From: an uncultured Clostridia bacterium
Lineage (GTDB): Bacteria; Bacillota; Clostridia; Oscillospirales; Acutalibacteraceae
Assembly (NCBI GenBank): GCA_944384855.1
Contig: CALWUY010000014.1
Location: 1-59,629, forward strand
Direction of reading: 5' to 3'
DNA length: 59,629 bases
The notes beneath the pieces were generated by a model that made no database searches, was not told where the DNA came from, and saw only the letters and a list, made by a program, of their open reading frames with translations. The first letter of the stretch is position 1; every line of letters starts with the position of its first letter. Shown piece after piece: positions 1-59,629 of the stretch. Both the position numbers and the translations under genes were made by a program.

Positions 1-14
1 AAGTCGCCGGCTCC

Positions 15-65
15 GATGTTGGATTTCTCCGCTCGGGCTTCGCCCTCTCTTCGCAATCCAACATC
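15..65. repeat. Inverted repeat / hairpin at window start
   Basis: An 11-bp perfect inverted repeat (GATGTTGGATT at 15-25, AATCCAACATC at 55-65) encloses 29 bases. These contain a smaller GGGC-TTC-GCCC hairpin at 35-45. The segment is GC-rich, while the DNA from about 120 onward is very AT-rich. No T-run follows it, so it is a poor intrinsic terminator. It could be a small repeated intergenic element or the edge of a mobile element; nothing else in the window matches it. Confidence 0.6.
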
Positions 66-214
66 ATTCTGCTACAAATCGTTACTTTTCTGTGAACTAT
101 TGCAGGTTGCTATTGCAATTTGCAAAAAAAATTAGATTAATAAAACAAATTACAATTTTTCTTTTTATGATATTGTAGTAGAAATAGTAATTTATTATTA
201 GGAGGAAATTAAAT

Positions 215-628
215 ATGTTAGAAGAACAACTAAAAGAATTAATTGAAAAGTTTGGGCTAAAGGATGAAAAGGCAATTACTTTTGGTCATCCTAAAATGAA
301 AATGAAATGGATTTTACCTTTACCAGGAATAACAGTATATTCTTTTGAACAATTCCAACCTTTCTTTATATATTTTGATAAAGACGGTATAAGTTTCTTT
401 CCATTAGATTTGAATAATAAATATAGTATTATAGGGAAGACATTTATTGCTTGGAGTGATTTAAAAAGTTTTAACTTTAAAAAAGGCTTAATTATGGAAG
501 ATGAAATACAATTACAACTAGAGAATGGAAAAATAGAAATGAAAATACCAAAAGCAAAAGCAATGAACCAATGGGTTAAGGTAAATAATGATTATTTAAT
601 AGAACATAATCATTTTTGTAATATATAG
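215..628 (+). CDS. Hypothetical protein, tandem paralogue 1
   Basis: This gene encodes a 137-residue soluble protein with no signal peptide or membrane segment. An AGGAGG site lies at a normal distance before the ATG. Its closest relative is the next gene downstream. Both share an early GH.K.K.KW.LP block, a central W-D/W-S segment, and an IEMKI...A...W.K.N..YL ending. The alternating short hydrophobic strands and C-terminal helix suggest a small beta-rich, PH-like fold, but that is inference from pattern only. I do not recognise a named family and assign no function. Base composition is much more AT-rich than in the genes after 4 kb. Confidence 0.8.
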   Translation: MLEEQLKELIEKFGLKDEKAITFGHPKMKMKWILPLPGITVYSFEQFQPFFIYFDKDGISFFPLDLNNKYSIIGKTFIAWSDLKSFNFKKGLIMEDEIQLQLENGKIEMKIPKAKAMNQWVKVNNDYLIEHNHFCNI

Positions 629-648
629 TAATTTTTGGAGGGAAGATA

Positions 649-1056
649 ATGTTAAATTTAGAAAAAGTTAAAAGCGAGTTAAAAAAATATAATTATATAT
701 ATAATAATAATATTTTGTGTGGACACACAAAATCAAAAGTAAAATGGGTTTTACCGGCAGGAGTTGTAAATGTAATGGCTTTTGAACAATCAACCTCATA
801 CTTGTTTGGCTTCAGCGAAAGAGGAATTAATTTATTTCCTATTCAGGGAGATTGGAATATTGCAGACAATTTATATATCTCTTGGGATGAAATAAATAAT
901 TTTAAGATGAAAAACGGTCTATTGGAAAATGAAATGGCAATTGAAACTAAGTCTATGAAAATAGAAATGAAAATAAATAAAGTAATTGCGAACAATAGCT
1001 GGATTAAAGAAAATATATCTTATTTAAAAGAAAAAAATTATTTTTATACATTGTAA
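649..1056 (+). CDS. Hypothetical protein, tandem paralogue 2
   Basis: This gene encodes 135 residues and is clearly related to the gene 20 bp upstream. Shared features are the GHTKSKVKWVLPAG block, FEQ, an FP strand, the ISWDEI..F..K.GL segment and the IEMKI..V...SW.KEN..YL C-terminus. The start is supported by a GGAGGG site before ATG at 649. The short spacing and matching orientation indicate one transcript and a local gene duplication. The product should be cytoplasmic. No function can be assigned. Confidence 0.8.
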   Translation: MLNLEKVKSELKKYNYIYNNNILCGHTKSKVKWVLPAGVVNVMAFEQSTSYLFGFSERGINLFPIQGDWNIADNLYISWDEINNFKMKNGLLENEMAIETKSMKIEMKINKVIANNSWIKENISYLKEKNYFYTL

Positions 1057-1105
1057 GCAATGATTTGCAAATGTGACATAGTATGATTGAAAGTGAGGAT
1101 AATTT

Positions 1106-1306
1106 ATGAACAAAGGTAAAGCGGGAATATTGATGATAATATTAGGCAACGTATTATATTTAGCCTATACTTTCTTTTGCGGCAATGAAACGACGCCGTT
1201 CGGTGAATTTAGTTCGGGGTTACTGTTGGGATTATCAATAGGAATCAATTTAACAGGGATAATATTGTCAGCGCTGTATATTTCAAAAAATGAGAAAAAC
1301 AAATGA
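1106..1306 (+). CDS. Small two-helix membrane protein
   Basis: This gene encodes a 66-residue protein. It has two hydrophobic segments, roughly residues 5-25 and 37-59, joined by a short polar loop, and a charged lysine-rich C-terminus. This fits a small integral membrane protein of unknown function. A GTGAGGAT site precedes the ATG. It lies 50 bp after the tandem pair, in the same AT-rich block and orientation. No family is recognised. Confidence 0.65.
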   Translation: MNKGKAGILMIILGNVLYLAYTFFCGNETTPFGEFSSGLLLGLSIGINLTGIILSALYISKNEKNK

Positions 1307-1412
1307 TTTATATTAAGAAAATTATGATGTATAGAATTTACAAAACTATTTTAATTCAATATCTGCCAAAAGATATACAGGCATAAAAAGCAAATATAAA
1401 TAGGAGGTTATT

Positions 1413-1940
1413 ATGAGCAGCGTTATAATATACGGCTCTCATTACGGAACAGCAAAGCAATATGCACAAGAGCTTTCAAGAAGAATTAATACAGAGGCAG
1501 TTTCTTTTGAAAAAGTAAAAGAAATATCTGATTATGACAATATTATTTATTTAGGCGGATTATATGCCGGCGGAGTATTGGGAATGTCAAAAACAATGAA
1601 AAAATTAAATAATATATCAGGCAAAAAGATCATTATTGCAACGGTCGGTCTTTCAGATCCGACAGATGAAATCAATAAAAATAATATAAGAAATAATATA
1701 AAAAGGCAATTACATAAGGAAATATTTGAAAAAGTAAAAATATTCCATTTAAGAGGCGGAATAGATTATTCAAAATTAAAATTTGCGCATAAAACAATGA
1801 TGAAATTACTTTATAATGCAGTTAAGAATTTACCGGAAGAAAAGCAAACAGCCGAAGACAGAGCAATGATAGAAACTTATAATAAAAGGGTTGATTTTAT
1901 AGATTTTTCCGGTTTAGACGGGATAATTGATGAAATATAA
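1413..1940 (+). CDS. Flavodoxin-domain protein
   Basis: This gene encodes 175 residues. The N-terminus (VIIYGSHYGTAKQYAQEL) is a typical FMN phosphate-binding loop of flavodoxins, and YLGGLYAGGVLG matches the second FMN loop. The protein resembles the flavodoxin_5 group that includes HemG-like protoporphyrinogen oxidases and many small clostridial flavodoxin proteins. A haem role is not implied here because no haem genes are nearby. It should be a cytoplasmic electron carrier or oxidoreductase. The start is supported by AGGAGG at about 1402. The gene lies in the AT-rich accessory block. Confidence 0.8.
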   Translation: MSSVIIYGSHYGTAKQYAQELSRRINTEAVSFEKVKEISDYDNIIYLGGLYAGGVLGMSKTMKKLNNISGKKIIIATVGLSDPTDEINKNNIRNNIKRQLHKEIFEKVKIFHLRGGIDYSKLKFAHKTMMKLLYNAVKNLPEEKQTAEDRAMIETYNKRVDFIDFSGLDGIIDEI

Positions 1941-2092
1941 AAAACAAATTCAGGCATAAAAAATGTCTTTTTTCACGGAAAGAGAAATTTATATTTATGT
2001 TAATCTGCTGATCGTTGTTTTCTCCACTCAACGATTAGTATGTTTACTTTTGTCAATAAGAAATTTACAATAATATTAAAGGAGGTAGAATT

Positions 2093-2698
2093 ATGAATCA
2101 AGTAAAAATCGGAAAATTTATTGCTCAATGCAGGAAAGAAAAAAATATGACGCAAGCAGAGCTTGCAGAAAAATTGAATATAACAGATAGAGCAATATCA
2201 AAATGGGAAACCGGAAAAGGTATGCCTGATTCGTCAATTATGCTTGACTTATGCAATGAACTTAATATTAGTGTAAATGAGTTATTAAGTGGGGAGATGA
2301 TTGAAATGAAAGAGTATAATAACAAATCGGAAGAACTTTTACTGAAAATGACGCAAGAAAAAGAAAAAAGAGATAAAGAGTTCTTAAATATGGAAATATT
2401 TATCGGAATATTAGTGTCAATTATTTTAATTTTTTGTGTTTTTGTTGCTTCATTTGTAAATATGCCAAATTGGTTAAGAGCAGCATTAATTATTATAGGA
2501 TTAATTCCGTTTGTTATAGGCATTGGGTATGCGATTAAAATTGAACAGGTTGCAGGTTATTATGAATGTCAAAATTGTCATTACAAATATGTGCCGAATT
2601 ATAGAGATGTTTTATTAGCATGCCACATTGGCAGAAGAAGAAAAATGAAATGTCCTAAATGCGGCAGTAAAAATTATCACAAAAAGGTAATAAATTAG
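2093..2698 (+). CDS. XRE-family regulator with membrane segments and zinc ribbon
   Basis: This gene encodes 201 residues. Residues 1-65 form a classic XRE/Cro helix-turn-helix domain (GKFIAQCRKEKNMTQAELAE, then DRAISKWETGKGMPD). A charged linker follows, then two hydrophobic segments at about residues 100-145. The C-terminal tail carries two CxxC pairs (CQNC and CPKC), as in a zinc ribbon. Membrane-tethered XRE regulators of this layout are common in Firmicutes, and the ligand is unknown. AAAGGAGG precedes the start. The gene is followed at 35 bp by the ankyrin protein gene, probably in the same transcript. Confidence 0.85.
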   Translation: MNQVKIGKFIAQCRKEKNMTQAELAEKLNITDRAISKWETGKGMPDSSIMLDLCNELNISVNELLSGEMIEMKEYNNKSEELLLKMTQEKEKRDKEFLNMEIFIGILVSIILIFCVFVASFVNMPNWLRAALIIIGLIPFVIGIGYAIKIEQVAGYYECQNCHYKYVPNYRDVLLACHIGRRRKMKCPKCGSKNYHKKVIN

Positions 2699-2732
2699 TT
2701 TTATAAATCCTAATTTGTACGGGAGGTTAATT

Positions 2733-3536
2733 ATGGCGGCTTTGACAGTAATTCCATTAATAGGAATTTTAGGAATCTTATTTATAGTATTTAACATAGT
2801 GATTATTGCATTATTGATATTAACAATAGTATTTGGGATAATCAGATCAGTAAAAAAGAAATTCAAAAAAACATTTATCATATTGCTGATTTTAACAATT
2901 ATTCTTGCATTTACAGATTATAAGATTATAAATAGTTTTGTGAATTATGATGAAATACAAAGACAAGAAGATATAAAAGAAGAAGGGGAGGAATTAATTG
3001 CTGTAAAAGATTACGATTATAATAAAGTAGAACAATACTTAAATAATGGCTGGAATCCTAACGAAACAACGAAAGCCATATATTATGCAATAAAATATAA
3101 TCCGGATGAAAATAAAGAAAAAGACGAATGGAGTATTTTAGAGCTATTATTGCAAAATGGAGCAAATCCGGATGTGCAAATATATGAAGATCCTCAAGGA
3201 GTGAACACACCGCTTACATATACAACAGAATGTGGATATTATGGGGCTGCAAAACTTTTACTTGAAAACGGTGCTGATCCAAACTATCAAGAATCTAATA
3301 TGAATAAAAACGGATTACTTGCTTTAAGATTTTACGATAATGATAAAGCTGCAGAAACATTACAGCTGTTATTAGACTATGGAACAGATTTAGATATAAG
3401 AACAAATGTAGGATATGGAGTAGACGAATCAGGCAGGGAAATGCTAAAAAATTTTGAAAATGATTATAGTAAAGTTAAAGAAAATGTACCGGATTATGAT
3501 GATATAGTAAAAATAATAAATAATTTGAATTTTTAA
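2733..3536 (+). CDS. Membrane-anchored ankyrin-repeat protein
   Basis: I chose the ATG at 2733 because GGGAGG at 2721-2726 sits just before it; an in-frame TTG at 2715 lies upstream of that ribosome site. The product is about 267 residues. Two hydrophobic segments occupy roughly residues 5-60, followed by a charged stretch. Ankyrin-type repeats follow, recognisable from LLLQNGANPDVQ, TPLTYTTECGYYGAAKLLLENGADPN and LQLLLDYGTDLDIR. Ankyrin repeats normally mediate protein contacts; the partner is unknown. A strong terminator follows at 3567. Confidence 0.8.
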   Translation: MAALTVIPLIGILGILFIVFNIVIIALLILTIVFGIIRSVKKKFKKTFIILLILTIILAFTDYKIINSFVNYDEIQRQEDIKEEGEELIAVKDYDYNKVEQYLNNGWNPNETTKAIYYAIKYNPDENKEKDEWSILELLLQNGANPDVQIYEDPQGVNTPLTYTTECGYYGAAKLLLENGADPNYQESNMNKNGLLALRFYDNDKAAETLQLLLDYGTDLDIRTNVGYGVDESGREMLKNFENDYSKVKENVPDYDDIVKIINNLNF

Positions 3537-3566
3537 TATAAATTATAATTTATGAAACAGATGATT

Positions 3567-3597
3567 ACAGCCTGTCGGAAATGACAGGCTGTTTTAT
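3567..3597 (+). terminator. Rho-independent terminator after ankyrin gene
   Basis: A perfect 10-bp stem (ACAGCCTGTC / GACAGGCTGT) with a 6-base loop is followed by TTTT. It ends the AT-rich gene block. Confidence 0.85.
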
Positions 3598-3766
3598 ATC
3601 TAAAATTTAATGTTCTTTCGCTAAAATTTATAACAATGAATCAGAAGCGGCAAATGAACATCTATTAAAAATAGATAAATTTTGTCGCATATCTTTATTA
3701 TTTTGGAAAATTATTAAAAAACAATATTGTAAAATTTTACTAAAAACTTTCGGTTTTTATAAAGAT

Positions 3767-3805
3767 AAAAACTTACGGACTTTTTACAGTCCGTAAGTTT
3801 TAATA
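3767..3805. terminator. Bidirectional terminator-like hairpin
   Basis: A 14-bp perfect inverted repeat (3767-3781 with 3788-3801) has A-runs before it and T-runs after it on both strands. It lies between the ankyrin gene and the tRNA gene and could stop transcription in either direction. Confidence 0.7.
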
Positions 3806-3862
3806 AAATGTCTTCAGGAACTAAAAAAGATGCCTGCATCGATGAGAACGCTTTGCTTAGAT

Positions 3863-3902
3863 AAATGAAAAAGCCCCGAACGCGAAAAAGCGTGTCGAGG
3901 CT
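3863..3902 (-). terminator. Terminator of tRNA-Gly transcript
   Basis: On the minus strand, just past the tRNA 3' end, an imperfect GC-rich hairpin (3872-3902, loop about GAAAAA) is followed by TTTTTCATTT. The position fits termination of the tRNA transcript. Confidence 0.75.
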
Positions 3903-3908
3903 CTCGTT

Positions 3909-3983
3909 TGGAGCGGGTGATGGGAATCGAACCCACACGACCAGCTTGGAAGGCTGGGATTCTAGCCATTGAACTACACCCGC
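3909..3983 (-). tRNA. tRNA-Gly (anticodon UCC)
   Basis: Read on the minus strand, the gene folds into a full cloverleaf. The acceptor stem is GCGGGTG/CACCCGC and the anticodon stem is CCAGC/GCTGG. The anticodon loop is CTTCCAA with UCC in the anticodon place, and the T-loop is GGTTCGATTCC. CCA is encoded at the 3' end (3909-3911). UCC reads glycine codons GGA/GGG. The 3' end faces the AT-rich block at lower coordinates, as expected if that block were a tRNA-targeted insertion, but no matching att repeat is visible in the window. Confidence 0.96.
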
Positions 3984-4044
3984 GTCAGAACAAAGACTAT
4001 ATTATCATAAATTTTCTTAATAGTCAAGACTTTTATTAAAATTT

Positions 4045-5331
4045 TTAAAATATTATTTTTTGATATGCTTTTTCTGATATTTCTCTCGGCACACGGTAAT
4101 ATTTTATTATCGGAGCAAGCTTTATGCCGTCAACTTCGGTGATGTTTTCGGCAAATTCCAAAAGCTCGTCTGAAGGTGAGGCATAAATTATATCTTTGTC
4201 TGTGTAAATACCTTTTGAGTTCTTTCCCACCTTGCCTTCATACTCTGCATATAAAATATCCCGGTTTTCATTTATATACCAAAGACCTTCCGCAAGCCTC
4301 ATACTGCAGCAGAAGGGGGCTTCATACATCTGAATTTTAAGATAGTCCCACGGACTGTCTTTTGTTACTACCGTATCGGTGCCGGCTCCGCCGTTATCGC
4401 GCTGCAAGGTAGAAAATCCGTTATGATAAATTCTTGCGGCCACTGTGCGAAACTCAGGATTTCCGGTGATTTTATAAAGCTCGGACGCAAGTATAAGCGA
4501 ATCTATTACCGCGCACGGCTCGGTCCAGGTGTCAGGACGCCCCCACCAGTTTAAGTTCTGGTAGGTTTCGGTCATACCGCCTTTTTTTGTATACAGTTCA
4601 AAAATTCCGAGCGCTGCGTCAAGGTATTTTTGCTCTTTTGAAATCAAGTACATTCTTATCATTCCGCGCGCGGCGGTAAGGGTGCAGTGGGTCTGTACCC
4701 GAAGTTTGACTTTATTTATCGAAAGGAAAACCGATATCATTTCGTCAAGCAGGGTTTTTATATCCCTGCGTTTTGTTATCTTATATGCGTGCGAAAGCCC
4801 GTCTATACTCATAAAAGCACAGCCTATATCGCTTGAAAGCCGCCAGTTTCCTATGGTTCCGGTTTCACTGCCGCTTACTCCGCCGGTATTTTCTTTTTCA
4901 CGGTTAGTCGGGTAGGTCGAATACATTCCGAGCGTGGGAAGATACAAATTATCGGTTATACTGTTTATCATTTCAAGAGCATAGTTATCTTTAAACTGCT
5001 CGTAATACTCACATAGTCCTCTGAGCATCCAAGAATGACCGGATAATTGCTGTTCTATTATGGTTTCGCTGTGCTCAGGACCTAAAAATCCCTCTTTATT
5101 CAGTTTTTCGGGAAGCTTTTCCATCATCTGAGACATGCATGGTATTTTTTGCCCGCTTATTTTGTAATGGGACACAAAGGCTAAGAGCGCGCGGCCTTCT
5201 TTGTCGCCGGGCCAGTCGTAATCGGAAGGCGAAAATACTTCGTCTATTTTGTAATAGTCCGATTCTGACAGTCGGTTATAATTAAGCCTTATTCTTTCTT
5301 TTGATTCTGATTCTGAAATAAATTTTTTCAT
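4045..5331 (-). CDS. GH127-like (DUF1680) zinc glycosidase, short form
   Basis: The chosen start, ATG at 5331, is preceded by AAAGGA and gives 428 residues. Upstream in-frame codons would run into the divergent gene's promoter and encode an implausible hydrophobic extension. The sequence is an alpha/alpha-barrel hydrolase resembling the beta-L-arabinofuranosidase family GH127/DUF1680. The zinc-thiolate site known from that family appears complete: Glu271 and Cys273 in TWTEPCAV, and Cys341-Cys342 in APFCCSMRL. Family members are usually 600 residues or more, so this looks like a barrel without most C-terminal sandwich domains. There is no signal peptide, so it is cytoplasmic. The substrate is inferred to be an arabinoside. 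Confidence 0.7.
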   Translation of the reverse strand: MKKFISESESKERIRLNYNRLSESDYYKIDEVFSPSDYDWPGDKEGRALLAFVSHYKISGQKIPCMSQMMEKLPEKLNKEGFLGPEHSETIIEQQLSGHSWMLRGLCEYYEQFKDNYALEMINSITDNLYLPTLGMYSTYPTNREKENTGGVSGSETGTIGNWRLSSDIGCAFMSIDGLSHAYKITKRRDIKTLLDEMISVFLSINKVKLRVQTHCTLTAARGMIRMYLISKEQKYLDAALGIFELYTKKGGMTETYQNLNWWGRPDTWTEPCAVIDSLILASELYKITGNPEFRTVAARIYHNGFSTLQRDNGGAGTDTVVTKDSPWDYLKIQMYEAPFCCSMRLAEGLWYINENRDILYAEYEGKVGKNSKGIYTDKDIIYASPSDELLEFAENITEVDGIKLAPIIKYYRVPREISEKAYQKIIF

Positions 5332-5409
5332 AAAAGCATCCTTTATAGTGTAATTTTTTAAAAAGTATGATAAAATATAAAATATCGTTTTGAAACAGGG
5401 AGATATTAT

Positions 5410-6588
5410 ATGAAATACAGAAAAGATAAGTATGGAAACAATCTTTCGGTTCTGGGCTTCGGATGTATGAGGTTTCCGAGAAAATTCGGAAAAATAGATA
5501 TGGAAAAAACAGAAAAACAGATTATGAACGCTGTCCAAAGCGGCGTTAATTATTTTGATACCGCTTATATATATCCGGGAAGCGAGTCTGCTTTAGGGGA
5601 AATCCTTCAGAAAAACAACATAAGGGATAAAGTGAAAATAGCTACAAAACTTCCTCATTATCTTATAAAAAGCAGTGCCGCCCTTGAAAAGATGTTTAAG
5701 GAACAGTTAAACAGACTCCGTACTGACAGGGTGGATTACTATCTTATGCACATGCTTACTGACACGGATACATGGAACAGGCTGAAAGAACTTGGAATAG
5801 AAGAATGGATATCAGCCAAAAAGTCAAGCGGAGAAATAGGTCAGATAGGTTTTTCCTATCACGGTAACAGTGAAACTTTCTGCAGGCTTGCAGACGCGTA
5901 CGACTGGGATTTCTGCATGATACAGTATAACTATATGGATGAACATTCCCAAGCGGGCAGACGCGGTCTTAAGTACGCGTCGTCAAAAGGCCTGGCGGTA
6001 ATGATTATGGAACCGTTAAGAGGCGGAAAACTTGTAAGCCATCTTCCCGATTCGGCAAAAGAAATTTTTAAAAATTATGAAGTAAGCAATACTCCTGCCG
6101 CATGGGCTTTTAAATGGCTGTGGGATCAGCCGGAAGTTACCGTGGTGCTGTCCGGCATGAATACGGAGGAAACTGTAAAAGAAAACATAGAAACCGCCGA
6201 TACTTCCTTTGTAGGAGAACTTACCCAAAACGATCAAAGAATGCTCGGAAAGGTTTTAGAGGCCGTAAACTCAAAAATGAAGGTAGGATGTACCGGCTGC
6301 GGATATTGTATGCCCTGTCCTAAGGGAGTAGATATTCCGGGTACGTTTGCCGCATATAACCGCCGTTACAGCGAAGGAAAGTTCTGGTCGCTGAGGGACT
6401 ATTTCATGTGTACGGCGCTCAGAAAAAATTCTTCCTCAGCGTCTAACTGTATCGGATGCGGAAAATGTGAAAAACACTGTCCGCAGGCAATTGAAATCAG
6501 AAAAGAGCTTAAAAACGCGGCGAAGGAACTTGAGGGTCCGTTATATAAGACATTAAAGAAAGCCGCGAATTTATTTGTCCGGTTTTAA
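5410..6588 (+). CDS. Aldo/keto reductase with C-terminal 2[4Fe-4S] ferredoxin domain
   Basis: This gene encodes 392 residues. The N-terminal barrel shows aldo/keto reductase hallmarks: GFGCMRFP, NYFDTAYIYPGSE with the catalytic Tyr region, KIATKLP with the Lys, and DYYLMHML with the His. The C-terminus carries two cysteine clusters (CTGCGYCMPCPKG and CIGCGKCEKHCP), as in a bacterial ferredoxin. Clostridial fusions of this kind are common and probably pass electrons between ferredoxin and a nicotinamide- or substrate-linked site; the substrate is unknown. It is divergent from the GH127-like gene, and its last 4 bases overlap the convergent AraC gene. Confidence 0.9.
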   Translation: MKYRKDKYGNNLSVLGFGCMRFPRKFGKIDMEKTEKQIMNAVQSGVNYFDTAYIYPGSESALGEILQKNNIRDKVKIATKLPHYLIKSSAALEKMFKEQLNRLRTDRVDYYLMHMLTDTDTWNRLKELGIEEWISAKKSSGEIGQIGFSYHGNSETFCRLADAYDWDFCMIQYNYMDEHSQAGRRGLKYASSKGLAVMIMEPLRGGKLVSHLPDSAKEIFKNYEVSNTPAAWAFKWLWDQPEVTVVLSGMNTEETVKENIETADTSFVGELTQNDQRMLGKVLEAVNSKMKVGCTGCGYCMPCPKGVDIPGTFAAYNRRYSEGKFWSLRDYFMCTALRKNSSSASNCIGCGKCEKHCPQAIEIRKELKNAAKELEGPLYKTLKKAANLFVRF

Positions 6589-7439
6589 TGTTTTTTCATT
6601 GCCCGTTCCATATGTGAAAGATCGTAAAAACCGCAGATATGGGCGATCTGGGTCTTTGAAAGCTCTGAATTCTTCATCATTTCTTCGGCCTTTTTAAGTC
6701 TGTATGCGGTTATGTATTCCGAGGGCGTGCAGTTGCATATAGCAGAAAAACTTCTTAAAAATGTAGAGCGCGACAGAAATGCTGTTTCCGACAAATCTTC
6801 AACAGTTATTTTTTCAGCGTAATTTTGATGTATATATTCAAGTGCGTTCAATATCGAGTATTCATATTTATTTGAAGGTATTTTGTTCTTTGAATTCATT
6901 TGCAGGAACAGAAGGTGGGAGAACCAGTATATGACCTTCCACATAGTATGATTTTTCAGAGGTTCAAGTTCTTCTGTATCAAAATCGCTGCCGTCTTCCA
7001 GAAAGCTTATATCATTCTGAAGCGTAATGAGTTTGTCTTTTGAAAGATGAAGAAACATGGCATTGGCGAAGTTACAGCGGAGAAACGGCTCAATTTCCAT
7101 AAGCTGAAGGTATCCCATTACTTTGGAAGATTCCTCCCGGTTTGAGTTGATAAAGTCCGTGTGTAACAGAATATGCAGTACATTAAGCTTTTCGGTATCA
7201 TAATAGGCGTGCACGGTCATAGGGGGTATAACGAACACATCGCCGGTCTCAATATTGAACCGGGCATTTTCAATCCTGTGGATACCCTTTCCGCTCATAA
7301 TTATGTTCATTTCATAAAAATCGTGATTGTGCGGCTCAATAGAATAGTTTTTGTAAGTAAAGGCGCGTACTAACTGATTGGGTCTTATAAAATTATTCTG
7401 TGAATCGCAGTGAAACCGAATGTTTTGTTGCATAGCCAT
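6585..7439 (-). CDS. AraC-family regulator, truncated C-terminus
   Basis: This gene encodes 284 residues. A cupin-like sensing domain comes first (EPHNHDFYEMNIIMSGKG, then GDVFVIPPMTVHAY), and an AraC DNA-binding domain with two helix-turn-helices starts near residue 195 (ITVEDLSETAFLSRSTFLRSF, TQIAHICGFYDLSHMER). The protein stops at MKKH, whereas AraC proteins normally continue about 15 residues with an FG..P..YR motif. The gene is divergent from the glycyl radical enzyme gene and is its likely regulator, probably binding the palindrome at 7485-7501. Confidence 0.88.
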   Translation of the reverse strand: MAMQQNIRFHCDSQNNFIRPNQLVRAFTYKNYSIEPHNHDFYEMNIIMSGKGIHRIENARFNIETGDVFVIPPMTVHAYYDTEKLNVLHILLHTDFINSNREESSKVMGYLQLMEIEPFLRCNFANAMFLHLSKDKLITLQNDISFLEDGSDFDTEELEPLKNHTMWKVIYWFSHLLFLQMNSKNKIPSNKYEYSILNALEYIHQNYAEKITVEDLSETAFLSRSTFLRSFSAICNCTPSEYITAYRLKKAEEMMKNSELSKTQIAHICGFYDLSHMERAMKKH

Positions 7440-7484
7440 TCCTTTTTGAGATAATTTTACATAATAATCAAATTATTTTACTAT

Positions 7485-7516
7485 TATTGTATCATACAAT
7501 AATATATAATACAATA
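7485..7516. promoter_or_regulatory. Putative AraC operator (palindrome plus repeated half-site)
   Basis: A 17-bp palindrome, TATTGTATCATACAATA, lies at 7485-7501, and a further ATACAATA half-site lies at 7509-7516. They sit between the divergent AraC and glycyl radical enzyme genes. Assignment to the AraC protein is inference from position. Confidence 0.45.
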
Positions 7517-7542
7517 AGAAAATATTAAAAAGGGAGATTATC

Positions 7543-9636
7543 ATGCAGAGAATTGAACAGCTGCGCAAATTGCCTTTGAAGAGCAGTATTTGCCCTGATG
7601 AATTTTTTTACATATTTTTTAAGAACTATCTGAAAAAGACGGACAAAATAGACGCCGAAGTCTATGCCGATGCGTTTTATGACGCATTTTCACATCTTAC
7701 TCCCTGCATAACGGAGGGAGAACTGATAGTAGGTAAGTGCGACGATACCTTAAGCAGTGAAGACCGTAAGGACTGGGAGGATAATTATCTGAATCCCGCC
7801 CTTAAAATGACCGAGGGCGCGATTTTAGGTCAGGACTCTCACATGACTATAGATTACGAACTTGTGCTCAGAGAGGGCTTAAACGGAATAATAAAGCGGA
7901 TAGACGGATACCTTGAAAACTGTGAAGAAAGCAAAAGGGTATTTTACGAATCCTGCCGGAAATGCCTGCGCGCTGTAATATGCCATTCTGAGAACTATGC
8001 TGATAAGGCAAAGGAAATGGCTGAAAACACAAATGACGCTGAGCGCCGTGAGGAATTACTTAAACTGTCCGAGATTTGCAGGAAAGTGCCGGCAAATCCG
8101 GCTGAAAATTTTTATGAAGCGGTACAGTCGGTACATTTCATAACGTATGCGCTGACAATAAATCCTTTAAGAATATACGCGCGTCAGCAGTTTCAGTTAG
8201 GTCATCCTGACAGATATCTTCTCCCTTATTATCTTAATGACATTAAAAATGGAAGTATAACTCCCGAATACGCGCAGGAGCTGCTTGATTGTCTTTCCAT
8301 TCAGATAAATAACAGGGTGCCGAACGGTCTTTCGTCAGGGTATATGGTAGGCGGAAGAGACGAAAAGGGAAATATCGTGCAAAACGATCTTACGATGATG
8401 TGCATGCAGGTCATTGACGATATAAGGCTTGTTTATCCTTCGGTGGGACTTTGCTGGACAGAGGGTATGGATAAGAAATATCTTGAGAAAGCCTGCGAAA
8501 TACTCTCCCACGGACGTTCTCACCCGGCTATATTCAACGATGATGTGATTACCAAGGGACTTTTAAGTTACGGAGTCCCGGAAGAACAGGCGCACAGTTA
8601 TATTCACAGCACCTGCGTAGAGATTACGCCGGTAGCGTCTTCTAACGTATGGGTAGCAAGTCCGTATACAAATATGGCCCAGCTGTTGCTTGACTGTATG
8701 GACAGGGAATATGACAGCTTTGACAGTCTTATGCAGGCGCTGTTTGAAAGGCTGGACAAAAGCATAAAGGATAATTTCGAACAGCAGAATGAAATGCGCA
8801 GAATACGTATGGAACAGTCCATTAACCCGCTGCTTTCGTGTGTAGTCAACGATTGTCTTAAAGAAGGTCTTGATATTGAGCAGGGCGGCGCCCGCTATAA
8901 CTGGATAACTCCGAGCTTTGTCGGAATGGCAAACCTTGTCGATTCATTGTATGTAATCAACAAGATAATATTTGAAGATAAAGAAATGACCATGGGAAGA
9001 TTCAGGGAGATACTCGACAGTAATTTTGAGGGTGAGGAGCCGTTCCGTCAGAAAGTGTCCAACAAGATAGCCAAGTACGGCAACGACATAGATGATGTTG
9101 ACTGTTACTTTAATAAGATTGTCAGTCATATAATAAATGAATGCAAGAAGTATAAGGGTATGCATAAAAACGGCAACCTTATTCCCAGTGTGTTCTGCTG
9201 GATCATGCATGAATTTTTCGGCAGGGATACGGGCGCCACTCCCGACGGCAGACTCGCGGGATTTCCTTTGGGCGACGGTTCGGGACCCTGCCAGGGCAGA
9301 GAGATGAACGGGCCGACGGCTTCGATTATATCTTCTACCAAATGGGAGCATTACCAGTTGATAGGCGGAGTAGCGGTCAATATGAAGTTTTCGAAGAAGT
9401 CGCTGGGTGAGCAGTCGCTTATCACTATGCGCAATATTATAGAGACATTTCTTAAACGCGGCGGCTTTGAAATACAGATAAATGTAATTGATAAGGAAAC
9501 ACTTGAAAAAGCCAGAATAAATCCCGAAGCTTACCGTGACCTTGTGGTGAGAATAGGAGGGTACAGCGATTATTTTGTGAAGCTTTCTGAAAATATGCAG
9601 GCCGAGGTTATACTCAGGACAGAACATAATATTTAA
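7543..9636 (+). CDS. Glycyl radical enzyme of unknown substrate
   Basis: This gene encodes 697 residues. The active-site cysteine is Cys358, in a C-V-E motif (STCVEITP) typical of dehydratase/lyase-type glycyl radical enzymes and unlike the Cys-Cys pair of pyruvate formate-lyase. The glycyl radical site is RIGGYS, with Gly673 the likely radical carrier about 25 residues from the end. Members are usually 750-850 residues, so this one is short. Such enzymes need a radical-SAM activase, but none is encoded in this window. The neighbouring Fe-S aldo/keto reductase might act on its aldehyde product (inference). AGGGAG precedes the ATG. The substrate cannot be read from the sequence. Confidence 0.88.
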   Translation: MQRIEQLRKLPLKSSICPDEFFYIFFKNYLKKTDKIDAEVYADAFYDAFSHLTPCITEGELIVGKCDDTLSSEDRKDWEDNYLNPALKMTEGAILGQDSHMTIDYELVLREGLNGIIKRIDGYLENCEESKRVFYESCRKCLRAVICHSENYADKAKEMAENTNDAERREELLKLSEICRKVPANPAENFYEAVQSVHFITYALTINPLRIYARQQFQLGHPDRYLLPYYLNDIKNGSITPEYAQELLDCLSIQINNRVPNGLSSGYMVGGRDEKGNIVQNDLTMMCMQVIDDIRLVYPSVGLCWTEGMDKKYLEKACEILSHGRSHPAIFNDDVITKGLLSYGVPEEQAHSYIHSTCVEITPVASSNVWVASPYTNMAQLLLDCMDREYDSFDSLMQALFERLDKSIKDNFEQQNEMRRIRMEQSINPLLSCVVNDCLKEGLDIEQGGARYNWITPSFVGMANLVDSLYVINKIIFEDKEMTMGRFREILDSNFEGEEPFRQKVSNKIAKYGNDIDDVDCYFNKIVSHIINECKKYKGMHKNGNLIPSVFCWIMHEFFGRDTGATPDGRLAGFPLGDGSGPCQGREMNGPTASIISSTKWEHYQLIGGVAVNMKFSKKSLGEQSLITMRNIIETFLKRGGFEIQINVIDKETLEKARINPEAYRDLVVRIGGYSDYFVKLSENMQAEVILRTEHNI

Positions 9637-9650
9637 GCGGTTTTAGAATA

Positions 9651-9690
9651 AAAAGCCTTTGCCCGAAATATATCGGGCAAAGGCTTTTTT
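9651..9690. terminator. Bidirectional terminator between convergent genes
   Basis: A perfect 16-bp inverted repeat (9651-9666 with 9673-9688) with a 6-base loop has A and T tracts at the ends. It lies between the convergent glycyl radical enzyme and second AraC genes. Confidence 0.92.
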
Positions 9691-9696
9691 ATACAA

Positions 9697-10464
9697 TCAG
9701 TCCTTTAAGCTATGCCGGTATTCGACCGGAGTTATTTTGTAATAGTTTTTAAAATTGCGGTTAAAGCTTCTGAGCGATGTGTATCCGCTTTCGTAGGCGC
9801 ACTGAATTATCGGGACGTTGAAATTTTCCATAAGATAGCATGCGTGGCTTAATCTGCTGTGGTTTACGTATGAATTAAAGGATATACCGACTATTCTGCG
9901 AAAATATCTTGAAAGATAAGAATAGTCATATCCCGTATTTTTAGCAAGCAGGGCAAGCGAGCAGTCTTTTTTGTAATTCATTTCCACAAAGGAGAATATT
10001 TTGTAAAGCAGATCGTCTTTATCATACTGTTTCGGCTTATACTCGGCTGTTTTTTCAAATTGGGCGCACAGTGAATACAGTACGCCTTTTCTTTCGGCGG
10101 TTTTTGACTGCGGTGTAAGATTGCTGATTGCATTTATTAGGTATGCGTCAGGTCTGAATTTGTTGTTGACAGGTATTTTACCTTCGAGCTTTGAAGAAAA
10201 AGCCTGAACTAATTTAGGTGAAAAAATGCACAGCATGTGCCTGCTGTTATCTGAGTGCAGGGAATGAATTTGATTCGGAAATATCAAGAGAGCTTCATCT
10301 TTGCAGAGTAAAAATTCTCTGCGGTCAACGGTTATCTGCATTTCGCCCGAAAGAACGGTTATAATTTCAAAGCATTGATGCAGATGTGGCTGGAAACTGA
10401 AATTTTCTCCTTTTTCGATTTTCAGATAGTCCGGCGATCCCAAATGATTGAACTCATATAACAT
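9697..10464 (-). CDS. AraC-family regulator with cupin domain
   Basis: This gene encodes 255 residues. The N-terminal cupin (QPHLHQCFEIITVLSGEMQI, ALLIFPNQIHSLHS) probably senses a sugar. The C-terminal AraC domain is complete (LLAKNTGYDYSYLSRYFRRI, then CAYESGYTSLRSFNRNFKNY with the ITPVEYR ending). AAGGACG lies before the ATG. It is divergent from xylB-xylA with about 130 bp between starts, so a role as xylose-operon activator is likely but inferred from position. Confidence 0.9.
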   Translation of the reverse strand: MLYEFNHLGSPDYLKIEKGENFSFQPHLHQCFEIITVLSGEMQITVDRREFLLCKDEALLIFPNQIHSLHSDNSRHMLCIFSPKLVQAFSSKLEGKIPVNNKFRPDAYLINAISNLTPQSKTAERKGVLYSLCAQFEKTAEYKPKQYDKDDLLYKIFSFVEMNYKKDCSLALLAKNTGYDYSYLSRYFRRIVGISFNSYVNHSRLSHACYLMENFNVPIIQCAYESGYTSLRSFNRNFKNYYKITPVEYRHSLKD

Positions 10465-10516
10465 ATAAATACGTCCTTAAAGTCAAATTTTGTCTATTAA
10501 TTGTAACTGATTTTGC

Positions 10517-10545
10517 TTGAAATGTCAAATATATTGCAATATAAT
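10517..10545 (+). promoter_or_regulatory. Putative sigma-70 promoter of xylBA
   Basis: TTGAAA at 10517-10522 and TATAAT at 10540-10545 are separated by 17 bases. The site is about 50 bases upstream of the xylB start and divergent to the AraC gene. Confidence 0.7.
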
Positions 10546-10595
10546 TAAAGAAAACTATAAAAAACTGATCTTTGAAGCGTAAAAGGAGGAATAAG

Positions 10596-12074
10596 ATGAG
10601 ATATTATATAGGCGCGGATCTTGGAACATCTGCGCTAAAACTGCTGTTAGTCGACAGTGAAGGAAAAATCGAAAATACGGTTTCGGTAAGTTATCCGGTA
10701 GATTTCCCGCATCCGGCGTGGAGCGAGCAGTCGCCCGAGGAATGGCGGAAAGCCTTGTTTTCTGGAATAAGACAGCTCACGGCACAGTATGACAAATCAC
10801 TGATCAAAGGTATCGGCGTAGGCGGTCAGATGCACGGTCTCGTAATCCTTGACAGCAACGATGAGGTTATACGTCCGGCGATACTTTGGAACGACGGCAG
10901 AACATATAAAGAAACCGAATACCTTAACAATATTATAGGTAAGGAAAAGCTTTCGGAATATACCGCGAATATCGCGTTTGCCGGATTTACAGCGCCTAAG
11001 CTGTTGTGGCTCAGGAATAATGAGCCTGAGAATTTCGGTAAAATCAGCAAGATAATGCTGCCGAAAGATTACCTCAATTACATTCTGACAGGGGTGCACT
11101 GCACCGATTATTCAGACGCTTCGGGGCTGTTGCTGCTTGATGTAAAGAATAAACGCTGGTCGAAGCAGATGCTTGATATCTGCGGAATAAAGGAAGAACA
11201 GATGCCGAAACTTTACGAAAGCTATGAAAAGGCAGGAGTGATACTGCCCGGGATAGCAGAAGAACTCGGTCTTGAAAAAGGTGTTACGGTTGTAGCCGGG
11301 GCAGGCGACAATGCCGCGGCGGCGGTGGGAACCGGTACGGTATCTGACGGCAAGTGCAATATATCGCTGGGCACATCAGGAACTATATTTATTTCATCTG
11401 ACAGCTTTTCGGTTGATCCGTATAACGCGCTTCATTCATTCTGCCACGCGGACGGCGGATATCATCTTATGGGGTGCATGCTGTCTGCCGCTTCATGCAA
11501 CAAATGGTTTTGTGAGGATATTTTAAAAACGTCAGACTATGCGTCAGAGCAGGAGAATATAACCGACGAGAAATTAGGAAACAACGATGTGTTTTTCCTG
11601 CCGTATCTTATGGGAGAGAGAAGTCCGATAAACGATACCGACGCCAGAGGCACATTTACGGGGCTTCGTATGGATACAAAGCGGTCGGATATGGTACAGG
11701 CTGTACTTGAGGGAGTGGCGTTTGCCATAAGAGACAGCTTTGAGGTAGCTAAGAATTCAGGCATAAAAATCGAGTTCAGCGGTCTCTGCGGCGGGGGAGC
11801 AAAGTCTCCGCTGTGGCAAAAGATAATATGTAATGTACTTAATATAAAGATAGCAATTCCGCAGGCGGAAGAGGGACCGGGATACGGGGGAGCGATTCTC
11901 GCGATGGTAGGCGACGGGGAATATGCCTCCGTTAAAGACTGCTGTGAGAAATTAGTCAAGATAAAAAAGGTTTTGACTCCCGACAGTGAAATTGCCGCGA
12001 GGTACGAAGAAAAGTACAGAAAATTCAGTAAAATATATCCTGCCATGAAGGAATTATTTAAAGAAATAAAGTGA
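10596..12074 (+). CDS. xylB: Xylulokinase
   Basis: Start ATG 10596 follows an AAAGGAGG site and gives 492 residues, normal for the family. FGGY-kinase hallmarks are visible: [17 protein letters not shown] at the N-terminus (phosphate-binding loop), [10 protein letters not shown] (sugar site), and [11 protein letters not shown] plus [13 protein letters not shown] in the ATP-binding half. It phosphorylates D-xylulose to xylulose 5-phosphate in the cytoplasm. Its stop overlaps the Shine-Dalgarno of xylA, so the two are translationally coupled. The adjacent isomerase makes the xylulose assignment firm over other sugar kinases. Confidence 0.95.
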
Positions 12075-12085
12075 GGTATTTTGAA

Positions 12086-13405
12086 ATGAGCGAAATTTTT
12101 CCGAATATCAAAAAGGTAGAGTTTGAAGGTAAGAACAGCAAAAATCCGCTGGCTTTCAAGTATTATGATGCTGACCGTGTTATAATGGGCAAGCCTATGA
12201 GAGAGCATTTGCCGTTTGCCATGGCGTGGTGGCATAATCTATGCGCATGCGGAACCGATATGTTCGGCAGGGATACTGCGGATAAATCGTTCGGAGCCGA
12301 AAAGGGCACAATGGACCACGCGAAGGCAAAGGTTGACGCGGGCTTTGAGTTTATGCAGAAGTTAGGTATAGAGTATTTCTGTTTTCACGATGTTGACCTG
12401 GTGCCGGAAGCCGATGACATCAAGGAAACCAACCGCCGTCTTGACATAATTACCGACTATATTCTTGAGAAGATGAAGCAGACCGGAATCAAATGCCTGT
12501 GGGGAACAGCGAATATGTTCTCAAATCCCCGCTTTATGAACGGAGCCGGAAGCACCAACTCTGCCGATGTATACTGCTTTGCGGCGGCGCAAATCAAAAA
12601 AGCGCTTGAGCTGACCGTTAAATTAGGCGGTAAAGGATATGTATTCTGGGGCGGCAGAGAAGGATACGAAACCCTGCTTAACACAGATGTGAAGTTTGAG
12701 CAGGAAAACATAGCGAATCTTATGAAAATGGCGGTAGAATACGGAAGGTCGATCGGGTTCAAGGGTGATTTCTACATAGAGCCTAAGCCGAAGGAGCCGA
12801 TGAAGCATCAGTACGATTTTGACGCCGCGACTGCCATAGGATTTATAAGACAGTACGGACTTGACAAGGATTTCAAGCTTAATATAGAAGCAAACCATGC
12901 TACGCTTGCGGGACATACTTTCCAGCATGACCTGAGAATATCCGCGATAAACGGAATGTTGGGTTCGATTGACGCCAACCAGGGGGATTATCTTTTAGGC
13001 TGGGATACCGATGAATTTCCGTCGAACGTATACGAGGCGACGATGTGTATGTATGAGGTATTAAAGGCCGGCGGACTTACCGGAGGATTTAATTTTGATT
13101 CCAAAACCAGACGTCCGAGTTATACCGAAGAGGATATGTTCGAGGCTTATATCTTAGGTATGGATACTTTTGCTCTGGGACTTATAAAGGCGGCAGAAAT
13201 TATTGAGGACGGAAGAATCGATAATTTCGTAAAAGAGAGATACGCAAGCTTCAATGAAGGTATCGGCAAAAAAATAAGAGAAGGAAAGACAAATCTTTGC
13301 GAACTGGCGGAGGCTGCCGAAGAAATGGGAGCGCCCCAACTTCCGGGAAGCGGCAGACAGGAGTATCTGAATGCCGTACTCAACGATATTCTTTTCGGAC
13401 GGTAA
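12086..13405 (+). CDS. xylA: Xylose isomerase
   Basis: Start ATG 12086 follows GTGAGG at 12071-12076, giving 439 residues, the usual length for the long (class II) enzymes. Hallmarks are FCFHDVDL with the catalytic His, [12 protein letters not shown], the metal-site region [27 protein letters not shown], and [17 protein letters not shown]. It converts D-xylose to D-xylulose in the cytoplasm and needs two divalent metals. It lies directly after xylB. No clear terminator follows before the ECF gene promoter. Confidence 0.97.
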
Positions 13406-13463
13406 ACCTGCGCGCATCAACAGTCTGCATAAGTAAATAGCTTAAGGAAAAGTGATTTCCAAT

Positions 13464-13492
13464 TTGACTTACAAAACCGTGTGTGATATAAT
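13464..13492 (+). promoter_or_regulatory. Putative sigma-70 promoter of ECF S-component gene
   Basis: TTGACT at 13464-13469 and TATAAT at 13487-13492 are separated by 17 bases. The site is about 30 bases before the S-component start and separates that gene from xylBA. Confidence 0.7.
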
Positions 13493-13524
13493 AATACGAA
13501 AATTACATTCAGAGGAGTGCAAAT

Positions 13525-14088
13525 ATGCAGACAATTGCTTTGAAACAAAACAAAAAACTTTCTTTTAAGGCACAGACAGCAGCGGCGGCTATAGCTATTG
13601 TTTCGGCTGTGGTACTGCCTCAGCTGTTTCACCTTATGGGTTTAATATCAGGCACGGGAGCGGCACTGGGAGAAACCTTTTTGCCGATGCATCTGCCTAT
13701 AATAGCGGCAGGTCTTTTTGCCGGTCCCTGCGCGGGCGCCGCAGCGGGTATTGTAAGTCCGCTTATAAGTTTTGCGCTTACCGGTATGCCTGCTGCCTCA
13801 ATGCTTCCCTTTATGATGATAGAACTCTGTGTATACGGTTTTGCTTCGGGAGCTTTGCGTAATGTAAAAATGCCTGTAATACTAAAGGTTGTGATAGCGC
13901 AGGTTGCGGGCAGAGCGGTAAGAGCTGCGGCAATTCTGATAGCGTTTTACGGTTTTGAGAGCACTGCGGTACCGGTATCAGTAATATGGAACAGCATACT
14001 TACAGGGATATTCGGTATAGTTTTGCAATGGGTGATTTTGCCTTTGGCAGTTTATCGCTTTGAAAAATCAAATGAAAATGACAGATGA
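13525..14088 (+). CDS. ECF transporter S component (vitamin-type, substrate unknown)
   Basis: This gene encodes 187 residues with about five to six hydrophobic segments. The pattern resembles S components of energy-coupling factor transporters: an N-terminal helix, a GETFLPMHLPIIAAGLFAGP loop with small residues, and GAAAGIVSPLISFALTGMP. S components capture a vitamin or metal in the membrane and borrow a shared EcfA-EcfA'-EcfT module, which is not in this window. The substrate cannot be deduced, and no riboswitch is visible upstream. GAGGAG lies before the ATG. The 3' end overlaps the DUF1893 gene. Confidence 0.8.
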   Translation: MQTIALKQNKKLSFKAQTAAAAIAIVSAVVLPQLFHLMGLISGTGAALGETFLPMHLPIIAAGLFAGPCAGAAAGIVSPLISFALTGMPAASMLPFMMIELCVYGFASGALRNVKMPVILKVVIAQVAGRAVRAAAILIAFYGFESTAVPVSVIWNSILTGIFGIVLQWVILPLAVYRFEKSNENDR

Positions 14089-14503
14089 TCTGGCAGCCGC
14101 AAAACAGCTTCTGGAAGAAGGAAAATATACATGTGCGGCTGTAAAGGGAGAAAATAAATATACTTCGTCAGAGCGTGGGGTAAAGCCTTTGCTTGACTGG
14201 TATGAAAAGGGTATCAGTCTTAAAGGATACAGCGCGGCTGACAAGGTTGTAGGCAAGGCGGCGGCATTTCTTTATGTACTGCTTGAGGTTAAAGAGGTTT
14301 ATTCCTGCGTAATGAGCAGACATGCCGAAAAGGTGCTTACTGACAATAAGATACAGGTAAGGTATGACTGCATGGCGGACTCAATAAGGAACCGCACCAA
14401 TACGGGTTTTTGTCCTATGGAGCAGGCGACAAAGGATATCGATGATGCCTATAAAGCGTTAGATGCGATAAAAGAGACGCTTAAAAGACTGTCTGAAAAA
14501 TAA
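14072..14503 (+). CDS. DUF1893 protein (deaminase-like fold)
   Basis: About 143 residues from ATG 14072; ATG 14078 is also possible. The gene overlaps the S-component gene by 17 bases, implying translational coupling. The sequence (SERGVKPLLDWYEKG, ADKVVGKAAAFLYVLLEV, SRHAEKVL, GFCPMEQA) matches DUF1893, a family whose solved member (TM1506) has a cytidine-deaminase-like fold. The HAE and CPME motifs are suggestive, but the full zinc motif of true deaminases is not present, so enzymatic activity is uncertain. Pairing with an ECF S component suggests salvage of an imported compound (inference). Confidence 0.75.
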   Translation: MKMTDDLAAAKQLLEEGKYTCAAVKGENKYTSSERGVKPLLDWYEKGISLKGYSAADKVVGKAAAFLYVLLEVKEVYSCVMSRHAEKVLTDNKIQVRYDCMADSIRNRTNTGFCPMEQATKDIDDAYKALDAIKETLKRLSEK

Positions 14504-14506
14504 CAA

Positions 14507-14546
14507 AAAGCTCCGGAAATATATTTTTCGGGGCTTTACTGTTTTT
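14507..14546 (+). terminator. Probable terminator after DUF1893 gene
   Basis: A 9-bp stem with one G-T pair (AAAGCTCCG at 14507-14515, CGGGGCTTT at 14529-14537) is followed by a short T-rich stretch. Confidence 0.55.
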
Positions 14547-14654
14547 ATTATCCGTATTCAGTGTGTTGAAATGTTTAAGGCGGATTTATGTGTGTTTTGA
14601 GCGAAAGAAAAACATAATACGTGATTACAAAAAAATATGTGCGGAGACGATTAT

Positions 14655-15275
14655 ATGAAAGTTTTAATGATAAACGGCAGTCCGAGAGCAAACAGCAATA
14701 CCGGTATTGCCTTGGCGGAAATGGAAAAGATATTTTTAAAGAACGGTATAGAAACGGAAATTATACAGATAGGCAATATGGATATACGCGGATGTTTAGG
14801 ATGCGGATATTGTTTTAAAAACGGTAAATGCGCAATTGATGATATTGTAAACAATGAATTGGCTCCGAAGTTCGAAGAATGTGACGGACTGGTAATAGGA
14901 AGTCCTGTATTTTACGCGTCGGCAAACGGTACGCTTATATCTTTGCTTGACCGCCTTTTTTACAGCACACAGTTTAATAAAAGTATGAAAGTAGGTGCGG
15001 CGGTATGCGTGGCGCGCAGAGGCGGCTGCTCGGCTGCTTTTGACCAGCTCAATAAATATTTCACGATTTCGGGAATGCCGATAGCTTCAAGCCAGTATTG
15101 GAACAGTGTTTACGGCAGAAAAGCAGGCGAGGCGTCTGAAGACGAAGAAGGTTTGCAGACGATGAGATTTTTAGCTGAGAATATGTCTTTTTTGATTAAA
15201 AGCATCGCGCTCGGCAAGGAAAAATTCGGGATACCCGAAAAAGAAAAATGGACGCCTACTCATTTTATCAGATGA
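14655..15275 (+). CDS. FMN-dependent NAD(P)H oxidoreductase (flavodoxin fold)
   Basis: Start ATG 14655 follows GCGGAGA, giving 206 residues. The N-terminus VLMINGSPRANSNT is the FMN phosphate loop of NADPH-dependent FMN reductases, and GLVIGSPVFYASANG is the second flavin loop. The CLGCGYCFKNGKC segment resembles iron-sulfur flavoproteins, although the cysteine spacing alone does not prove a cluster. It is probably cytoplasmic and may reduce quinones, azo compounds or an iron-sulfur partner. It stands alone between two terminators. Confidence 0.85.
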   Translation: MKVLMINGSPRANSNTGIALAEMEKIFLKNGIETEIIQIGNMDIRGCLGCGYCFKNGKCAIDDIVNNELAPKFEECDGLVIGSPVFYASANGTLISLLDRLFYSTQFNKSMKVGAAVCVARRGGCSAAFDQLNKYFTISGMPIASSQYWNSVYGRKAGEASEDEEGLQTMRFLAENMSFLIKSIALGKEKFGIPEKEKWTPTHFIR

Positions 15276-15284
15276 ATTTTAATA

Positions 15285-15318
15285 AAAATCCCCGGAAGGT
15301 TAACCTTCCGGGGATTTT
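15285..15318. terminator. Strong bidirectional terminator
   Basis: A 34-base perfect palindrome centred on GTTAAC, with AAAA and TTTT ends, serves the FMN reductase gene on the plus strand. It could also stop the minus-strand GH2 transcript. Confidence 0.9.
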
Positions 15319-15474
15319 ATTCGCTTACAGGTCAGGCAAGACGTCATCCGGAGTCTTGCCTGCGGGTTAAGTTCAATATCCGGCAGGTGATACGGTGATA
15401 CAATCCTCAGCCGAATGAAAGGTTGTCAGTGAGGGCGCCCTGCAGTGCATGACAGAGGCAAGCCTTTACTGAAT

Positions 15475-17634
15475 TTATCCGTTAAGTTTTTTCTCGTTGC
15501 GCTTTTGACCGGATGCATAGACCTTTAATTTATAGCTGTTGCATGCTGCATCGCCTGATGTTTTTAACTTCAGGGTCATCACGGTATCGGATTTGCATTC
15601 GGGGACACTGAAATTCACAGTAGGTCCTAACTTGTTGGTTCGCGGCTCTACATCTCCGGTTTTCCATGATATCTGTTCGTACTCTTTGCCGTTTATTTCA
15701 ATAACGGCGGTTATTGTATCGCAAACACTGCCGGCAGAACTGTTTAAAAGCCAGAGCTGAGCTGAAAATACATCTCCGGGATTCCAGTCAAAACGCGGTA
15801 TTCTCGCGCTTGCCAAAACAGGTTTCAAAGAATCTCGCACAGCGTAATATCCGCTTTTTTTAATATTCGGATATGATATAAGACTGTTTCCTGCCGCGGT
15901 TATCCACGGTTCGTCAAAACACCAGTTTATCGCCATAGAGCAATAGGGCCATTGTTTTCTCGCTTCTTCAAAGATTGCTTTGTATCCCATCTCCTGAAGC
16001 AGAGCAGAGTTGTTAACCATTTCCTCCAAGGAACCGGGTTTACCGAAGTAATGTTCCAGCGTTGACGGAAATACCCAGCTGTCTTCTTCCCATGAGGCAA
16101 AGCCGTGATGCTCTATCCAGGCGGCAGTATCGGTTACAGGGAAAAGCTCGGACTCGGGTATGATTTTTTTAAGCTGTTCAACCGGAGCGATTGACGGCAC
16201 ACCGAATTCACTGTATGCAGTGTTTTTTGCTGAGTTCATAATCTGAAAAACGTCCTGCAGATCTTCGTGCGTGCTGCGGAAGAAATAACCGCCGTGCGCC
16301 ATTCCGAAGAGCGGAGAAGTATATAAGAAGGGTCTTTCAAAATCTTCTTCGTAACAAAGTTTATTGAGCAGTCTTAATGCGTGCGACTGTTCGGTCATAC
16401 CTGACCATTCGTTGAACAGCTCGTTTCCTCCGCACCAAAGCACTATTGAAGGATGCCTTCTCAGCTGCCGTATAACTGAGACAGCTTCACTTTTCAGCAC
16501 AGAAAGATATTTTTGAGTCCCTATGTAATTGTTGCAGGAAAGCATAAATTCCTGCCATACCATAATTCCCAGTTCATCGCATAAATTATAAAACGCCGGT
16601 TTATTGATACCTGAGCCTCCCCAGATACGCAGGATATTCATATTAGCTTCTTTAACGGCGGTAAGCAGTTCGCTGTAACGTTCCTCGGTTACCATTCCGG
16701 TAAAAAGTTCCGGGTTGACCCAGTTGGAACCCTGAGCAAAAATTCTTCTGCCGTTGAGTTCTATGGTGATAGGCGCGGGATACCTTGATTTCGGAAAATC
16801 TTTAGGTTCTGCCGTCGCTCCGGTGTTCATAACAAGCTTTACTGTCCGGAAACCTATCCTGCCGTTTACGCTGTGACCGGAAGTTTCCGCTGTATAGCTG
16901 TAAAGATATGGGTTTCCCTGTCCGTTGCACCACCAAAGATTGATATTATCAATAGTAAATTCGGGATCTGTTCCGTGATATACAACATTACCTTCGGCGT
17001 CTTTTACGGTATACGTAACGGTCTGAAGACAGTCGGTAACGAATTTAACGTCGGCAGATGTGCGTTCTTCATTCAGGGTATAGAACGGTTCACACGAATT
17101 GATATATGATGAATCACGTGTTTCTAAATATGTGTCTCTCCAGATGCCTGAAATCAGAAGTCTCGGGTTCCAGTCCCACCCATAGCAGAAAGGAGGCTTA
17201 CAGCTTTGGTCAGCCTGATCGCGGCAGTCACCGGCGCCTTCTCTTTTCGGATGCGGATGAATTATAACCGACAGCTCACAGCCTTTATATGCGGATTCGG
17301 TTATATCGATTTCAACCGGAGAAAACATTCCTTCATAGGAATAAATTATCCTGCCGTCAAGAGCAATATCAAAAATATAATCAATTCCTCCGGACACAAA
17401 CCAAAGGGATTCGCCGGCGTTTGCCGTATAGTCCAGTTTGGTTTTGTATATCCACCAATAATCCTCAATTTCCTTAAAACGTTTTACGTTATCAGAGTAC
17501 TGGAAATCTCCGTAACCGTGGCTGACAGCATAATCGTACTGTATGTTGCCGGGTACATTTGCCTTGAAGAAGTCAGATGCTGTTTTGGTTTCCGGATTAT
17601 ACTGCGCGGCGGTCCACTCTTGAATAAATTTCAT
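15475..17634 (-). CDS. GH2 beta-mannosidase-like glycosidase, cytoplasmic
   Basis: This gene encodes 719 residues with no signal peptide. Domain order is a GH2 sugar-binding jelly roll (WWIYKTKLDY, GGIDYIFDIALDG), an Ig-like domain, and a TIM barrel. The barrel has the acid/base Glu in LWCGGNE and the nucleophile Glu in AYSEFG. The WDWNPRLL and RIWGGSG segments resemble beta-mannosidases rather than beta-galactosidases. It should remove terminal beta-mannosyl (or related) units from imported oligosaccharides. The upstream minus-strand regulator gene ends 44 bp before it, so they form one operon. AAGGA lies before the ATG. Confidence 0.85.
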   Translation of the reverse strand: MKFIQEWTAAQYNPETKTASDFFKANVPGNIQYDYAVSHGYGDFQYSDNVKRFKEIEDYWWIYKTKLDYTANAGESLWFVSGGIDYIFDIALDGRIIYSYEGMFSPVEIDITESAYKGCELSVIIHPHPKREGAGDCRDQADQSCKPPFCYGWDWNPRLLISGIWRDTYLETRDSSYINSCEPFYTLNEERTSADVKFVTDCLQTVTYTVKDAEGNVVYHGTDPEFTIDNINLWWCNGQGNPYLYSYTAETSGHSVNGRIGFRTVKLVMNTGATAEPKDFPKSRYPAPITIELNGRRIFAQGSNWVNPELFTGMVTEERYSELLTAVKEANMNILRIWGGSGINKPAFYNLCDELGIMVWQEFMLSCNNYIGTQKYLSVLKSEAVSVIRQLRRHPSIVLWCGGNELFNEWSGMTEQSHALRLLNKLCYEEDFERPFLYTSPLFGMAHGGYFFRSTHEDLQDVFQIMNSAKNTAYSEFGVPSIAPVEQLKKIIPESELFPVTDTAAWIEHHGFASWEEDSWVFPSTLEHYFGKPGSLEEMVNNSALLQEMGYKAIFEEARKQWPYCSMAINWCFDEPWITAAGNSLISYPNIKKSGYYAVRDSLKPVLASARIPRFDWNPGDVFSAQLWLLNSSAGSVCDTITAVIEINGKEYEQISWKTGDVEPRTNKLGPTVNFSVPECKSDTVMTLKLKTSGDAACNSYKLKVYASGQKRNEKKLNG

Positions 17635-17678
17635 TTGATTTTCCTTCTTTCATAATTGATTTTCGGGTATAAAGTATT

Positions 17679-18770
17679 TTATTTTTCTGAAACTTGCTCA
17701 TAATAATGATTTTTGGTTATCTGATATACCGAATCTCTGATAATGAGTTTTACCGGAATAGCCTGTGTTACGAAAGGTTTGTTTGGATTGATTATCCTCT
17801 CGTATAAAAGCTGAGCGGCGTTGAATCCTATCTGATAAAATTGCTGCTCTACTGTAGAAAGAGCCGGTATTAAGTTTGCGGTTTCGCGTAAATTATCAAA
17901 TCCGAAAATTGAAATTTTTATATTTTTTTCATTCAGGTGTTTCAAAATAGGTATCGCGGCAAAATCCGCGAGCACGAACAAGGCAGTTATTTCGGGGTGT
18001 TGGGCTAATATGTCGTCAATTATATTGACATCAAACATTTCCGGATTTTCAAATACAAGCGAACTGTCAAATAAATTCTGCTGTTTCATTGCAAGGCAGT
18101 ATCCGTCAAAACGCTCTGCATTGCTTGTGGCAGATTTAAAAGTCTGGGTAGATATAAGCGCGATTTTTTTATGCCCCTGAGAAATTAAATAACTTGTCGC
18201 CTTATACGCTCCGTCAAAATTATTGCTCGCGACCGAATCACAGGGAATTTTAAGCGGCCGTTTATCCAAAAATACAAAATTTACCCCTTTCTGCATCATA
18301 GACCAGTAAAAAGATATATTTTTATCGGAAAACGGACTCATCAAAAGCATATAACGGTAACCTTTCTGATAAAAATCAAGTATAAGCTCGCGTTCCTTGA
18401 CGGCGCTGAAACCCGTCACCGAAAGCAATGACTGTATGTTATGCCGCGCGAACGAATCCTGAACCCCTGAATATATGTCAAGAAACCGTGAATTTCTTTG
18501 AGCATCCTGGGCTATAAACGGTACTGAAATCTGCTGGGTTTCTGAAGGCGCATTGTCTTTTACAAAAGCTCCTTTATTTGCAATTCGCACAATAGTACCT
18601 GACTCTTCAAGTATACCCAAAGCACGTCTTACAGTTACACGGCTTACACCTAAAGAAGAGGCAAGTGTGTTTTCTGCCGGTAATTTTTGGCCGGGACGCA
18701 GACGTTCATCAATAATACAATTATTTATATAATTGACTATTTTGTCCCGCTGTTTGTTTATATAAGCCAT
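17679..18770 (-). CDS. GntR-LacI hybrid transcriptional repressor (AraR type)
   Basis: This gene encodes 363 residues. Residues 1-75 are a GntR-type winged helix (RPGQKLPAENTLASSLGVSR, RALGILEESGTI). The remainder is a LacI-type periplasmic-binding-like sensor domain (SVPFIAQD, YRYMLLMSP, FVFLDKRP, ISTQTFKS, ALFVLADFAAI, GFDNLRE). This fusion is the AraR architecture, where a sugar releases the repressor from DNA. It is divergent from the module/GH5 genes and co-directional with the GH2 gene, so it probably controls both. The inducer is unknown. GGAGGAT lies before the ATG. Confidence 0.92.
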   Translation of the reverse strand: MAYINKQRDKIVNYINNCIIDERLRPGQKLPAENTLASSLGVSRVTVRRALGILEESGTIVRIANKGAFVKDNAPSETQQISVPFIAQDAQRNSRFLDIYSGVQDSFARHNIQSLLSVTGFSAVKERELILDFYQKGYRYMLLMSPFSDKNISFYWSMMQKGVNFVFLDKRPLKIPCDSVASNNFDGAYKATSYLISQGHKKIALISTQTFKSATSNAERFDGYCLAMKQQNLFDSSLVFENPEMFDVNIIDDILAQHPEITALFVLADFAAIPILKHLNEKNIKISIFGFDNLRETANLIPALSTVEQQFYQIGFNAAQLLYERIINPNKPFVTQAIPVKLIIRDSVYQITKNHYYEQVSEK

Positions 18771-19273
18771 TTATCCTCCCCGCTGTTCTGTTATTATTTG
18801 ATTCAATTATAATGTAAAATATTGTAAAAATCAAGCATTTTTTAACAAAAATAACACAATCGTTCAAAAAATAATACAAAAATGTAATACATAAATTAAA
18901 AAACAAATACCGATAAAACTTAATGAAAATTTTACAATTTGTAAATTTGGACTTGACAATTTGGTTATTTTTTGGTATATTTAGTGTAATCGAAGACGTA
19001 GAATCGTTAAAAAATAATACAATATGACGAAATTTTGTATGATTTGTTTTATTATATTACATTTAAATAATACGAAACTGTCGTGATATTTTTATTGCCG
19101 TTTAGTAATTTTTAGAATAAAAATTCCGTTGGAGAGAGTGGAATGGAGATTCTTTATTCTGAAACCATATGGCAGTGATAATATAACAATTAACAAGGAG
19201 GGGTGTATAAATCGGTTTATTCTTAAACGGTATTCAAACTTATTTTGACATTTTGCATAAGGGGCCGCGAGAT
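18771..19273. promoter_or_regulatory. Divergent control region with operator candidates
   Basis: This is a 503-bp AT-rich gap between the repressor gene and the first module/GH5 gene. It holds a perfect 15-bp palindrome, TTTACAATTTGTAAA (18931-18945), eight bases before the -35 box of the plus-strand promoter. There are also three copies of AATAATAC (18870, 19013, 19066). The long leader after the promoter (about 280 bases) shows no riboswitch that I recognise. Binding by the GntR-LacI protein is inference from position. Confidence 0.5.
18953..18981 (+). promoter_or_regulatory. Sigma-70 promoter of module/GH5 operon
   Basis: A consensus -35 TTGACA (18953-18958) and a TATATT -10 (18976-18981) are separated by 17 bases. 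It is among the best promoters in the window, and a palindrome lies directly upstream. Confidence 0.75.
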
Positions 19274-22200
19274 TTGAAACGAGCGATAAGTACATTGCTG
19301 GCGGTATTGATTGGTACGGTAATACCGGTATTGTCTGTAACCGCAGAAAATGCAGTACCTGTTTCTGCGGTAAATAACGAGACAAAGCAGCTGTCAGTCA
19401 GCACCAATATAACAGGGCCGAAATATTTTGTAGACTCAGCCGGAACTCCGGTAAATCTTTTCGGTATGGCGAGATGTCAGGCTCATTCGGAAGAGGAAGA
19501 CTGTCAGTTTGGCGGAAACGCCGGCACGCTGGCCGAACATTATTATAATTTAGGCATGAATTATATGAGGCTGGCGATAGATATTTCGGACATTGCAGGC
19601 GATACAATTACAGATTCACTTCTTCTTACGACCGACGAGCAGATTGATGAATATATTTATGAATATATAGATCCTGACGTAAAGGCGATAATCGGTGAGG
19701 GAATGTATGTCGGCCTTGATATGCACATGTACGCTCCCGTAGAAATATCGGAAGGGGTATACGCTACCGCGCAGGAGACGACGGTGTATGCCGAGGCGAA
19801 TTATCTGCCGGTACTGAAGCGGCTTGCGGCTGTTTATAAGGATGAGCCGATGATAGCCAACATAGAAATCTGGAATGAGCCCAATTACGGTGCAAATTCT
19901 ACGGCGCCGTTTGATTCTTCTTGGAATACGGCCTTGAGAGATTACTTTATAGACGCGGTGGAGGAGATAAGGCAGATCGATGGCGAACGCGTGCTTATGG
20001 TAAGCGACAGCAATGCCGGATGGGGAAGCAACATAGATAATTTCTGGAACGGATATTATGATGACTTGGGCGATAATGTGGTTTTCAGCGCGCATGTTTC
20101 AAAGGATCAATTCAGCGAACAGAGTGATTATATCAGTTATTCTGACTGGGTTAAGAATGTAGCAAATACAAGAAATATATGCATAGTATTTAATGAAGTC
20201 GAAGATGAGCCCGAAACCTCAACGGACGCGAGTATAGAAAATTTCTGTGAATTTTTGGAAAACAGCAAGAATACATATCATTTTTCGGGATGTTTATGGC
20301 GTCCGCGCACAGATTATGTCAACAGGACGCACATTTGGGGAAGCAACGGATGGGCCGCATCGTATACCGGAGTTAGTTTAAATCTGGGACCCGTTTTGAA
20401 TTGGTTTAAAGCCGACGGATACAACGAATCCGGCGGTGAGCTTTCTCAGACGGCTACCGTGCAGGGTAACGGCAACGCAGTCAGCGCTGCGGGCGGCATC
20501 GCGGCATATACAAAAGAGTATGCTGCGATACAGAACGCAAGATGCGATATCGCCGGAGGAGACATCATTTTTTCAAAAAATAATTATTACAGCTTGTCGG
20601 AATCTCAGCGTGTGCCAACCGACCTTACAGGATATGAATATGTCATTGTTAAACTAAGGTTTGCGGATGAGGGAACTGCCGGCCATGCACTTTCGGCTGT
20701 AGGGAGCGGCGATCCTTTTATCAGAATTGACGGTGCGGAGGCGGTATCGTTTGCGGATTATAAATCGGCTCTGACAGCCGCCGCGGACAATGCGGAAAAA
20801 CTCAAGTGGGTAACGCTGGTACTGCCGCTTTCTCAGGATTTTAACGGTTGTTACAATCTAATCTCGATTGATATGGGATACAGCGGACAGACTGCAACGG
20901 AGACTCATTTTTATACTATTGATTTTGCAACGGAGGAATACGCGGTCAATTATGACGGAATTTGCGGCAGCGATAATCTGATGGAACTTGACGGAGGACC
21001 TGATTATGAATTTAATGTTCATAATTCATGGTATCCGCAGCTTAATCTGAGTGCGTGGGAAGATTTTACAGTATATAAGGAGTATACTGCAATAAGCTTT
21101 GATATTGAATTTCCGGATTATACATATGTAAAAAACAGTCTGATTCCGGGAAGCAGATCTTCTTTGGGAGGCGGAACCTTCAGTTATAATCCGTCGTATG
21201 ATCTGGGAATATATTTTTCGGGAACAGACGTAAGCGGCATAGGTATAACACAGACTGAACTGTTCGGACAGCTGAGCGCTTATGAAACTGCCCTGTCGGC
21301 CGGTCAGAAAGTGAGACTTACCTTACCGATAACGGGAAATTTCATTGACGGAGGCAAAATTTCGAGTGTAAACATAATGATTTCGCACGGACAGGATGCG
21401 TCGGTGCTTGACGGAAAGAGTATTTCGGTATCAGGAATAGAATTCATAAGAGATGAGATTATACTTGAAAATTCACCCGACTATATATTTACCTCAAACG
21501 CATGGCAGCCGCAGCTGACGGTTGAAACTAAAAATGCCGCTGTAATAACGGAGGCGTCCAATAAGCTATGTTTTGACATAAAGCTTCCTGATATAGAAGT
21601 TCTTCGTCCTAATATGATATGGGGAAGCAATTCTTCTTTAGGCGGAGGAGGAATATCATACGGTCCTGACGATTTTGCTGTTTACTTCAGCGGTGAAAAT
21701 GTTTCGTCAATAGGTATTACACAGGGAGATTTTTTCGCTGCGCTGGATGAAAATACCGAGAGTCTCGCGGCGGGAGAAACGGTTACGCTTACGCTGGACA
21801 TAAAAGGTAACATAAAAGATTACGGAAGAGTAACTGCGGTCAGCATAATGGTAACCCACGGTGAATCTGCGGCGGTATTCGGAGGCAAGCCGGTATCGAT
21901 ATCGAATATAAAGGTTATTTCTTCCAGACTGGTATTGGACGGCGGTCCGGACTATGTCTTTAACGGAGATAACTGGTATCCGCAGTTAAGTGTGCGAAGT
22001 TCTGAGGGATTGAATGTTTCGGGAAATTATAACAGGATAAAGCTGAAATTAAGAATTCCTGATATACTGATACTCAGGCCCAACATGTCAGCGGGAAGCA
22101 GAATGTCAGTCGGAGGAGGAGAGTTCACCTACAATGCCGATACTGATTTGGGGATTTATTTTTCCGGTACCGGTGTCAGCGGCGCGGGGGTGTCACAGAC

Positions 22201-22582
22201 GGATTTATTTAATGCGTTTGACAGTAATTCCCAGGCACTTGCGGCAGGTGAAACAGTAGAAATTATACTTCCGGTAAGCGGCGTGTTTGCCGAAGGCGGA
22301 AAAATCACCGGAATTAATATAATGCTTGCGCATGACAGCGCCGCGTCCGTGTTTGAAGGCAAATCGGTTTCGATTACGGAATTTGAATTTTATGCAGAAG
22401 CCGGCGAGGATCTTAACTCTGACGGCAGAATAAATTCTCTGGATGCTATTTTACTTAAAAATTATCTGTTTGGCTTTGAAGCCGACATAAAAAACTTAAA
22501 TAAAGGCGATATAAACGGCGACGGAAACACAAATGTTTTAGATTACATATTATTACGCAAAGCAATTTTAGATATTTATTAG
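19274..22582 (+). CDS. Secreted GH5-like enzyme with three novel modules and a dockerin
   Basis: I prefer TTG 19274 as start because AAGGGG (19259-19264) is well spaced and the signal peptide KRAISTLLAVLIG follows; this gives 1,102 residues. Domain order is a signal peptide, then a clan A barrel resembling GH5 (NLFGMARCQ, acid/base Glu in EIWNEPNYG, probable nucleophile in FNEVEDE, SGCLWRPR). Next come a beta-rich linker domain, three copies of an unrecognised PDY..F...W.PQL module (from 20984, 21458 and 21929), and a type I dockerin (from 22409) with two calcium loops, DLNSDGRIN and DINGDGNTN. The nucleophile motif is N-E-V-E instead of G-E-V-E in the two paralogues at 41081 and 42106. Confidence 0.85.
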   Translation: MKRAISTLLAVLIGTVIPVLSVTAENAVPVSAVNNETKQLSVSTNITGPKYFVDSAGTPVNLFGMARCQAHSEEEDCQFGGNAGTLAEHYYNLGMNYMRLAIDISDIAGDTITDSLLLTTDEQIDEYIYEYIDPDVKAIIGEGMYVGLDMHMYAPVEISEGVYATAQETTVYAEANYLPVLKRLAAVYKDEPMIANIEIWNEPNYGANSTAPFDSSWNTALRDYFIDAVEEIRQIDGERVLMVSDSNAGWGSNIDNFWNGYYDDLGDNVVFSAHVSKDQFSEQSDYISYSDWVKNVANTRNICIVFNEVEDEPETSTDASIENFCEFLENSKNTYHFSGCLWRPRTDYVNRTHIWGSNGWAASYTGVSLNLGPVLNWFKADGYNESGGELSQTATVQGNGNAVSAAGGIAAYTKEYAAIQNARCDIAGGDIIFSKNNYYSLSESQRVPTDLTGYEYVIVKLRFADEGTAGHALSAVGSGDPFIRIDGAEAVSFADYKSALTAAADNAEKLKWVTLVLPLSQDFNGCYNLISIDMGYSGQTATETHFYTIDFATEEYAVNYDGICGSDNLMELDGGPDYEFNVHNSWYPQLNLSAWEDFTVYKEYTAISFDIEFPDYTYVKNSLIPGSRSSLGGGTFSYNPSYDLGIYFSGTDVSGIGITQTELFGQLSAYETALSAGQKVRLTLPITGNFIDGGKISSVNIMISHGQDASVLDGKSISVSGIEFIRDEIILENSPDYIFTSNAWQPQLTVETKNAAVITEASNKLCFDIKLPDIEVLRPNMIWGSNSSLGGGGISYGPDDFAVYFSGENVSSIGITQGDFFAALDENTESLAAGETVTLTLDIKGNIKDYGRVTAVSIMVTHGESAAVFGGKPVSISNIKVISSRLVLDGGPDYVFNGDNWYPQLSVRSSEGLNVSGNYNRIKLKLRIPDILILRPNMSAGSRMSVGGGEFTYNADTDLGIYFSGTGVSGAGVSQTDLFNAFDSNSQALAAGETVEIILPVSGVFAEGGKITGINIMLAHDSAASVFEGKSVSITEFEFYAEAGEDLNSDGRINSLDAILLKNYLFGFEADIKNLNKGDINGDGNTNVLDYILLRKAILDIY
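20984..22405 (+). repeat. Novel module, three copies in GH5-like protein
   Basis: Copies begin at 20984, 21458 and 21929, each about 155 residues. Conserved points are PDY.F...W.PQL at the start, GS.SS.GGG..Y, a D..YFSG..VS..G..Q.D.F pattern, AG..V.LTL...G, and IM..H....V..GK..S at the end. It is predicted to be a beta-sandwich, possibly carbohydrate-binding (inference). Confidence 0.8.
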
Positions 22583-22643
22583 TTTTTCTTATTAACTTCA
22601 GGCATCAAATTAATTAAATAATTTTAAACGGAGGTTAGCAATC

Positions 22644-24863
22644 ATGAAAACACTGAAATCGAAATTCAGCAGCATGCGTAAAATTACGGCTGTATTTCTG
22701 GCGGTTGCACTTATGGCTGCCGTCTGCTGTATAGCGCCGGTAAGCGCGTCTGCGCTGGAAAACTTACCGCTTGTTTTACAGGGCGGTCCTGATTATGTCT
22801 TTAACGGCAATCAGTGGGATCCTCAGCTTACGATAGGCACGGCTGATCTTACGGTAGGTCAGCAAGTAGAATCAATTCAATTTGACCTTAAGTTTGAGGA
22901 TTATACAAATGTTAAAGGATGTTTTTCTGCTGGAAGCAGAATGACTTACGGCGGCGGTGAATTCGCTTATGACCTTAACCGCGATTTAGGTATTTATTTT
23001 AACGGTGTTAACACGGCGGGCATAGGGGTTACTCAAAACGAACTGTTCAATAACGCGTTTGCAGCCAATGAAACCGCCCTTGCGGCAGGCGAAACTGTAA
23101 GGGTAACTCTTCCTATAATAGGAATTTTCCCTGACGGCGCGGTAATAAGCGGTATAAATATTATGGTTGCGCATGACGCCGCAGCTTCTGCGTTGGACGG
23201 TGTGGCAATTTCAATTTCAAATGTTGAGTTTACTCAAAAGGACAAAGATCCCGAAGCGGAATCAGGCGGAATATTTATAGGTGACGTTAATCATAAGCTT
23301 AGCGGAAATAACTGGGGACCTCAGCTTACAATAAGCACCAACGGTGAAATAGAGGTAGGTCCTGAGATTACGGCAATGAAGTTTGATTTCAAACTTCCCG
23401 ATTATGCTGAAATAAAGCCTAACCTTGCAGACGGAAGTATATCAACGGTAGGCGGAGGCAGCTGGAGCTACGGCCCAAATGATTTGGGTATGTTCTTCGG
23501 AGGAACTAATTGTGCCGGTGTAGGTATTACGCAGTACAATCTGCGTAAAGCGTTTGAAGAAAATGAAGAGGCGCTTGTGGCAGGAGAAATCGTAACTCTT
23601 ACGCTTCCTATAAGCGGAAGATTTCCCGAGGGCAGCAGTGTGAACGGCATGAATGTAATGCTTACATTTAAAGAACTTGCAAATGTACTGCAAGACAAAG
23701 ATATTTACATTGCCAACGCGGAGTTTTTGTATGACACTATTTTATTGAACGACGGCCCGGATTACGCTTTTAGTCCTGAACCGTGGGAACCTCAGCTTAT
23801 CATAAACACTAAGGATTTTATGGTTTCCTCAGAGTATACTGCTATGGCGTTTGATCTTAAGTTTGAGGATATTGCCAGTGTGAGAAGTTATATGAAACCG
23901 GGAAGCAAGGGTACGCTGGATGGAAGCGAAATGGCTTATAACGGTGACATAGCTTTAGGTATTTATTTTGAGGGTACAAATGTTGCCCGTAAAGGAGTAA
24001 CTCAAACTGATTTGTTCAGCGCATTTGATATAAATGCAGCCGCTCTTTCGGCAGGAGAGACCGTAAGGGTTGTGGTGCCTGTATCCGGCGGATTTACCGA
24101 TGATGGTATAATCAATCAAATTAAAATGATGGTAACGTATGACCCTAATCATACATATTTCGACAATGTTCCCATTTCGATTTCAAATGTTAGTTTTTTA
24201 AGAAACCGAATTGTATTAAAGAGCGGGGCTGAACAGAAATTTACCGCTAATCCATGGGATCCTCAGCTATCTGTAGCCACAAACAACTATAATGTAGCGT
24301 CTAACATCACCGAAATTAAGTTTGATATAAGCATTGAAGACTTTGCTGCACTCAGAGCAAATATGTCTGCAGGAAGCAAGGGCTCAATCGGTGATCAGGG
24401 AATGACATATAACGGAGAAGTTGATTTGGGCATTTATTTCGGCGGCACTGATGTCGCGGGCGTAGGTGTTACCCAAAGCGATCTGTTCGCCGCGTTTGAC
24501 GCTAACACCGAGGCGCTTTCAGCGGGCGAGACGGTCACATTGACATTGCCTGTCAAGGGACTGTTCAAAAATACGGGTGTTATAAATTCTCTCAATATCA
24601 TGGTAGCGCACGATACCGGAGCGGCGGTATTTGCCGACAAAGCCGTTACGCTGGACAACATAGAGTTTATTTATAAGCCTATAGCAGCGGCTGATGTAAA
24701 CTGTGATAATGAGGTTAATGCGCAGGATATCGTAATAGTCAAAAAAGTACTGTTCGGAACTGCAGTTGACATAGTAAATGAAAATCAGGGTGATATAAAC
24801 GGCGACGGATATATTGACATACTGGATTATATTGCAGTGAAAACAGCAGCACTGAATGTATAA
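22644..24863 (+). CDS. Secreted protein with four novel modules and a dockerin
   Basis: This gene encodes 739 residues. A signal peptide (about residues 1-38, ending SASA) is followed by four copies of the PDY..F...W.PQL module (from 22770, 23271, 23739 and 24210) and a type I dockerin (24693-24860; DVNCDNEVN and DINGDGYID loops). No catalytic domain is present, so it is probably a binding or bridging component. The dockerin resembles the one in the preceding gene, suggesting the same cohesin partner. GGAGG lies before the ATG. The gene begins 61 bp after the GH5-like gene with no terminator between, so they are probably co-transcribed. Confidence 0.85.
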   Translation: MKTLKSKFSSMRKITAVFLAVALMAAVCCIAPVSASALENLPLVLQGGPDYVFNGNQWDPQLTIGTADLTVGQQVESIQFDLKFEDYTNVKGCFSAGSRMTYGGGEFAYDLNRDLGIYFNGVNTAGIGVTQNELFNNAFAANETALAAGETVRVTLPIIGIFPDGAVISGINIMVAHDAAASALDGVAISISNVEFTQKDKDPEAESGGIFIGDVNHKLSGNNWGPQLTISTNGEIEVGPEITAMKFDFKLPDYAEIKPNLADGSISTVGGGSWSYGPNDLGMFFGGTNCAGVGITQYNLRKAFEENEEALVAGEIVTLTLPISGRFPEGSSVNGMNVMLTFKELANVLQDKDIYIANAEFLYDTILLNDGPDYAFSPEPWEPQLIINTKDFMVSSEYTAMAFDLKFEDIASVRSYMKPGSKGTLDGSEMAYNGDIALGIYFEGTNVARKGVTQTDLFSAFDINAAALSAGETVRVVVPVSGGFTDDGIINQIKMMVTYDPNHTYFDNVPISISNVSFLRNRIVLKSGAEQKFTANPWDPQLSVATNNYNVASNITEIKFDISIEDFAALRANMSAGSKGSIGDQGMTYNGEVDLGIYFGGTDVAGVGVTQSDLFAAFDANTEALSAGETVTLTLPVKGLFKNTGVINSLNIMVAHDTGAAVFADKAVTLDNIEFIYKPIAAADVNCDNEVNAQDIVIVKKVLFGTAVDIVNENQGDINGDGYIDILDYIAVKTAALNV
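22770..24680 (+). repeat. Novel module, four copies in dockerin protein
   Basis: Copies begin at 22770, 23271, 23739 and 24210. The second and fourth copies have diverged openings (DVNHKLSGNNWGPQL and GAEQKFTANPWDPQL), but the GVTQ/GITQ centre and the hydrophobic ending are kept. Confidence 0.8.
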
Positions 24864-25228
24864 TATATTTGTTTAAAAGCAGGTATATTTGATATCTCGT
24901 TTTTTAGATTTGAATAAAGTACAGGAGAGATTTTCCGCGTTTCACGCGGAAAATCTCCTGCATCAGCTATTCGGATATATTATTTTAAGTTGGTAGTTTA
25001 TTACAGTTTAAAATCAGAATTAATATTTGTTGATTTTAAAGTTTATTTTATATATAATTAGTTTTTGAAATCTGTATCTGCAATTTCTGTAAATCATCAA
25101 ATATTATTACTAAAGTAGGCGATTTAATATTTTAATATATGCAGCGGTGGTTTCAACAGAGTATTTTCGATGCATATATCAATTTATTAAATCAATAAAT
25201 TAATAAATTTTAAACGGAGGTTTGAAAA
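24864..25228 (+). promoter_or_regulatory. 365-bp gap: hairpin and probable promoter
   Basis: A long hairpin with one bulged region (24922-24960, ACGCGG-rich stem) follows the dockerin gene. It lacks a T-run, so it is a weak terminator or a processing site. TTGATT (25030-25035) and TATAAT (25053-25058) with 17-base spacing make a good promoter for the membrane-anchored module gene. The rest is AT-rich without a recognisable gene. Confidence 0.6.
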
Positions 25229-27988
25229 ATGAAAAAAGCTCTAAAATTCAAAAGACTGAGGGCAGAGCTAAGCGTTATATTAGCGGCTGTTATTGTGCTT
25301 TCGTCTGCCTGTGTCGCTGCGTTTTCGGCGTCAGCCGTGACTGAAAATGCGGAGCTTATACTTAAAGGCGGCCCCGATTATACTTTTTCGGGAAATGCAT
25401 GGACTCCTCAGCTTACAGTTGAAACAGAGGATTTTACGGTACCGGCGGACGCTGAGCTGATAAAATTTGATATTAAAATTCCGGATTATGAAACGCTTAA
25501 ACCTTTGATGAAAGCGGGAAGCCTTTCTACTGTAGGAGGCGATTCGTGGGGATATGGAGCAGATACAGACCTTGGAATATATTTTGAAGGTGTATCAGTT
25601 AAAGGAATAGGGGTCGTTCAGAGGGATTTGTTTACGGCGTTTGAAGCTAATGCCGAAGCACTTTCTTCGGGAGAAACCGTTTCATTGACGCTTCCGATAA
25701 GCGGAACTTTTTCAGAAGAAAGCGTTATTTCCGCAGTCAATGTAATGGTGACGCATGGCGATGATGCAGCTCAGTTTGATCAAAAAGCGATATCACTTTC
25801 AAATTTTGTATTTAATCCGGATGTGCAGGAAGAGGCGCCGCAAAATGTGCTGACGCTTAAAGACGGTCCCGACTATAAGTTTACTGGAAATAACTGGGAT
25901 CCCCAGCTTGTTGTAGATACCGAGGAATTTACGGTTTCAGCAGAGTATAAGGAAATACGTATTGATTTCAGTATCCGGGATATTGAGACTCTCAGACCTA
26001 AAATGAGCGCCGGCAGCCGTTCTTCAGTAGGCGGGGGAGAATTTTCTTATAATTCGGATACGGATTTGGGGTTATACTTCGGAGGAGAAAATGTTACAGG
26101 TGTAGGTGTAAGTCAGACAGCTCTTTTTAATGCGTTTGACCAAAACAAGCAAGCGCTTGCAGCCGGTGAAACAGTTTCTGTGGTATTCCCCATAAGCGGT
26201 GACTTTACCGTAGGCGGCAAGATTACGGATTTGAGAATAATGCTTGCTCATGATGCCGATGCCTCGGTATTTGAGGGTAAGAACATATCAATTTCGTATG
26301 TAGAGTTTGATCCTCCTAAGCCTGAGGAACCGGCCGCGGATTATCCGCTTGAATTGAAAGACGGACCGGATTATACATTTACAGGAAATGCATGGGATCC
26401 GCAGCTGCAAATAAGCGCTGAATCCGAGGTTAAGATTCGTCCTGAGGTTGATCAGATTACATTTAAAATCAAATTGGCTGACATAAACAGCATAAAGGGA
26501 TATTTTTCCGCCGGAAGCCGTTCTTCTGTAGACGGAGGAAGTTTCACGTATGACAGCAACAAAGATTTAGGTATTTACTTTATGGGCACTAATATCAACG
26601 GTGTTGGGGTCAGTCAGAACAAGCTTTTCGAAGCATTTAATAAAAATGCAGAAGCGCTTGCCGCAGGTGAGACGGTAACATTTTCACTTCCTATAATAGG
26701 CACCTTTGAAGAAGAAAGCAAAGTAAGCGGCATATTTATGATGTTAGCGCATGACTCTCCGGCTGCTAATTTAGACGGCGTGCCTGTTTCTATTTCAGAG
26801 GTTGTTTTAAGGGTATCTTCCGAAACTCAGGGTCCTATAGGCGAAGATCAGGTAGAAATTCTGGACGGTCCGAAATATGTACTGACCGGCAACAATTGGG
26901 GACCGCAGCTTGTTATAGAAACGAGTGATTTTACACTTAAAAATACCTATAAATTCATGCAGCTTGAAATGTCAATTTCAGACATCAAAACTTTGATGAA
27001 CAACTTTTCGGTAGGGTCACCTTCAGTTTTAGGCGGCGGAAGCTGGGGCTACGGCGGCGATGACCTCGGAATTTACTTCACGGGCGATAATGTTAACGGT
27101 ATAGGAATCAGACAGACCGATCTTTCAGCCGTTTTGACAGAAAAACGCGGTTTGCTGGAGCGCGGAGAAACTGTAGTTCTTGAATTTCCATTCTCAGGAG
27201 AAATTCCGGAAGGTGCAGTTATAAAAGGTTTGAATTTCTGTATGGCTCACGACAGTGCAGCAGGAAATCTTGCAGGTATCGAATTTAATATAAAGAAGGT
27301 CACTTTCTCAGAGAAATCTGTAATTCCTGAAGAAATTGAAGTGGATTTCAATGCGGAGGATATCAAATCTCTAAATGAAAATGAGACGGTCGTAGATTTC
27401 GGACGCAAAATAATTTATGTTATTGAAAATTCTACCGTGGGCAATCTTCTTGATAATGTTGAGCTAAACGCGGAAAAAGGTTTTCAGGAAATGGTATATT
27501 ATGAAGGCTCAAGAATGTCAAATAAAGGAAAGCTTATAGCAGATTATGACTTCCAGTATATAGTAGTGCCGCTTGAAGGCAATCAGATTGAATTTGATGT
27601 TATCCCCTGTGCCAAAAAAGCCGGCGTCATAGATATCACAAGTCCGATAGCTAATAATAAAAATCCGACCGAAGACATGGACGATATAATTTTTGACGAT
27701 ACTGATTTAGACGATCTTAATACAGATGTGGATTATAATCCTATAACAGATGACGGTTATTATAATGAAGAAACGATACCAGGCAACGAACAGCAGACAG
27801 CGATTGTTCCTTCAACTTCCGGCGGAACAAATAAGGTAGTTAAGCAAACTGTCACAGAAAATATTGCCTTATACAGTACTCCGCAGCTGATTATACTTAT
27901 TGCTGCATGTTTCCTTGCGGGAGCCGCGATTATGTTTATAATCGATTTGTTCCGTTTCAAGAAAATAGTTTTATTTAAGAAAAAGTGA
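25229..27988 (+). CDS. Membrane-anchored surface protein with four novel modules
   Basis: This gene encodes 919 residues. A signal peptide (ending FSASA) is followed by four copies of the same module (from 25355, 25850, 26348 and 26855), then a distinct domain at about residues 700-800. An acidic, threonine-rich spacer comes next, then a C-terminal transmembrane helix (about 890-912) with a lysine-rich cytoplasmic end. There is no dockerin and no catalytic motif. It would hold the module region outside the membrane, probably to catch polysaccharide near the transporter encoded next. GGAGG lies before the ATG. The next gene starts 66 bp downstream. Confidence 0.85.
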   Translation: MKKALKFKRLRAELSVILAAVIVLSSACVAAFSASAVTENAELILKGGPDYTFSGNAWTPQLTVETEDFTVPADAELIKFDIKIPDYETLKPLMKAGSLSTVGGDSWGYGADTDLGIYFEGVSVKGIGVVQRDLFTAFEANAEALSSGETVSLTLPISGTFSEESVISAVNVMVTHGDDAAQFDQKAISLSNFVFNPDVQEEAPQNVLTLKDGPDYKFTGNNWDPQLVVDTEEFTVSAEYKEIRIDFSIRDIETLRPKMSAGSRSSVGGGEFSYNSDTDLGLYFGGENVTGVGVSQTALFNAFDQNKQALAAGETVSVVFPISGDFTVGGKITDLRIMLAHDADASVFEGKNISISYVEFDPPKPEEPAADYPLELKDGPDYTFTGNAWDPQLQISAESEVKIRPEVDQITFKIKLADINSIKGYFSAGSRSSVDGGSFTYDSNKDLGIYFMGTNINGVGVSQNKLFEAFNKNAEALAAGETVTFSLPIIGTFEEESKVSGIFMMLAHDSPAANLDGVPVSISEVVLRVSSETQGPIGEDQVEILDGPKYVLTGNNWGPQLVIETSDFTLKNTYKFMQLEMSISDIKTLMNNFSVGSPSVLGGGSWGYGGDDLGIYFTGDNVNGIGIRQTDLSAVLTEKRGLLERGETVVLEFPFSGEIPEGAVIKGLNFCMAHDSAAGNLAGIEFNIKKVTFSEKSVIPEEIEVDFNAEDIKSLNENETVVDFGRKIIYVIENSTVGNLLDNVELNAEKGFQEMVYYEGSRMSNKGKLIADYDFQYIVVPLEGNQIEFDVIPCAKKAGVIDITSPIANNKNPTEDMDDIIFDDTDLDDLNTDVDYNPITDDGYYNEETIPGNEQQTAIVPSTSGGTNKVVKQTVTENIALYSTPQLIILIAACFLAGAAIMFIIDLFRFKKIVLFKKK
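25355..27315 (+). repeat. Novel module, four copies in anchored protein
   Basis: Copies begin at 25355, 25850, 26348 and 26855. The first three are close to consensus (GGPDYTF, DGPDYKF, DGPDYTF). The fourth opens with DGPKYVL and keeps NNWGPQL. Linkers of 5-15 residues, often rich in Pro and Glu, separate the copies. Confidence 0.8.
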
Positions 27989-28054
27989 TTTTAAGCAGAC
28001 AGAAAATTTTTGTTTGCGATGATGATTTTATTCATTATGGAGGTAGGCTGAAAT

Positions 28055-30910
28055 ATGAAAAAATTAATATCCGTCTTATTATCGGCGGTGCTTGTACTTA
28101 CGGTGCTTCCGCCTACCTTCGCGGGCAGCAGTTTGACTGTTGCAGCTGAAGACACTGCGGGTTCCGTGACTTCCGTCACGGAACCCGGTGGATACAGTGA
28201 ATATATTGGTAATTTTAAAGACAGCAGTTATCCGGATGCAGAGATAACCGGAACTTCAGACAGTCAAATTACGGAGCGTGAAGGATTTTCCGGTTCATTA
28301 TTAAATGACGACTCAAATCCGCAGTATAAATTTGATGTAGAAAACGAAGGGCTTTATGCTGTAAGTCTTACATACGTAGCTCTGTCAGGAAATAATTTAA
28401 GTGCGGAATTTTCTCTGACGCTTGACGGGAAAAGCGTATATAATGAACTGAATTCAATTGAGCTGTATAAGCTTTACCGTGATGTAGGTGAGCCAAAGAC
28501 AGATGCGTTCGGCAATGAGACACATGCGGATCAGGAGGAAGTAGTTGACTCGCAAACTGTATTTCTGAAAGACTCATCCGGATATGTAAGCGGAGAGCTT
28601 TTTCTGTATTTTACCAAAGGACAGCACAGTTTGGAATTTACCTGTGTAAGAGGCGAAGTTTTAATTCAAAAGGTCGTTTTGACCCAGCCCGATTCCGTGC
28701 CTGATATTGAGTTAAAAATCGATTCCGGATTGGATACGGCAAAGGAACAGAAAATAGTAATCGAAGCGGAGAAACCGTATTTAAAATCATCCTCAATGCT
28801 GTATGCTTCCTGTGACAAATCTTCATATTATGTCAGCCCGTATCCTCAGGGTAAGGAAAAGATAAATATTTTGGGAGGAGAAAATTTCAGCAGTATAGGT
28901 CAATGGGTTGAATATAAATTCACCGTTAAGCAGGCAGGGTATTATTCTTTTAACATAAAATTCAAACAAAACAGTTCTATAGGTATGACATCATACCGGG
29001 ATATATATATTGACGGAAGTATTCCGAATACTGATTTTAAAAATGTGACATTTCCCTACAGCACAAAATGGAACAGCCGTTCTGTGACTGACAGTGACGG
29101 TGAACTTGTTCCGGTTTGGCTTGACGAAGGCGAGCACACTATACGTTTGGATGTCACTTTAGGAGAATGCAGCGAAATTCTCGCTATTATTCAGGAGAGT
29201 GTCACAGCTTTTAACGAGGCGTATCTTGAAAGCATAATGTATCTTACCACTTCTCCCGATGTAAACCGCGACTATGATGTGGAAAAGAATCTCCCCGGTG
29301 TACTTGAGGTTTTTGAAGAACAGATAAAAGTACTCGAGGATTTATCAGATAAAATAGATAAGGTTTCCGGCGGAAAAAATGATTCCATAGCATTGGTAGA
29401 CCGTATGATTTATCAGCTTAACAATATTCTTAAAAAACCGGAAACTTATCCTAAAAGGCTTGAGCAGGTAAAGTCTAATGTGACGGCGCTCGCGGCGCTT
29501 ATAACCACATTCAGCAATCAGCCGCTTGCCATTGATTATATAACCGTTTTCACTGACGATTGTACTTTAGATAAAGCTGAGGCCAACTTTTTTCAGAATT
29601 CCTATAACGAGATAATTAATTTTCTGTATACTTTTTCGGAAGGGTATAATTCCACCTCTGCCGGAGACGACGATGAAGGCGGAATAGTAGTATGGGTTCC
29701 TACCGGCCGTGATCAGTATAAGGTGATAGGCAATCTTATAGATAATTCATTTACTCCTGACACAGGTATTCCGGTACAGCTGAAGTTAGTGCCGACAACC
29801 AGTCTGCTTTCTGCGGTAATAGCGGGAAAGGGACCTGACGTTGTTCTTCAGATATTGAATTCTGAGCCTATGAACTATGCGACACGCGGTGCAGTCTATG
29901 ATTTGAGTCAATTTGAAGACTGCGATGATGTGGTTTCCCGTTTTTCAGATGCGGCTTGTGTCCCATTAAGTCTTGGCAACTCGCTTTATGCTCTGCCGGA
30001 AACAGAAACATTTTATATGATGTTTTACCGGACTGATATTCTTGCTGATTTAGGATTAAGCGTACCTGAAACCTGGGAAGATTTTCTTGTTGTAACAACC
30101 GAACTTCAAAAAAATAATCTGGCGACAGGTCTCCCGAGTACGCAGGATAATAATTTGGTTACAGGTACGCCAAATACACAGCTGGCATTTGCAATGTTCC
30201 TTTCACAGAGCGGAGGAAGCTTTTATAAAGAGGATACTTACGAATGCGATATTAATTCTACTATAGGGTTAAAAGCTTTTACCAAATATACAGATATGTT
30301 TTTGAATTATGGTTTACCGCTTACATACGACGCGCTTACTCGTTTCAGAATGGGAGAAATGCCGCTTATAATAAATGATTATACATTTTTCAATCAGCTT
30401 CAGGTGGGAGCTCCAGAAATAGCAAATCTTTGGGATTTCACAATAGTTCCCGGAACTGTCCGTGAAGACGGAACGGTTGACCATACTGTTCCGATTACCG
30501 GCAATGCGTGCATGATGCTGAAATCCACAACCGATCCGGATGCATCGTGGGAGTTTTTGAAATGGTGGACGAGTGCGGAAACTCAAATTGCTTACGGCAG
30601 AGATATGGAAATGATTTTGGGAACATCCGGAAGGGTGGCAACGGCCAATATTGAAGCGTCAAAATCACTTGCATGGTCGAAGAAAAATTCAGATGCAATA
30701 GATGAAGCACGCAAGTCGATATATGGTATAGAGAATGTGCCGGGAAGCTATTTTATGTCGCGTCATATTCAAAACGCATTCCGCATGGTTGTAATTTCAG
30801 GGGATGATGCCAAAGAGTCACTGAGGTATTATTCAAAAATTATAAATAATGAAATTCATACAAAATGCGATGAACTTGGCATTTCGATTGAAAGAGAAGA
30901 AATAAAGTAG
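28055..30910 (+). CDS. Large solute-binding protein with N-terminal CBM-like domains
   Basis: This gene encodes 951 residues. A signal peptide is followed by two beta-rich domains, at about residues 50-220 and 235-380. The second opens with KIVIEAEKPYL and resembles CBM6/35-type sandwiches. A helical region precedes a type 1 extracellular solute-binding domain from about residue 545 (GIVVWVPTGRDQYKVIGNL, GKGPDVVLQI, MMFYRTDILADLGLSVPETW). It heads a CUT1 sugar ABC transporter whose permeases follow 8 bp later. There is no lipobox cysteine and no other obvious anchor, which is unusual for a Gram-positive binding protein. AAGGAG-like GGAGG lies before the ATG. Confidence 0.85.
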   Translation: MKKLISVLLSAVLVLTVLPPTFAGSSLTVAAEDTAGSVTSVTEPGGYSEYIGNFKDSSYPDAEITGTSDSQITEREGFSGSLLNDDSNPQYKFDVENEGLYAVSLTYVALSGNNLSAEFSLTLDGKSVYNELNSIELYKLYRDVGEPKTDAFGNETHADQEEVVDSQTVFLKDSSGYVSGELFLYFTKGQHSLEFTCVRGEVLIQKVVLTQPDSVPDIELKIDSGLDTAKEQKIVIEAEKPYLKSSSMLYASCDKSSYYVSPYPQGKEKINILGGENFSSIGQWVEYKFTVKQAGYYSFNIKFKQNSSIGMTSYRDIYIDGSIPNTDFKNVTFPYSTKWNSRSVTDSDGELVPVWLDEGEHTIRLDVTLGECSEILAIIQESVTAFNEAYLESIMYLTTSPDVNRDYDVEKNLPGVLEVFEEQIKVLEDLSDKIDKVSGGKNDSIALVDRMIYQLNNILKKPETYPKRLEQVKSNVTALAALITTFSNQPLAIDYITVFTDDCTLDKAEANFFQNSYNEIINFLYTFSEGYNSTSAGDDDEGGIVVWVPTGRDQYKVIGNLIDNSFTPDTGIPVQLKLVPTTSLLSAVIAGKGPDVVLQILNSEPMNYATRGAVYDLSQFEDCDDVVSRFSDAACVPLSLGNSLYALPETETFYMMFYRTDILADLGLSVPETWEDFLVVTTELQKNNLATGLPSTQDNNLVTGTPNTQLAFAMFLSQSGGSFYKEDTYECDINSTIGLKAFTKYTDMFLNYGLPLTYDALTRFRMGEMPLIINDYTFFNQLQVGAPEIANLWDFTIVPGTVREDGTVDHTVPITGNACMMLKSTTDPDASWEFLKWWTSAETQIAYGRDMEMILGTSGRVATANIEASKSLAWSKKNSDAIDEARKSIYGIENVPGSYFMSRHIQNAFRMVVISGDDAKESLRYYSKIINNEIHTKCDELGISIEREEIK

Positions 30911-30918
30911 GAGGGGAA

Positions 30919-31842
30919 ATGTTCTTGAAAGCACTTAGCAAAGATTTATTTACAAATAAATTAATACAAATAAAGAAAAGCTGGCGTTTTTACCTCTGCT
31001 TACTTCCTTTTATGGCAGCATTTTTTCTGTTTACCATACTTCCTGTAATTCGTTCGGTTATTTACAGTTTTTGTTATTATAATGTTTTGCAGCCGGCCCA
31101 GTTTATAGGACTTGACAATTATAAAAATTTGCTTTTAAACGATGATGTATTTGTTAAAGCTGTTATAAATACGGTTGTTTTTGCTGTATTTACGGGGCCT
31201 GGCGGGTATTTGCTTTCACTTTTGCTCGCATGGATGATAAATGACTTTGGCCGAACTGTAAGAACTATTTTAGTTGTAATTTTCTATGCGCCTTCTATTT
31301 CAGGACAGCTGTATGTTATATGGCAGCTCATATTTTCCGGAGACAGTCAAGGCTATGCTAATGTAATTCTCACTCAGCTCGGTATCATAAACGAGCCAAT
31401 ACAATGGCTTACAGATCCGACTTATATGATGACGATTTGTATAATAGTTTCGCTTTGGATGAGTCTGGGCGCCGGATTCCTGTCATTTGTTGCAGGTTTT
31501 CAGGGGGTTGATAAAGGACTTTACGAAGCGGCCGCCATTGACGGTATAACCAACCGGTATCAGGAACTTTGGTATATAACGCTTCCGGCTATCAGACCTC
31601 AGATGATGTTCGGAGCGGTTATGTCGATAACTGCGGCGTTCGGTTCGGCAACAATCCTTCAGACGCTGTGCGGTTTTCCGTCTACGGATTATGCGGCGCA
31701 CACAATAGTTACGCATTTACAGGATTACGGTACTATCAGATATGATATGGGATACGCCTGCGCTATATCTACCATACTGTTCTTAGTCATGGTATTGCTG
31801 AACAAATATATTCAGCGTATGCTTAGGGGGGTAGGGCAGTGA
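30919..31842 (+). CDS. CUT1 sugar ABC permease (MalF-like), first pair
   Basis: This gene encodes 307 residues with six predicted membrane helices. The cytoplasmic EAA loop (YEAAAIDGITNRYQELWYITLPAI), which contacts the ATPase, is intact. AGGAGGGG lies before ATG 30919. It overlaps the next permease gene by 4 bp and follows the large binding protein, so the three form one importer. No ATP-binding subunit is encoded nearby, so a shared MsmK-type ATPase elsewhere is expected (family knowledge). Confidence 0.93.
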   Translation: MFLKALSKDLFTNKLIQIKKSWRFYLCLLPFMAAFFLFTILPVIRSVIYSFCYYNVLQPAQFIGLDNYKNLLLNDDVFVKAVINTVVFAVFTGPGGYLLSLLLAWMINDFGRTVRTILVVIFYAPSISGQLYVIWQLIFSGDSQGYANVILTQLGIINEPIQWLTDPTYMMTICIIVSLWMSLGAGFLSFVAGFQGVDKGLYEAAAIDGITNRYQELWYITLPAIRPQMMFGAVMSITAAFGSATILQTLCGFPSTDYAAHTIVTHLQDYGTIRYDMGYACAISTILFLVMVLLNKYIQRMLRGVGQ

Positions 31843-32723
31843 AAAAAGAAAAAAAACAGCCTAAGCTTGCTAAGCGCCATAAACATTTAAACCGTTCTGG
31901 CACAGGTAACTTTATCAGCTTTCTGTTTTTGCTGCTGTTAGGTCTTGCAATGCTTTTCCCTTTTGTATATGCTATAAATAATGCATTCAAACCGTTAAAT
32001 GAAATTTTCATTTATCCGCCTAAACTTTTTGTTCAGCATCCTACTACTGATAACTTTACCCAGTTGTTTGTGCTCATGCAGGAATCGACGGTTTCCTTTT
32101 CAAGATACATATTCAATACTTTGGCTATTACCGTAATAGGAACATTCGGTCATGTGATTTTTGCGTCTCTTGCAGGTTTCGTGCTTTCGAAGTATGAATT
32201 TCCCGGAAGGAAAATGCTTTTCACGTTAATTACCACATCTCTTATGTTTATTTCCCAGATTACGGGTATTGTTAACTACATAACAATAAGCTCGCTCGGA
32301 ATACTCGACACAGCGCTGGCTGTCATAATTCCGGCATTAGGTTCTTCAATGGGCGTTTTTCTTATGAAACAGTTTGTGGATTCAATGGTACCGGGTCCGG
32401 TGCTGGAATCGGCTGCGGTAGACGGAGCCGGTTTGCTGCGTACATTCTGGACAATTATAATGCCCATGGTAAAACCGGCATGGATCACACTTATAATTTT
32501 TGATATACAGTCACTGTGGAATACAGACGGTGGAACTTACCTGATAAGCGAACAGAAAAAGACTCTTTCTTATGCGCTGTCGCAGATTACCGCAAGCGGT
32601 ATTTCAAGAATGGGCGTTGCTTCTGCCGCATCTGTAATAATAATGATTGTGCCGATAGTTACCTTTATAATTACACAGAGCAATGTTGTTGAGACAATGG
32701 CCGCGTCAGGCATTAAAGAATGA
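31839..32723 (+). CDS. CUT1 sugar ABC permease (MalG-like), first pair
   Basis: This gene encodes 294 residues and starts with GTG 31839, overlapping the previous stop (GTGA) with GGGGG upstream. There are about six membrane helices, and the EAA loop is LESAAVDGAGLLRTFWTIIMP. It pairs with the preceding permease. The basic N-terminus (KKEKKQPKLAKRHK) is cytoplasmic. Confidence 0.92.
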   Translation: MKKEKKQPKLAKRHKHLNRSGTGNFISFLFLLLLGLAMLFPFVYAINNAFKPLNEIFIYPPKLFVQHPTTDNFTQLFVLMQESTVSFSRYIFNTLAITVIGTFGHVIFASLAGFVLSKYEFPGRKMLFTLITTSLMFISQITGIVNYITISSLGILDTALAVIIPALGSSMGVFLMKQFVDSMVPGPVLESAAVDGAGLLRTFWTIIMPMVKPAWITLIIFDIQSLWNTDGGTYLISEQKKTLSYALSQITASGISRMGVASAASVIIMIVPIVTFIITQSNVVETMAASGIKE

Positions 32724-32739
32724 GGCAGGAGGAACAAAT

Positions 32740-34971
32740 ATGAAAAAACTACTAAAGCGTTTATCTGTTTTGTTTATGATAGCGCTTATCCTCATTTCTT
32801 CAATGTCGGTAACGGTTTTTGCAGAGAGCGGATCAATAACATATACGTATACCCGAAGCGGTGATATGGTTGAATCTCCGGATGTGTTTTCGGTGTCGCA
32901 GGCGGCAGAATTCAAAGACAACAACTCAGTTGCGTTAAATTTTCCTAATGACTTTTCGATTGACAATGACGGAAATTTTCTTATCGCGGATACCGGCAAC
33001 AACAGGGTAATATGTTTCAGTAAAGACGGAAAAGAGCTTTGGCAGATAAAAGAGCTTATATCAGACGGTGAAAAGCTTTCTTTAAGTTCTCCTTACTGTG
33101 TTGTCAACACAGACGATGGGTATTATTATATTTCGGACGCAGGTCCTGTGGACTCGACCGGGACACCTTTGGGTGACGGAAGAATTTTCAAATTAGATTC
33201 TGAGTTTAATGTAATAGATGTTTTCGGAAAGCCCAAGGCAGATCAGCTGGCTGATGACGGTATATCATATACTTATACTCCCAAAAAGTTTGTTGTGGAC
33301 GCAGTCGGCAGAATTTATGTAATTGCCGAAGGCGTAAACCAGGGATTTATACAGCTGAATAAAGACGGCGAGTTTCAGGGATTTATAGGAGCGCCTGATG
33401 TTACATACAATCCGCTTGAAATAATAATCAGGAAATTCTCCACCAAGGAACAGAGAAAACGAATGGAATCATTTGTGCCTACTGAGTACAGCGGCGCGGA
33501 TATTGATGAAGACGGTTTTATATTTGCAACCACACAGACTTATGATCAAGCTGACATAGAGCAGATGATAGCAGCGCAGGTCGGCAAAGGAGCTGCTGCG
33601 TCAAGTAATTCAGCGGTTGAAACGGTAAGAAAGCTTAACGCGTCCGGGGATGATATTCTCAGGCGCAACGGAGCTTTTTCACCGGTAGGCGATATACTTA
33701 TACCGGATATAAACATAAACGGTTCGCCTCAGCTGAAAACTAATATAACACGAAATCAGGAAACGGTTACGGGATTCAGTAAGTTTGTAGATATATGTGC
33801 AATGAATGACGGCATGTATGCAACTTTGGATACGGTCCGCAACAGAGTTTTTGTTTATGATTATGACAGCAATTTGGTTTGCGCCTTCGGTGAAGGTTCT
33901 ACCCGGAAAACTTCTTTTTCGAACCCGATAGCTATTTGTTATGAAGATAATACAATATATGTCTTAAATTCTTTACAGGGAACAATAAATACATGTTCCC
34001 TTACAGAGTACGGCAAAACTCTCTTTGCAGCATGTCATGCTCAGTATAACGGTGACATTGATGAGTCTCTGGAATTATGGAACGAAGTTCTGATTCAGAA
34101 TACCAACTGTGAATTAGCGTGCGATGCCATAGGTAAAGCCTATCTTGACAGCGAAGACAGTGAAAAGGCAATGGAATATTTTAAACTGTCTTCAAATCAT
34201 GAATATTATTCGCAGGCTTATAAAATGTACCGAGACGAGTTTATAGGCAGAAACTTTTTATGGGTAATAATCGGTGTATTATTAATTTTCGTATTGATAT
34301 CTTTAATAACAAAAGGAATGAAAAAACTTGGTCGTATGACAAATGCAGTCGGCAGAATAACGGCTAAAATCAATTACTGTTTTTACACTCTTATTCATCC
34401 GTTTGACGGTTTTTACTGTCTGAAACACGAGAAGCGCGGATCAATGGCATTGGGATTTGTACAGATTATTATTTTGGGTATAAGCTCCGTGCTGTGTACG
34501 AATGCTTCAGGGTACAACTTCAATTATGTTGATCCGAGATATGAAAATATTTTCTTTACATTTCTCACGGTAATTTTACCGTATGTTTTGTTTACAGTAT
34601 CTAACTGGTGCCTTATCACTTTATTTGACGGGAAAGGAACCTATAAGGATATAGTAGTATTTACAGGATGCAGCACAATACCGATGGCTATATCGAACTT
34701 TATATATTTTATTTTGTCATATATATGCGTCGAAGATGAAGCTGCTTTAATGACGGTATTTACCACAATAGGACTTGTATGGACTTTGTTTATGTTCTTT
34801 ACGGCGACGGTCTCAATACATGATTATACTCCGGCAAAAGCACTGCTTTCACTTTTATGCACGGTATTGGGTATAGTAATTATTGTATTTATAATTTTAT
34901 TTTTCTATGATGTAATATCTCAGATTTTGGGATTTATAAGAATGATTTACAGCGATTTAAGCGTACGATAG
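32740..34971 (+). CDS. NHL-propeller / Yip1-like membrane protein
   Basis: Start ATG 32740 follows AGGAGG, giving 743 residues. A signal peptide (about 1-30) is followed by an extracellular beta-propeller with NHL-type repeats (FPNDFSIDNDGNFLIADTGN, DAVGRIYVIAEG, AICYEDNTIYVLN). A TPR-like helical pair (ESLELWNEVL, DSEKAMEYFKL) comes next, then a membrane helix at about 510-530. The C-terminal hydrophobic domain resembles the Yip1 family. I recall this type of gene beside DUF5696 and sugar ABC genes in other Firmicutes; its role is unknown and might be assembly or sensing at the transporter. Confidence 0.75.
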   Translation: MKKLLKRLSVLFMIALILISSMSVTVFAESGSITYTYTRSGDMVESPDVFSVSQAAEFKDNNSVALNFPNDFSIDNDGNFLIADTGNNRVICFSKDGKELWQIKELISDGEKLSLSSPYCVVNTDDGYYYISDAGPVDSTGTPLGDGRIFKLDSEFNVIDVFGKPKADQLADDGISYTYTPKKFVVDAVGRIYVIAEGVNQGFIQLNKDGEFQGFIGAPDVTYNPLEIIIRKFSTKEQRKRMESFVPTEYSGADIDEDGFIFATTQTYDQADIEQMIAAQVGKGAAASSNSAVETVRKLNASGDDILRRNGAFSPVGDILIPDININGSPQLKTNITRNQETVTGFSKFVDICAMNDGMYATLDTVRNRVFVYDYDSNLVCAFGEGSTRKTSFSNPIAICYEDNTIYVLNSLQGTINTCSLTEYGKTLFAACHAQYNGDIDESLELWNEVLIQNTNCELACDAIGKAYLDSEDSEKAMEYFKLSSNHEYYSQAYKMYRDEFIGRNFLWVIIGVLLIFVLISLITKGMKKLGRMTNAVGRITAKINYCFYTLIHPFDGFYCLKHEKRGSMALGFVQIIILGISSVLCTNASGYNFNYVDPRYENIFFTFLTVILPYVLFTVSNWCLITLFDGKGTYKDIVVFTGCSTIPMAISNFIYFILSYICVEDEAALMTVFTTIGLVWTLFMFFTATVSIHDYTPAKALLSLLCTVLGIVIIVFIILFFYDVISQILGFIRMIYSDLSVR

Positions 34972-34983
34972 GTGGGAGGAAAG

Positions 34984-37614
34984 ATGATGGACTTAAAGGT
35001 TATAAGAAAAAAGGTTCTTTCTATAGTGATACCTTTATTTTTGATAGCCGCTGTTACAATATCCCTTTTTCTTGCGGCCTCCGTAGGCGATGCTGTAAAA
35101 TATGCAAATATAACATCTGAAGATTATGATTTAGGCTCAGGAAGCTATGATATAATCGATGCTGCCCCGTGTGTTTATTCGGGCTTTTTACCGGTAGCGC
35201 AAAAAGGTAATCTTACCATGTACGTAAACGCATCTACAACTGCGGTTGCGGTATACGATTCAGACACAGGCAGAACACTTACTTCAATGATACCGAATGA
35301 AGAGTTTGATACTGCCGGATCACAGAATGCGGACACATTTTCAAATATGCGTTCAAACTTTGTGCTGACTGCTGTGAACATGGAATCTGGAAATACATCA
35401 GATTACAATATGTACGATTCTCTGAGCTCTAACGGTAAATTCAAGATAGAGGGTATAGAAGACGGTGTCAGAATAACCTATCTTATAGGTAAAATACCTG
35501 AAACTTACCTGCTGCCAGAAGCGCTTACCGAAAAGCGCTATAACGAAATTAAAAATCAGCTGAGCGAAGAAGATGCAAGGTCATTTGAAAACAGGTATAT
35601 GCTTCTTGATATTTCGCTTTATTACGGTGATGAAAAATCAGAATATCTTGAGAAATATCCAAGCTGTACTGATGAGAACATATACATTATCAATTCAGAC
35701 AAGGAATTTATACTTGAAGAAGTAGAGGAAGTACTTGAGACAATAAATTATACCGAAGAGCAGAAAGAAAAGGATGAAAAAGAAGTAACTGCCGATTATG
35801 AAGAGGAAGGATATACAGTATTTCGCATTCCTATGGAGTTTAAGCTCAATGAAGATAATTTCTCGGTAACGGTAGACCGTGACAATATTCTTTACGGAGA
35901 CGAAGCGCTTCCGGTTTATATTGATGTTTGTCCTTATCTTGTCAGAGCCTACTCAAACGAAAGCGGTTATATGCTTTTGCCTGACGGTTCGGGTTCGATA
36001 ATGAATCTGAATAACGGAAGAACCACTGTTGATTCGTATCTCACACAGATATATGGTGAGGATCCGCTGTTTTATGACAATTTTTCGCGGGTTCTGGATG
36101 AATCGGCGCAGCTGCCGGTATGCGGGCTCAAGAGCGATAAAGGCGGTATATTTGCGTATATAAGTGAAGGTGCGGAAGATGCTTTTGTAAAAGCGGGAGT
36201 ATCTGGAAAAACATCATCCACGAATAATGCCAACATACGGTTCAAGCTGTTCGGATATAAAAAAGAGATGGTAGCTCAGGACTGGACGGTAACCGGAAAC
36301 GGCACCATATATAATGTCCGCATCCAAGGCGAGAAAATAATCGGAAAGTGTACTACTGAATTTTATTTTATGCCGGCAGACAAATGTGAATATTCTGATA
36401 TGGCGGAGCTTTGCCGCGATATAATGAGAAAAGACGGAGTGCTGAAAGAGCAGCAAGATGTAAATACGAATACTGCACTTATAAATTTTTTGGGTGCATA
36501 CGATTATAAAAAATCAATTTTGGGAATACCCGTTACGGCTAACAAAGTTATGACTACTGCCGAAGAGGCAGAAAAAATAGTTTCCGAGATAGAAGAGATG
36601 GGAATAACGGCAGATGCGCGATACCTTTCAGCAGTAAACGGAGGATTCAAACAGTCTGTGGCTGACGGGATAAGTTTGGTGTGGGGTATAGGCTCCAAAA
36701 AAGATTACAAATCTTTGAGTTCCGCAGTGGAAAAAATCGGAGGCAGACTGTATACCGAGCTTTCCTTTACCAGTGTTTATCATAATAAGCTGTTTGACAG
36801 TTTCAGCGTTTCTAATGATTCGGTAGCCCAAATAAACACCAAGCATTCTGCTTTCTTTGAATGGGATCCTATAAGTTTTTATTATGTGAACAGACCCCAT
36901 TATTATCTGGCTCCTGCCAATTTTGAAGCTAATATGAAAAAAGTTTTGAAGGATGCTGAAAAATTAGGTATAAACGGGATTGCTTTCAGAAGCATCGGGG
37001 ATACGCTTTACAGCGATGCGGACGAAGATAATTACTCATCACGCGTCACCGTTTCCCAAGAATTTTCAAAAGCGGCAGACGCGGCAACTGAAGCCGGTAT
37101 ATCAGGTTTATATAACGGCGGCGGTGCCTACATACTCAAAAACGCTTCGTATCTTGCGGATATACCTTCTGAGTCTTCAGGTTATGCTGTGACAGATGAA
37201 TCTGTACCGTTTTTGCAGATGGTAATACACGGAAGTGTCGCGTACACATATGAACCTGTATTCAACGCGGCGGATACAAAGAAGCTCATGCTTAACAGCA
37301 TAGCAACCGGAGCAAAATTGCAGTTTAATGTTTCTGCAAAGAACTCATATGAATTAAAGACTACGGATTATTCCGAATTCTACAACACATGTTGGGAAGA
37401 TAACGCAGCTGAGATAGAAAAATGCTGTGAATTTATGCGTGAAGCAATAGAAGAAACAGCAGGCAGGGAATTTATTTCATTTGAGTATATCAATGATTAT
37501 GTTACAAAATCTGTTTTTTCTGACGGTGTTGAGTTATATGTTAACTATTCGGAAAATGACTGTTCAGTCGGCGAAATTATGATTGAGGCGCAAAATTACA
37601 CCTTAGTAAAATAA
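34984..37614 (+). CDS. DUF5696-like membrane-anchored protein with glycosidase-like barrel
   Basis: ATG 34984 or the adjacent ATG 34987 follows GGGAGGA, giving about 876 residues. An N-terminal membrane helix (about 12-33) is followed by a beta-rich region. From about residue 500 there is a region with the look of a TIM barrel (LINFLGAYDYKKS, GITADARYLSAVNGG, HYYLAPANFEANMKKVL, GINGIAFRSIGDTLYSD, ISGLYNGGGAYIL). It resembles DUF5696, known to me as a neighbour of sugar ABC transporters. Catalytic residues cannot be assigned. It sits between the two permease pairs, so a role in handling oligosaccharides at the outer membrane face is inferred. Confidence 0.65.
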   Translation: MMDLKVIRKKVLSIVIPLFLIAAVTISLFLAASVGDAVKYANITSEDYDLGSGSYDIIDAAPCVYSGFLPVAQKGNLTMYVNASTTAVAVYDSDTGRTLTSMIPNEEFDTAGSQNADTFSNMRSNFVLTAVNMESGNTSDYNMYDSLSSNGKFKIEGIEDGVRITYLIGKIPETYLLPEALTEKRYNEIKNQLSEEDARSFENRYMLLDISLYYGDEKSEYLEKYPSCTDENIYIINSDKEFILEEVEEVLETINYTEEQKEKDEKEVTADYEEEGYTVFRIPMEFKLNEDNFSVTVDRDNILYGDEALPVYIDVCPYLVRAYSNESGYMLLPDGSGSIMNLNNGRTTVDSYLTQIYGEDPLFYDNFSRVLDESAQLPVCGLKSDKGGIFAYISEGAEDAFVKAGVSGKTSSTNNANIRFKLFGYKKEMVAQDWTVTGNGTIYNVRIQGEKIIGKCTTEFYFMPADKCEYSDMAELCRDIMRKDGVLKEQQDVNTNTALINFLGAYDYKKSILGIPVTANKVMTTAEEAEKIVSEIEEMGITADARYLSAVNGGFKQSVADGISLVWGIGSKKDYKSLSSAVEKIGGRLYTELSFTSVYHNKLFDSFSVSNDSVAQINTKHSAFFEWDPISFYYVNRPHYYLAPANFEANMKKVLKDAEKLGINGIAFRSIGDTLYSDADEDNYSSRVTVSQEFSKAADAATEAGISGLYNGGGAYILKNASYLADIPSESSGYAVTDESVPFLQMVIHGSVAYTYEPVFNAADTKKLMLNSIATGAKLQFNVSAKNSYELKTTDYSEFYNTCWEDNAAEIEKCCEFMREAIEETAGREFISFEYINDYVTKSVFSDGVELYVNYSENDCSVGEIMIEAQNYTLVK

Positions 37615-37654
37615 TTTTCCTAAAATTTATTATCTTGATAAGAAGGAGAAGGAT

Positions 37655-38596
37655 ATGAAGAAATTAACGCTTAGAGAAGCATCTTCATCGGCAAAGAAAA
37701 AACGTTTTGCATATATATTGCTGATACCGTTTTTATTAGGGTTTTTACTGTTTTTTGCGCGCCCGCTGCTTTTATCGCTTTATTACTCGTTTAACAGTAT
37801 GAATTTATCAGGAGCCAAAATAATATATGAATACCAAGGTTTTGACAAGTATTATCAGGCGCTGTTTGTAAATACTGATTTCCGCGCAGAACTGTTGAGT
37901 TCTTTAAAGCAGATAGTCCTGAATGTACCGCTGATAATGTTTTTCAGTTTATTCGTAGCGACACTGTTAAGCAAAGATTTTAAGGGAAGGAATTTCACGA
38001 GAGTGATACTTTTCCTGCCGGTCATAATATCTACAGGTGTATTGCTCCAGGTAGAAAATGCGGATTATCTTATGGCACAGGGTCAGGCTATGATTTCTGA
38101 CACGGCGATAGGGCTTGAAGAGGAAGCAGCCACTTACGCTTCTTCAATGGGACTTAAGGATTTGCTTTTAAGCATTGATTTGCCGGCACAGGTTACTGAT
38201 TATATGGCGGAAATCATTGACAATTTCTATATAGTTCTGACCTCTTCCGGAGTGCAGATAACTCTGCTTATAGCGGCATGGCAGTCGATACCGCCGAGTC
38301 TTTACGAAGCGTCTGCCATTGAAGGCGCAACGGCGTGGGAGGATTTCTGGAAAATAACAATACCCATGATATCACCGTATATATTTGTATGTACCATATA
38401 CTCAATAGTAGATACCTTTACGAGTGCAAATAACGGTTTGGTAACATATATCAGGGATATAGCAAACGGTCAGACAATGGATTACGGTTTGGCGTCGGCA
38501 ATGTCGTGGATATACTTCATTATGGTTTCAATATGTTTGGGTCTGGTGGCATTGCTGTTCTTAAGAGGCAGACTTGTAGTATATCAGGAAAGGTAG
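37655..38596 (+). CDS. CUT1 sugar ABC permease (MalF-like), second pair
   Basis: This gene encodes 313 residues with six predicted membrane helices. The EAA loop is YEASAIEGATAWEDFWKITIPM. A longer external segment (about residues 135-185) lies between helices. AAGGAG lies before the ATG. It forms a pair with the next gene and the lipoprotein at 39578. It has no ATPase of its own. Confidence 0.92.
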   Translation: MKKLTLREASSSAKKKRFAYILLIPFLLGFLLFFARPLLLSLYYSFNSMNLSGAKIIYEYQGFDKYYQALFVNTDFRAELLSSLKQIVLNVPLIMFFSLFVATLLSKDFKGRNFTRVILFLPVIISTGVLLQVENADYLMAQGQAMISDTAIGLEEEAATYASSMGLKDLLLSIDLPAQVTDYMAEIIDNFYIVLTSSGVQITLLIAAWQSIPPSLYEASAIEGATAWEDFWKITIPMISPYIFVCTIYSIVDTFTSANNGLVTYIRDIANGQTMDYGLASAMSWIYFIMVSICLGLVALLFLRGRLVVYQER

Positions 38597-38605
38597 GGAA
38601 TACGG

Positions 38606-39517
38606 ATGGTAAAAATTAATTCCACAAAAGCTAAAAGTCTGCTTATGTCGGTTTTCAGATATGCGTTTTTAATAGGCCTTATTTTTACTATTCTGTATCC
38701 GCAACTCAATAAGGTTATAATAGCCTTTCGTTCACAGGCGGACCTTGTAGACAGTTCTATAATATTTTTTCCGAAACATTTTTCTATAGCATCTTTTCAG
38801 GAGTCCGCTGAAAATCTGGAGTATTTTCCTACTCTTTTCAGAACAATACTTATTTGTACTGTCAGCGGTATACTGCATGTTGCATCTTGCACGCTGACGG
38901 CCTACAGTATAGCAAAATTTGAATTCAAGTTAAAAAAATTCATATATGCACTTATAATACTGACGTTTCTGGTACCGCCTACGCTTATTTCGCTTCCGCT
39001 TTATACCAATTTTCAGAATTTTGATATTTTCGGTATAATAGAGGCGATAACAGGAAGCCCACTGACATTACTTGATAACCCGATTTCGATTTTTCTTTTA
39101 TATGCGACGGCCAACTGTTTAAAAAGCGGATTATTTATATTTCTGCTTATACAATTTTTTAAAAATATGCCGCGTGTACTTGATGAGGCTGCCGAAGTGG
39201 ACGGTGCCACAAACGCTCAGATATTTATCAAACTGGCGCTGCCGGCAGCACGTACGATGTTAGTTACGGTGTTTTTGTTTACATTTGTATGGCAGTGGAC
39301 GGATACATATTATACATCAATGTTTTTCAATGAATTTACAGTTATGTCTTCAGCACTTATGAAATCTGTAAGCGGAAGCATAGAGCGAACATTTGTTGAA
39401 TCATCTCAGCTTTCAAGCGCAGGAAGTGTACTTTTCGTTATACCCATTATTATACTTTATGTTATATGTAATAAGGCGTTTGTACAAAGCATTGAAAACT
39501 CGGGTATAGTCGGTTAA
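38606..39517 (+). CDS. CUT1 sugar ABC permease (MalG-like), second pair
   Basis: This gene encodes 303 residues with six predicted helices and the EAA loop LDEAAEVDGATNAQIFIKLALP. It starts 9 bp after the partner permease, with a weak TAGGGA site. It belongs to the importer whose binding lipoprotein follows. Confidence 0.92.
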   Translation: MVKINSTKAKSLLMSVFRYAFLIGLIFTILYPQLNKVIIAFRSQADLVDSSIIFFPKHFSIASFQESAENLEYFPTLFRTILICTVSGILHVASCTLTAYSIAKFEFKLKKFIYALIILTFLVPPTLISLPLYTNFQNFDIFGIIEAITGSPLTLLDNPISIFLLYATANCLKSGLFIFLLIQFFKNMPRVLDEAAEVDGATNAQIFIKLALPAARTMLVTVFLFTFVWQWTDTYYTSMFFNEFTVMSSALMKSVSGSIERTFVESSQLSSAGSVLFVIPIIILYVICNKAFVQSIENSGIVG

Positions 39518-39577
39518 AAAAAATAATCGCATAGAGAGTTTTTAATATAAATTTAAAATAAAATTGGAGGTAATTTT

Positions 39578-41062
39578 ATGAAAAAGTTTAAAAGAGTCAT
39601 TTGCCTTTCAATGGCAGCGTTGATGCTTATGTTGCCGCTTTCAGCTTGTAAATCAAGCAGAAGCGTTACAACAGAAAGTTCATACAGCTATTATGACGGC
39701 GATGATGTCGCTTTAGGCACCACAGGCACAGGCAGTAACGGTGCAAACAACGGCGGTTCAAACGACAACGGCGGTTCAAACAACAACGGCGGATCAAACA
39801 CAGATAAGGATAAGATTGCGCAGAAGTTTGAAAATCTTGACCTTAAGGGTGAGTCTATAAGAATCGCTGCTACGTGGAACCACGGTCCCGGAAAATCGGG
39901 TACATCTACTGTTAATACTCTTCAGCAAAAGAGAATAGCGGAGCTTGAGAAAAAATATAACTGCAAGTTTGAGTTTATGGTTGTTGACGGCGGAGAAATG
40001 GGCGATCGTATCCGTACCAGCGTTGCAGCCAGCAAGCCTTATGTGGATTTTGTTATATTATATACTTCTTCGATTCCAAGCTATGCATATAATGGGTATT
40101 TACAGAATATGGATGAAATCGAAGCAATTGATTTAAGCGAAGAAAAATGGAATCCCGGTGACGTAAGCAACGGCGCGTTCAATAACGGTCATTATTCATT
40201 CGCAATTACAGCTTCACAGCCTCGTTATATCCTTGCGTTCAATAAAACCATGTTTGAGAAAAACGGCTGGACCAGTCCGTATGATCTTTACAGGCAGGAT
40301 AAATGGAATTGGAATGAAGCTATGAAGTTAGCACAGATAGCTACCGATAAGAATGCAGACAGATACGGCATCGGCGGTATGGAGATAGGCGTATCATCGA
40401 TAATAGCTTCATTCGGCGGTGATGTAGTATCTATAGGCAAGAACGGTAAACCTACATTCACAGGTGATTCAGAAAACTGCCAGAATGCAATTACGTTCCT
40501 TTCCGAAATGAAGACAATGTATAAAGATTTCATTTATTCACCGGATTCGTATACATGGACTACAGGTGTTCTCGCTCTGGCTGACGGAAAGGTAGCAATG
40601 ACAATCACTCAGCTTTATATGATCCGTGAGAATATTCTTGAGATGGATGATGATTACGGCATAGTTCCTATTCCGAAGGGAACCAATAAGAGCGGAAGAT
40701 ATGCGTCTATCCGTGAAGACGTTCCTACCTGGACAATGCTTGCAAACAATCCGTTAGCTCAGGAAAAAGGATTTATACTTGACCTCTATACCGAGCCTTA
40801 CAAGGGCTATGAGGATATAGTATCCAGAGCTGAAATGGAGACCTACTGCCGTGATAACGATTCAGTAGAGATTTTGCTTGATATTGAAAAGAATTACGGA
40901 TTGTTTAATTACAGCACTTGGTTTACCGAGGCAAGCACAGAATATACTACAGCTATTAATTCGGTAATTGACGGTTCTGCCACATTCAGTGAAGCAATGG
41001 GTAAGAGTAAATCAAAAATTGTTGCAAACATAAATGAGACATATGAGTCATGGCAAAAGTAG
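39578..41062 (+). CDS. Sugar-binding lipoprotein of second CUT1 importer
   Basis: This gene encodes 494 residues. The lipoprotein signal ends at LSAC, with Cys24 as the lipid site. A low-complexity linker of repeated Asn-Gly-Gly-Ser units (about residues 48-70) lets the binding domain reach away from the membrane. The remainder is a type 1 extracellular solute-binding domain (IRIAATWNHG, SKPYVDFVILYTSS, RYILAFNKTMFEKNGWTSPYD, GKVAMTITQLYM). It probably binds the oligosaccharide released by the GH5 enzymes. GGAGG lies before the ATG. Confidence 0.9.
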   Translation: MKKFKRVICLSMAALMLMLPLSACKSSRSVTTESSYSYYDGDDVALGTTGTGSNGANNGGSNDNGGSNNNGGSNTDKDKIAQKFENLDLKGESIRIAATWNHGPGKSGTSTVNTLQQKRIAELEKKYNCKFEFMVVDGGEMGDRIRTSVAASKPYVDFVILYTSSIPSYAYNGYLQNMDEIEAIDLSEEKWNPGDVSNGAFNNGHYSFAITASQPRYILAFNKTMFEKNGWTSPYDLYRQDKWNWNEAMKLAQIATDKNADRYGIGGMEIGVSSIIASFGGDVVSIGKNGKPTFTGDSENCQNAITFLSEMKTMYKDFIYSPDSYTWTTGVLALADGKVAMTITQLYMIRENILEMDDDYGIVPIPKGTNKSGRYASIREDVPTWTMLANNPLAQEKGFILDLYTEPYKGYEDIVSRAEMETYCRDNDSVEILLDIEKNYGLFNYSTWFTEASTEYTTAINSVIDGSATFSEAMGKSKSKIVANINETYESWQK

Positions 41063-41080
41063 AATTTTAGGAGATCCTAT

Positions 41081-42109
41081 ATGCAATGGTTATCTTTAAG
41101 TAAGAATAATACAGGTCCCAAATATTTTGTGGGTGAAGATAATCAGCCTGTAAATCTTTTCGGTATGGCGCGGTGTCAGAGCTGCGCCGTACACTCTGAG
41201 GATCCGGTATACGGCGGAGTGGACGGCATTTGCAGGCATTTTAAAAATTTGGGATGTAATTTTATACGTCTTGCCGTAGATGTGCGAACAAGCAGCGGCG
41301 AAAGAGGACATCATGCTGACTATATTGAGGAATGCGGAGGATACAATGATAAGGGGATACGCGCATTTATAGAAAAATATGTAGCTCCTGAAGTGGAAAT
41401 AATCAAGCAAAACGGCATGTACGTGATGTTAGATCTTCATGAATATCCGCCCTCCGAGCTTGATGATACAGGAATCGTAGATTACGCATACAGTCATTAT
41501 ATTCCTATATGGAGAGGTTTTGCCGAATATTTCAAGGACGAACCTGCTGTTGCGGTTTACGAAATTTGGAATGAACCTTATCCCGCTGATATTTCTCAGG
41601 CGTTGAAAGACGGCCCCGAATGGATAAGGCGGATCAGAGAATTTTTCTTTGATGCTGTGAAAGAAATAAGGAAAACAGACCGCAGACACATTATAATGGT
41701 AAGCGATTACAATGCCGGTTGGGGCATGGCTTGGGATAATTGTTGGAAGGATTGCTGTCACAGCGTAGATGAATGTAAAAATACCTGTTTCAGTATTCAT
41801 CTTTCAGACAGACAGCTTGAAAAGGAAGCTCCCGAATATTTGGAATGGCTTTTAAAAACTGCTGATGAAAACAATGTGTGTCTGCTTTACGGTGAAGTAG
41901 AAACCGAGGGTGGCATAGCGACAACAGCCGGCATAGAGAATTTAGTAAAACTGATTGACAATACTGAGAATACCCATCATTTAATTGCTGTATTATGGCG
42001 CCCGCACGACGACAAAACAAATTTTGTGTCTGTTTGGGAAAAATTTGCTAAAAGATATACCACAAAATTTGACTGTGATAATAAGACAAAAGGAGGAAAA
42101 GCAAAATGA
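41081..42109 (+). CDS. Cytoplasmic GH5-like glycosidase
   Basis: This gene encodes 342 residues: only the catalytic barrel, with no signal peptide. It shares the opening (LSLSKNNTGPKYFV, NLFGMARCQS) with the enzymes at 19274 and 42106. The acid/base Glu is in YEIWNEPYP, the nucleophile Glu in LLYGEVETEGG, and AVLWRPHDD is kept. It probably cuts the oligosaccharide after import. The ATG at 41081 has AGGAG at a good distance. The stop overlaps the start of the membrane-anchored paralogue (ATGA). Confidence 0.85.
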   Translation: MQWLSLSKNNTGPKYFVGEDNQPVNLFGMARCQSCAVHSEDPVYGGVDGICRHFKNLGCNFIRLAVDVRTSSGERGHHADYIEECGGYNDKGIRAFIEKYVAPEVEIIKQNGMYVMLDLHEYPPSELDDTGIVDYAYSHYIPIWRGFAEYFKDEPAVAVYEIWNEPYPADISQALKDGPEWIRRIREFFFDAVKEIRKTDRRHIIMVSDYNAGWGMAWDNCWKDCCHSVDECKNTCFSIHLSDRQLEKEAPEYLEWLLKTADENNVCLLYGEVETEGGIATTAGIENLVKLIDNTENTHHLIAVLWRPHDDKTNFVSVWEKFAKRYTTKFDCDNKTKGGKAK

Positions 42110-44010
42110 AGCGGTTAATTACAATTTTAATGGTTGCAATATTGTGCTGTTCAACTGTTTTTATCCCTGCTTTTGCTGAAAGCAGTCCTGCTGTAAAAGA
42201 AGAGTATTTAAACGAAGACAAGTGGCTGTCTTTGAGTAAAAATACCACGGGAGCCAGATATTTTGTAGATATGAACGGTAATCCGGTAAATCTGTTCGGT
42301 ATGGCCCGCTGTCAAAGTCATGCAGGATCGGAAGATCTTTTGTACTCTACATTCAGCAGTACAGACGCTCTGGTGGAGCATTACGCCGATTACGGCTGTA
42401 ATTTCATGCGTCTTGCTATTGATATAACTTCACTTTGCGGAGGAGAACTGCGTACTCCTGAGGAAATAAACGAGTATATAACCAGAAGAATAGATCCGGA
42501 TGTTCAGGCTATAATAAGAAACGGATTATATGTTATGCTGGATATACACATGTATCCTCCGGGAGACGAGTGCAAAACGGCAGAAGGCGTTGTACAGTAC
42601 GCGAGAGATTATTATCTTCCTGTGCTTACAGAGCTTGCCAAAAAGTACAAGGATGAGCCTATGGTAGCTGTTATAGAAATCTGGAATGAGCCTTATCCGG
42701 CAGATTCATCTCAGCTTACATATGATAAAGAGGTTTGGAACAACGAACTTCGTGATTATTTTATGGACGCGGTTGCAGAGATACGTAAGTATGATACCCG
42801 CCATGTGCTGCTGGTAAGTGACTGGAACGCAGGTTGGGGTATGGCGCTTCCTGATACATGGAACGGATATTATGATAAGGTAGATCCTGTATATCAAAAT
42901 ACCTGTTTCAGCGTGCATGCAAGTATAACCGAGCTTGATACTGTATTTGCTACGTATCAGAATTGGTGGAAAGCAATGGCAAATGACAACAATATTTGCC
43001 TGCTGTTCGGTGAAGTAGAGACTGAGGGCGGAATTTCCAGTGAGCAGGGCATACAGAATTTCTGTGATATGCTTTCGAACAATGAGGATGACTATCATTT
43101 CAGCGGAGTGCTCTGGCGGCCGCACGGTCAAAATGCCGAATATCACAATGTTTGGGCGGATTCCGGATGGGCCGACGAATACTGCAGTACCGACCCGATA
43201 CCTACTTCACGTTACGTAAGCGAGGCCGAAAGTATTGATGACAGTAAATCGAACAATATTGTTACAGTCAATGATACATTGTTTTTCGGCTACAATGAAG
43301 ATTCATCGGGAATAAGTATGAAACCCGGACTTACGGCTGCCGAATACTATGAAACCAGCATGGAAATACTTAAAAATTATGTATATAAAGAAGGCAGCTA
43401 TAAGCTTTTGGTACGGGCTGCCGGAACGGACGGTTATACAGGTGACTTTATTTTAGGTTACAGGGATACGGCTGGGACAGTTCATCAGATAGCGCGTTTT
43501 CCGGGGAAGGATTCAAACGGTCAGCCGTATTATCAGTCTGTCGAATTTACTGCCAATAAAAAAATAGTTTCATTTGTATTTTTCAGTGCAGAGTCAAAAG
43601 AAAAGAGTGTCATGATAGACAGGATTTATCTGGCAGGAGCTGAATCTGACGAGGAAACCACAATGCGTTCACGTGTGGATATACAGCCGATTAATCAGGT
43701 AATTGATTTAAGCGGTAAAAAACATACAATAGAAGTTGAAGAGGTTTCAAATGACGATTATTACAGCGGTGGAAACGTCGGCACGCAGGATGATTCTACC
43801 GTCGGCGAGAGTCAGATGCAGGAAACTATTCAGCAGGTTATAACAGAAGCTCCCGAAAAAACAACCCTTCTCAAAAACAGAATAATTAACGAGGATATTA
43901 CAAATCTTACTGTTATGATGATTGTAGCACTCAGTGTGCTTCTGATCGCAGGCATATTTATATTGGTCAATTTTATTGTAGCCAAAAGGAAAAATAAGAC
44001 AAAAGAGTAA
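42106..44010 (+). CDS. Membrane-anchored GH5-like glycosidase
   Basis: This gene encodes 634 residues. A signal peptide (ending FAES) is followed by the GH5-like barrel (GMARCQSHAGS, DIHMYPPG, acid/base in IEIWNEPYP, nucleophile in LLFGEVETEGG, SGVLWRPHGQN). A beta-rich domain at about 365-515 has the look of a carbohydrate-binding sandwich (GSYKLLVRAAGTDGY, SVMIDRIYLAG). A polar spacer, a C-terminal transmembrane helix (about 603-626) and a basic tail complete it. The active site faces outward at the membrane, near the importer. AGGAGG lies before the ATG. It ends the operon at the terminator near 44030. Confidence 0.87.
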   Translation: MKRLITILMVAILCCSTVFIPAFAESSPAVKEEYLNEDKWLSLSKNTTGARYFVDMNGNPVNLFGMARCQSHAGSEDLLYSTFSSTDALVEHYADYGCNFMRLAIDITSLCGGELRTPEEINEYITRRIDPDVQAIIRNGLYVMLDIHMYPPGDECKTAEGVVQYARDYYLPVLTELAKKYKDEPMVAVIEIWNEPYPADSSQLTYDKEVWNNELRDYFMDAVAEIRKYDTRHVLLVSDWNAGWGMALPDTWNGYYDKVDPVYQNTCFSVHASITELDTVFATYQNWWKAMANDNNICLLFGEVETEGGISSEQGIQNFCDMLSNNEDDYHFSGVLWRPHGQNAEYHNVWADSGWADEYCSTDPIPTSRYVSEAESIDDSKSNNIVTVNDTLFFGYNEDSSGISMKPGLTAAEYYETSMEILKNYVYKEGSYKLLVRAAGTDGYTGDFILGYRDTAGTVHQIARFPGKDSNGQPYYQSVEFTANKKIVSFVFFSAESKEKSVMIDRIYLAGAESDEETTMRSRVDIQPINQVIDLSGKKHTIEVEEVSNDDYYSGGNVGTQDDSTVGESQMQETIQQVITEAPEKTTLLKNRIINEDITNLTVMMIVALSVLLIAGIFILVNFIVAKRKNKTKE

Positions 44011-44029
44011 ATTACCTCAATAAAATAAT

Positions 44030-44068
44030 GGGTCATATACGTTTTTCGCGTATATGGCCCGTTTTTTA
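44030..44068. terminator. Terminator between convergent genes
   Basis: A 12-bp stem with one G-T pair (GGGTCATATACG at 44030-44041, CGTATATGGCCC at 44049-44060) is followed by GTTTTTTATT. It ends the long glycan operon, and the reverse strand also has a T tract. Confidence 0.88.
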
Positions 44069-44079
44069 TTAAACAAATA

Positions 44080-45294
44080 TTACATAAAATCGGTATTAGA
44101 TCGGCTTTGAGAGTATTTTTCGTAATATTTCCTCGGCGTTATACCGGTCTTTTGCTTGAAAACTTTACAAAAATGACTTTGGGAAGAAAAGCCAAGATGA
44201 AAAGCTATTTCGGCCGAGCTCATTCCGGAGTAGGCCAGCATTCTTTTGGCCTGGTTGATTTTTTCTTCAGCGATATACTCTGTAAGAGGTATATTCTCTG
44301 TTTTTCTGAAGACCGCTGATAAATAATTTGGTGTAATTCCAAGGTTGTCAGCAATTTCTTTTACGGTTATAGGATCGCTTAAATGTTTGGATATATAAGT
44401 CTTTGCCTTGTAAGCATAAAAATCCGATTCGGAGTCACTGTGTTTTCTGTCCCTTAAATGTGACTCGACAAGCTTTGTAAAAGTAACGGTGCATTTTAAA
44501 TACACGTCGGAAAGTTCAATATCGTTATTGGAAAATTCTATTTGCTTGATATAATTGTCTGAAAGATTATATGCAAGTTCATAGTGTATGCCCGCCTTAA
44601 TGGCTGCTCTTGTTACAATTGCAACGCCTACAATGGCCATATTTTTACTGTTTCTGAGGTTGTCTGAAACTGCGATACCGTGTCCGCCCTGTAAATTGTC
44701 CATGGTGACGTCTATGATCATTGCTACATTTCCCGTAGTTACACATTCAAAGAGCTGGTCAACACGCGCGGCGGTATGGTGTCCCTCCCTGTTCTCCGAT
44801 GACTCATATATCATTTTTGTTATATTTTTTGATGTTTCCCGGATATACGCGGGATCAAGAATATTTCTGGTTATAAATTCCGAAGTTGAAATGGTTTGGT
44901 TGTTAAAGTATTCATAAAGAAATAATAACGACCGCACAAAATCTAAAACACGTACGGTGTTTATATCCTTGGCAGTGGACAGGTCAGCTCCTTTAAATGA
45001 AAGAACCGGTGTCACAAGGTTTGTTGTAAACTTCATAGGTCCTATGATAATAAAGCTTTTTTGCAGCGGAACATATCCGAAAAAATAATCTTGATTCCAC
45101 TTGAAAATATGAGGAAATGTTCCGTCCGTTTCCGTAATATCAGTAATGACCCTTTTTTTAAGATCAGAATTATTTAAAAATATCCTTCCTAAATCTTCTG
45201 ATCCTTTTATATATGTTATATCGTTATTTTTATATATACATATTTCGGTGCCGAGAGTTTTTGAGACATAGCATATTGTCAATTTATCTTTCAT
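44080..45294 (-). CDS. AraC-family regulator with long sensor domain
   Basis: This gene encodes 404 residues. About 290 N-terminal residues form a sensor region that I cannot assign to a family. They are followed by a complete AraC DNA-binding domain (TVKEIADNLGITPNYLSAVF, SSAEIAFHLGFSSQSHFCKV, GITPRKYYEKY). AAAGGAG lies before ATG 45294. The gene is divergent from the CUT2 transporter operon with about 140 bp between starts, so it probably activates that operon in response to the sugar. Confidence 0.88.
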   Translation of the reverse strand: MKDKLTICYVSKTLGTEICIYKNNDITYIKGSEDLGRIFLNNSDLKKRVITDITETDGTFPHIFKWNQDYFFGYVPLQKSFIIIGPMKFTTNLVTPVLSFKGADLSTAKDINTVRVLDFVRSLLFLYEYFNNQTISTSEFITRNILDPAYIRETSKNITKMIYESSENREGHHTAARVDQLFECVTTGNVAMIIDVTMDNLQGGHGIAVSDNLRNSKNMAIVGVAIVTRAAIKAGIHYELAYNLSDNYIKQIEFSNNDIELSDVYLKCTVTFTKLVESHLRDRKHSDSESDFYAYKAKTYISKHLSDPITVKEIADNLGITPNYLSAVFRKTENIPLTEYIAEEKINQAKRMLAYSGMSSAEIAFHLGFSSQSHFCKVFKQKTGITPRKYYEKYSQSRSNTDFM

Positions 45295-45436
45295 TATTAA
45301 TTTCTCCTTTAAGTAATATTATATAACATTATTTTTAAAACGCAATAGAAAAATATAAAACAGTATAGAAATATGATATAAAAGAGGCGGAAAATAAATA
45401 TAATTAACTTAAAGCTTAATGATGCGAGGAAAAATT

Positions 45437-46963
45437 ATGAAACAATCTGCTATTGTTCAAATTCGTAAAATGAATAAAAATTTCGGTCCTACGGTTGCAT
45501 TAAAGGATGTTGACTTAGACTTTTATCCGGGTGAAATACGCGGCCTTGTCGGCGAAAACGGCAGCGGTAAGTCTACCGTAACCTCCATTATGGCAGGAAT
45601 GCAGAAACCCACCTCAGGCAGTATGTTTTACAACGGTGCGGAATGGAAACCTGAAAGTATGGCTTACGCGCAGCGTAAAGGTATAAGTATGATTCTTCAG
45701 GAAGCCAATACTATTTCCGGCTGCACGGTCGCTGAGAATATTTTCGCCGGAGATATAGCCTCATTTTCAAAGTTCGGTATAGTAAATACCAAAGCTATGA
45801 ACAAAGCGGCGCAGCAAAGGCTTGACGCATTTGGACTTACCAGAATTAAGGCCGCAGATGTTATAGACAAGTATAATTTCGAAGACAGAAAGCTTATAGA
45901 AGTTGTACGTTGCGTTGTGGAGGAAACCAGAGTTTTTGTTGTGGACGAGACCACAACTGCGCTTTCGGTTGACGGACGTAAGATACTTTATGATATAATC
46001 CACCGTCTTGCAGAGCAGGGTAAGAGCGTGGTTTTTATATCTCACGATATGGACGAGATACTGGAACAGTGCACATCTCTGACGGTCCTGCGTGACGGCA
46101 GCATTATAGGAACAATAGAGAAGGAAGAACTAAAAGGCGCGGCGACCGACAGCGAAAAAGAAAAGCTTATTGAAAAGATAAGATTCATGATGGTAGGACG
46201 GGAGATAGGCAATGCTTATTACAGAAGCGATTATGATGTTTCGCATTCTGATGAGGTTGCGCTTGAGTTTGATAATGTATCTGTAGGACCGGTAAAAAAT
46301 TTCTCACTTAAATTACATAAAGGTGAAATATTAGGCTTCGGAGGACTGAGCGACTGCGGGATGAGGCTTATCGGCAGAGCGGGATTCGGACTTGAAAAGC
46401 TAAGCGGCGGTAAAGTCGTGAGAAACGGTAAAGTCATAAATAATTCCATAACGGCGATTAAATCAGGTATAGGATACATAAGCAAGAACCGCGATACAGA
46501 AGCTCTTATACTGTCTGCGGACATTGCGGAAAACATATCTCTGCCGTCATACAGCAGGCTTTCGAAATTTACATTTATTAATCCGTTCACAAAGGCCAAA
46601 ATGGTAAATAAAGAGGTTGATAATTACAAGATCAAATGTAAAACTCCGAGACAGGCTGTAAATACGCTTTCGGGAGGAAACAAACAAAAAGTTTCTTTTG
46701 CGAAGTGGACGGCTAAAGACAGCGATGTACTGATAATGGACTGTCCGACGCGAGGTGTCGATATTGGCGTTAAACAGGCAATGTACGGCATAATAGCTGA
46801 TATGAAAAAAAGCGGAAAGGCGATAATACTTATTTCCGAAGAACTTTCCGAGCTTATCGGTATGGCAGATAAAATCATTGTAATGAAGGACTACGCGATT
46901 TCATCTGAGTTTATGAGAAGTCCTGATTTAAAAGAAACCGATATAATCGGTACAATGATTTAA
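45437..46963 (+). CDS. CUT2 sugar ABC ATPase (RbsA/MglA type), degenerate sites
   Basis: Start ATG 45437 gives 508 residues in two nucleotide-binding halves. Half 1 has Walker A GENGSGKST (39-47) and a Walker B VFVVDETTTALS with the catalytic Glu, but its signature region reads NFEDRKLIEVVR without LSGGQ. Half 2 keeps the signature LSGGNKQKV but has a poor Walker A (GLSDCGMRLIG), and its Walker B reads LIMDCPTRGVD with Cys where Glu is usual. This leaves one complete composite site (half-1 Walker motifs with half-2 signature). It powers the permeases at 46974 and 49210. Confidence 0.92.
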   Translation: MKQSAIVQIRKMNKNFGPTVALKDVDLDFYPGEIRGLVGENGSGKSTVTSIMAGMQKPTSGSMFYNGAEWKPESMAYAQRKGISMILQEANTISGCTVAENIFAGDIASFSKFGIVNTKAMNKAAQQRLDAFGLTRIKAADVIDKYNFEDRKLIEVVRCVVEETRVFVVDETTTALSVDGRKILYDIIHRLAEQGKSVVFISHDMDEILEQCTSLTVLRDGSIIGTIEKEELKGAATDSEKEKLIEKIRFMMVGREIGNAYYRSDYDVSHSDEVALEFDNVSVGPVKNFSLKLHKGEILGFGGLSDCGMRLIGRAGFGLEKLSGGKVVRNGKVINNSITAIKSGIGYISKNRDTEALILSADIAENISLPSYSRLSKFTFINPFTKAKMVNKEVDNYKIKCKTPRQAVNTLSGGNKQKVSFAKWTAKDSDVLIMDCPTRGVDIGVKQAMYGIIADMKKSGKAIILISEELSELIGMADKIIVMKDYAISSEFMRSPDLKETDIIGTMI

Positions 46964-46973
46964 GGAGGACATT

Positions 46974-47969
46974 ATGGGACAGGAAGCTATTATTAAAAAA
47001 ACAGGTAACGGCCAAAATGGCTTTTGGGGACTTGTTAAGTCGCATATATTTGACATTTTTTCAGTGCTGGGTTTGATTTTGTGTGTTGTAATTTTCACAA
47101 TTACGTCAAACGGCAATCTCTGGAACGCGTATAACATATCGATATTGATTGAGACGGTTTGCGGATATATGATCTTATCACTCGGAGCGCTGTTCGTTTA
47201 CTCAATGGGATTTATGGATGTAAGCGTCGGAGTACAGCTCGGAGTATACAGCATACTGATGATATTTATACTCAATTCTACCGGTTCGATGTTGCTCGCG
47301 TTTGTTACGGTTCTGGTACTGGCGCTTCTTTGCGGCGCATTTAACGGGGCGGTTGCGGTATGGTTGGGACTCCCGTCAATAGTGACTTCATTGTTTTTGA
47401 TGTTCGTGTTCGGAGGTATTCAGTACATACTGATTGAACGGACCGGATCAAATATGATTTCAGTAGAAAACTACGATATAAGCAAATTCGCAGATTCCAA
47501 AATAATGATTTTAGCGATGGTGGCAGTCGGAATAGTTGTTTTTTATGCTTTCAATTTCACAAAACTCGGAAAGTATACGAAAAGCATCGGCGCCAATGAA
47601 AAAACTACCGCGCAATGCGGTGTAAATACTACGCTGTGGAAGGTTATCGCGTATATGATGTTCGGCGTTTGCGTTGCCATAGCGGCGGTATTCCTGCTTG
47701 CGAGAACCGGTTCTGCCGGCAAGGGCACAGGTTCGACATACGCGATGGATATAATGCTTTGCATAATACTCGGAGGTATGCCGCTTTCAGGAGGAATGAG
47801 CTCAAAAGTCCGCTGCGCGGTCATAGGTACGCTTACCTACGTTCTCTTAAGCAACGGTTTAACACTTTCGGGCGTGGATATTCAGACAATACACATTATA
47901 AAAGCTGTAATTTTCTTGGCTATTGTTTTGCTTACCTGCAGAGACAAGGGCAAGATACTGCCGAGATAA
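46974..47969 (+). CDS. CUT2 sugar ABC permease 1 (RbsC type)
   Basis: This gene encodes 331 residues with about eight to ten hydrophobic segments and the family pattern GAFNGAVAVWLGLPSIVTSLF. The cytoplasmic segment FTKLGKYTKSIGANEKTTAQCGVN matches the conserved loop of branched-chain/ribose type permeases. AAGGAGG lies before ATG 46974, 10 bp after the ATPase gene. It forms a heterodimer with the permease at 49210 (inference from two different permeases in one operon). Confidence 0.9.
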   Translation: MGQEAIIKKTGNGQNGFWGLVKSHIFDIFSVLGLILCVVIFTITSNGNLWNAYNISILIETVCGYMILSLGALFVYSMGFMDVSVGVQLGVYSILMIFILNSTGSMLLAFVTVLVLALLCGAFNGAVAVWLGLPSIVTSLFLMFVFGGIQYILIERTGSNMISVENYDISKFADSKIMILAMVAVGIVVFYAFNFTKLGKYTKSIGANEKTTAQCGVNTTLWKVIAYMMFGVCVAIAAVFLLARTGSAGKGTGSTYAMDIMLCIILGGMPLSGGMSSKVRCAVIGTLTYVLLSNGLTLSGVDIQTIHIIKAVIFLAIVLLTCRDKGKILPR

Positions 47970-47995
47970 TAAAATAAAAAACAGGAGAGAGATTT

Positions 47996-49144
47996 ATGAA
48001 AAAAACACTCAAAAAAATTATTTCTTTAGCGCTTGTAGCTGTAATGGCATGCAGCTGCGCAGCATTAGCAGGCTGCGACGGCGGTAAAGGCGAAAAAGTG
48101 AAAATCGGTATCGGCCTTTATCAGGATCAGGGACCCGCGGTTACTGCGACCCGTGCGTTTTTAGACGGAATTTCAGAAGAACTCAACTGTGAATTTACTT
48201 ATGTAACCCTCAGCCAGACCGATGAGGCGGCCAATAAGACTGCTGCTCAGCAGCTTATTTCAAGCGGATGCAAAGGTATGATTCTTACTATGGACAGCGC
48301 AACTGAGGCTATCCTTCAAGAATGCGAAAAAGCCGGCGTTTATCTTGGCGGATATCTTTCGGATTACGAAACGAGTTTTGACAAGGTAAAGAATAATCCG
48401 AACTTTGTAGGCACAGTGGTTGACGGCAGATACAGCGGCACCCAATGGGGCGAGGAAATTGCAGAGCGCATAATCAATGAAGGATACAAGAATATAGGAA
48501 TGATCAAGTTCCCGTCTTTTGCATTCCCGCACCAGAATGAGATGGATACCGCTTTCCGTGCAAAAATTGAAGAATACAATAAGACAGCTGCCGATGCAGA
48601 TAAGATAACCGTACAGGCAGAAACAACCGAGCTTATGTTCCAGCCGTTATCTGCTGACTATTTCAGCGCTAATCCTGACATTGACGCTATATACGGTATG
48701 TGCGCAGGTGTGGATTTCATCTATCCCACACTCACACAGAACAATAAGACCAACATCAAGCTTTATACCGCAGGATTCTCTGTAGACGACAGCGTTTTAA
48801 GCAACTTCGGCACAAGCGGCAACGGCTGCTTCCAGGAACTTGTTTTCAGCAATGTTGAGGCTATCACATATCCGTTGGTTATGATCCTTAACAAGATTGA
48901 CGGCGAAGAATTTTCAGACAATCCGTCTGAAGCGCAGCGTGTTGATTCTTCACAGATACGTATCACAAACAATGAAGAACTTGATACAGTTAAAGAAAAA
49001 TCAATGTACTATACCGGCAAATTTGAAAATTCTTTCCTTTCGGCAAGCGATGTAAGTGCACTTTTAGCAAAGAACGGCGGCACACATGAAGATTTGGTAA
49101 AGGCTGTTCAGTCTATGGCTATGGAAGATTTAGAGGCCAAATAA
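47996..49144 (+). CDS. CUT2 sugar-binding lipoprotein
   Basis: This gene encodes 382 residues. The lipobox LAGC puts the lipid on Cys27. The rest is a ribose-binding-type periplasmic domain (VKIGIGLYQDQGPAVTATRAF, AAQQLISSGCKGMILTMDS, WGEEIAERIINEGYKNIGMI, DIDAIYGMCAGVD). The ligand is probably a mono- or disaccharide, not identifiable from sequence. AGGAGAG lies before the ATG. The 12-bp hairpin right after the gene may protect its message and raise its expression over the downstream permease. Confidence 0.9.
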   Translation: MKKTLKKIISLALVAVMACSCAALAGCDGGKGEKVKIGIGLYQDQGPAVTATRAFLDGISEELNCEFTYVTLSQTDEAANKTAAQQLISSGCKGMILTMDSATEAILQECEKAGVYLGGYLSDYETSFDKVKNNPNFVGTVVDGRYSGTQWGEEIAERIINEGYKNIGMIKFPSFAFPHQNEMDTAFRAKIEEYNKTAADADKITVQAETTELMFQPLSADYFSANPDIDAIYGMCAGVDFIYPTLTQNNKTNIKLYTAGFSVDDSVLSNFGTSGNGCFQELVFSNVEAITYPLVMILNKIDGEEFSDNPSEAQRVDSSQIRITNNEELDTVKEKSMYYTGKFENSFLSASDVSALLAKNGGTHEDLVKAVQSMAMEDLEAK

Positions 49145-49162
49145 AAAATAACAACAACTATT

Positions 49163-49190
49163 CTCCTTGCAGGCATCCGCCTGCAAGGAG
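49163..49190 (+). promoter_or_regulatory. Intra-operon stem-loop after binding-protein gene
   Basis: A perfect 12-bp stem (CTCCTTGCAGGC / GCCTGCAAGGAG) with a 4-base loop and no T-run lies 18 bp past the lipoprotein stop and 19 bp before the next start. The AAGGAG in its 3' arm is the only strong Shine-Dalgarno-like sequence before the downstream permease, and it is inside the stem. Confidence 0.75.
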
Positions 49191-49209
49191 AGAGAACGGG
49201 TAAATAATT

Positions 49210-50196
49210 ATGACTAAAAAATTGCTTACTATATTTAAAAAGACATTGTTAACATTAGCTTTTCCGGTTGGAATGTTTTTGGTAATGTGGCTAATTACTG
49301 CAGTCAGCGGTGTTAATAACTTTGTATCGCCCATAATTATGAGGCAGGTATTAACAAACGGTTCACTTACAACTATAATAGCTCTCGCAATCTATTTGCA
49401 GTTCAAAAACGGCAGATTTGATTTTTCGGGCGGAGCCACGATGATTCTGACCGCTATTATTGCAGGTAATGTCACCTATAATGCCGGCGGAAACTTCCTT
49501 ATGTTTTTAGGTCTTTGCGTTGCAGTGGGAGTTATTTTAAGTTTTATAACATCAATTATATATTCGTTCAGCCGTGTCCCCGTAATTATTTGTACCATAG
49601 CGGTAACTCTTGTTTATGAAGCGATAACTTATCTTATTTTTGATGCAAAGGGTTTAAACATTATCTCTTATGATATTGCTATGTTCGGAAAGGTACCGTT
49701 CATTTTCATTCCGCTGGTGATTGCGGTGATTGTTTTTCTGTTCTATTCCAACTTTACGGTTGAGGGTAAAAGAGGAAAGCTGCTGTCAATGGGACAGAGA
49801 TCGGCAGTCAACATAGGAATAGCGGAAAATAAAAACGTAATCACATGCTATCTTGTTACAGGTATTATCTTAGGACTCGGAGCGCTGGTTTACGGCTCGC
49901 AGAATATTATTTCTCCGCAGTCAAACCTTTCTACTTCAAGTATCCTGTTTTCCTACATAGTTCCGGTATTTATCGGTATGTTCCTGGGAAGAGCTTCGGT
50001 TGACGCGGTAGGAATCGCGGTAGCGTCTATAGGTATGGAAATCATGAATTCCGGCCTTGACTGTTTAGGCGTCGGAGGCGGCGGTGTTCAGCAGATAATA
50101 TTCGGAATGTTCATGCTTGGATTCTATGCATTCTCCGGACAATTTGAAAAGTTGAAAAATCTGTTTATGAGAAAAACACTGAAAAATACAATTTAG
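49210..50196 (+). CDS. CUT2 sugar ABC permease 2
   Basis: This gene encodes 328 residues with about eight to ten hydrophobic segments. Family features include NGRFDFSGGATMILTAIIAGN near the N-terminus and a polar loop GKRGKLLSMGQRSAVNIGIAENK. It is more diverged than the first permease. Its start has only a weak ribosome site, because the nearest AAGGAG lies in the upstream hairpin. It probably pairs with the permease at 46974. Confidence 0.87.
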   Translation: MTKKLLTIFKKTLLTLAFPVGMFLVMWLITAVSGVNNFVSPIIMRQVLTNGSLTTIIALAIYLQFKNGRFDFSGGATMILTAIIAGNVTYNAGGNFLMFLGLCVAVGVILSFITSIIYSFSRVPVIICTIAVTLVYEAITYLIFDAKGLNIISYDIAMFGKVPFIFIPLVIAVIVFLFYSNFTVEGKRGKLLSMGQRSAVNIGIAENKNVITCYLVTGIILGLGALVYGSQNIISPQSNLSTSSILFSYIVPVFIGMFLGRASVDAVGIAVASIGMEIMNSGLDCLGVGGGGVQQIIFGMFMLGFYAFSGQFEKLKNLFMRKTLKNTI

Positions 50197-50207
50197 GGAA
50201 GATATTG

Positions 50208-51905
50208 ATGATAGATTTAAAATCAAAGCCTTTTTATCTTAATGATAATGATATAGAGTGGGTAAACAGCACTCTGGGCAGTATGACACAAAAAGAAAAA
50301 ATAGCGCAGTTATTTTGTCTGATCACATATACTGATGACGAAAGTTATTTGAAATATTTGGCGTCAGGTCTTGGAGTAGGCGGAGTAATGACAAGGACGA
50401 TGACCGTTGAAGAAATCGTTAATACCGTTTCAAGACTGCAGAAAAACGCAAAGGTACCTATGCTTATATCGGCTAATCTTGAAGCGGGAATGAATCAGGC
50501 AATTTTGGGAGGCACAAAGGTCGGCTGTGAAATGGCAATAGCTGCCACGGCAGATGAGAAGTATGCTGCCGTTCTGGGAAGAGTTATAGGTGAGCAGGCT
50601 TCGGCAGCAGGAATAAACTGGTCCTTTGCGCCTATTATTGATATTGATTATAACTGGAGAAATCCTATTACAAATACAAGAACCTTCGGCTCCGATCCTC
50701 AGCTCGTAGCGAATTTCGGCAGAGCGTATGTTGAGGAAATTCAGAAACACGGAATTGCAGCTTCTATTAAACACTTTCCGGGAGACGGTGTTGATGAAAG
50801 GGATCAGCATCTGTTAGCGTCTGTAAATACCCTTTCGTGCGAGGAATGGGATGCAACTTACGGGAAGGCATATAAAATGAGCATAGATGCAGGCGCTAAA
50901 ACCGTAATGGTAGGACATATAATGCAGCCGGCGTGGTCAAAACGTCTTGATCCGACGCTTAAAGACGAGGATATAAAGCCAGGTCTTATTGCGAAGGAGC
51001 TATTAAACGGCCTTTTGAGAGAGCACCTTGGGTTTAACGGCCTTATCGTGACCGATTCATCGACAATGGCGGGAATGGGAACGGTTATGGAGAGAAAGGA
51101 CGCTGTGCCGCTTACAATAGCGGCAGGCTGCGATATGTTCCTGTTCACTAAAAACCTTGAGGAAGATATCGCGTTTATGACAGCAGGTGTTGAAAACGGT
51201 GTAATTACCTCAGAGCGTCTTGATGAGGCTGTTACCAGGATTTTGGCATTAAAAGCCTCCCTTAAACTTCATACCAAGGGTAATATTCCTGATATTGACA
51301 AAGTAAAATCAGTTGTATCAGACGAAAAATACAGCGGTATATGCCGCGAAGTCGCGAGCAAGTCTATCACGCTTGTTAAAGAGGAGAAAGGCGTACTGCC
51401 GATTTCGCCTGACAAATATAAAAGAGTTCTGGTCTATAAAAAGGAAGGGGCAAAAAGCGCGTTTGGCGGAGGAATACAGGTAGGAGCCGTTGATAAATTC
51501 ATAGGCAAGCTCAAAAATGCAGGTTTTGAGGTCGACGAATTTGTTCCCGGCGGCGGATTTGAGGGCATGGCTAAGCCGGTAAGTGATATTACCGATAATT
51601 ACGATCTTATCATTTACTTAGTTTCACTTGCGACAAAGTCTAATCAGACGGTTGTCAGAATTGAGTGGGCGGAGCCGATGGGAGCAGATGTTCCCGTATA
51701 TATGAACAGCATTCCTACTATTGCAATATCTCTTGAAAATCCGTATCATTTGGTTGACATGCCGAGGGTTAAAACATACATAAACACTTACGGCGGTTCG
51801 GATGAAGTGCTTGATTCACTGTTGCTTAAACTGACAGGCGCAGAAAAATTTGAGGGCAAAAGTCCTGTAGATGCATTCTGCGGAAAATGGGATACAAGAC
51901 TATGA
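50208..51905 (+). CDS. GH3-family glycosidase, cytoplasmic
   Basis: Start ATG 50208 gives 565 residues and no signal peptide. The N-terminal barrel shows a KHFPGDGVDERDQH motif resembling the His/Asp loop of NagZ-type GH3 enzymes. LIVTDSSTMAG carries the expected Asp nucleophile. The second half, from about residue 360 (ICREVASKSITLVKEEKGVLPI), is the alpha/beta sandwich domain. It could be a beta-N-acetylhexosaminidase or a beta-glucosidase/xylosidase; the NagZ-like loop favours the first, the locus context favours the others. The gene overlaps the GH78 gene by 4 bp. Confidence 0.85.
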   Translation: MIDLKSKPFYLNDNDIEWVNSTLGSMTQKEKIAQLFCLITYTDDESYLKYLASGLGVGGVMTRTMTVEEIVNTVSRLQKNAKVPMLISANLEAGMNQAILGGTKVGCEMAIAATADEKYAAVLGRVIGEQASAAGINWSFAPIIDIDYNWRNPITNTRTFGSDPQLVANFGRAYVEEIQKHGIAASIKHFPGDGVDERDQHLLASVNTLSCEEWDATYGKAYKMSIDAGAKTVMVGHIMQPAWSKRLDPTLKDEDIKPGLIAKELLNGLLREHLGFNGLIVTDSSTMAGMGTVMERKDAVPLTIAAGCDMFLFTKNLEEDIAFMTAGVENGVITSERLDEAVTRILALKASLKLHTKGNIPDIDKVKSVVSDEKYSGICREVASKSITLVKEEKGVLPISPDKYKRVLVYKKEGAKSAFGGGIQVGAVDKFIGKLKNAGFEVDEFVPGGGFEGMAKPVSDITDNYDLIIYLVSLATKSNQTVVRIEWAEPMGADVPVYMNSIPTIAISLENPYHLVDMPRVKTYINTYGGSDEVLDSLLLKLTGAEKFEGKSPVDAFCGKWDTRL

Positions 51906-54565
51906 GGAATATATATGATCTTAAAATTAACAGAAATGAAAACACTATAGGTTTGTCACCCGATGATATAATGTTTTCGTTTAAAGCAAAAAGGGGAAAC
52001 GAATATTCGCTTTCCCTTTTAAACAAGGCGAAAAAAACAGCTGAGTTTATTTCGGACGACGGAATATGCATACGGCCGGACTACAAATTCGATTACGGAG
52101 AAAAGTATACCGTAACGGTGTCTAATGACTTCGGCGACAGTGAAAGTCTGGATTTTGAAACCGCAATAGCCGAAACAGGAGAGTGGATCTGCGCTGACGA
52201 AGATGTAAAATCGGCGGTTTTCAGAAAAACTTTTAACTCAGACGGCGGAAATGGGCGTATCAAGATAGCGGGTTTGGGTTTGTACAGGGCATTTTTAAAC
52301 GGAAAGCGCATCGGAGATGACTGGCTTACCCCGCTTATGAACGATTATGATGACTGTGTACGAGCCAGAACTTATGAGATAGCGCTTCAAAGCGGAGAAA
52401 ATACGCTGGAAATTTTCGCGGGTAACGGCTGGTACAGAGGACAGTTTGGAATAGACGGCGGATTTTCCGGAAAATGGGGTAAACAGCTGACGGTAAACGC
52501 TTTAATATATACCGAAAACGGTATATTAGTTACAACTGACTGCAGCTGGTATTATTCTGCCGGAAAAATTTTGGATAACGGTATATATTACGGAGAAGAC
52601 AGGGACGACACCGTAGAATATAAGTTAAAACCGGTTGAGAGGGCGGAAAAAGACTTTAAAATCGTCCCCGATTACTCTGCGCCGATACGTACAGTTGAAG
52701 AGCGCGAAGGTAAATTAATCGTAACGCCTAAATCGGAAAAAGTTATCGATTTCGGTCAGAACGGAGCCGGTATTGTACGGTTTAAAAATAATTTTCCGAA
52801 GGGTACAAAAGTTAGGCTGAGATATTCCGAAGTCTTGCAGGACGGATGTTTTTACCGGGACAATTTGCGCACCGCGAGAGCGGAATACACATATATAAGT
52901 GACGGCAGCGGCGGTATAATAGAGCCGTATTTTACATATTACGGTTTCAGATATGTTATGGTAGAATGTGATGCCGAGTGGTCTGCCGCTGATTTTACAG
53001 CGGTATACTTCAGCACATGTCTTGCCAAAACGGCTGAGCTTGAAACAAATTGCGGGCTGTTAAACAGGCTTATAGAGAATGTTAACTGGGGCAGATACAG
53101 TAACTTTATCGATGTGCCTACCGACTGTCCTCAGAGAGATGAAAGACTCGGATGGACGGCAGATACTCAGGTATTTGTTCCCACGGCATGTTATCAGTCA
53201 GAGGCGTATATTTTTTATAAAAAATTTATGCGTGACATGGCTTACGACCAAAAGATGTATTACGGCGGAGATTTTCCGATGTACTCTCCCTCGAATAAAG
53301 GGCTTGCCGGTCACGGCGGCGCTGTCTGGGCGGACGCCGGTGTTATCGTTCCGTGGCTTATTTACGAAAACTACGGCGACAAAGAACTTCTGAGAATACA
53401 TTACAACGGAATCAAAGAATATGTCGAGCTTTTGATTTCCGGCGATGAAGAGCGGGGTGACGGCAGACTTTTGAGCCAGCCGTTTACTTTCGGAGACTGG
53501 CTGGCACAGGACGGAATTTGCGCGCAGAGTATGAAAGGCGGCACAGACGATACATTTATAAGGGCGGCATATTATTATAATGCTCTTGAAATCGCGGAGA
53601 AATCCGCAAGGGTTTTAGGAATTGAAGAGGACGAAAAGCGCTACGGAAAGATAAAAGCCGAAGTTAAAAGCGCTATCAGAAACGAATATTTCACGGCGAC
53701 GGGAAGGCTGGCGCTTGATACTCAGGCGGCTTATATACTCGCGCTGAAATTCAACCTCGGAACCGACATAAACAAAACAGTTGAGGGATTTAAAGACAGG
53801 CTCCGCCGTGATTTGTACAAGATAAAATGCGGATTTGTCGGCGCACCGCTGATGATCAGGACCATGCTTGACTGCGGTCTTACGGAGGAAGCCTTCCGAA
53901 TTTTGTTCAATAAGGAATATCCGGGATGGTTTTATGAGATTTTACTCGGTGCCACAACCGTATGGGAGCGCTGGAACTCTCTTCTGCCTGACGGAAGGAT
54001 TTCGGGTACAATGATGAATTCGCTTAATCATTATGCCTACGGCTCTGTCGCAGAAGCGGTTTATGCTTATATCGGCGGACTGACATCCTGCGATACCGCG
54101 TGGAAAAGGGCGAGGGTACATCCGGTACCCAGCAGGTTTGTAACAAGATCGGATATGAAATTTGATTCGCCTATAGGTGAATACAGATGCGTATGGTTTG
54201 TGAGCGGCAATGAATTTAATATTAAAATCACAGTTCCTCACGGCGGGAAGGCGGAAGTTACTTTACCTTATTCCAGTAAAGAAAAGTTTGAGCTTGATGA
54301 GGGCGAATATTCTTACCGGTATGATATGAATGTAGACTTTGAACATCCTTTCAGCGCCGACAGTCTGGCTTACGATATTGTAAAAAATGAAGCCGCTGCA
54401 AAGGTTTTTGCGGAAACGCTGCCTCAGGCGTATGCGATGGCAAGCGGAGAAAACGAGGAATTTTTGACATCTACTGTCAGGGGAATGAGTTATCTTGATA
54501 TGTTTGGTGTCACAGCAGAAGGTTTTTCAAGATTTGAAGAGGCAATCAATAAGATTACAGTTTGA
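51902..54565 (+). CDS. GH78 alpha-L-rhamnosidase, cytoplasmic
   Basis: Start ATG 51902 overlaps the GH3 stop, giving 887 residues. N-terminal sandwich domains (VFRKTF, GLGLYRAFLNGKRIG, AGNGWYRGQFG) precede an alpha/alpha barrel with the family signature DVPTDCPQRDERLGWTADTQ, the GDWLA segment, and TTVWERWNSLLPDG then SLNHYAYGSVAEAVY. The DERLGW Asp/Glu region fits the inverting GH78 mechanism. It removes terminal alpha-L-rhamnose from imported oligosaccharides or glycosides. There is no signal peptide, so the substrate must arrive through a transporter, probably the CUT2 system. Confidence 0.92.
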   Translation: MRNIYDLKINRNENTIGLSPDDIMFSFKAKRGNEYSLSLLNKAKKTAEFISDDGICIRPDYKFDYGEKYTVTVSNDFGDSESLDFETAIAETGEWICADEDVKSAVFRKTFNSDGGNGRIKIAGLGLYRAFLNGKRIGDDWLTPLMNDYDDCVRARTYEIALQSGENTLEIFAGNGWYRGQFGIDGGFSGKWGKQLTVNALIYTENGILVTTDCSWYYSAGKILDNGIYYGEDRDDTVEYKLKPVERAEKDFKIVPDYSAPIRTVEEREGKLIVTPKSEKVIDFGQNGAGIVRFKNNFPKGTKVRLRYSEVLQDGCFYRDNLRTARAEYTYISDGSGGIIEPYFTYYGFRYVMVECDAEWSAADFTAVYFSTCLAKTAELETNCGLLNRLIENVNWGRYSNFIDVPTDCPQRDERLGWTADTQVFVPTACYQSEAYIFYKKFMRDMAYDQKMYYGGDFPMYSPSNKGLAGHGGAVWADAGVIVPWLIYENYGDKELLRIHYNGIKEYVELLISGDEERGDGRLLSQPFTFGDWLAQDGICAQSMKGGTDDTFIRAAYYYNALEIAEKSARVLGIEEDEKRYGKIKAEVKSAIRNEYFTATGRLALDTQAAYILALKFNLGTDINKTVEGFKDRLRRDLYKIKCGFVGAPLMIRTMLDCGLTEEAFRILFNKEYPGWFYEILLGATTVWERWNSLLPDGRISGTMMNSLNHYAYGSVAEAVYAYIGGLTSCDTAWKRARVHPVPSRFVTRSDMKFDSPIGEYRCVWFVSGNEFNIKITVPHGGKAEVTLPYSSKEKFELDEGEYSYRYDMNVDFEHPFSADSLAYDIVKNEAAAKVFAETLPQAYAMASGENEEFLTSTVRGMSYLDMFGVTAEGFSRFEEAINKITV

Positions 54566-54587
54566 TTGAACAGTAAAAGGAGAAATC

Positions 54588-55217
54588 ATGAAAGCATTTA
54601 TATTTGATTTGGACGGTGTAATTGTCGGAACGGACGAATACCATTATCTTGCATGGAAACAGGTTGCGAGCGAGGAAAATATTTATTTTGACAAAAAAAT
54701 CAATGACCGTCTGCGCGGTGTGAGCAGAATGGAAAGTCTGGATATCGTCCTCGAAAGAGCGGACAGGGAATATACGCCGGAGGAAAAGCAGATTCTTGCC
54801 GAAAAGAAAAACGATATCTACAAGATTTTGCTTGCGAATCTCACGCCGGGCGACCGTTTCGAAGGGGTTACCGAAACGCTTGAGGAAATCAGGAAGAAAG
54901 GCTATAAGATAGCCATAGGTTCATCCAGTAAAAATACTCCTTTTATTCTGGAAAGATTAGGATACAGAAATTATTTTGACGCTGTTTCCGACGGAAATAA
55001 TATAAAGCACAGCAAACCCGATCCGGAGGTGTTTTTAAAAGCGGCGGAGATGTTACAGCTTGATCCGAGCGACTGTTATGTTGTCGAAGACGCGGAATCG
55101 GGAATAGACGCGGCAAAAGCGGGCAAATTTACCGCAATAGGGATAGGTCCGGCTGCGGGTTATGTAAAGACCGACATCCCGATTTCTCATTTTTCGGATT
55201 TACTTAAATTAATTTAA
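54588..55217 (+). CDS. pgmB: Beta-phosphoglucomutase
   Basis: This gene encodes 209 residues of HAD superfamily. The nucleophile motif FDLDGVIVGTDEYHYLAWK, with cap residues RLRGVSRMESLDIVL, is typical of beta-PGM, as are IAIGSSSKNTPFIL and VVEDAESGIDAAKAG. It converts beta-glucose 1-phosphate to glucose 6-phosphate. One residue is unusual: Gly replaces Asp in the usual VI.DT motif. Beta-glucose 1-phosphate is normally made by an inverting GH65-type phosphorylase, and none lies in this window. AAGGAG lies before the ATG; it is the last gene of the operon. Confidence 0.88.
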   Translation: MKAFIFDLDGVIVGTDEYHYLAWKQVASEENIYFDKKINDRLRGVSRMESLDIVLERADREYTPEEKQILAEKKNDIYKILLANLTPGDRFEGVTETLEEIRKKGYKIAIGSSSKNTPFILERLGYRNYFDAVSDGNNIKHSKPDPEVFLKAAEMLQLDPSDCYVVEDAESGIDAAKAGKFTAIGIGPAAGYVKTDIPISHFSDLLKLI

Positions 55218-55252
55218 GTTTAATCTGCTGTAACTGAATACTGGAATAAACC

Positions 55253-55280
55253 AAGGGACTCTTAAAGAGTCCCTTTTATT
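55253..55280 (+). terminator. Terminator after pgmB
   Basis: A 10-bp stem (AAGGGACTCT / AGAGTCCCTT) with a 3-base loop is followed by TTATTTTT. It closes the CUT2/GH3/GH78/pgmB operon. Confidence 0.9.
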
Positions 55281-55357
55281 TTTGTAAAATTCTGAGAGTC
55301 AATTAAAATTACGGATTTTTTTACATGTAAATACAAAAATAATCATTTATGGCAATG

Positions 55358-55386
55358 TTGTAATTTTACAATTTGTATGGTATATT
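55358..55386 (+). promoter_or_regulatory. Putative promoter of ybaK
   Basis: TTGTAA (55358-55363) and TATATT (55381-55386) are separated by 17 bases. The spacer holds TTTTACAATTTGTA, which also occurs at the operator candidate upstream of the module/GH5 operon. Confidence 0.5.
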
Positions 55387-55429
55387 ATTATAAACTGTTA
55401 TATTTGATTTATATTTAAAAGGTGAGCAA

Positions 55430-55909
55430 ATGAAAAAAAGCATTGAAAAAACCAATGTTATGAGAATACTTGACAGCAAGAAAATTAATTATACAAGTCA
55501 CTGTTATGCCGGCACAACGGCTGTGAGCGGTGCGGAAGTGGCGGCTGTACTGGGAGAGGATCCTAAGCGGGTGTTTAAAACTTTGGTTACAGTGGGTGCG
55601 TCCAAGACAAACTATGTTTTTGTAATTCCGGCAGAAGAAGAACTGGATTTAAAGAAAGCCGCAAAATCTGTTGGTGAGAAAAATATAAGTATGGTGAAAT
55701 CCAAGGAACTGCTTGATCTTACAGGTTATATACACGGAGGATGTTCACCGATAGGAATGAAAAAGACGTTTGCTACGGTTGTTCACTGTACCGCAAAAGA
55801 TTACGATACAATACTTTTAAGTGCAGGTAAAATCGGATATCAGGTAGAATTGGCGTTTTCTGATTTATGCAAGGTCATAAGTTTAAAAACGGATGATCTT
55901 GTGGTCTGA
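55430..55909 (+). CDS. ybaK: Cys-tRNA(Pro)/Cys-tRNA deacylase YbaK
   Basis: This gene encodes 159 residues, the normal length. Features are the N-terminal TNVMRILDSKKINY, the conserved RVFKTLVTVG with Lys of the active site, YVFVIPAEEELDLKKAA, and YIHGGCSPIGMKK. The protein removes cysteine wrongly loaded on tRNA-Pro and works in the cytoplasm. It has its own promoter and a possible terminator. It is a housekeeping gene with no obvious link to the glycan locus. Confidence 0.93.
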   Translation: MKKSIEKTNVMRILDSKKINYTSHCYAGTTAVSGAEVAAVLGEDPKRVFKTLVTVGASKTNYVFVIPAEEELDLKKAAKSVGEKNISMVKSKELLDLTGYIHGGCSPIGMKKTFATVVHCTAKDYDTILLSAGKIGYQVELAFSDLCKVISLKTDDLVV

Positions 55910-55961
55910 ATTAATATAGAACACACACTTTTTGTATAAAAATTCAAAGTTTAACAAAAAA

Positions 55962-56005
55962 GGCAGGGTAAGGTATATTTTTGTATAAACCCCTGCCAAT
56001 TTTGT
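55962..56005 (+). terminator. Possible weak terminator after ybaK
   Basis: GGCAGGG (55962-55968) and CCCTGCC (55991-55997) can pair around an AT-rich loop that can itself pair partly; AATTTTG follows. Weak but well placed. Confidence 0.4.
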
Positions 56006-56038
56006 AATAAATTGCATGCACTTTTTGTCGAATTAAGG

Positions 56039-56067
56039 TTGACATAATAATTTTTTAAAGCTATAAT
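56039..56067 (+). promoter_or_regulatory. Consensus promoter of dockerin glucosaminidase gene
   Basis: TTGACA (56039-56044) and TATAAT (56062-56067) are separated by 17 bases, a perfect match to the sigma-70 consensus, 42 bases before the GTG start. Confidence 0.85.
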
Positions 56068-56108
56068 ATGAAATATGTGCGGCAATCCAAAATGAAAGGA
56101 AATAGGTT

Positions 56109-57911
56109 GTGTTAAAATTAAAGAAGATAATTTCTGCTTTAGTTGTATCAGTGCTGCTGTTTACCGGAACTGTCGGTATAATTCCTTCTGAAATGTCTGC
56201 TGCTACTGTTATCACGGCTTACATAGAAGGAACGAACGTACGCGTGAGAAATACCCCGTCTACAGCAAGTTCAAGTTCAATTATAGAAATGATTTCAAAT
56301 ACAAGCGCTACTGTTCTGGAATCAGTTAAAAATTCCGAAGGGCAGTGGTATAAAATCACATATCATAACGGGACGAAGCAGATTACCGGGTATATTTTTT
56401 ATGACCCGAGTTACATCAGAATAGTCGAGTATAATCCCGATGCGGATTTTGACGAGCAGATAAAAGCCTTTCCGGCAAGTTATCAGAATGCTTTGAAAAT
56501 TCTTCACGCGGCGTACCCGAACTGGAACTTTGTTCCGAATCCCGTGAATCTTTCTTTTGCCGAAGCGGTAAGTATGCAGACTGAAAATATGCGTAAGCAG
56601 GTTCAGGTGACCTCAAGCACGGTTTCTTGGCGTTCGATGGGCAGCGGATCTTATGACTGGAATAAAAATTCATGGGTGCAGTCAAACGGAGGATGGACCG
56701 GAGCGTCCCGTGAGGTTATAGCATATTATATGGACCCGCGTAACTTTTTAAATGTTGACGGTATATTTCAGTTTATGCAGCAGACGTATGTATCTCAGAC
56801 GACCGAGGCTGATGTAAACAAGGTTATAGCCGGTACGTTTATGGCAAATGGATATGATGCTAAGAAAGGCGACAGTTACGGCGGATCTTATGCAAAGGTG
56901 CTTATTGCGGCGGGAAAGCAGAACGGTATCGACCCGTGCGTGCTTGCCGCGGCTATAATTCAGGAACAGGGCTCTAAAGGCAGCAGTTCTTTGATATCCG
57001 GAACATACAAAGGTTATGAAGGATACTATAATTTTTTCAATGTCGGAGCATCCGGAAGCACCACATCCCAAGTAATAGCCAACGGTCTTAAACGGGCTAA
57101 GGATGAAGGCTGGAATTCCGTTCCGGCATCCATAATAGGCGGCGCAGAGTTTTACAAGAAAAATTATATCAACAGATATAATAACGCGGTAAAAAATCAG
57201 GACACATATTATTACCAGGATTTTAATGTCCAGAATACGAATGAAATATGGCACCAGTACGCTCAGGCAATTCATGACGCGTACAGCAAAGGCTCATTTT
57301 TGAATAAGGCATATCAGACACAGTCGAAGTATTCGCTTACTTTCCGCATCCCTGTTTACACTGACATGCCTTCTTCCGCATCACCGCTGCCGGCTAAGAG
57401 CACAAAAACCAATAACTATTATTTTTCTAACATATCCGTAAGCGGACTTACTCCGTCGTTTAATATGTTCACGTATGATTACAGCCTTTATGTTACCGGA
57501 AATACCAATATTAATGTTACTCCGGTAAGTAATGCTTCATATGCAGGGAATAAAAGTTTCAGTGTCAAGAAAGGCAGCAATACTATAACCCTTAAGGTGA
57601 AGTCGGAAACAGGTTATATTATGGATTATGTAATAAATGTTGAGGCGTCCAAAGACTGCACGATAACCATAAACGGTTCTTCATCGTCGGGAGGGTCATC
57701 GTCATCTGTCACGGTAAAACTTGGAGATACTAACGGCGACGGCCAGATAACTATCCGCGACCTTGCAAATATAAGACTGCATCTGTTGGGACTGGTTTCC
57801 CTTAAAGGCAATAATCTGACCGGTGCGGACACAAACAAAGACGGTCAGATAACCATCCGTGACCTTGCAAATGTAAGGCTGCATTTGTTGGGCCTTATAA
57901 CAATAAAGTAA
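56109..57911 (+). CDS. Secreted GH73-type glucosaminidase with SH3 domain and dockerin
   Basis: This gene starts with GTG 56109 after AAAGGA and encodes 600 residues. Domain order is a signal peptide (about 1-32) and an SH3-type domain (GTNVRVRNTPS, GYIFYDPSYI). A glucosaminidase domain related to GH73 follows (FLNVDGIFQFMQQTYV, GIDPCVLAAAIIQEQG with a likely catalytic Glu, YYNFFNVGA). Then comes a cadherin-like beta-sandwich (ISVSGLTPSFNMFTYDYSLYV), a Ser/Gly linker, and a C-terminal dockerin with two nearly identical repeats (DTNGDGQITIRDLAN and DTNKDGQITIRDLAN). It probably cuts peptidoglycan. The dockerin differs from those in the module proteins. The next gene encodes a cohesin-like membrane protein. 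Confidence 0.87.
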   Translation: MLKLKKIISALVVSVLLFTGTVGIIPSEMSAATVITAYIEGTNVRVRNTPSTASSSSIIEMISNTSATVLESVKNSEGQWYKITYHNGTKQITGYIFYDPSYIRIVEYNPDADFDEQIKAFPASYQNALKILHAAYPNWNFVPNPVNLSFAEAVSMQTENMRKQVQVTSSTVSWRSMGSGSYDWNKNSWVQSNGGWTGASREVIAYYMDPRNFLNVDGIFQFMQQTYVSQTTEADVNKVIAGTFMANGYDAKKGDSYGGSYAKVLIAAGKQNGIDPCVLAAAIIQEQGSKGSSSLISGTYKGYEGYYNFFNVGASGSTTSQVIANGLKRAKDEGWNSVPASIIGGAEFYKKNYINRYNNAVKNQDTYYYQDFNVQNTNEIWHQYAQAIHDAYSKGSFLNKAYQTQSKYSLTFRIPVYTDMPSSASPLPAKSTKTNNYYFSNISVSGLTPSFNMFTYDYSLYVTGNTNINVTPVSNASYAGNKSFSVKKGSNTITLKVKSETGYIMDYVINVEASKDCTITINGSSSSGGSSSSVTVKLGDTNGDGQITIRDLANIRLHLLGLVSLKGNNLTGADTNKDGQITIRDLANVRLHLLGLITIK

Positions 57912-57927
57912 ATCAGAGGTATAAATA

Positions 57928-59406
57928 ATGATAAAAACTGTTAAATCTTTAGTTTCGGTATTTTTAGTATTAATTATGCTTTTATCGGTGTGTGCCGTCA
58001 ATGTATTTGCAGCGGGTACTGTTATATCATTCAGTAAAAGTTCGGTATCTGTAGGCGATACAGTAAAAGTTACGGTAACATTTAATGCCGGAGAAGCTAT
58101 GTATGCTTTGTCAGGAGTTCTGAATTATGACAGCAGCATATTGGAATATAAGTCAGGTTCTGCTACCGGTTCGGGAGGAGTTCTGAAAATAGTAGAATCT
58201 CCTTCAGGAGAAACGAAATATTCAGACACATATACATTTACCGCAAAAAAAGCAGGCAGCTGTACCGTATCGCTTTCAGATTGTTTTTACAGCGCGTTGG
58301 AAACCGATAAGGGATTATCAGGTTCTTCTGCCAAGATTTCTGTTACTGATAAAACCCTTTCGTCAAACGCTAATCTTAAATCGATGTATTTAAGCAACGG
58401 GAGCCTGTCACCGGCATTTTCACCTTCTGTGACCACATACGAGGTGAAAGTTCAGAACTCTGTTACAGAATGTCTTATTTCGGCAACACCGGCTGATTCG
58501 GCTGCTAAGGTATCGGTTGAGGGAAGCGCGACCCTTAAAATCGGGAAAAATACGCGTAAGGTAATAGTTACCGCTCCTAACGGCACCACAAAAACATATA
58601 CTGTAAATATCACGCGCAGCGAAACAGACGAAGAATTTGCTGCTGAGGAAAATCCGCTTGAGGTGGAAATCGACGGGTCAAAATTGCTTTTGGCTACAGA
58701 CATTTCCGCAGAGAAATTATTTAACGGATTTACTGCCTCTCAGGCAGACTTCAAGGATACAAAAGTAGCGGTTGCGGTTGACGATGCAGGGGAATATGTA
58801 ATATATTATATGAGAACTGCGGACAGCAGCACGCTTGTTCCTTATGTTTATGATGAAGAAAATGAAGTATTTGAGAAACTGCAATATTTCATTCAGGGAG
58901 AAAACAGTTATATTTTCGCTGACCTGCCCGCAGATATGACAGTTCCGGAATCGTTTTATCCTACGAATGCGCAGATTTCCGGAATGAATATCAAGTGCTA
59001 TGCTTCATCTGACGGTAATATGAGTGATTTTTATTATATTTATTGTTACTCAAACGGCAAATACGGCTTTTACAGATATGACAGTCTTGAAAATGTCTTG
59101 CAAAGATATCCGGAATTGGAAATGGTACCCACATCCGAAACGGTAGCAGAAGTGAAACCGGGCGGATTTGCAGCGAGATTCAATTCTCTTACAACCAATG
59201 CAAAGATAATAGTGATTTCGTTAGTTCTTTTAATACTTGCTGCAATAGTTCTCATAGTGATTTTGGTTATCAGGCTGATTAAAAGAAGAAGTTACGGTGA
59301 TTTTGACGACGGTATGATTTCAGATGAGGATTTTGACAACATAAATATAGATAATTATCCTATTTCGGATGTTAACAAACCCGAAGAAAGAGAAGATAAA
59401 AATTAA
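57928..59406 (+). CDS. Membrane-anchored cohesin-like protein
   Basis: This gene encodes 492 residues. After a signal peptide (ending VFAAG), residues about 30-140 resemble a cohesin (VISFSKSSVSVGDTVKVTV, ALSGVLNYDSSILEYKSG, YTFTAKKAGSCTVSL). A cadherin-like beta-sandwich follows (LKSMYLSNGSLSPAFSPSVT, NGTTKTYTVNITRSETD), then an uncharacterised domain, a transmembrane helix (about 430-452) and an acidic cytoplasmic tail of about 40 residues. Placement 16 bp after a dockerin-bearing wall hydrolase suggests that it could hold dockerin proteins at the membrane. The cohesin call is by pattern only; another Ig-like domain is possible. Confidence 0.65.
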   Translation: MIKTVKSLVSVFLVLIMLLSVCAVNVFAAGTVISFSKSSVSVGDTVKVTVTFNAGEAMYALSGVLNYDSSILEYKSGSATGSGGVLKIVESPSGETKYSDTYTFTAKKAGSCTVSLSDCFYSALETDKGLSGSSAKISVTDKTLSSNANLKSMYLSNGSLSPAFSPSVTTYEVKVQNSVTECLISATPADSAAKVSVEGSATLKIGKNTRKVIVTAPNGTTKTYTVNITRSETDEEFAAEENPLEVEIDGSKLLLATDISAEKLFNGFTASQADFKDTKVAVAVDDAGEYVIYYMRTADSSTLVPYVYDEENEVFEKLQYFIQGENSYIFADLPADMTVPESFYPTNAQISGMNIKCYASSDGNMSDFYYIYCYSNGKYGFYRYDSLENVLQRYPELEMVPTSETVAEVKPGGFAARFNSLTTNAKIIVISLVLLILAAIVLIVILVIRLIKRRSYGDFDDGMISDEDFDNINIDNYPISDVNKPEEREDKN

Positions 59407-59418
59407 TAATATTCATAT

Positions 59419-59458
59419 AAAACAATCGCCCTGCATTAGAGCAGGGCGATTGTTTTAA
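59419..59458. terminator. Strong bidirectional terminator
   Basis: A perfect 16-bp inverted repeat (59419-59434 with 59441-59456) with a 6-base loop and T tract follows the cohesin-like gene. Confidence 0.93.
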
Positions 59459-59502
59459 TCTTCATTTAAAAATATTTTTTATATCGTTTTTATCGAGAGT
59501 AC

Positions 59503-59629
59503 GTAAGCGTCAAACCTAAAGGCGTATAAAAATACCTGTCGTAGACAGTACGGCAGGTAAAGAGAATTGTTAAATTTTGCAAGCGTCGGGTGCGTTCCAG
59601 GGCAGAAGTTCTTCTACATCTTTAACAGT
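59503..59629 (-). mobile_element. IS66-family insertion sequence, right end (partial)
   Basis: GTAAGCGTC at 59503-59511 matches the known terminal inverted repeat start of IS66-family elements. The transposase end, coded on the minus strand, follows 59 bp inside. The element continues past the window, so the other end and target duplication are not visible. Confidence 0.65.
59570..59629 (-). CDS. IS66-family transposase, C-terminal fragment
   Basis: The minus strand encodes 19 residues ending with a TAA stop (TVKDVEELLPWNAPDACKI). The LLPWN ending is typical of IS66 TnpC transposase C-termini. The gene is cut by the window end, so whether it is intact is unknown. Confidence 0.65.
   Translation of the reverse strand, partial: TVKDVEELLPWNAPDACKI

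Follow-up and report, generated by a model that had tools for sequence, protein, structure and literature searches.

Among the described systems closest to the locus reported here are the scaffoldins of cellulosomes, of which ScaA of Acetivibrio cellulolyticus, with its GH-cohesin-dockerin make-up, is an example. Most CBMs have a beta-sandwich fold, and structures of CBM79 and CBM80 are deposited in the PDB. A locus is called a gpPUL, by the definition in the available part of PMC5320581, when an enzyme, a transporter and a regulator are found together. PDB entry 7EHG, the structure of MiXBM, is linked to the xanthan lyase MXL, and the xanthan-binding modules of such lyases have been assigned to CBM84, both according to the accessible text of PMC10881899. 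The locus described here lies in a stretch of 59,629 nucleotides from an uncultured Clostridia bacterium (contig CALWUY010000014.1), referred to as the window.

The repeat module of this locus, set at about 157 residues in the present analysis as against about 155 in a first-pass annotation of the same DNA, occurs in 11 copies (3+4+4) at 20975–27313 on the forward strand, spread over the adjacent proteins A, B and C. Alignment places copies A1 to A3 at 20975–21445, 21449–21919 and 21920–22390, B1 to B4 at 22761–23231, 23259–23729, 23730–24200 and 24201–24671, and C1 to C4 at 25346–25816, 25841–26311, 26339–26809 and 26843–27313, C4 being membrane-proximal and divergent. When a profile of ten copies is run against the held-out eleventh, all 11 are recovered at 152–227 bits (A1 188.5, A2 181.9, A3 214.4, B1 211.3, B2 170.2, B3 191.0, B4 203.8, C1 219.3, C2 226.6, C3 206.4 and C4 152.1), against best scores of 4.4–10.3 bits for 500 residue shuffles of each copy and of 1.0, 0.4 and -0.1 bits for three non-module stretches of proteins A–C. 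Pairwise identity among the copies is 32–62%, with a mean of 43%. The first-pass annotation had proposed 11 copies in a 3+4+4 arrangement at 20984..27315, and both the count, borne out by the alignment and the held-out scores, and the coordinates, correct to within a few residues, stand. Among the motifs it had described as shared, W.PQL is present in 11/11 copies in the window, and the N-terminal PDY is not universal, being found in 8/11 when the alignment is read by eye; a regular expression returns 9/11, the extra count coming from B2, which has a further PDY in its interior.

The module had also been called unrecognised, with CBM79 named as a possible identity. None of the 11 copies matches Pfam (the best hit is at chance level, E 0.028), and NCBIfam gives no match to any of 14 copies, the 11 of the window and three of a relative, its best hit again being at chance level (E 0.11). 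The profile built from the 11 copies, as the first-pass annotation had proposed, was compared with all PDB sequences at E ≤ 10 and returned four unrelated matches and no CBM, so that the module continues to go unrecognised within Pfam, NCBIfam and PDB sequences and neither the CBM79 assignment nor one to CBM80 is borne out at that threshold. The best match in PHROGs (E 0.06) was taken as chance, and a word-based literature search brought up, among the matches listed, no paper obviously on this module. As judged from sequence, the module is a real and well-bounded unit without representation in Pfam, NCBIfam or PDB sequences, which leaves some 470 residues in protein A, and some 630 in each of proteins B and C, with no family assignment in the libraries searched.

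The three proteins present the module in different settings. Protein A (19253–22582, forward strand) consists of a signal peptide, a GH5 catalytic domain (residues 60–335; Pfam PF00150, E 2.3e-20), a region of about 160 residues, modules A1–A3 and a C-terminal type I dockerin (22406–22570, forward strand; PF00404, E 1.3e-11, 45 bits in the scan of the protein and 49.8 bits in that of the genome, against a cut-off of 22.9). Modules A1–A3, downstream of GH5, are discrete modules beside a carbohydrate-active catalytic domain, which is one of the criteria for a CBM. The stretch between GH5 and A1 (residues ~410–573) is a separate region of unknown kind, and a kinship with the module is unsupported at an hhalign probability of 18%; the hhalign E-value of this single comparison is 0.0013, and a distant tie is possible. 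Protein B (22644–24863, forward strand) has a signal peptide, four modules and a C-terminal type I dockerin (PF00404, E 9.3e-8, 32.6 bits against the same cut-off of 22.9), and protein C (25229–27988, forward strand) a signal peptide, four modules, a C-terminal region, a linker, a transmembrane anchor and a basic tail, the signal peptides of all three and the anchor of C having been read from the sequence by eye. No catalytic domain was found in protein B or C. The GH5-like barrel, dockerins and membrane anchor to which the module had been linked are therefore real, and they are not shared by one protein: A carries GH5 and a dockerin, B a dockerin and C the anchor.

The fold of the module is predicted with confidence. 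The AlphaFold2 model of copy C2, made with 14 sequences, reaches a pLDDT of 96.7 and a pTM of 0.90. It consists mainly of strands, as in a beta-sandwich, and has four short helices besides, so that the predicted fold is of the beta-sandwich kind that is a further CBM criterion. Foldseek returned no PDB match at E ≤ 0.001 for this model. The top four rows were MiXBM chains (7EHG; best E 0.014, probability 0.95, TM-scores 0.42/0.47), followed by a sialidase and then a gingipain adhesin domain; structures of CBM4 (CBM4-2), CBM6, CBM36, CBM86, CBM35 and CBM61 occur among the best 50 rows, all weak, together with beta-sandwiches that are not CBMs, namely Eph receptors, viral capsids and the sialidase and gingipain domain already mentioned. 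TM-scores stayed below 0.5 among the rows listed, and a viral structure library likewise gave no match at E ≤ 0.001. As the top rows are chains of one CBM yet none reaches E ≤ 0.001, the predicted fold appears to be CBM-like in kind and near no solved fold that Foldseek found. W19, Y70 and F80 are invariant in 14/14 copies, in all of which residue 79 is aromatic, and W19, Q22, Y70 and Q92 are invariant although the copies are only 32–62% identical. W19 and Y70 sit outside the strands of the model.

The module genes form the beginning of an import locus. A GntR/LacI-type regulator gene (17679–18770, reverse strand) diverges from them, and a similar gene heads the locus of the relative. Between the regulator and protein A, at 18868–19022 on the forward strand, lie two copies of AAAATAATACAA, a candidate operator picked out post hoc. 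These are the only copies in the window (0.05 expected), and all three copies in the relative's locus, L020, fall between regulator and protein C (0.02 expected), chance figures that are optimistic because the motif was chosen for being shared. Downstream of C, all on the forward strand, follow a 951-aa solute-binding protein (SBP) of an ABC importer (28055–30910), which has an N-terminal extension of about 560 aa and is 64% identical to its counterpart in the relative, and two ABC permease genes recognised by reading (30919–31842 and 31839–32723), whose order is kept in L020. Next come an NHL-repeat/Yip1-domain membrane protein (32683–34971), with a similar gene at the same place in the relative, a DUF5696 protein (34972–37614; PF18952, E 5.7e-134) and a second ABC importer of two permeases and a solute-binding protein (37655–41062), its order again kept in the relative. 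The series ends with two GH5 genes of protein A's subfamily, one without an evident signal peptide and probably cytosolic (41081–42109), the other with a signal peptide and a C-terminal membrane anchor by reading (42106–44010). With its GH5 enzymes, its GntR/LacI regulator and its two ABC systems, whose permeases were recognised by reading, the window has the combination that defines a gpPUL in the available text of PMC5320581.

The locus from C onward is conserved in a second species. In genome G069 the order, with open reading frames read by eye, is that of the window minus A and B: a divergent regulator, an orthologue of protein C with three modules, the large SBP, two permeases and an NHL-Yip1-like protein, then, where the window has the DUF5696 gene, a protein of 880 aa, followed by two permeases, the second SBP, a GH5 without signal peptide and an anchored GH5. 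Where A and B would stand, a signal peptide and a dockerin can be read in different frames. Since the module of G069 is on the anchored protein alone, its deployment on three proteins is seen in one genome only. A profile of the three GH5 domains finds this subfamily in 2/70 genomes of the genus at E ≤ 1e-20, the same two as the module, and in the own genome alone in a family sample (1/300, E ≤ 1e-60). As module and GH5 share one linked locus, their co-occurrence reflects linkage and not repeated independent association.

The module itself is as narrowly distributed. A profile search of the own genome at E ≤ 1 found no copies outside this locus, and among the 70 genomes of the genus, the own included, strong matches are confined to the own genome (11 copies) and G069 (3 copies); two further genomes, at E 0.002 and 0.007, were judged noise. 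The family sample (1/300) and the class sample (1/391), both at E ≤ 0.001, contain it in the own genome only, and the order sample (n = 345, E ≤ 0.01) in the own genome plus three at E 0.002–0.009; these three samples overlap, and G069 was evidently not drawn in any of them. All the weak matches at E 0.001–0.01 from the genus and order searches (L022, L023, L026, L027 and L028) were taken as noise; open frames could be recovered behind three of these five, that of L023 resembling an ABC ATPase and those of L027 and L028 each a small membrane protein with a zinc ribbon. When 84,980 species genomes were scanned with a degenerate pattern, a method that picks up mainly close relatives, one other locus came up, L020 on the G069 contig. 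No relative of the module was found among viral contigs and plasmids, and genome searches with PF21582 and PF08547 yielded nothing usable, neither having matched in any control genome. With the module known from two genomes, its function is read from one type of locus. In a tree of the copies, C4 and the final G069 copy form a pair with support 100/99, the first two copies of G069 pair moderately (91/86), and the rest of the branching is not resolved; apart from the firm pair, copies of A, B, C and G069 are intermingled about as much as when their labels are shuffled (8 changes against a shuffled mean of 8.1). Because C4 and the last G069 copy group so firmly, the membrane-proximal copy was probably already present when the two species diverged. 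The array would have spread among the proteins.

The position of protein C can be compared across the genus, since the large SBP family occurs in 56/70 of its genomes, with nine matches in the own genome (E ≤ 1e-40). Forty paralogous SBP loci were taken, mostly from the best matches and hence not at random, with some near-copies among them (e.g. L060 and L083), and each was checked for a slot protein, here a product of 450 aa or more that has a signal-peptide-like segment and a C-terminal membrane segment and is encoded by one of the first four open reading frames upstream. Such a protein is present in 15/40 loci, the module protein of G069 being one of the 15. Pfam was scanned with 13 slot proteins, namely 12 of the 15 and that of L068, which lies further upstream, those of L049, L082 and L083 being left out. 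A CBM or F5/8-type domain passes the whole-protein cut-off in 4/13, CBM30 in L068, F5/8 in L070 (where no single stretch passes the cut-off alone) and CBM_4_9 in L078 and L080, and two of the 13 carry catalytic carbohydrate domains, an esterase in L061 and a GH53 in L072. The remaining 7/13 have neither kind of domain above the Pfam cut-off; CBM30 falls just under it in L067 (26.4 of 27), and neither a CBM-like nor a catalytic domain was seen in L054, L056, L059, L060, L062 and L079. The slot protein of L060 has cadherin-like and M26 peptidase N-terminal domains, and that of L062 Flg_new repeats. Profile comparison found no kinship of the module with the slot proteins of L067 and L068 (hhalign probability below 1%), and the module profile, run against open reading frames of at least 150 aa in the 40 loci after removal of overlapping shorter ones, gave no match below E 0.4 other than the orthologue already described. 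An internal-repeat test of slot proteins by self-BLAST was discarded, as it detected no repeats in A, B and C, which served as positive controls. The survey gives moderate backing to the idea that proteins at the position of C commonly display modules for glycan binding. If the module of protein C binds glycan, its case suggests a rule that is testable across many loci of the genus, whereby each large SBP-type importer has, encoded upstream of it, an anchored protein with binding modules particular to that locus.

Hints at the substrate come from the enzymes. A GH2 gene beyond the regulator (15475–17634, reverse strand), without an evident signal peptide, has beta-mannosidases as its nearest PDB sequences (E 1.2e-47); no GH2 stands beside the regulator in G069, whose contig ends soon after. 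The GH5s of the locus are distant from solved ones, the best PDB sequence being a cellulase at E 3.5e-8, and a GH5 structure model with a pLDDT of 69.6 draws GH5 endo-glucanases first in Foldseek, mannanases and endoglycoceramidases coming close behind. A guess, weakly supported, would be a beta-1,4-linked glycan of glucan or mannan type.

Taken together, these observations make it likely that the module represents an undescribed CBM-like beta-sandwich family of one gpPUL, displayed in arrays on three surface proteins and binding polysaccharide. Glycan binding, to which the first-pass annotation had pointed, gains indirect support from the beta-sandwich model, the weak CBM matches at the top of the structural search, the content and conservation of the locus and the CBM-type slot proteins of paralogous loci. 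The same beta-sandwich repeats, in tandem and with little linker, might instead form a structural spacer or stalk that lifts enzyme, dockerin or anchor off the cell and binds nothing, as would suit a protein C that ends in a membrane helix and the cadherin-like or Flg_new repeats in some other anchored slot proteins. However, invariance of W19, Q22, Y70 and Q92 at such divergence was judged unusual for a mere spacer, and a spacer of general use should turn up elsewhere too, whereas this module is confined within its genome (E ≤ 1) to one locus, where it is also found on a GH5 enzyme. A spacer is thus rendered unlikely by restriction to the locus together with invariant polar and aromatic residues. 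Adhesion to a surface protein of a host or neighbour, in place of a food glycan, has in its favour the Lys-gingipain adhesin domain and the KpFlo2/Cea1A adhesins of the Foldseek list, all weak, but the module is fused to GH5 and is encoded where an import locus begins, a locus conserved together with it, and this reading is considered very improbable.

The layout of A, B and C, with repeats plus dockerin, repeats plus anchor and GH plus repeats plus dockerin, imitates that of scaffoldins, and PF00404 gives 21 matches to dockerins in the genome at E ≤ 0.001. The modules could accordingly be divergent cohesins that bind dockerins, which would make B a scaffoldin of adaptor type and C one of anchoring type. 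Yet PF00963 detects three cohesin sites in the whole genome at E ≤ 0.01 and none among the 11 modules, no copy has any Pfam match, a comparison of the module profile with that of the genome's three cohesins yields a probability of 0.4%, and cohesin-dockerin structures rank only 33 and 46 in the Foldseek list, with TM-scores of 0.21–0.26. On this evidence a cohesin identity was rejected and is considered very improbable. A candidate receptor of the A and B dockerins is a cohesin-domain protein encoded at 57928–59406 on the forward strand, with a signal peptide and, by reading, a membrane anchor; it accounts for one of the three cohesin sites of the genome. It is also conceivable that the module belongs to a known CAZy CBM family that has no representation in Pfam, NCBIfam or the PDB, given that CAZy numbering had reached at least CBM112 by 2026 according to the available part of PMC13357471. 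Against this, genomes of the family, order and class hold no homologue beyond noise level, and the pattern scan of 84,980 genomes, sensitive mainly to close relatives, found only the G069 contig besides the own, so that such a family would be a rather improbable source.

Under the preferred reading, that of an undescribed CBM-like family, the module probably helps to hold polysaccharide at the cell surface. The tandem arrays of three or four modules would most likely bind one polysaccharide, or its oligosaccharides, multivalently. On protein A, a secreted GH5 with a dockerin, they would keep the enzyme on its substrate; protein B, non-catalytic and with a dockerin of its own, would add binding capacity to dockerin/cohesin complexes, both A and B presumably docking to cohesins of the same cell; and protein C, membrane-anchored and encoded directly upstream of an ABC importer, would hold chains at the membrane. 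Released oligosaccharides would then be handed over to the importers, and the cytosolic GH5 would finish their degradation. A bolder version, put forward tentatively and with somewhat more doubt than confidence, regards the module as the first representative of a CBM family that is new and has a fold variant of its own, acting as a three-tier relay that passes one polysaccharide chain from the extracellular complex to the transporter. In such a relay, modules of one specificity, encoded only in this locus, would be placed on a docked enzyme, a docked binder and a membrane protein beside the importer. If the modules bind glycan, they constitute a new family of binding modules and a clear case of one locus supplying its own binder to enzyme, dockerin complex and membrane.

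Compared with the known systems, the locus resembles each in part. With cellulosome scaffoldins, proteins A–C share the layout of repeats with a dockerin or an anchor, although their repeats are not cohesins. MiXBM, the best structural match of the module model, is likewise a beta-sandwich module on a polysaccharide-degrading enzyme, but it is only 10–13% identical to the module, has no sequence-profile match to it, and the module's locus is without recognised xanthan-type enzymes. The CBM30/CIA30-type slot proteins (L068, and L067 below the cut-off) are similar to protein C in being anchored proteins upstream of the same kind of importer, whereas their profile similarity to the module is below detection. 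In the gpPUL as defined in the available text of PMC5320581, finally, enzyme, ABC transporter and regulator stand together as they do in the window, to which the window adds a locus-specific array of modules on three proteins, together with dockerins.

At the head of the locus, AAAATAATACAA occurs at window 18868-19022 and at L020:3450-3577, L020 being a contig of a relative from the same genus, and across the window and L020 it is confined to this position in both sequences; it is a candidate operator of the GntR/LacI regulator. The relative also carries genes similar to the NHL-Yip1 and DUF5696 proteins that adjoin the importer in the window (32683-37614), and these occupy the corresponding place. 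In the part of L020 where proteins A and B, two of the three module-bearing proteins, would stand (3734 to before 4305), one frame reads as a signal peptide and another as a dockerin, which may reflect the decay of a dockerin gene or a fault in the assembly.

Within protein A, the region of approximately 160 residues between the GH5 domain and the first module, A1 (window 20480-20974), has no Pfam match, reaches a probability of 18% when compared with the module in hhalign, and may be another binding domain. The GH5 subfamily of protein A has a fourth member in the own genome, encoded outside the locus (contig C1, L100:12513-13514) and without modules or an evident signal peptide. The solute-binding protein of approximately 950 amino acids (window 28055-30910), with an N-terminal extension of approximately 560 residues, belongs to a large paralogous family found in 56 of the 70 genus genomes, with nine matches in the own genome.

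At the window end, a membrane-anchored cohesin-domain protein (57928-59406; PF00963, 26.4 bits, cut-off 24.1) adjoins a dockerin protein (56109-57911; dockerin 40.3 bits, cut-off 22.9), which also has an SH3_3 match slightly under its cut-off (26.5 bits, cut-off 27). Together with the 21 dockerin and three cohesin matches in the own genome, this pairing suggests a small surface cellulosome.
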